From a virus, in IMG/VR virus record IMGVR_UViG_3300042125_000003, positions 1-21,616 of that record: DNA of 21,616 nt. One strand, written 5' to 3'. Positions 1 to 21,616 of the stretch are shown here, piece after piece; position 1 is the first letter of the stretch; each line of letters opens with the position of its first letter. The notes under the pieces were generated by a model, which was given only the letters and a program-made list of their open reading frames with translations, was not told the origin of the DNA and did not search any database. Position numbers and translations under genes: made by a program.

Positions 1-380
1 ACAAGTGGTTCTGGCTCCAGCTGCTGATGGGTGACACCGCCGACCACATACCCGGTCTGCCGCAGATCCGTTCTCTTGCCTCGGGCAAGATGATTCAATG
101 CGGGGCTGCGCGTGCTCGGGATGTACTGGTTATGTCCAACGACAGCGACGATGCGTTCCAGACAGTGTGCAAGCACTACGCCGTGTTCTACAAGGACGAC
201 TGGGCAGATCGCTTGGTCGAGCAGATGGCGCTGCTCTGGATGCGCCTTGATCGTGATGCAAAGGTGGACGACTTCATTCGTGTCCTGCCGCTCCCCTCCA
301 TCTACACCGACCCGGTGCTGGCGGCGGCGGCCCGCCTAGTGGCCCGTGTTCAGGAGACGATTGATGCAACGCCTGACTAA
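1..380 (+). CDS. 5'-3' exonuclease (T7 gp6-like), C-terminal part; start lies left of window
   Basis: The reading frame is open from base 3 to the TAA at 378-380, so the gene is cut by the left edge. The first visible residues (KWFWLQLLMGDTADHIPGLP) match the helix-3-turn-helix entry of the FEN/5'-3' exonuclease family, where a GDxxDNIPG-type sequence follows the nuclease core and binds DNA. In T7-like phages this enzyme degrades host DNA and removes RNA primers. The Asp pair of GDTAD is kept, but the usual N after D is H, and the following PGIG-type turn reads PQIRSLASG. The WADRLVEQMALLWMR segment near the end resembles the C-terminal helix of phiKMV-like exonucleases. The catalytic acidic residues would be upstream, outside the window. 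The 3' end overlaps the endonuclease VII gene by 17 bases. The family call is from the motif and gene order, not a search. Confidence 0.75.
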   Translation, partial: KWFWLQLLMGDTADHIPGLPQIRSLASGKMIQCGAARARDVLVMSNDSDDAFQTVCKHYAVFYKDDWADRLVEQMALLWMRLDRDAKVDDFIRVLPLPSIYTDPVLAAAARLVARVQETIDATPD

Positions 381-762
381 CGCCGCCGTCGCGCCGTACC
401 GCAAGGGGCTGATGCTCAAGCAGGGAGGCAAGTGCGCCCTGTGTGAGCGTGCAGTAGTAACTCGCACACCGTGTCTGGATCACTGTCACACCACCGGCGT
501 AGTACGTGGGGTGCTGTGCCGTGGCTGCAATGCGCAGCTGGGCAAGATCGAGAACAACCTGTTGCGTAATGGTTTGGGCAACATCGCTGACCTTGCGCGC
601 TACCTCAAAAACCTTATCCCGTACATCGAATCCGGTAAGCGTGGCGGCACGGGTGTCCTGCACCCTACGCACAAGACCGAGGACGAGAAGCGACTCAAAC
701 GTAATGCTGACGCGGTAAAGCGCCGCGCAGCCAAGAAAGGAGCAACAACCCATGGCAGCTAA
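364..762 (+). CDS. Endonuclease VII (Holliday-junction resolving endonuclease)
   Basis: A 132-residue protein with the recombination endonuclease VII (His-Me finger) signature. It has zinc-binding cysteines C24 and C27, and C52 and C55; the catalytic cluster D39-H40-x-H42; and N56 after the last cysteine, in the order CxxC, LDHCH, TGxVRGxLCxxCN. This matches T4 endonuclease VII spacing closely. The enzyme cuts branched DNA during replication, recombination and packaging, and may help degrade host DNA. After the nuclease core there is a helical stretch and a Lys/Arg-rich tail likely to bind DNA. I chose ATG 364 because AGGAG (352-356) lies 7 bases upstream; an in-frame GTG at 346 has no such site. 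It overlaps the preceding exonuclease gene by 17 bases and the next gene by 11. Confidence 0.92.
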   Translation: MQRLTNAAVAPYRKGLMLKQGGKCALCERAVVTRTPCLDHCHTTGVVRGVLCRGCNAQLGKIENNLLRNGLGNIADLARYLKNLIPYIESGKRGGTGVLHPTHKTEDEKRLKRNADAVKRRAAKKGATTHGS

Positions 763-1057
763 AATGGTTACTGACCTGATCATTTCCCGTGTGATCGACC
801 AAGCGGTACAGTCGTCCGGCCTCGACGCACTGGCCTTCCCCGCCTTCGTCTACTACATCGCCCCCATCGGCGACATCCCGTCGAACGAATTTGACTTCGA
901 CGGGCGCCGTGACCGCGTTCGCTGGCAGCGGCGTATCGAGGGCAGCGTACTGCTCGACCTGTCCTACGAGGTGACCCCGGACTACATCATCGTCGTGGAC
1001 GGTGACCAGACCATCCACATCCCGAACAAGAACCTCGCTATCTGGTCCCGCGTGTGA
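752..1057 (+). CDS. Unknown small protein, 101 residues
   Basis: Not recognised. The frame begins at ATG 752 with AAAGGAG at 736-742 (9-base spacing), a strong ribosome binding site, and overlaps the end of the endonuclease VII gene by 11 bases. The protein is acidic and soluble-looking, with no signal peptide or clear membrane segment. Its second half (IEGSVLLDLSYEVTPDYIIVV, with DGDQTIHIP after it) alternates hydrophobic residues like a beta-rich domain. A second ATG at residue 5 exists but is less well spaced. Position among replication and recombination genes suggests an accessory role, but no function can be assigned. The real-gene call rests on the ribosome site, tight packing and coding-like codon use. 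Confidence 0.75.
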   Translation: MAAKMVTDLIISRVIDQAVQSSGLDALAFPAFVYYIAPIGDIPSNEFDFDGRRDRVRWQRRIEGSVLLDLSYEVTPDYIIVVDGDQTIHIPNKNLAIWSRV

Positions 1058-1242
1058 GGGTCCGGGCCTTCAAGTTTGACGACCTGACGGCCCACCACTA
1101 CGGCGATGGACGTATCGTCCTGTTTCAGGATAAGCCGGACCGGGTGGGTATGTTCACCGCCGTCACCTTCGACGCCGAGCAGCTGCACAAGCGACTGGGC
1201 AAGTTCATAAAGAGACGCAAGAGGTCCAAACATGCGCGCTAA
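1054..1242 (+). CDS. Unknown small basic protein, 62 residues, GTG start
   Basis: Not recognised. The gene starts with GTG at 1054, overlapping the previous stop codon in a GTGA arrangement, which points to translational coupling with the upstream gene. The protein runs from MRVRAFKFDDL to a strongly basic end (KRLGKFIKRRKRSKHAR), so nucleic-acid binding is possible; that is inference only. It overlaps the start of the phosphoesterase gene by 11 bases. No independent strong ribosome site is evident before the GTG, which fits coupling. Confidence 0.6.
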   Translation: MRVRAFKFDDLTAHHYGDGRIVLFQDKPDRVGMFTAVTFDAEQLHKRLGKFIKRRKRSKHAR

Positions 1243-2209
1243 ATTGCGTGATCTATTCAGCGAGTTCAACCACAAAGCAATCCTCGACGCTCACCACTGC
1301 AACGTTGCGGCGGCTGAGCGCTACACCTTCCTTGCGCCCAAGGGCGTGACCATCAGTCGCCAGATGGTCCGACACTGGCGCCAGCTGTATGCAGCGGACA
1401 CCACACCGGCCAAGGTCATCAGGGCCGAGAAGCAGGTACGCAAGTTGCAGGACGCTGCGCCAATTGGTAAGGGAGGCATGCACAAACCCAGCAAGGTCTA
1501 CCGGCGCATCGTGGTGATGCCGGATCTGCATGCACCGTACCATCATCGCCATGCGCTGGCGTTCATGCAGCTGGTGCGTGACACCTACAAGCCTGATCTG
1601 GTGATCAACCTCGGTGACGAAGCCGACAAGCACGCTATGAGCTTCCACGACAGTGACCCGAATCTGGCGTCCGCTGGCGACGAGCTGGCGCGCACCATCC
1701 CGGTAATGGAAGCGCTGCACAGCATCTTCCCCAACATGCTGCTCTGCGATTCGAACCACGGGTCGATGCACTACCGCAAGGCCAAGGCTCATGGTATGCC
1801 GGTGCAGTACCTCAAGGACTACCGCGACATCCTGCTGCCGAACACCAAGTCGAAAGGCTGGCAGTGGGCAGAGAACTGGCGCGTTAAGACCCCTATGGGC
1901 GAGGTGATGTTCAAGCACCAGCCGAGTGGTCCTGTACTGACTGACGCTTCGCATAACCAGTGCAACGAAGTGGTCGGCCATCATCACGGCAAGTTCCAGA
2001 TCGAGTACGCCGCCAGCTCTGCCCGACTGTATTGGGGCATGTTCTGTGGCTGCCTGATCGACAAGGACTCGCTGGCCTTCGCCTATGGCAAACACACGCT
2101 GTACAAGCCAGTCCTCGGCTGTGCAGTGATCATCAACGGCATCCCCACGCTGATCCCGATGCTGCTGGATAGCAACGGCGACTGGGTGGGCCACTTGGGG
2201 ACCGAGTAA
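1232..2209 (+). CDS. Metallophosphoesterase (calcineurin-like), phage type
   Basis: A 325-residue protein with the ordered metal-binding motifs of calcineurin-like phosphoesterases: D98-x-H100 (MPDLH), G128-D129-x-x-D132, N175-H176 in DSNHG, H229 in FKHQ, and G249-H250-H251-H252. These bind two metal ions and hydrolyse phosphoesters. The usual GNH[DE] motif reads SNHG here, a variation also compatible with an active site. Residues 1-60, before the catalytic domain, hold a helical segment (NVAAAERY, then VTISRQMVRHWRQL) that resembles a helix-turn-helix and may bind DNA. Homologous genes occur between endonuclease VII and polymerase genes in phiKMV-like phages, where their substrate is not known. 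GAGG (1221-1224) lies 7 bases before ATG 1232. Family is confident; substrate is unknown. Confidence 0.85.
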   Translation: MRAKLRDLFSEFNHKAILDAHHCNVAAAERYTFLAPKGVTISRQMVRHWRQLYAADTTPAKVIRAEKQVRKLQDAAPIGKGGMHKPSKVYRRIVVMPDLHAPYHHRHALAFMQLVRDTYKPDLVINLGDEADKHAMSFHDSDPNLASAGDELARTIPVMEALHSIFPNMLLCDSNHGSMHYRKAKAHGMPVQYLKDYRDILLPNTKSKGWQWAENWRVKTPMGEVMFKHQPSGPVLTDASHNQCNEVVGHHHGKFQIEYAASSARLYWGMFCGCLIDKDSLAFAYGKHTLYKPVLGCAVIINGIPTLIPMLLDSNGDWVGHLGTE

Positions 2210-2703
2210 TGCCAAGAATGTACTGTAAAAGTTGCCACACAGAGCACAGGGTGAACTACACCTGCCCACCAATCCACCTGCGTCCGCCGAGCTGGCACAT
2301 GGAAATGGGGCGCCGTGTGGGTAGCCAGCCCACTCACGGGGCAAAAGTGGATGCCCCATCCGCGCAGACGCCAGACTTCGGTGATGTCAGCGAGGAAGGG
2401 CGCAAAGGCGACAAGATCCGGCTGGAACTGGTTAACGAGGCGTTCCCTCTGGCCCTGATGGATCTGGCTCGACTGATGACGTGGGCCATCACCGTGAAGG
2501 GCTACAAGGAAGGCGACTGGGTGCGGGTGTCTACCGGCGCGCAGGGCTATCGCGGCGCTATGCTGCGGCACGACAACAAGGAGTGCTCCGGCGTGAGTCA
2601 CGACCACGAGTCGAAGCTGCGGCACGCTACACATACGGCGTGGAATGCAATTGCACGCCTCCAACTCCTGCTGCAAGAGGATGCTAAACATGACCAAGCG
2701 TAA
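2209..2703 (+). CDS. DUF5664 protein (dATP/dGTP diphosphohydrolase-like)
   Basis: A 164-residue protein. Residues about 68-157 follow the pattern of the DUF5664 family, annotated as the N-terminal domain of dATP/dGTP diphosphohydrolases: KIRLELVNEAFPLALMDLAR, then KGYKEGDWV, AMLRH (117-121) and HATHTAWNAIARLQLLL (139-155). This is an all-alpha fold related to nucleotide pyrophosphatases; in some phages related enzymes drain dATP and dGTP to support modified DNA. The N terminus (C6, C9, H10, H13, C19) could bind zinc but is short and irregular. The start codon overlaps the previous stop as TAATG, with GGGGA at 2197-2201 as ribosome site. Domain assignment is from pattern recall; enzymatic activity here is inference. 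Confidence 0.72.
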   Translation: MPRMYCKSCHTEHRVNYTCPPIHLRPPSWHMEMGRRVGSQPTHGAKVDAPSAQTPDFGDVSEEGRKGDKIRLELVNEAFPLALMDLARLMTWAITVKGYKEGDWVRVSTGAQGYRGAMLRHDNKECSGVSHDHESKLRHATHTAWNAIARLQLLLQEDAKHDQA

Positions 2704-2836
2704 GTGGTTCAAGGCCGAGATCCTGAGTCTCGGCGAGTGGCGGCAGTACGTCGGGCGCCGTATCGAAGACGCCCTGCACAGGGCCATTGCCGAGTTCGGC
2801 GAAGACGACATCGGTCGTGTAATCGAGGTGCGCTAA
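2690..2836 (+). CDS. Unknown small protein, 48 residues
   Basis: Not recognised. I start it at ATG 2690, 9 bases after AAGAGG (2675-2680); ATG 2681 abuts the ribosome site and ATG/other starts further upstream lack one. The protein is mixed-charge and helical (MTKRKWFKAEILSLGEWRQY, ending in an acidic helix). It overlaps the previous gene by 14 bases and its TAA forms the TAATG overlap with the ligase start at 2836. It could be a small accessory factor or a coupling reading frame that delivers ribosomes to the ligase gene. Confidence 0.6.
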   Translation: MTKRKWFKAEILSLGEWRQYVGRRIEDALHRAIAEFGEDDIGRVIEVR

Positions 2837-3762
2837 TGTACGAGCTACCCAAACGCCGCACGCTGGTTCACAAGGCCATTGAGCCGCGCAACCTGTCCGC
2901 AAAGGCCCGCGCCGCTGCTGATGCCCGAGTCAATGACGACTGGGAAATCAAGTACGACGGCGTGCACTGCATCATCATCGTGACCGAGGGCACAGCGCAC
3001 GCCTTCTCCCGGCAGGGCGAGCCAGTCAATGGCTCCATGAACCATGTACTCAAGGAGCTTGCCGACCACTACCGTGACTACGGTGGCGGCGGTGCTGTGA
3101 TCTTTGCTGAGGCGTGGCACCCGGAATGGACGCACCAGAAGATCAATGGCACCTTCCGTCGTGGCGCGGATGGCTCTGAGCTGGAAGCGGTCTGCTGGGA
3201 CTTCGTGCCTCTGGCGGACTTCGAGGCTGGGGCCTGTGACATCCCATTCCGCACTCGGCGCTGGGCGTTGAACGAGCTGGTGTTCGACATCGGCTCGCGC
3301 AACTCCGACAGCAAGATCACCATCAGCAAGATGTCCAAGTCCAAGGACTCTCTGGCCAACCAGCTGGAGGGTATTCGCACCTCGCTGGGTCTGGAATACG
3401 CCACTGATGGCTTCATGCGTAAAGACCCTGCGGGCCTGTGGGTAGCCGGTGCCGGTAGCTGTGGCGCTGTGCTCAAGGACAAAGAGATCATCGACGTTGA
3501 TGTCGAAGTGCTCGAAGTCTTCGAGGGAGTGGGCAAGTTCCTCAACATGGCGGGCGGCTTCATCATCCGCTACAAGGGCAAGGTGCAGAAGTGCGGCGGT
3601 GGTAAGCTGACCACTGCTGAGCGCAAGGAGCTGTGGAAGGACTACGGCAAATCCAAGGTGGGTAAGATCATTCAGGTACACGGCCTTAGCGAAAGCGAGG
3701 ATGGGCTGCTGCGTGAGCCGCGCTTCATCCGTTGGCGTGATGACAAGACCGAGGGCGAGTAA
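2836..3762 (+). CDS. ATP-dependent DNA ligase (T7 family)
   Basis: A 308-residue nucleotidyltransferase that seals nicks in DNA using ATP. Visible motifs are the adenylation site K39-Y-D-G (motif I), SRxG (S58-G61), the FAEAW box with E92 (motif III), TDGFMRKD with D191-G192 and K196 (motif IV; the usual acidic-G pair is DG here), and LKDKE with K214 and K216 (motif V). The C-terminal third (about 220-308) should be the OB domain, ending with RFIRWRDDK, which resembles motif VI. Length fits T7-type ligases, a little shorter than the T7 enzyme. The start at ATG 2836 overlaps the previous stop (TAATG), with GAGGTG just upstream; the frame is open further left (from GTG 2704) but that part overlaps the 48-residue gene. 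The gene lies directly before the RNA polymerase, unlike in T7. Confidence 0.93.
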   Translation: MYELPKRRTLVHKAIEPRNLSAKARAAADARVNDDWEIKYDGVHCIIIVTEGTAHAFSRQGEPVNGSMNHVLKELADHYRDYGGGGAVIFAEAWHPEWTHQKINGTFRRGADGSELEAVCWDFVPLADFEAGACDIPFRTRRWALNELVFDIGSRNSDSKITISKMSKSKDSLANQLEGIRTSLGLEYATDGFMRKDPAGLWVAGAGSCGAVLKDKEIIDVDVEVLEVFEGVGKFLNMAGGFIIRYKGKVQKCGGGKLTTAERKELWKDYGKSKVGKIIQVHGLSESEDGLLREPRFIRWRDDKTEGE

Positions 3763-6159
3763 GTGAATCAGGCTGAGCTGGAGCAATACATGGTGGACGG
3801 TGGCCGAGCTAAGGTGCTCGGCTCGTTCAAGCGGAATGAGGAGGCGGGTGCCGCACACAATAACCCGTATGCTGCCGCTGTCTATCGTCGCTTCGTTCAG
3901 CCGCTGGCCGATGCGATCAGCATCTACGCTACAGAGGTGAAACGTGGTGTACAGGCTAGGGCCAAGGTTCTGATGCGCAAGCAAGACCCTTTGCTGATGT
4001 CTGTCACCACGATTCGCACCTTACTGGATGCGTCATTGCAGCAGAAGAAGTCAGCACCGACGGCGGTATCACGGGCCATCGGAGAAACGCTGTACGGGGA
4101 AACGCTTCTAGAAGCATTCGAGAACATCGAACCCGACCTTTACTACACTCTGGTGCGGGATTTTGAGCGCCGGATGACCAAGAGCGAGCGGCACAGGCTC
4201 ACAGTGTTCAAGCAGCAGGCAGCTAAAAACGGTATCCATTTACCGGTATGGTCCTCCGAGGACAAGCTGGCTGTCGGTACGGTGCTGATCTATCTGGCCC
4301 GAGAGATCGGGTTGATCGACATCACCGAGGCCATGGAGCGCGGTAAGACCGTTCGTGAGTACAAGCTGATGCCGGAGATCGCCGGTATGCTGGACCACAT
4401 CAAGGGCTTCGTGGCGGGCATCAGCCCGATCAGCCTGCCCTGTGTGGAGCCGCCGATTCCGTGGACCGATGCGAATACCGGTGGATACCATACCCCGGTG
4501 ATGCGCCGTGTGGCGCCCTGCTGCATCCGTGGCAGGCCGCGAGTCGAAGACCTGTCCGATGTACCGGATATCCCCTTGCGTGCGCTAAACGCGCTACAGC
4601 GGCGTGCATGGGCCATCAATGAGCGGGTGCTCAAGGCGGTCGATGACGTGGGCGCCCGGTTCGACGTGGGCGAGGTGCTGGCACAAGCTGAGCTGCCCAA
4701 GCCGCACCGGCCCGAATGGCTGGACGACGATATGGACAAGGCGTCCCTAAGCCCCGCTCAGCTCGCGGAGTTCAGCGTATGGAAGGCTGAAATGCGTGAG
4801 TGGTACACCACCAACAAGGAGCGGGGCGTACAGTGGGGGCGGTACTACGAGGCGCTGCGCGTGGCTCGCATGTTCAGGGGCAAGCCGTTCTGGTTCGTCT
4901 ACCAGTTCGATTTTAGGGGCCGGTGCTACGCCAACACCCGAGGCGTCAGCCCGCAGGGCAGCGACCTACAGAAGGCCCTGTTGCAGGCGCACAAGGGTAA
5001 CCCGATCAGTACCGAGGCGGCGCGATGGTGGTTCTTCATCGCCGGGGCCAACCGCTTCGGCTACGACAAGGCTACGCTGGACGAGCGCTTCGCATGGACC
5101 GTCGAGCGCTGCGCAATGATCCGGGCCATCGCCGCTGATCCGCTGAGCAATCGCCAGTGGACCGAGGCGGATAACCCATTCCAGTTCCTAGCATGGTGCT
5201 TCGAATATGCAGACTACTTCGCCGATCCCGCTATCTTCGTCTCCCATCTTGCATTGGGGCAGGACGGTAGCTGCAATGGATTACAGCACTTCTCCGCCAT
5301 GCTGCGAGACGAGGTGGGCGGGCGTGCGACTAACCTCGTACCAGCCGAGACACAGCAGGATATCTATCGGCTGGTCAGCGATGAAACAGCACGCCTCCTT
5401 GGCGAAGGAACTGGTATGGGCTGCGTGTATCTGGACCGCTGGCGTCGGCACGCTCTATCACGGGATCTGGTAAAGCGCTCAGTGATGACCCTGCCCTACG
5501 GCTCGACCCGGTTCAGCTGCGGGGAGTTCATCTTCAAGGAGTACGTCAGCAAGCATAAGGCGCCGGAGTTCGCCCCGCCCGAGTACATGAAGGCCAGCAG
5601 GGCGCTCAGCGTGCCCGTGTGGGACGCCATCGGCAATGTGGTGGTCAAGGCAAGGGAAGCCATGGCGTGGCTCCAGAACGCGTCTGACGAGCTTATAGCG
5701 GCAGGTGTGCAGGAGATCTACTGGAGGTCGCCGTCCGGGTTCATGATCCGGCAGCGATACGGGAAGTACGAGTTCATCAAGGTGGAGAGTCGCCTGTCTC
5801 AGACGGTCCGAATCCGGCCCACCATCCAGCAGGAGCTGGAGGAACCGTGCCCCCGCCGACACCGGAACGGTATCGCACCGAACTTCATCCACGGCTGTGA
5901 TGCGGGGCACATGCACTTCCTGATCGTCGAAGCTGACGAGCAGGTCGATCACATGGCCTTCATCCACGATGACTATGGTACGGATGCCGTGTACACTGAG
6001 ACGCTCCACAAGCTCATTAGAGCGACGTTTGTGAAGATGTATACCGAGCGTCAGCCCATCGCTGAATTCGCCTCCCAGTGGGGTATCAGCGCGGCTCAGC
6101 CCACTCCGGGAACCCTTGACCTGAATCAGGTGCTCGATTCCAAGTATTTCTTCGCTTGA
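3763..6159 (+). CDS. Single-subunit DNA-dependent RNA polymerase (T7 family)
   Basis: A 798-residue polymerase, shorter than T7's 883. It transcribes the phage genome from phage-specific promoters. Catalytic features by alignment to T7: D501 in QDGSCNGLQHFSAMLRDEVG (T7 D537), K571 and Y579 in VKRSVMTLPYGS (T7 K631 and Y639), D736 in FIHDDYGTDA (T7 D812). The FDFRGRCYA segment (T7 MDWRGRVYA) and the aromatic-Ala C terminus (KYFFA, compare T7 DFAFA) are kept. The promoter specificity loop lies before GIAPNF; R683 aligns with T7 R756, R685 with Q758, E675 with N748, K673 with R746. Translation starts at GTG 3763 immediately after the ligase stop, with GAGGG at 3751-3755. The gene position, right before the structural block, is phiKMV-like. 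A 21-base promoter element follows the stop by one base. Confidence 0.98.
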   Translation: MNQAELEQYMVDGGRAKVLGSFKRNEEAGAAHNNPYAAAVYRRFVQPLADAISIYATEVKRGVQARAKVLMRKQDPLLMSVTTIRTLLDASLQQKKSAPTAVSRAIGETLYGETLLEAFENIEPDLYYTLVRDFERRMTKSERHRLTVFKQQAAKNGIHLPVWSSEDKLAVGTVLIYLAREIGLIDITEAMERGKTVREYKLMPEIAGMLDHIKGFVAGISPISLPCVEPPIPWTDANTGGYHTPVMRRVAPCCIRGRPRVEDLSDVPDIPLRALNALQRRAWAINERVLKAVDDVGARFDVGEVLAQAELPKPHRPEWLDDDMDKASLSPAQLAEFSVWKAEMREWYTTNKERGVQWGRYYEALRVARMFRGKPFWFVYQFDFRGRCYANTRGVSPQGSDLQKALLQAHKGNPISTEAARWWFFIAGANRFGYDKATLDERFAWTVERCAMIRAIAADPLSNRQWTEADNPFQFLAWCFEYADYFADPAIFVSHLALGQDGSCNGLQHFSAMLRDEVGGRATNLVPAETQQDIYRLVSDETARLLGEGTGMGCVYLDRWRRHALSRDLVKRSVMTLPYGSTRFSCGEFIFKEYVSKHKAPEFAPPEYMKASRALSVPVWDAIGNVVVKAREAMAWLQNASDELIAAGVQEIYWRSPSGFMIRQRYGKYEFIKVESRLSQTVRIRPTIQQELEEPCPRRHRNGIAPNFIHGCDAGHMHFLIVEADEQVDHMAFIHDDYGTDAVYTETLHKLIRATFVKMYTERQPIAEFASQWGISAAQPTPGTLDLNQVLDSKYFFA

Positions 6160-6160
6160 A

Positions 6161-6181
6161 TTAATAGGGCACCTTATCCTA
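6161..6181 (+). promoter_or_regulatory. Phage RNA polymerase promoter, copy 1
   Basis: First of four identical 21-base elements (core TAATAGGGCACCTTATCCTA, preceded by T). Aligned to T7, it keeps TAATA (-17 to -13), G-11, C-9, C-7 and TAT (-4 to -2). It starts one base after the polymerase stop codon and lies 16 bases before ATG 6198. Strict T7 alignment puts +1 at C6179; a start at A6181 is as likely. Confidence 0.85.
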
Positions 6182-6197
6182 CACCGGGAGAAATTCA

Positions 6198-6422
6198 ATG
6201 ATTAAATATTTAGTAAGAAAGATTAAAAGCTTCTTTACTCCAGTAGTTAAAGAGGTTGTAGTAGAGGTTAAGGTTCTTCGACTTACTGAGAACGAGTATG
6301 CTCAGTTGGAGAAGACCTTACCCAACTCCCTGCTGGGAGGGACCGACACTGCGGAGACAGCAGCGTACAAACTGGGCGTGCAACATGCGCTCAGCAAGAT
6401 CCGCTCTGGCATCGTGATTTAA
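6198..6422 (+). CDS. Unknown small protein, 74 residues, AT-rich 5' end
   Basis: Starts at ATG 6198 after GGGAGAA (6184-6190) and is the first gene behind promoter copy 1. The N terminus is basic and amphipathic (MIKYLVRKIKSFFTPVVKEV), followed by an acidic helix and the end AAYKLGVQHALSKIRSGIVI, a pattern I associate with small conserved proteins near the late region of T7-like phages; no function is known to me. The first 20 codons contain only 15 G or C out of 60 bases and use codons such as TTA and AGA, quite unlike neighbouring genes, while the second half has normal GC-rich codons. The TAA stop is formed by the TAA of promoter copy 2. Confidence 0.75.
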   Translation: MIKYLVRKIKSFFTPVVKEVVVEVKVLRLTENEYAQLEKTLPNSLLGGTDTAETAAYKLGVQHALSKIRSGIVI

Positions 6423-6439
6423 TAGGGCACCTTATCCTA
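6419..6439 (+). promoter_or_regulatory. Phage RNA polymerase promoter, copy 2
   Basis: Identical to copy 1. Its TAA at 6420-6422 is also the stop codon of the 74-residue gene. It is followed at once by AGGAG and a TTG start at 6450. The stretch down to CATTTTG (6446-6452) also resembles the leader behind copy 3. Confidence 0.85.
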
Positions 6440-6449
6440 GGAGAACATT

Positions 6450-6902
6450 TTGATCTATCGAGAATTGAGGGGCGGTGAATTGGTGCCGTCCTGCTTGTCC
6501 GAACGGGCAGTGTCCCGCTTGGCAATGATCTCCCTGTACGAATTACGCGACCGGCATGCCCTCCCGAAAGGCTGGCAGCCGCTCGACCCGCAGGAATGCC
6601 TGAACCGTCTGGTGGCTGCTGATGCGCTGTTTGTGCATGACAGTCAGGGCCGGATCATCTGCTTTGTGGTGGACTCCCCTTGGTTCAGTGATGACCGGGT
6701 AGTGAGCGAGCTGTGGGTGGATGATGGTATCGCACTGGCTGACGTGGTGCTGGCTGCTAAGGCGGCCTGCGTAATGGGCGGTGCCGGACGCTTCGTAATC
6801 GGAACACGAGCAGCGGCGAATGATCGCCACGCCGGTCTGGCCAAACTCTACAGCCGGGAGGGCCTGACCGTATCTACGGTGGAACTTGAGGGCAAGGTAT
6901 GA
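6450..6902 (+). CDS. Unknown protein, 150 residues, TTG start; possible GNAT-like fold
   Basis: The frame opens at TTG 6450 with AGGAG (6439-6443) 6 bases upstream, a good ribosome site; the next in-frame ATG (6525) would remove 25 residues and has no clear site. Strands and helices suggested by the sequence (ALFVHDSQGRIICFVVDSPW, then SELWVDD, an alpha-helical VVLAAKAACVMGG, RFVIGTRAA and LYSREGLTVSTVEL) are reminiscent of an acetyltransferase (GNAT) arrangement, and proteins of that kind are annotated next to phage portal genes. No acetyl-CoA loop is certain, so this is a weak guess. Its end overlaps the next gene by ATGA. Confidence 0.7.
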   Translation: MIYRELRGGELVPSCLSERAVSRLAMISLYELRDRHALPKGWQPLDPQECLNRLVAADALFVHDSQGRIICFVVDSPWFSDDRVVSELWVDDGIALADVVLAAKAACVMGGAGRFVIGTRAAANDRHAGLAKLYSREGLTVSTVELEGKV

Positions 6903-7276
6903 GTGGAGGAATCAAAAAGCTGGTTAACACGGCGGTCAAGGGCTTCTCGCTGGGCGCGGTTGGCGACGGCGGGTGGGCCTTGAACACCGGGGCTGATCCA
7001 GCGGTTAAGGCTGCGAAGCAGGCGGCGCAGCAGCAAGAGCAACAGATGCGCATGCAGCAACAGCAGGCAGCGCAGCAGGCTCAGCAGATGGCGCAGCAGC
7101 AGCAAACTACGGCAGAGCGAGATCGACTCGCTGCACAGGCGAAGGAACAGCAGTCAGCGTCCAACGGCCCTGACCGAGCTGAGATCGAGCTGGCCGATGG
7201 CGACACTTCTTCGCCGCGCAAGAAGTTCCGGGGCCAGATTGGTGGCGCTGGTAAGGCACCGAGCATCCGCGTATGA
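6899..7276 (+). CDS. Small Gln-rich virion/tail-assembly protein (T7 gp6.7/gp7.3-like)
   Basis: A 125-residue protein with an N-terminal basic/hydrophobic part (MSGGIKKLVNTAVKGFSLGA), a Gln-rich central helix (roughly residues 41-73, with long CAG/CAA runs at about 7018-7105), and a basic, Gly-rich end (SSPRKKFRGQIGGAGKAPSI). The short GRKK-type basic box and Gly/Ser tail resemble the C termini of T7 gp6.7 and gp7.3, small virion proteins encoded just before the portal, and the position is the same. Similarity is short, so function (tail assembly or ejection) is inferred. Start ATG 6899 overlaps the previous stop (ATGA), and its own TGA overlaps the portal start. Confidence 0.65.
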   Translation: MSGGIKKLVNTAVKGFSLGAVGDGGWALNTGADPAVKAAKQAAQQQEQQMRMQQQQAAQQAQQMAQQQQTTAERDRLAAQAKEQQSASNGPDRAEIELADGDTSSPRKKFRGQIGGAGKAPSIRV

Positions 7277-8826
7277 CCGACCCTAAAGCCATACACCCCG
7301 ACTCGGGGCGCGGCTGGTGGGAGGAACTGACACGGGAGCGCTCTACCATGATGTCTCGTAAAGAGGCGTATGCCAGAGCGACTATCCCGAGCACCCTCCC
7401 GGACAAGAACTACAACGTACTTAACGATCAGCTCAGCAACGGGGCTACCTCGCTGGGCAACCAAGGCGCAACCAACGTAGTGAACAAGCTGATGCTGGCG
7501 CTGTTCGCTCCGGGCCTGTCGTTCTTCAAGCTGGAAATGGTGGCCAAGGCCAAGGCCGAGTTCCTGCAACAGATGCAGATGCAGGATGACAGCCTTCTCA
7601 CCGACGTACTGGCAGAAGGCGAACGAGAGGCTGGCCGAGCCTTCGAGCAATCCGGTAGCCGTCCCGCGCTGTACGAGGGCCTCGCCGGGCTGGTGTGCGT
7701 AGGCGATGTCCTGATGGACCTCAGCGACACTGCTGCCATCAGCTTTATCACCCTGCATGACTACGCCGTCAAGCGTAATCGCAAGGGCAAGGTGCTGCGC
7801 CTGATCTTCCGGGAGAAGACCCGAGTGGACGATCTGGAGAAGGAGGCGCAGAGCGAGTACCGCAAGGTAATGCCCATGGCCAAGATGCACGACAAGGTGA
7901 CCATCTACACCTGCATCAAGCTGGTCAGTGGCATGTATCGCTCCACGGTGTGGGTGGACGACGTGAAGTTGTCCATTCGACATAGCGGTAAGTGGAAGGA
8001 AGACACCTTGCCGTGGCGTGCGCTGACGTGGCGACTGCCTATTGGTCAGGACTACGGTGTGTCGCTCGCAGAGGACTACGCCAACGATCTGGCTACACAC
8101 GACATGGTAAGCGAGAGCATGGCCGATGGTGGCGTACTGGCCTCCCAATTCCGCTGGGCCTGCAACCCTACTGGGGTGACGCAGCCGGAGGACGTGGAGA
8201 ACAGCCGAAACGGATCGGTAATCGCGGCCAACTCCAATGACCTTGAGCTGATCTTCGCCAACATGGGACAGCAGCTACAGACGGTCATCGCGGTTGAAGA
8301 GGTCTACGCCAGACGCATTGGGCGTGGCTTCCTGCTTAATACCGCAGTGACCCGTAACGCTGAGCGTGTGACGGTGGAAGAGGTGCGTATGCAGGCGCAG
8401 GAGCTGGAAACCAGCTTCGGTGGTGTGTACTCCCGTATGTCGATGGATATGCAGGGGCCTATCAGCCGATGGACCCTCCGCAAAGCTGACATCAGCATTC
8501 AGGGCACCAAGATCGAGCCAACCATCATCACTGGTCTGGATGCACTAAGCCGCACCGCCGAGCAGCAGCGCCTTATGGGCTTCCTACAAGACGTACTCAA
8601 CCTGTCTAACATCCCTCCTGAGACTCGAATCATGCTCAACGAGCAGCCGATCATCAGTGATATGGCAGCAGGCCGTGGCGTAGACCGCCGCAAGTATGTG
8701 GCTGATCCTGAGACGGTGGCTCAACGCCGACAGGAGCAGGCACAGGCGCAAGCCAACGCACAAGCAACCGAAGCCGGCATTCAGGCCGGTGCCCAACAAA
8801 TGGTAAATGAGGACCAAGCACAATGA
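7273..8826 (+). CDS. Portal (head-tail connector) protein, T7 gp8-like
   Basis: A 517-residue portal protein, close to the 536 of T7 gp8. The twelve-subunit ring occupies one capsid vertex, and DNA enters and leaves through it. The N-terminal pattern is typical: ARATIPSTLPD, then NQGATNVVNKLMLALFAPGLSFFKLE, equivalent to the T7 ARGLNNLASKLMLALFP region. The middle contains the expected GVYSRMSMDMQGPISRW segment, and the C terminus is Gln/Ala-rich (residues about 480-517). The start ATG overlaps the upstream stop (ATGA) and its end overlaps the scaffold start the same way, so portal and scaffold are probably translated in a coupled manner. Confidence 0.95.
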   Translation: MTDPKAIHPDSGRGWWEELTRERSTMMSRKEAYARATIPSTLPDKNYNVLNDQLSNGATSLGNQGATNVVNKLMLALFAPGLSFFKLEMVAKAKAEFLQQMQMQDDSLLTDVLAEGEREAGRAFEQSGSRPALYEGLAGLVCVGDVLMDLSDTAAISFITLHDYAVKRNRKGKVLRLIFREKTRVDDLEKEAQSEYRKVMPMAKMHDKVTIYTCIKLVSGMYRSTVWVDDVKLSIRHSGKWKEDTLPWRALTWRLPIGQDYGVSLAEDYANDLATHDMVSESMADGGVLASQFRWACNPTGVTQPEDVENSRNGSVIAANSNDLELIFANMGQQLQTVIAVEEVYARRIGRGFLLNTAVTRNAERVTVEEVRMQAQELETSFGGVYSRMSMDMQGPISRWTLRKADISIQGTKIEPTIITGLDALSRTAEQQRLMGFLQDVLNLSNIPPETRIMLNEQPIISDMAAGRGVDRRKYVADPETVAQRRQEQAQAQANAQATEAGIQAGAQQMVNEDQAQ

Positions 8827-9608
8827 CCATCTTCTCTCTGTTCCGCCACACCCTGATGGATGAAGCCGCCGCTGACGGTGCAGCCTCCGGCGCCGCTGAC
8901 GGTGCGCCAGCCGTCGGAACCACCACTACCCTGCCCGGCGCCAAACCCGCTCCAGACGCCGCCGCAGGGGCTGCTGATACCGGCGCCGACGAGGACGTGC
9001 TGGGCAAGGCAGGCTTCGGTGTGGTCGAGGGTGATCCGGGCCTCAACTACGCCTTGAACTTCCTCGCCAGCAACGGCTTCACCGCCGACAGCCCAAGCGT
9101 CAATGCCGCCCTGAACGGCGATTTCGGCCTGCTCAAGGCTGAGCTGGCACAGAAGGGTGCCGCAGGCTGGGAGCAGGCACTGGGCCTCGCAGAGCAGTCC
9201 TATGGCCGCCATCAGGAGCGCATCGCTGCCGATAACAAGGCAGTGGGTGAGGTCGTGCTGGGCATCGCAGAACAGCTGGGCGTGGACTGGGAAGCCGCCG
9301 CTGGTCACATGGCCTCGGCACCGCAGGAAGAGCGCGACGCGATCAACCAGCTGCTGGCCAGCCCGAAGACCGCGCACATCGCCGCCCAGTTCGTGGCGCT
9401 CAACTTCATCAACAACGGCACCGGCGACATCACCCCGGCAGCCCGTGCGGCTGGGGAAGGCTCGCAGGCCCTCGGCGCTCTCGGTGCTGCGGGCGGGCCG
9501 CTGACCCGCGCCGAATTCACCAAGCAGATGGGCGAACTCCGTCGCAAGCTGGGTGACGACTACCTGAACTCGACCGAGGCGCAGGCGCTGTACGCCCGAC
9601 TGGGCTGA
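8823..9608 (+). CDS. Capsid scaffolding protein (T7 gp9-like)
   Basis: A 261-residue acidic, Ala/Gly-rich protein between portal and major capsid genes, the standard place of the scaffold that shapes the procapsid and is then released. The N-terminal third is low complexity (AADGAASGAADGAP; the 14 bases at 8868-8881 recur at 8892-8905). The centre is helical, and the end PLTRAEFTKQMGELRRKLG...EAQALYARLG fits the basic capsid-binding helix-loop-helix typical of T7-like scaffolds. Length is near T7 gp9 (307), slightly short. The start overlaps the portal stop (ATGA). The TGA stop is the first base group of an inverted repeat at 9606. Confidence 0.88.
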   Translation: MTIFSLFRHTLMDEAAADGAASGAADGAPAVGTTTTLPGAKPAPDAAAGAADTGADEDVLGKAGFGVVEGDPGLNYALNFLASNGFTADSPSVNAALNGDFGLLKAELAQKGAAGWEQALGLAEQSYGRHQERIAADNKAVGEVVLGIAEQLGVDWEAAAGHMASAPQEERDAINQLLASPKTAHIAAQFVALNFINNGTGDITPAARAAGEGSQALGALGAAGGPLTRAEFTKQMGELRRKLGDDYLNSTEAQALYARLG

Positions 9609-9622
9609 TCAATATTTGATCA
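9606..9622 (+). repeat. Inverted repeat at scaffold stop
   Basis: TGATCAA, a 3-base TAT loop, then TTGATCA: a perfect 7-bp stem containing the scaffold stop codon. It lies 4 bases before a second, stronger hairpin that overlaps promoter copy 3. AT-rich, so likely weak as RNA structure; it might affect transcript processing or be a protein-binding site. Confidence 0.55.
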
Positions 9623-9626
9623 AAAT

Positions 9627-9650
9627 GGTGCCCTAAATTAATAGGGCACC
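9627..9650 (+). promoter_or_regulatory. Hairpin overlapping the capsid promoter
   Basis: GGTGCCCTA (9627-9635), a 6-base AATTAA loop, and TAGGGCACC (9642-9650) form a perfect 9-bp stem. The right arm is part of promoter copy 3. The left arm is absent from the other three copies. In read-through RNA it would form a stable stem followed by UUAU, so it could attenuate or mark processing of upstream transcripts just before the capsid promoter restarts transcription. Confidence 0.7.
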
Positions 9651-9658
9651 TTATCCTA
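9638..9658 (+). promoter_or_regulatory. Phage RNA polymerase promoter, copy 3 (capsid)
   Basis: Identical 21-base element in the 87-base gap between scaffold and capsid genes, equivalent in place to the strong phi10 promoter of T7. The leader after it (AGAAACCATTTTG) resembles that after copy 2 at 10 of 13 positions. The capsid ribosome site AAGGAG follows at 9684-9689. Confidence 0.87.
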
Positions 9659-9695
9659 AGAAACCATTTTGCTGTACCCCACCAAGGAGCTGTAT

Positions 9696-10682
9696 ATGTC
9701 TCGTGATACCTTTAACGTAACTCGCCCCAACGCCAAACTCGGCGGTGCTGATCCGTTCGAGCTGGTGCTGGAAGAATTCGCCGGTATGGTCGAAGAGTCG
9801 ATGCAGACTCGCTCGGTCACCGAAGGCTGGGTCGAAATGAAGACCGTCAAGGGCACCGCCACCGTCACCAAGGACGCGATTGGCGAATCGACCCTGCAAG
9901 TGCTGGAGCCGGGCAAGACCCCGGACGGCACCGCGAACCAGTTCTCCGACAACTCGGTGACCGTGAAGACCGTCATTCTGGCTCGCTCGGCGCTCCCGAT
10001 TCTCGACGTGTTCCAGACCAAGTACGACGTTCGCAAGAAGATCGGTAACGAGCACGGCAAGAAGATGGCCAAGTTCCGCGATGCCGCTCTGCTGGTCCAG
10101 CTGGCCAAGGCCGGTCTGGCTGCCGACTCGAAGTACGGCGCTCTGCCGGGCCACCACGGCGGTACGCAAGTCTCGCTCGCCGCTGCCGGTGACGAGAACG
10201 ACCCGGCCAAGCTGTTCCGCGCCATCAACCGCCTGCTGGCGCAGATGGAAGAGAAGGACGTAATCCCGCAGGAAGACGGCCACGCCATCTTCGTCCGTCC
10301 GGCAGTGTACTACGCACTGATGGAAGCTGAGCAGATCGTCAACGGCGACTACCTCACCTCGGAAGGCAACAAGGTGCAGGGCGTACCGATCATCAAGGCG
10401 CTGGGCGTACCAATCATCAAGACCAACAACATGCCGCACACCAACACCGTCACCACCCCTGACGACGTTGCGACCATGATGGGCGGTGACTACGCCGGTG
10501 ACTTCTCGAAAGTCCTGATGATGCTGGCTTCCCCGAAGGCTCTGCTGGCTGGCGAGACTATCTCGCTGACCTCCGATGTCTTCTACGACAAGCTGTCCAA
10601 GTCGCACTACGTTGACGCGCACATGGCCTTCGCAGCCACCACTGACCGCCACGAACACGCTGGCGTCATCCTGACCAAGTAA
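9696..10682 (+). CDS. Major capsid protein (T7 gp10-like)
   Basis: A 328-residue capsid protein of the T7/phiKMV type, starting at ATG 9696, 6 bases after AAGGAG; the frame is open upstream to a TTG at 9669, but that lacks a ribosome site. HK97-fold capsid subunits build the icosahedral head. Features: an N-terminal arm (MSRDTFNVTRPNAKLGGAD), the long spine helix with EEFAGMVEESM, the central region with ILDVFQTKYDVRKKIGNEHGKKMA, and a C-terminal domain with HAIFVRPAVYYALMEAE and GVPIIKTNNMPHTN. The codons are the most GC-biased and regular in the window (many CTG, GGC, ACC), as expected for the most highly expressed gene. It has its own promoter and is followed by a strong terminator. No second, frameshifted capsid form is evident. 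Confidence 0.95.
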   Translation: MSRDTFNVTRPNAKLGGADPFELVLEEFAGMVEESMQTRSVTEGWVEMKTVKGTATVTKDAIGESTLQVLEPGKTPDGTANQFSDNSVTVKTVILARSALPILDVFQTKYDVRKKIGNEHGKKMAKFRDAALLVQLAKAGLAADSKYGALPGHHGGTQVSLAAAGDENDPAKLFRAINRLLAQMEEKDVIPQEDGHAIFVRPAVYYALMEAEQIVNGDYLTSEGNKVQGVPIIKALGVPIIKTNNMPHTNTVTTPDDVATMMGGDYAGDFSKVLMMLASPKALLAGETISLTSDVFYDKLSKSHYVDAHMAFAATTDRHEHAGVILTK

Positions 10683-10691
10683 GGTCCAACC

Positions 10692-10728
10692 ATTCCCCAA
10701 GGAGCCTAGTGCCCTTGGGGAATTTTTT
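10692..10728 (+). terminator. Intrinsic terminator after the capsid gene
   Basis: ATTCCCCAAGG (10692-10702) pairs perfectly with CCTTGGGGAAT (10713-10723): an 11-bp stem with a 10-base loop, followed by six T (10723-10728). It lies 9 bases after the capsid stop, the same position as T-phi of T7, and would trim most late transcripts there while allowing partial read-through to the tail genes. Confidence 0.93.
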
Positions 10729-10740
10729 GCTGAGGTACTG

Positions 10741-11319
10741 ATGAACATCACGCAGCTGACGGTGGTGAACGAATGCCTCGCCTCCATGGGTGAGGAACCT
10801 ATCAACTCCTTGGCAGAGGACAACGCCTTCGTTAACTCCGCCAACTTCGCATTCGAGAACGCCAACCTGAACGAGCAATCGGTGGGGTGGTGGTTCAACA
10901 AAGAGAGTATCCTGATTCGCCCGGACACCAAGGGCGAGTATGTGGTTCCATCCGACGTGATCGACCTGTGGGTAGATGCTAACCCTCGCTGGCTCGCTGT
11001 TCGCAGCTCCCGTCTGTATGACACCAGCAAAGGCGAGCGCCTAGTGGGCACAGCGCCCCAACGGGCAGAGGTCATGCGGCTTCTGGCTTTCGATGACCTG
11101 CCTCTTATCATGAAGCGGGTAGTCAAGGCAGCCACTGTGTTGCAGTTCCAGAAGAGCTACGACGGTGACGCGCAGAAGATCAAGGACGCAAAGGAGGAAT
11201 ACGCCTTTGCCAGACAAACAGCCCGTACTCAGCACATCCGCGCCGTGGGCGCGAACTTCTCCACACGCGCGGAGAACTCGATGTACTCTGACTATGGCCG
11301 ACTGAGGACGCCCCGGTGA
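10741..11319 (+). CDS. Tail tubular protein A (T7 gp11-like)
   Basis: A 192-residue protein, very near the 196 of T7 gp11, in the conserved place after the capsid gene. Tail tubular protein A forms the ring that joins portal and tail nozzle. The opening MNITQLTVVNECLASMGEEPINSL, the WWFNKES pattern, and YVVPSDVIDLWVD are typical of the family, as is the helical EYAFARQTARTQHI near the end. Start ATG follows GAGG (10732-10735) by 5 bases. The stop overlaps the GTG of the next gene (GTGA), suggesting coupled production of the two tail proteins. Confidence 0.93.
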   Translation: MNITQLTVVNECLASMGEEPINSLAEDNAFVNSANFAFENANLNEQSVGWWFNKESILIRPDTKGEYVVPSDVIDLWVDANPRWLAVRSSRLYDTSKGERLVGTAPQRAEVMRLLAFDDLPLIMKRVVKAATVLQFQKSYDGDAQKIKDAKEEYAFARQTARTQHIRAVGANFSTRAENSMYSDYGRLRTPR

Positions 11320-13793
11320 GAGTCAGCGACAACTATCAATCGGTAATCCGTGGCGTGAGTGAGCAGGTGCCGCACGACCGCATACCCGGCCAGCACTGGG
11401 ATCAGGACAACATGACCTCAGACCCAGTTAGGGGCCTGAGCCGCCGTCACGGTAGTGTCCAGCGCTACGTGATGTCCCTGCCATTCCCGATCACCGACGT
11501 AGAGCGTAAGGATGCCAGTTGCCGAGCAGAGCACACCGTGTTCCTTGAGGGCGGAGAGTGGGCATTCATGCCGCGCAATGCCCCGGCTCCCGGTAGCAGG
11601 CTGCCGCCACTGATCCTAGTGGACAAGGACGGGCAGAACTTCATGGAGGTGGTGTACGACAGTCCCGCCACAGAGGCACAGGTAGGCGAGGGCATCACCA
11701 GCGTGACTGCCGCTGGCCGGCTGGTGCTGCTGTCCTCGGCCAAGTACCCAGTGGAAACCACTGTAACCAAGAGCATGGACGCAACCAGCGACAAGCACTG
11801 TGTGTGGGTTCGTGGCGGCGGCTATTCTCGGTCGTTCTCGGTCACCGTGGCGTCAGGCAATGACGACACCATGACCTATGTGTACAAGACAATGACCTCC
11901 TACTACGAGGGCACCTTGGACACCACCACCATTCCATGGACTTCTGACGGCTCCTATCAGAAGAAGGTGAACGACGCCACCAACGCTTACAACTCCAAGG
12001 TCAACCAGCACATCGCTAAGTCGGCTGCGGACATCACGCCGGAGAACATCGCCAAGCGTCTGTGGGAGCAGATGGAGAAGGAGAACCCCGGCATGGCGGA
12101 GCTACACGGGGCCTACATCCTTATCACCAAAGCAGACACCGTGGTGACGGTGGACGACGGCGGCAACGGGGAGTACATCCGGGTCACCTCTTTGGAGGTA
12201 ACGGCACCGGAACTGGTCACTGCGCAGCATTTGCACGGCAAGGTGGTCAAGGTAGTACCTAAGCAGGCCGGGGCCTTACCGTACTACCTCAAGGCGGAAG
12301 GGCAAGGACATACCAGCTTCGGGGACGTGATCTGGCGGGAGACTGCTGGTGACCTGATCACCATGGACTGGGTGTTCTTCGTAGGCATCTTCGACGAGGG
12401 CAAGCTGTGGCTGGCCAAGTCGCCAGCGGAGCTGGGTGCATTGCGCCCTGCACTGACCATCCCTAACTTCTCGCAAGCGAGCAGCGGGGACAGTGAGTCC
12501 AACCCTAGACCTGAATTCTTCGAGAAGGTCATCACGCATATGCGGATGTTCCAAGATCGACTGATGATCGTGTCGGGGTCCACTGTGTTCCTGTCTAAGT
12601 CTGGCGACTACTTCAACTTCTTCCGCAAGAGTGTGCTTACGCTCGGTGACGACGACCCTATCGAGGTGTTCGCACAGGGCACAGAGGATGACGTGATCAC
12701 CAGCGGTGTGCAGATTGACCGCAACGTAGTCCTCTGCGGGCAGCGGTTCCAGTACATGGTGCCGGGCCGAGAAATGATGACGCCGAAGAATCCCTACATT
12801 GGTGTGCAGGCCACCTACGAGGGTGCCAACATAGTGCCGCACACTAGCGCAGGCTCTGTACTGTTCTTCTGTCAGCGGCGCGAGCGCAGGCTCACACTAC
12901 AGCGGATGCAACCCGCAGTAATGGCTGACAGGCTGGACGCCATGGACGCCAGCTCCCAGCTAGACGGATACCTCACTGGTACGCCACGTCAGCTTGTGAG
13001 TATGACGGCGCCCGGCGCAGTGTTCCTACGCACACAGGAGCTGACTAACGGCTTCTATGTGTACAGCTGGCTGGACAGCGAGGACAACTCTGAGCGGCTG
13101 TTTGACAGCTGGTCGCGGTGGACCTTCTCTGCCGAGCTGGGCGTACTGGCAGGCATCACCGTCGATGACTCCGGTCTGCTGGCCGTGACGCTACGTGATA
13201 CCAAGGACGGCCCTGCGCTAGTTCTGGACCGTTTCACTCGTGAGACGGCGCCATCGGAGCTGCCCTACTTCGACAGTATCACCACACTGGAGGACTCCAA
13301 TCACGTCAACTCGGGACACGCTGCCGCCTTTGGGGCTGCCAGCGAGAACTACCTGCTTGGCCTACCACTGGCCAATGTGTCTCAGCTGGTAGAGCAGTTC
13401 CCCGGCGAGCTGGGCGAGCTGTATGTGGGCGCGGAGTACGACAGTCACTTCACCCTGACTAGTCCCTATGTCCGTGACCGGAACGACAAGATCATCTTGG
13501 ACGCTCGGGTGACCATCAGCAAGCTGGTAGTGTCCTTGTCTAACAGCGCCGCTATGCGGGGGTCGGTATCGACTGACATGGGCAAGACGTGGAAGGTCAG
13601 CAAGTCGTGGGTCAGTCGTAAGGCGGGAAGCTGGGTACTGAACACGCAGAACATTGCAGAAGAGGAAACCGTAACCATCCCCGTTATGAAGGAGAACAAA
13701 GCGTACCGTTGCCGGATCAGCTCTCGTAGCTGGCTGCCAATGACCGTGGCGTCTGTGGAATGGACGGGCCAAATGTTCACTAGCAGGAGGTAA
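11316..13793 (+). CDS. Tail tubular protein B / tail nozzle (T7 gp12-like), GTG start
   Basis: An 825-residue protein (T7 gp12 is 794) that forms the tail nozzle. The N terminus (VIRGVSEQVPHDRIPGQHWDQDNM, split here by VPHDR) follows the family pattern of a Gly-x-SxQ segment, then a region in which the protein commits to the virion; SRRHG matches the KRPP-type turn of T7. The centre contains FPITDVERKDAS, a beta-rich repeat, and FEKVITHMRMFQDRLMIVSGSTVFLSKSGDYFNFF, a strongly conserved nozzle sequence (compare T7 FxNRLGFLSxENVVLSxxxxYFxF). It starts at GTG 11316 overlapping the previous stop, with GAGGA (11303-11307) 8 bases upstream. No frameshift is seen. Confidence 0.93.
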   Translation: MRVSDNYQSVIRGVSEQVPHDRIPGQHWDQDNMTSDPVRGLSRRHGSVQRYVMSLPFPITDVERKDASCRAEHTVFLEGGEWAFMPRNAPAPGSRLPPLILVDKDGQNFMEVVYDSPATEAQVGEGITSVTAAGRLVLLSSAKYPVETTVTKSMDATSDKHCVWVRGGGYSRSFSVTVASGNDDTMTYVYKTMTSYYEGTLDTTTIPWTSDGSYQKKVNDATNAYNSKVNQHIAKSAADITPENIAKRLWEQMEKENPGMAELHGAYILITKADTVVTVDDGGNGEYIRVTSLEVTAPELVTAQHLHGKVVKVVPKQAGALPYYLKAEGQGHTSFGDVIWRETAGDLITMDWVFFVGIFDEGKLWLAKSPAELGALRPALTIPNFSQASSGDSESNPRPEFFEKVITHMRMFQDRLMIVSGSTVFLSKSGDYFNFFRKSVLTLGDDDPIEVFAQGTEDDVITSGVQIDRNVVLCGQRFQYMVPGREMMTPKNPYIGVQATYEGANIVPHTSAGSVLFFCQRRERRLTLQRMQPAVMADRLDAMDASSQLDGYLTGTPRQLVSMTAPGAVFLRTQELTNGFYVYSWLDSEDNSERLFDSWSRWTFSAELGVLAGITVDDSGLLAVTLRDTKDGPALVLDRFTRETAPSELPYFDSITTLEDSNHVNSGHAAAFGAASENYLLGLPLANVSQLVEQFPGELGELYVGAEYDSHFTLTSPYVRDRNDKIILDARVTISKLVVSLSNSAAMRGSVSTDMGKTWKVSKSWVSRKAGSWVLNTQNIAEEETVTIPVMKENKAYRCRISSRSWLPMTVASVEWTGQMFTSRR

Positions 13794-13798
13794 AGCCT

Positions 13799-14506
13799 AT
13801 GATCTGGTTGGCAGCTGCGATGGGGGCCATGGCCCTCAAGCAGGGCCTTGACGCAAAGAATCAGGCCAAGGCGGATCAAATCACCGCCAAGTCCACCGCC
13901 AAGGTGGAGAACATGCGTCGAGACATCGACAACATGATGTCCAAGGCCAAAGGTGACCTTGCCCGTTTCCAGCAGGCGCGTAGCAACAAGTACGCGCTCC
14001 AGTCTGGCGGACGAGCAGAGGACACCGCGACGGTAAACATGCTGCGCCTGTCCGATCAGGCTGTGCGCGGCTCCATTGAAATGCGTATCGCCGCCGCCGA
14101 AGAGGCGGGCGCACTGGCTGCACGGGTGGGCTTCGCGGGAGTAGGTGGAGGTTCGGTAGAAATGCTGAACAACACCAACGCAGTGCGGCAGCAGCGCGCT
14201 CGGGAGTTGTCGGACACCATGACCGATACCCAGCTCTTTGATATGGGTGAGCAAAAGGCGTTTACTCGCGAGCAGACCATCCTCGGACTGGACGACATTC
14301 AGTTCGCAGACGGTATGAACTTCATGCGTGCTCAAGAGCAGTACATCAAGCAGCCTTCGTGGTTCGAAGTAGGGGCCAACGCTGCTATGGCCTTCGGCAC
14401 CAGCTATGCCAGCATGGGTGGCTTCAAGGGCTGGGGCAGTGGCACACCGAAGATCAGCGGTGACATTCAGGCTGTAGGCAACATGCCAAACAGCGCATTA
14501 GCATAA
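13799..14506 (+). CDS. Internal virion protein (T7 gp14-like)
   Basis: A 235-residue, Ala- and Met-rich helical protein in the position of T7 gp14 (196 residues), which is ejected into the outer membrane as part of the DNA-ejection channel. It opens with a hydrophobic segment (MIWLAAAMGAMALKQG), then a long charged helix (residues about 20-60), a Gly-rich turn around VGFAGVGGGSVEM, and a helical end with AMAFGTSYASMGG. AGGAGG (13785-13790) lies 8 bases before ATG 13799. Identity of sequence to T7 is low, so the call depends on order, size and composition. Confidence 0.8.
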   Translation: MIWLAAAMGAMALKQGLDAKNQAKADQITAKSTAKVENMRRDIDNMMSKAKGDLARFQQARSNKYALQSGGRAEDTATVNMLRLSDQAVRGSIEMRIAAAEEAGALAARVGFAGVGGGSVEMLNNTNAVRQQRARELSDTMTDTQLFDMGEQKAFTREQTILGLDDIQFADGMNFMRAQEQYIKQPSWFEVGANAAMAFGTSYASMGGFKGWGSGTPKISGDIQAVGNMPNSALA

Positions 14507-14515
14507 GGAGGACAC

Positions 14516-16786
14516 ATGGCACAGACCAATCTGCAACAGCCGGGCGGCTATGCTATCGAGGCCGGACAGGCCGTGATGCAGCAACAGCAGCCCGGCGTGC
14601 AGCTTGGCCGCACCGGGATTCAAGGGTCCACCGCAGTACAACAGGCGGACCAGCAGCACAGACAGATTGTCGATACGGGCACATCTGACTTGCTGATGAA
14701 GCTAGGCGGCAAGCTGCTGGAGCCACACATTCAGCGAGTCCAGACACAGCAGTTTCTGGAAGGCGCGCAGCGCGTTGCACAAGGCGAAGCTCTGAAAGAT
14801 ATCGTGGATGAAGATCCGTGGTATACGCAGATCTTTGGGCCGTCCAGCTCTACACAGGGCGCACGGGCCGTAGCCCAAATGAAGGGCGTAGACGACTACC
14901 TCACCGACGTAGCCAACAACATGCCCGAGCTACAGAAGCTCAGCTCTGCCGACTTCGGTAAGCAGATCACTGGCAAGATGCAGCAGTTCCTGACGGGTGA
15001 TGCTGTGGCGGATACTGCCATCCAGTTGAAGATGGTGGAGGCCAGCGGCGGCCTGTTCAAGGCGCACACCAAGGCGCACTACAAGTGGACTCAGGACACC
15101 ATGCAGTCGCAGATCGTCAGCTACATGCAGACAGGTGGAGCCAAGCTCAAGGCGATGACTGGTCAGCTGCTGGAAGGGACCATGACGCAGAAGGACTACG
15201 ACGAGGCCAAAGCGGTATACGTCGGCAACCTAATGCCATTGGACGGGCAGTCCCCAGCCTCTTACTGGGAGGCTATCGAGTCCGCTACCATTGACGCACT
15301 GGCCACTGGTAACCACCACGCCGCGAACGCTATCTTCGACTCGGGCATCTTCAACAACGCCCCAGTGGAGCAGCGCAAGAAGATGATGGACGCTCGCCAC
15401 AAGTACGAGGCGCAGACGCAGGAGACTGCGGGCTTTGCCGAGTACGGTCCGCGAATCGGTCAGCTCAAGGGTATGGCGGCAGCCGGTCAACTGACCGGTA
15501 ACCAGATCCTGGCCGAGGTGGACAAGATCAACAACGACTACAAGCTGCGTTACGGTATCGACCGCCCGCTGTTCAAGCGCAAGGAAATGGAAGCCATCTT
15601 GTCTGGCAACATCGCCAGTATCTACCGGCGACAGGAGCAGGACCAGCGGGACTTGGCCCGCGAGGGCCGGGCGGACCGTCGAGAAGCTGCCAAAGAAACC
15701 GTTAAGGTGGAAATGGAAGCTCGTAAGCAGGCGCAGCTGGTGCAGATCATTCAGGCCGGTGGCGGCAACATGGCGGCTCTGGCGGGCCACTCGCAGACCG
15801 AGATTGACAACGCCGTGTATACGGGCGCCACGGTCATCGCCACGCAGGGCGGTAACGTCGGCAAGTTCCTAGTGCAGCAGTACAACGATGGCGGCGCGCA
15901 CGTCAACCCTCTGTATCGCAACCAGTTGCAGGCGGGTATGCGTGCGGCCAAGATGGAAGGTTACGCCGGTGAGGCTATGGATCGTTCCTACGCCATGTAC
16001 AAACAGCTCAGTGCGGAGACTGGCGGCAAGGCCACGGCCATGGCGTATCTCGGCGATGACGCTGTGCGCATGATGAAGTACGATCAGTTTATCCAAGGAG
16101 GTAAGCTCAAGCCGGAGGTAGCCTATCAGCTCGCATTCGGGGAGCCGCTGGACACTAGCCGCAAGTCATCCGATAAGGAGATCGGGGAGGCCATCGTCAA
16201 GACAGTGGACAAGGATCAGCCGGGGTTCTGGTCTAAGAAGTTATTGGATACCACCGAGCTGACAGACCAGTCTAAGCGTGTACTGACTACTGCGGTAGGG
16301 CGCAACTACGACCTGCTGGCAGGTACGGGTATGGACGACAAGGCGGCTATGGCCACCGCGCTGGACGTGGCCAAAAAGGAAATGGATGTTGTAGGGCCGT
16401 ACATCGTGGACCGTGGGCCGGATCGTAAGCCGATCTACCAGCTTATCGGTGCGGACGAGGCCAAGGCCGGGGAGGTGTTTACCCGCTTCCTCAATGAGCG
16501 AGCGCGGGCCAACGGAGTGGAATCCGACCTACCGGGCGGCGTGCAGACTGATAAGATCAGGTTCTCTGCGGACCTGATCACCAGTGGGCCTCTTCCCGCA
16601 GTGCGTAACTGGTTTGATCGGAAGTGGGGTGACCAGCCTAGCGTAATGATCAATCGGCTACCGGACCAGAACGGCGTAGGCGTGTTCGCCGTCACCGTGG
16701 TGGAGCCGGACGGTAACACTAAGTTCTTCCCAATCACCAGCGACGAAGTGCGCAGCTACTACGAGAAGTCGAAGGACTTCAAGTAA
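14516..16786 (+). CDS. Internal virion protein (T7 gp15-like)
   Basis: A 756-residue protein, close to the 747 of T7 gp15, in the same place. In T7 this forms the periplasmic tube of the ejectosome. The N-terminal 60 residues are Gln/Gly-rich and flexible, and the rest is predicted mainly helical (for example SGNIASIYRRQEQDQRDLAREGR). No enzymatic motif is visible. The start ATG follows AAGGAGG (14505-14511) by 4 bases. The gene ends just before a UUCG hairpin and the gp16-like gene. Function is inferred from order and size. Confidence 0.8.
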   Translation: MAQTNLQQPGGYAIEAGQAVMQQQQPGVQLGRTGIQGSTAVQQADQQHRQIVDTGTSDLLMKLGGKLLEPHIQRVQTQQFLEGAQRVAQGEALKDIVDEDPWYTQIFGPSSSTQGARAVAQMKGVDDYLTDVANNMPELQKLSSADFGKQITGKMQQFLTGDAVADTAIQLKMVEASGGLFKAHTKAHYKWTQDTMQSQIVSYMQTGGAKLKAMTGQLLEGTMTQKDYDEAKAVYVGNLMPLDGQSPASYWEAIESATIDALATGNHHAANAIFDSGIFNNAPVEQRKKMMDARHKYEAQTQETAGFAEYGPRIGQLKGMAAAGQLTGNQILAEVDKINNDYKLRYGIDRPLFKRKEMEAILSGNIASIYRRQEQDQRDLAREGRADRREAAKETVKVEMEARKQAQLVQIIQAGGGNMAALAGHSQTEIDNAVYTGATVIATQGGNVGKFLVQQYNDGGAHVNPLYRNQLQAGMRAAKMEGYAGEAMDRSYAMYKQLSAETGGKATAMAYLGDDAVRMMKYDQFIQGGKLKPEVAYQLAFGEPLDTSRKSSDKEIGEAIVKTVDKDQPGFWSKKLLDTTELTDQSKRVLTTAVGRNYDLLAGTGMDDKAAMATALDVAKKEMDVVGPYIVDRGPDRKPIYQLIGADEAKAGEVFTRFLNERARANGVESDLPGGVQTDKIRFSADLITSGPLPAVRNWFDRKWGDQPSVMINRLPDQNGVGVFAVTVVEPDGNTKFFPITSDEVRSYYEKSKDFK

Positions 16787-16795
16787 CGTCTAGTG

Positions 16796-16817
16796 AAGGG
16801 CATCTTCGGGTGCCCTT
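16796..16817 (+). terminator. UUCG stem-loop between internal virion genes
   Basis: AAGGGCATC, loop TTCG, GGTGCCCTT: a 9-bp stem with one G-U pair closed by a C(UUCG)G tetraloop, an unusually stable RNA hairpin. Only three T follow, so full termination is doubtful; attenuation, mRNA 3'-end protection or processing is more likely. It fills most of the 55-base gap after the gp15-like gene. Confidence 0.6.
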
Positions 16818-16841
16818 TGCAGAACTTACTCAGGAGGCAAC

Positions 16842-19800
16842 ATGGATTTGATGAATACCAAGCCTGCCGACATCAAGGCAGCAACAGACCAACGCAAGAC
16901 CGACCGCCTTGAGCAGAAGGTACTCGCCAAGCCAAAGTACACTCCGGCAGAGCAGCAGGCTGTGGAGAACGTGCAGACCGCTACCATCTTCGCTGGCGTA
17001 GCTGCGGGCCTTGATGCTCGACAGGCCGCAGCCGCTGCCGTCAAAGTACGGCAAGCCACCATCGGTAGCGAAGAGTCCGTCAATGCATTGGTGCAGACGT
17101 TGCCCGGCGATTCGGACATCGTGGGCACTGCCAAGCAGATCGCCGGTGCGCAGGACATTCAGGAGAAGGCCAAGGGCAAAGCCCAGTGGACCACCTTTCT
17201 GGATCAGGCAGAGGCGGGCTTTGTCGAGCTTACAGCGCTGCCGCAGTTGCTGCGGACCCTCGACCGCGCAGACTTTGAACCGGACGCCAACTTCGACTAC
17301 ATGGCCATCCGAGACAAGGTAGAGTTCGGGATGGCCAACGAGGACCGTACATGGCTGCGCGAGAGCGTAAGCCAAGAAGACCTCGACAGCCGTCTGGCGG
17401 TGCTCAAGACCAAGCAGGAGAACCTGCAAACGCTGGGCGCGCACGGCGAGGGTATGGCCCTTGCGGCGGGGATCACCGGCGGGTTCATGGACCCGGTAGG
17501 CTGGGTGGCGGGTATGGGCGTAGGCAAGGCCGCACAGCTGGCGGGTGTGGGTAGCCGCATCGTGGCCGCACAGGGTCAGCTGGGCCGGGCCATTGTGTAC
17601 GGGGCAGGTGAGGGCATCACCGGTTCGGTGCTCACTACAGCGGCTCTGGATGCAGCAGGCGGGCACGTCACCTACAACGACTACGTTATGTCAGCGGCAT
17701 TCGGTGCAGTGTTCGGTCAACTAGGGCTGCTGGCGTACAAGCGCCCAGTGAATACTACCGAGGCCGTACCGCCTGCACAGCCGGGCGAGTTCGACTTCAC
17801 CGGACCGCTGCCTGCCAGTGCGCAGGAAGCCGCGCAGGATCTGATGGCGCGGGCGCAGAAGTTCAACGAAGACATCTACGCTGAGGCGCAGGGCCGGGCA
17901 CCGGCTGACGCCACTCCAGAACAGATCCGGGAGGCCGCCGACGACATCATGCGGGAGCGCGCAGACAACCTGCATCGCACCGTGTTTGCGGAGGTTCCCG
18001 AGGGTGACCGCTTCTTCCCTGCATACGATCTGGACGTACGGGAGGACGGTACTGTACCGCCACTGGACGAGGTGATGCGACCATCCACAGAGCGAATCGC
18101 AGCACAGGATCGCTGGGGTATCAACCAGCACACGGTGGAGAACGATGCAGAGCGGAAGATGCTTGGCGAGCTGGCCGCAAGGGCCGACTCGTGGGCAGCT
18201 GCCAACCCATTCGATCAGGCGCGTCTGGATAGCGTGCTGGGCCGCATCCCGTGGCTGTCCTCTACCGGGCTGACCTTGGCACGTAGCCAGAACCCGGTTG
18301 CCCGCATGATCGCGGGTACTCTGCTGGAGTCCACAACGGGCGCCACCGGGCGCCGCCGCACAGCCGCCGTAAGCAAGACCATGCGAGAGCGGGTCTACAT
18401 GGAGGATCTGGTAGGGTATGAAGAGCAATACAAGATGTGGCGGGCTAAGAACGGGGGCAGCGCCTATCGTGACGTCATTGGCAGTGATACACGGGCACGA
18501 TTTGATCGGCTTGTTGCCAGTGAGCGCGAGAACCGTAGACTCGGTGTGCGCACTGATGCTGACCAGCATGTGCGTGTGGCTAGTGATCACCTTGACGCTG
18601 GCTACGATAGAATGCGTCGTGACCAGCAGACAGTTGGCACAATCGGTGCCGAGCGATTGGGCGACACCTCTATCGGCTATGCTCACCGAAGCCTCTCCCC
18701 GTCGTGGGTAATGCAAGCCAGTAACGCGGAAATCGAGGCTCTGGCCTCCCGCCTTGCCGTGCAGCTCCAAGACGGCTGGGGTGATGTGCAGTTCGCTCGG
18801 CAGATCGCCACTCGCTACATCGAAAGAGCGCGGACTACAGCCTACGGGGGTACAGCGATACCCGCCAACATGGCTAGCCCACAGGCAGCAGAGGTTCTGC
18901 GAGACGTTCTGCGCTCTATGAACGTAGCCGATGCAGATATCAACCTAGCCATGGGCCGGTTCAGCCGGGGCGGGGCAGCGCACACCAAGAAACGTCTGGA
19001 ACTGGACCTCACTGAGCAGATCGACCTGCCCGGTGGCCGTAGTTTCCCCATGATGAACGCCTTCGAGACTGATCAGGCCAGCCTCTACATGCAGTATGCT
19101 CGCCGTGTGAGTGGCGATATCGCCCTTACACAGTACGGCGTACACGGTGATCAGGGCATGAAGCTGCTGCGCAAGGCTATGGAGTACGGGCCGGACGGTA
19201 AGCGCGCCACGGCGCATGAAATGGAGGCCTTCGATCAGATCTACGCGGAGTTCTACGGACGTGCGCTTGAGGGCACTGGCAACAAGCACCTCGGTAACTT
19301 GCGTTTGCTGACTGCTGCGAGCCGACTGGGGGGCATGGCCTTCACGCAGTTCGCTGAAATGGCCAACGCCGTGGCCCTGCTGGGTGTAGGCGGTGCCTTG
19401 AAGATGGTAGGCAGGCTGCCGGGCCTGATAGCGGACATCCACGCCGGGCGTCCAAGCGAGCTGCTGGCGTCCATCGAGCAGATCGGCGGGCCTCTTGGGC
19501 AGGATCACCGGGTGATCTTCCCGTTCCAAGAACCCAACGACATCCGCATCTACGGGCGAGACAGTCTGAACACCTTTGATCGCATAATTCGGGCGGGTAG
19601 CAACGCGGTGCCGTGGCTCTCGGGCTGGCATCACATGCATGCTGCACAGGTCCGAGGCATCAGTGAGCAGATCGTTCACAAGTCCATGCGGTACATCCGT
19701 AATGGGGAAGAGAACGCGGCGCTGACCTCCATGGGTATCAGTCCTGAAATGGCTGCCATCATGCGGGCAGAGCTTCCGAAGATCGCCAAGTTCGATGACG

Positions 19801-20423
19801 AAGGCAATCTGGTGGCACTGGACCTCACCCGGTCGCAGGAATTCGCTACCATCAGTGAGTATGTGCAGGCCGTGCATCGCGGCAGCAAGCAGATCATTCA
19901 GGGCACCTACATTGGCGAGACTGGCAAGTGGGCGCACAATGATCTGATGCGGCTGCTGGTGCAGTTCCGGTCGTTCACTCTCACCTCTATGGAGAAGCAG
20001 TGGACCCGCCAGCGTACCGACGTGGGCACGGCCAAGGCGTTCGGTATTCTGGCCGGGCAGATGGCGTTTGCTCTGCCAATCCACATGAGCCGCGTTATGA
20101 TCAACGCCACCGGGCGGGAGGACCGAGAAGAGTACGTCAAGAAGCAGCTTGATCCACAGATGCTGGCACGGGCTGTGCTGAACTACACCTCTATCAGCGG
20201 TCTGGCCGGTGACATCTTCGACGCCGGTGCGGTGCTGGCCGGTGGCGAGGTGAGTGGCGTGCGCTCCGGGTCCAGCTCGGCGCTCGGTGCTGTGCCGGGC
20301 CTCGGCTATGTGGAGTCTGCCGCTAAGGTGGCGCGTGACAAAGACCCTCGGGAAGCGATTCGTATGCTACCCGGAGGGAACCTGCCCTTCCTGACTCCGG
20401 TGGTTAACCACCTGACAGATTAA
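16842..20423 (+). CDS. Internal virion protein (T7 gp16-like), no visible lytic domain
   Basis: A 1193-residue protein, the largest in the window, in the T7 gp16 (1318 residues) position. In T7 this protein is ejected to span the cell envelope and help pull DNA in. Visible features: a helical N terminus without a signal peptide; a hydrophobic, Gly/Ala-rich stretch (residues about 205-300, including MDPVGWVAGMGVGKAAQLAG and AAFGAVFGQLGLLAY) that may insert in a membrane; and the conserved C-terminal motif RLLVQFRSFTLTSMEKQWTR (about 1037-1056), common in gp16-like proteins. T7 gp16 starts with a lytic transglycosylase domain of about 150 residues; I see no such ES...GAxGxxQ pattern at either end. 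AGGAGG (16832-16837) lies 4 bases before the ATG. The stop TAA is part of promoter copy 4. Confidence 0.85.
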   Translation: MDLMNTKPADIKAATDQRKTDRLEQKVLAKPKYTPAEQQAVENVQTATIFAGVAAGLDARQAAAAAVKVRQATIGSEESVNALVQTLPGDSDIVGTAKQIAGAQDIQEKAKGKAQWTTFLDQAEAGFVELTALPQLLRTLDRADFEPDANFDYMAIRDKVEFGMANEDRTWLRESVSQEDLDSRLAVLKTKQENLQTLGAHGEGMALAAGITGGFMDPVGWVAGMGVGKAAQLAGVGSRIVAAQGQLGRAIVYGAGEGITGSVLTTAALDAAGGHVTYNDYVMSAAFGAVFGQLGLLAYKRPVNTTEAVPPAQPGEFDFTGPLPASAQEAAQDLMARAQKFNEDIYAEAQGRAPADATPEQIREAADDIMRERADNLHRTVFAEVPEGDRFFPAYDLDVREDGTVPPLDEVMRPSTERIAAQDRWGINQHTVENDAERKMLGELAARADSWAAANPFDQARLDSVLGRIPWLSSTGLTLARSQNPVARMIAGTLLESTTGATGRRRTAAVSKTMRERVYMEDLVGYEEQYKMWRAKNGGSAYRDVIGSDTRARFDRLVASERENRRLGVRTDADQHVRVASDHLDAGYDRMRRDQQTVGTIGAERLGDTSIGYAHRSLSPSWVMQASNAEIEALASRLAVQLQDGWGDVQFARQIATRYIERARTTAYGGTAIPANMASPQAAEVLRDVLRSMNVADADINLAMGRFSRGGAAHTKKRLELDLTEQIDLPGGRSFPMMNAFETDQASLYMQYARRVSGDIALTQYGVHGDQGMKLLRKAMEYGPDGKRATAHEMEAFDQIYAEFYGRALEGTGNKHLGNLRLLTAASRLGGMAFTQFAEMANAVALLGVGGALKMVGRLPGLIADIHAGRPSELLASIEQIGGPLGQDHRVIFPFQEPNDIRIYGRDSLNTFDRIIRAGSNAVPWLSGWHHMHAAQVRGISEQIVHKSMRYIRNGEENAALTSMGISPEMAAIMRAELPKIAKFDDEGNLVALDLTRSQEFATISEYVQAVHRGSKQIIQGTYIGETGKWAHNDLMRLLVQFRSFTLTSMEKQWTRQRTDVGTAKAFGILAGQMAFALPIHMSRVMINATGREDREEYVKKQLDPQMLARAVLNYTSISGLAGDIFDAGAVLAGGEVSGVRSGSSSALGAVPGLGYVESAAKVARDKDPREAIRMLPGGNLPFLTPVVNHLTD
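20399..20412 (+). repeat. Perfect 14-bp palindrome before promoter copy 4
   Basis: GGTGGTTAACCACC is its own reverse complement and lies inside the last codons of the gp16-like gene, ending 7 bases before promoter copy 4. It also encodes protein, so it may be fortuitous; possible roles are a binding site or a read-through hairpin. Confidence 0.5.
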
Positions 20424-20440
20424 TAGGGCACCTTATCCTA
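20420..20440 (+). promoter_or_regulatory. Phage RNA polymerase promoter, copy 4 (tail fibre)
   Basis: Identical 21-base element. Its TAA at 20421-20423 is the stop codon of the 1193-residue gene. It gives the tail fibre gene its own transcription, as in other phages where fibre and lysis genes follow a separate late promoter. Confidence 0.87.
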
Positions 20441-20454
20441 TCCAACCAAACAAT

Positions 20455-20470
20455 GCGGCCTGCGGGCCGC
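20455..20470 (+). promoter_or_regulatory. GC-rich 5' leader hairpin of the tail fibre transcript
   Basis: GCGGCC, loop TGCG, GGCCGC: a fully G/C 6-bp stem in the leader between promoter copy 4 and the ribosome site AAGGA (20472-20476). It could protect the 5' end or be a processing site. No T-run follows, so it is not an intrinsic terminator. Confidence 0.6.
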
Positions 20471-20483
20471 TAAGGATTACAGA

Positions 20484-21616
20484 ATGAGCACACTGCACGC
20501 AGTGAACTTCTTCCCCGGCGACGGTGTGACCACCCAGTGGGACTTCCAGTTTGACGGTGTGAACCCGGACAACGCCTCGGGCACTAAGCCATACCTCTAC
20601 GACAAGAACGTCAAGGTGCAGGAGATCTGGCGGGATGCCGACGGAGTGCAGCACGTCGTCCAACGTGACGTGGAGCTGATCAGCGCTGACACCGTGCGAG
20701 TGCTCGGCGATGCCATCCCGGTGGGCCATGAGGTCAAGGTCTACCGCGAGACGGAGAACCGCTACCCGCTGGTAGACTACCGCGACCGGCAGACCGTGAG
20801 CGAAGCTGACCTCGATCTCTCCGCACGGCAGACCCTGTTCGTCACCATGGAGACGTTCGATCAGTCCACATTGGCCGTGGAGTCCGCCAACCGTGCGGAA
20901 GAAGTTGCCGCGCAAGCCAACGCAACGGCCAACGAGGCCAACGATACGGCGGACAACGCCCTCGTAATCGCGCAAGACGCCAACGCCAAGTCCGACACGG
21001 CCATTGCCGCATCCGCTGATGCGGTGACCCGTTCCGAGACTGCTTTGCAGAACGCCAATCTGGCATTGCAGGCAGCGCAGGACGTAGAGATCCGCGCCGA
21101 CGAGGCCGCACAGTCGGCACTACAGGCCGAGGCCGCCGCTAACGCTGCCCGCGAGTTCGCAGAAGAGGCGGTGTCTACTGCCAACGGCGTGGATGGTAAA
21201 GCCACCCTCGCACTTTCGCAGTCCAGTCAGGCGCAAACTCAGGCTGCGCAGGCTCTGGCGACAGCCAACGGGGTAGATGCCAAAGCTACCGACGCATTGG
21301 CCGCTGCTGACGCCGCTCTGCTAGTGGCGAATGACGCCTCCACCAAGGCCGACGAAGCCAAGTCGGTGGCTGACGGGGTGGATGCTAAGGCTGATTCTGC
21401 CATCGCCACTGCTAACGTCGCACTCACCGCCGCTAACCAAGCGACCACAGACGTAGCTGCTATGGATGTTCGCGTGGTGGCTGCTCAGGATACCGCAGAC
21501 GGCGCTGTCGCCGTGAATGACCAGCAGGCTGTTGAGCTGCTGGGTCTGCACGCTACCGACACCCGGCAGGACGGTGAGCTGGAGGCGCTGCGCGTTGCCA
21601 TGTTACCACGTAAACC
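20484..21616 (+). CDS. Tail fibre protein, N-terminal part (T7 gp17-like); continues past right edge
   Basis: The frame opens at ATG 20484, 7 bases after AAGGA (20472-20476), and stays open for 377 codons to the window edge. Residues 1 to about 130 match the conserved N-terminal domain that anchors fibres to the tail in T7-like phages: a short start (MSTLHAVNFFPGDGVTTQWD), then FDGVNPDNASGTKPYLYDKNVKV (split by the NAS turn), VYRETENRYPLVDYRDRQTVSEADLD, and ARQTLFVTMETFDQ. From about residue 130 onward the protein becomes an Ala/Asn/Asp-rich helical rod with heptad-spaced repeats, a trimeric coiled-coil shaft. The receptor-binding tip is outside the window. Own promoter (copy 4) and leader hairpin lie upstream. 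Confidence 0.92.
   Translation, partial: MSTLHAVNFFPGDGVTTQWDFQFDGVNPDNASGTKPYLYDKNVKVQEIWRDADGVQHVVQRDVELISADTVRVLGDAIPVGHEVKVYRETENRYPLVDYRDRQTVSEADLDLSARQTLFVTMETFDQSTLAVESANRAEEVAAQANATANEANDTADNALVIAQDANAKSDTAIAASADAVTRSETALQNANLALQAAQDVEIRADEAAQSALQAEAAANAAREFAEEAVSTANGVDGKATLALSQSSQAQTQAAQALATANGVDAKATDALAAADAALLVANDASTKADEAKSVADGVDAKADSAIATANVALTAANQATTDVAAMDVRVVAAQDTADGAVAVNDQQAVELLGLHATDTRQDGELEALRVAMLPRK
21177..21383 (+). repeat. Coding repeats of the tail fibre shaft
   Basis: The sequence TANGVD begins at 21177 and 21261, and the variant VADGVD at 21366; each is followed by [GA]KA[TD]. The spacings are 28 and 35 residues, exact multiples of seven, as expected for units of a trimeric coiled coil grown by duplication. 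Confidence 0.75.

Follow-up and report, generated by a model that had tools for sequence, protein, structure and literature searches.

The locus raises the question of whether the specificity loop of a phage RNA polymerase (RNAP) and the promoter that this enzyme probably reads have changed together and, if so, which loop residues go with which promoter bases. The original prediction, derived from comparison with T7, held that the loop arginine R683 and the C at -9 that it would read were kept, whereas K673, E675 and R685 had changed along with the bases at -12 to -10 and -8. Co-divergence of loop and promoter is already known for this enzyme family: the N748D substitution is reported to switch T7 RNAP to the T3 promoter, with variability of the loop among phages described as established (PMC11477551), and T7-like promoter specificity has been surveyed from phage genomes (Zhu et al., 2025, 10.1093/nar/gkaf140, as cited in PMC12272871). 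The pair described here adds another case near phage VSW-3.

A VSW-3-like RNA polymerase and its probable promoter

The window, that is, the whole stretch of 21,616 nucleotides analysed here, corresponds to a virus record of 21.6 kb in IMG/VR (IMGVR_UViG_3300042125_000003), the nearest characterised relative being Pseudomonas phage VSW-3. At positions 3763..6159 of the plus strand, with a GTG start, it encodes a 798 aa protein that is an ordinary single-subunit (T7-type) phage RNAP, closest to the VSW-3 enzyme. The protein matches T7 RNAP in a phmmer search (E=1e-96; matched stretches 3-546 and 537-798), shows 72% amino acid identity to VSW-3 RNAP over the full length and contains the equivalents of all the catalytic residues D537, K631, Y639 and D812 (T7 numbering). 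An AlphaFold2 model with 31 relatives as input has a mean pLDDT of 88, and its best Foldseek matches are all T7 RNAP (E 1e-46, TM ~0.8). The likeness to VSW-3 (Napahaivirus; PMC9624206) extends to the length of the protein, the genome layout, the length of the loop and the arginines at T7 positions 756 and 758; the two sequences are offset by a one-residue gap, and position-by-position comparison needs an alignment.

The promoter TTAATAGGGCACCTTATCCTA is present in four exact copies on the plus strand (0.00 expected; counted as 20-mers starting at 6162, 6420, 9639 and 20421, about one base inside the copies as delimited here), each at a junction between the end of one gene and the next. The first copy (6161..6181) lies directly 3' of the RNAP stop codon, the second (6419..6439) comes after the small gene 6198-6422, the third (9638..9658) is 5' of the major capsid gene, and the fourth (20420..20440) precedes the gene that follows the one at 16842-20423. 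The RNAP of the window thus probably has its own repeated promoter, located before late genes. In two of the four copies, the TAA of the AT box is at the same time the stop codon with which the preceding gene ends (6420-6422 and 20421-20423).

An AAT-box and GGGC promoter at the junction between the RNAP gene and the next gene is found in the window, as in the VSW-3-like pairs, and close relatives with enough downstream sequence carry a repeated motif of like build directly 3' of the RNAP gene. The VSW-3 promoter, TTAATTGGGCCACCTATA, with G as the start base, is reported to have been mapped by 5'-RACE and truncation (PMC9624206) and occupies the same gene junctions as in the window. At 13840, VSW-3 (L023) has one more promoter copy, its fourth, CTAATCGGGCCACCTATAGTA, in which C replaces T before GGGC.

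In the copy at the capsid gene, the recognition bases constitute the 3' arm of a hairpin with a perfect 9-bp stem (9627-9650), GGTGCCCTA-aattaa-TAGGGCACC, with -17.1 kcal/mol and a z of -4.2. Hairpins were also detected at the capsid-gene promoters of L031, L032, L021, VSW-3, Andromeda, L115 and L044, with stem scores of 5-8 (99th percentile of the background, 5), and the stem changes in step with the promoter across the relatives; the arrangement is absent from the other three promoters of the window. The hairpin could represent a fusion of the promoter with a terminator or an RNase III site, or else an opposed second binding site.

The specificity loop in comparison with T7

The specificity loop region (T7 residues ~732-772) maps to 5737..5862 of the plus strand and lies between conserved blocks in an ungapped alignment. 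Residues G659-T687 align with G732-T760 of T7 with no gap in an HMMER alignment to T7, in an eight-sequence family alignment and in a MAFFT alignment of 50-plus sequences that takes in T7, T3, K11, SP6 and Syn5. The stretch 5779-5823 comprises codons K673-T687 of the RNAP, in which K673 (5779..5781) is equivalent to T7 R746, E675 (5785..5787) to N748, R683 (5809..5811) to R756 and R685 (5815..5817) to Q758. These four equivalences, drawn by eye in the original prediction, are borne out by all three alignments. Residues 681-691 of the AlphaFold2 model have a pLDDT below 50, so that it provides no evidence for or against the placement of R683 and R685. Hereinafter, the residues at T7 positions 746, 748, 756 and 758 are given as a set, K/E/R/R for the window.

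In the summary that we cite for T7 (PMC5937735), N748 contacts -10/-11, R756 contacts -9 and Q758 contacts -8; because the loop is described there as reading -11 to -7, the -12 base is not a loop contact in that account. The window RNAP shares with T7 and T3 the ungapped loop, R756 and the catalytic residues but differs from them in the replacement of R746, N748 and Q758 and in the promoter bases. That both residues and bases differ from T7 is correct, but the extent of the difference is no more than expected from distance, given that the identity to T7 RNAP is 32% overall (251 of the 781 aligned residues) and 23% in the loop (7 of 31): at this distance, three of the four residues and several promoter bases would differ anyway. 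Comparison with T7 only, with a protein that is 32% identical, cannot show co-evolution and, therefore, sister comparisons are needed. The difference from T7 is most plausibly the ordinary divergence of a matched pair, with no special event in this phage.

Covariation of loop and promoter across the family

To this end, we assembled 24 RNAP-promoter pairs, namely, the window and 23 relatives with 48-73% identity to it. The promoters were aligned on the AT box, and promoter difference was compared with the difference in single protein columns or in 21-column windows of the protein, with the whole-protein distance removed. The distant Caulobacter, KBC54 and phiKMV-like phages were left out of the statistics, having either no clean repeated promoter after the RNAP gene or a two-residue deletion in the loop after position 758; a scan of bacterial genome contigs yielded only five RNAP relatives, with 29-32% identity. 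In a phylogenetic tree built without the loop, the window belongs to an eight-member clade with VSW-3 (SH-aLRT 100).

The scan of the whole protein singled out the specificity loop: the best six of the 244 windows all start at T7 750-765, so that the top-ranked stretch (T7 750-785) consists of the C-terminal half of the loop and the residues just beyond, and none of the 3000 permutations of the maximum window reached the observed value (p <1/3000). Partial Mantel tests are liberal on related sequences, and the ranking is a stronger argument than the p value. The pre-chosen stretch 739-759 showed no significant association after removal of the whole-protein distance (partial r 0.08, p 0.19). 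Independent pairs taken from the tree are too few for a test; two or three of four and two of two go in the expected direction, and none goes against it.

Among single positions, 758, the equivalent of R685, shows the closest correspondence to a promoter base of any loop position in the family: it ranks third of 584 columns against the fourth base beyond the AT box (r 0.58, permutation p 0.0007). R758 is accompanied by C at this base in all 15 phages that have it, whereas Q758 goes with T in Luutsna-6 (L025), L036 and L039; the sisters L038 and L039, which are 83% identical, switch both, from R and C to Q and T. At the -8 base, PollyC (Q with C) and L044 (Q with G) are exceptions, and phages with K758 follow no clean rule. 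Position 756 tracks the third base more weakly (r 0.23, rank 57), with Q or S accompanying T, and R or K accompanying C or G. Over the whole set, neither 748 nor 746 shows any correspondence to the second base (r -0.13 and -0.10, respectively). In one subclade, that of the PollyC-like phages, the register is set by TATAG or TCTAG. Here, A-10 is found with N748 (as in T7), C-10 with D748 (as in T3), T-9 with Q756 and C-9 with R or K756, which is the T7/T3 pattern. The loci of the T7 clade repeat known patterns (R/N/R/Q with CGACT, R/D/R/Q with T3-type promoters and R/K/N/K with GGGCA), although these comprise few independent pairs. The T7 contact pattern is therefore supported at 758 across the family and at 748 and 756 in one subclade, not in the group of the window.

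An alternative is that there is no specific matching at these residues, the loop and the promoter having merely diverged while specificity resides in other residues. The low identity to T7, the lack of significance for the stretch 739-759, and the dissociation of K/E/R/R from the promoter bases in PSTNGR1 and L035 (see below) agree with this explanation. The whole-protein scan, which picks out the C-terminal arm of the loop and places 758 near the top for one base, speaks against it, as do the loop contacts of T7, which are known from experiment according to the same summary (PMC5937735); we regard this alternative as improbable. The proposal that protein and promoter have evolved together is thus supported in its general form, promoter divergence being tied to the loop over the 24 phages, with single positions identified (758, and 748/756 in the PollyC-like subclade); the particular residue-base pairs that had been put forward are not.

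Residues and bases in the group of the window

Seven of the eight members of the clade combine K/E/R/R with GGGCAC. VSW-3 alone has changed 746/748, to L/K, and it alone has GGGCCACC. Outside this correspondence, residues and bases come apart in both directions. PSTNGR1 and L035 have K/E/R/R, but their promoters read G(C/A)CCC rather than GGGCA. Conversely, GGGC is kept with L/K at 746/748 in VSW-3 (L/K/R/R with GGGCCACC), R/S in Andromeda (R/S/R/R with GGGCCAC), E/K in Syn5 (E/K/R/K with GGGCACC) and R/K in K11 (R/K/N/K with GGGCAC). Because of this dissociation, E675 and K673 alone do not set the GGG, and the pairing of these two residues with promoter bases that had been proposed does not hold for the group of the window.

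Two further systems illustrate the point. The promoter of Klebsiella phage K11/KpnP, AATTAGGGCACACTATAGGGA (PMC12272871), has the recognition bases AGGGCAC as in the window, but the loop of K11, R/K/N/K, represents a different solution to nearly identical DNA. The promoter of cyanophage Syn5 (L109), ATTGGGCACCCGTAA (PMC6834552), shares the GGGCACC core, and the RNAP shares the equivalents of R750 and R756, whereas 746/748 are E/K, with the charges of the window's K/E interchanged; it is possible that the two are charge-swapped solutions to the same GGGCACC.

Promoter register and the start base

Which residue faces the conserved C of GGGC depends on the register. Counted from the AT box with the T7 spacing, the promoter of the window has C at -9 and A at -8. 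This count underlies the view that C-9 is the contact of R683, as it is of R756 in T7, with K673, E675 and R685 changed along with the bases at -12 to -10 and -8. VSW-3, for which the start was mapped by 5'-RACE, has the 17-base spacing, and R756 with C-9 and R758 with C-8 would fit that promoter (PMC9624206). However, in L021, L031 and L032, which have the same K/E/R/R loop as the window, promoters reading GGGCACC or GGGCACT and an intact TATAG, the spacing from the box to the start falls one base short of that in T7 and VSW-3 (16 versus 17). Applied to the window, the 16-base spacing puts the conserved C at -8 and GGG at -11 to -9. Moreover, with the C counted as -9, no correspondence is seen between it and position 756 (r 0.11, p 0.30) or between the base that follows and 758 (r 0.07, p 0.17), and the same loop also occurs with G(C/A)CCC promoters as described above. 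This view accordingly appears unlikely: R683 is indeed the equivalent of R756, but the register of the relatives would place the C at -8, opposite R685. Because of the spacing in these three relatives and the covariation of 758 with the fourth base, R685 is more likely to be the reader of the conserved C, which would lie at -8 rather than at -9 opposite R683.

The start region of the window also differs from that of VSW-3. All four promoter copies read TTATCC in place of TATAG (6178-6181, 6436-6439, 9655-9658 and 20437-20440), so that GGGCACC TTATCC in the window stands against GGGCCACC TATAG in VSW-3, in addition to K/E against L/K at 746/748. The TATA and start G of VSW-3 are absent from the promoter of the window, and other clade members are without them as well. 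By either count, the expected start base in the window is C; with no G at this position, transcription may begin with C or A. Elsewhere, the promoter of L034 reads TTATCT, and those of L029 and L030 read TATAA or CATAA. The combined proposition that the loop of the clade reads the promoter one base out of the T7 frame, that K/E reads GGG where Syn5 uses E/K, and that the window promoter initiates with C rather than G is doubtful.

A proposed model of promoter recognition

We consider it most plausible, with a probability of roughly 0.6, that the VSW-3-like RNAP reads its own promoter via the specificity loop, that loop and promoter change together, and that R685 reads the C of GGGC. By homology to T7, the enzyme would recognise the late-gene promoter, an AT box followed by GGGCACC, through the loop inserted in the major groove. 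Within the clade, loop and promoter would change together, the loop chiefly in its C-terminal arm. Judging from the covariation, R685 (T7 758) would read the conserved C, most likely at -8, and R683 would adjoin a G/C pair; K673 and E675 probably contribute to recognition of the GGG, without a fixed rule of one residue to one base.

The principle itself is not new. The pair in the window lies near VSW-3, whose RNAP serves for in vitro transcription with low dsRNA, and it belongs to a set of ~24 natural pairs. The set includes sister contrasts that combine a single loop change (R or Q at 758) with a single base change (C or T) and could serve directly to test the recognition code beyond the T7 branch.

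Follow-up and report, generated by a model that had tools for sequence, protein, structure and literature searches.

Four identical 21-base sequences as predicted late promoters of a VSW-3-like RNA polymerase in a viral genome fragment

The viral DNA stretch of 21,616 bases analyzed in this work (the window) carries four exact copies of the sequence TTAATAGGGCACCTTATCCTA, all of them on the + strand, which on the basis of sequence comparison are very probably the late promoters of the phage's own T7-type single-subunit RNA polymerase (RNAP). Promoter function, start site and starting-nucleotide preference were established by others for phage VSW-3; their carry-over to the phage of the window, as well as the order of events, is what we infer. 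The RNAP gene would presumably be transcribed by the host enzyme. The resulting RNAP would bind the A+T stretch TAATA (-17 to -13), read GGGCACC (-12 to -6) with its specificity loop and melt TTAT, and rightward transcripts would then start at four places, one just behind the RNAP gene and the others ahead of the second small gene, the capsid gene and the tail fibre gene.

Position and gene setting of the four copies

The copies are located at 6161-6181, 6419-6439, 9638-9658 and 20420-20440. The original prediction had described them as the same 21 bases occurring four times at gene junctions on one strand, and all matches indeed proved to be exact, with no further similar site within 3 mismatches in the window. 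In 100 dinucleotide shuffles of the window no match was obtained, and none is expected by chance. The count of four refers to the 21,616-base record, which as a whole is identical with the window and is probably a fragment, as related genomes comprise ~40 kb. Outside the 21 bases the sequences of the copies are unlike on both sides, and the base that follows the 21-mer is C, G, A or T, in agreement with the earlier observation that the bases past the core vary. Among the other IMG/VR contigs, the exact 18-mer was detected only in L027 (47 kb; 899-916, minus strand); with a single copy and without an RNAP match, this occurrence was judged to be due to chance.

The gene order of the window is phiKMV-like: genes for endonuclease VII (346-762), a phosphoesterase (1232-2209), a protein whose N-terminal domain is that of a dATP/dGTP diphosphohydrolase (2209-2703) and a ligase (within 2704-3762) are followed by the RNAP gene, three small genes, portal (7273-8826), scaffold (8823-9608), capsid and tail genes. 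As in phiKMV-like genomes, the RNAP gene thus stands between the genes for DNA metabolism and those for structural proteins. Copy 1 (J1) begins 2 nt past the RNAP stop (6159) and lies ahead of the region from 6198 onward, the first gene of which encodes 74 aa (6198-6422, +; phrog_5112, function unknown). Copy 2 (J1b) overlaps the TAA of this ORF and is situated ahead of 6450 onward, with an ORF of 150 aa as the first gene behind it (6450-6902, +, TTG start as listed; phrog_19910, function unknown). The latter ORF occupies the place of the phiKMV acetyltransferase (Rac) gene and gave no Pfam match. Copy 3 (J2) lies between the scaffold stop (9608) and the start of the major capsid protein gene (9693-10682, +; phrog_267, 7.7e-75; PF21703). 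Tail and internal virion genes separate the capsid gene from the tail fibre gene, and copy 4 (J3) shares bases with the TAA of the ORF for the internal virion protein (16842-20423), so that two of the four copies (6419 and 20420) overlap a stop codon. Behind copy 4 follows the tail fibre gene, which is open at the fragment end (20484-21614, +; phrog_13173, 1.1e-48). Scans of the window against Rfam and for tRNAs revealed no matches.

That the 21-mers are instead sigma-70 promoters of the host has a negligible probability. A scan for -35 and -10 hexamers at a spacing of 16-18 did yield one sigma-70-like match overlapping copy 4 (20412-20439), but this is the only one of the four copies to be overlapped and the matches occur at chance rate (five found, 4.8 expected).

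The polymerase and its relation to VSW-3

The putative cognate RNAP is encoded at 3763-6159 (+, GTG start) and comprises 798 aa. It was assigned by PF00940 (3.8e-86), phrog_414 and alignment; it matches the T7-type family, and the catalytic residues D537, K631, Y639 and D812 (T7 numbering) are all present. The protein is 72% identical over its full length to the RNAP of Pseudomonas phage VSW-3, with a clade support of 0.98. VSW-3 (Napahaivirus) is also the nearest annotated phage, parts of the DNA being ~76% identical. Its promoter, TTAATTGGGCCACCTATA|GTA with the start at GTA, was characterized by in vitro transcription, 5'-RACE, truncation and binding, and the published set consists of four exact 21-mers (PMC9624206). 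In the VSW-3 record the promoter is found at 13579, 17122, 28006 and 34846. A fifth copy, which deviates by 1-2 bases and is absent from the four of the paper, was observed behind the first small gene (13841-13860, TAATCGGGCCACCTATAGTA).

Copies 1 to 4 of the window are syntenic with the VSW-3 sites at 13579, 13841, 17122 and 28006, at the same four junctions, and are spaced by 258, 3219 and 10,782 bases vs. 261, 3282 and 10,884 bases in VSW-3. The equivalent of the VSW-3 site at 34846 would fall past the right end of the fragment, where, by analogy with VSW-3 and L037, a fifth copy is probably located. Ungapped, the VSW-3 promoter core agrees with the 21-mer in 15 of 21 bases; positions -8/-7 and the TATA segment are unlike, as in other members of the clade. 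Synteny with proven promoters, together with this agreement and the likeness of the RNAPs, supports the original assignment of the 21-mers to the phage polymerase.

The specificity-loop region of the RNAP (aa 660-696; 5740-5850, +) contains K673, E675, R683 and R685, which in the alignment correspond to positions 746, 748, 756 and 758 of T7 RNAP. In T7 RNAP these positions contact promoter bases. A comparison of eight VSW-3-type genomes showed that the loop varies in step with the promoter, with K, E, R and R at these positions in all seven phages with GGGCAC, and L, K, R and R in VSW-3 with GGGCCAC. The four GGGCACC phages first compared agree, with VSW-3 differing, in 14 RNAP columns; T7 residues 746 and 748 account for two of these (hypergeometric P 0.0017 for two or more of the four contact positions among the 14 columns). 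Three GGGCAC phages found after this calculation fit the pattern too. VSW-3 branches within the GGGCAC group in the RNAP tree, so that the pattern is not accounted for by kinship, and, going by the tree and the alignment, the loop and promoter state of VSW-3 is best read as derived. Since Providencia phage PSTNGR1 combines the same four loop residues (KERR) with another motif, these four residues do not suffice to define the specificity.

The search for the motif in the rest of the window and in related phages, which had been recommended together with the prediction, led to no further site in the window and to about 20 relatives carrying a repeated motif of their own at the same junctions in a similar layout, mostly of the form ATTG... 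A promoter set that can be seen in the sequence is thus the norm within the VSW-3-like clade. The earlier statement that such a set is out of the ordinary applies to phiKMV and KP34; it does not apply to this clade, which includes the phage of the window. Among the phages closest to the window, the motifs are ATAGGGCACCTATAACTA in L036, ATAGGGCACCCATAACTA in L058 (second copy ACAGGG...), ATTGGGCACCTTATCTA in L037 (five copies, all +, in one 42-kb record), ATTGGGCACCCATAG in L026, ATTGGGCACCTATAGACTA in L059 and ATTGGGCACTTATAGACTA in L060. Of the other relatives, Andromeda carries ATTGGGCCACTATAGCA, Luke-3 ATTGCCGCCCTATAGG and KBC54 ATTGGAGCCCTATTGG. The junction of copy 2 is likewise occupied in L026, L036, L037 and L058. 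In several phages the stop codon TAA of the RNAP gene forms the first part of the promoter.

Three observations made in these genomes are added here. In L041 (12882), L042 (2906) and L043 (2755) the second promoter copy is apparently not intergenic but falls within the first part of a coding region. The 46-kb contig L012, which encodes a distant RNAP, contains AGTCTACTATAATAGAC many times (at 4378, 5624, 7029, 9946 and 12624, and also on the opposite strand), possibly a promoter or regulatory set of its own. Finally, many promoters across the phages are followed by a GAAACC(A/G)TTT-like stretch (e.g., 9659-9669 in the window and from 17143 on in VSW-3), which is perhaps an early transcribed or leader element.

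Inverted repeats at the promoter sites

Copy 3 is part of a perfect 9-bp inverted repeat, GGTGCCCTA-aattaa-TAGGGCACC (9627-9650), the 3' arm of which is the recognition part of the promoter. No inverted repeat centred on the promoter was found at copies 1, 2 and 4 of the window. Fourteen phages have a promoter at the capsid junction; stems of 7-11 bp are present in nine of them and a stem of 6 bp in a tenth (PollyC). The upstream arm fits the promoter of its own phage better than those of the others: the observed total was reached in 0 of 20,000 permutations, and in 26-73 of 20,000 when only one VSW-3-type phage was kept. L059 and L060 display a matched double change in the stem, from G...C to A...T. 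Deviations from Watson-Crick pairing in the 14 capsid-junction repeats comprise seven G-U and no A-C pairs, which points to + strand RNA and not to a DNA site.

These data bear on two further explanations. The 21-mers might be operator sites for a DNA-binding protein of phage or host, the repeat at copy 3 being a dimer site, and both the perfect identity of the 21 bases and the perfect 9-bp repeat would fit this. We nevertheless regard it as very unlikely, as the other three copies have no promoter-centred repeat, promoter activity is proven for the homologous sequence of VSW-3 and the G-U deviations argue for RNA of the + strand. Alternatively, the 21-mers could be leader, processing or stability elements common to the late mRNAs, for which the promoter as one arm of the predicted capsid-junction hairpin and the GAAACC-like leader sequence just downstream in several phages can be cited. 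In VSW-3, however, the repeated block is located upstream of the start and would hence be absent from transcripts starting there, and the hairpin occurs at some junctions only, which makes this explanation extremely unlikely for the set as a whole. A role as mRNA element may be added to the promoter role at copy 3, and is then not an alternative for all four copies.

With the 21-mers read as promoters, the capsid-junction hairpin may mark a site at which the upstream message is processed or may shield its 3' end. That it acts as an intrinsic terminator on rightward transcripts is unlikely, as no T-run follows the 3' arm and the one terminator-like prediction concerns the minus strand. Nor does the hairpin belong to the promoters in general: copies 1, 2 and 4 of the window lack it, and the signal at the RNAP-junction sites is weak (338 of 20,000 permutations, mainly due to KBC54). 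At the tail fibre junction such a hairpin is present in about half of the phages, the window not being among them. Our literature searches (open papers) returned no report of an overlap of promoter and hairpin, nor is one described in the VSW-3 paper (PMC9624206).

Additional repeats were detected nearby. The inverted repeat TGATCAA-tat-TTGATCA (9606-9622) begins in the scaffold stop codon, just before the repeat at 9627-9650, and is near-identical in VSW-3 (TGATCA-atttc-TGATCA). The leader downstream of copy 4 contains the hairpin GCGGCC-tgcg-GGCCGC (20455-20470), which VSW-3 has too. Just before copy 4, the palindrome GGTGGTTAACCACC (20399-20412) lies within the closing codons of the gene for the internal virion protein; a similar GGTG...CACC is found near the tail fibre promoter of L037.

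Start base and comparison with known systems

Counted from the VSW-3 start, which is the only mapped one in the clade, all four copies of the window read CTA from +1 to +3, the A being the next purine. L037 has T at the start position, preceded by C and followed by A; all other ATTG-type members of the clade examined have a purine at this position or one base before. As the position homologous to the VSW-3 start lacks a purine, the start base is a puzzle. His 784 of T7 RNAP acts in start-site choice; it is conserved in all polymerases compared and was thus ruled out as the reason for the odd +1. The VSW-3 RNAP is unable to start with C or U (PMC9624206), which, given the C at +1, counts against the promoter reading; the Syn5 RNAP accepts C at +1 with 52% of the yield obtained with G (PMC3950665). 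The original prediction of C or A at +1, unlike the G of T7, stands in so far as C occupies the VSW-3-homologous position and A follows at +3, and the odds between these two as start base are about even. We tentatively propose, with the chances judged to be somewhat against it, a combined reading: in the phage of the window and in L037 (nine exact copies between the two) transcription would start at a pyrimidine or at an A 1-2 bases downstream, and in many phages of the group the capsid promoter, often also the tail fibre promoter, would be the 3' arm of an RNA hairpin and would serve the upstream mRNA as well, in its processing or as a 3'-end element.

The VSW-3 RNAP is of interest for the production of RNA with little double-stranded by-product (PMC9624206). 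Close relatives of VSW-3 with their matched promoters could provide ready pairs for orthogonal expression and constitute a natural experiment in the recognition of positions -8/-7 by the specificity loop. The absent purine at +1 would make start-site choice in these enzymes directly testable, and the overlap of promoter and hairpin suggests a simple route by which a phage might join transcript ends to promoter sites.

The position-by-position alignment to the T7 promoter given in the original prediction was correct. With the T7 class III promoter the 21-mer shares TAATA at -17 to -13, G-11, C-9, C-7 and TAT at -4 to -2, and the enzymes are of the same family; six of 17 upstream positions are unlike, however, five of them at -12 to -5, the window has no G at +1 and the RNAPs are 32% identical. 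The promoter of the RNAP of cyanophage Syn5, ATTGGGCACCCGTAA (PMC3950665), contains the identical GGGCACC at -12 to -6 in the same register. The Syn5 RNAP, in contrast, is only 27.5% identical, with an unlike loop, another position in the tree and another gene order, so that this match reflects convergence or chance and not close kinship. KP34 and phiKMV/LUZ19 resemble the window in the location of the RNAP gene, which follows the DNA metabolism genes and precedes the structural ones, and in KP34 a promoter (TAATGTTACAGGAGTA; PMC6834552) is situated directly behind the RNAP gene, but in both groups the motif is unrelated, copies are few and the RNAPs are 26-28% identical.

PollyC, Luke-3, Andromeda, KBC54, SVOphi44, Luutsna-6 and PSTNGR1 have predicted promoters at the same junctions with an ATTG-type core, whereas the recognition bases are particular to each phage. 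The promoter set of the window is a further set of the VSW-3 kind, a kind which is already known. Common to both are TTAAT at -18 to -14, GGGC at -12 to -9 and RNAPs of equal length. They differ in that the window has GGGCACCTTATC where VSW-3 has GGGCCACCTATA, C instead of G at +1, and K/E instead of L/K in the loop at T7 positions 746/748.
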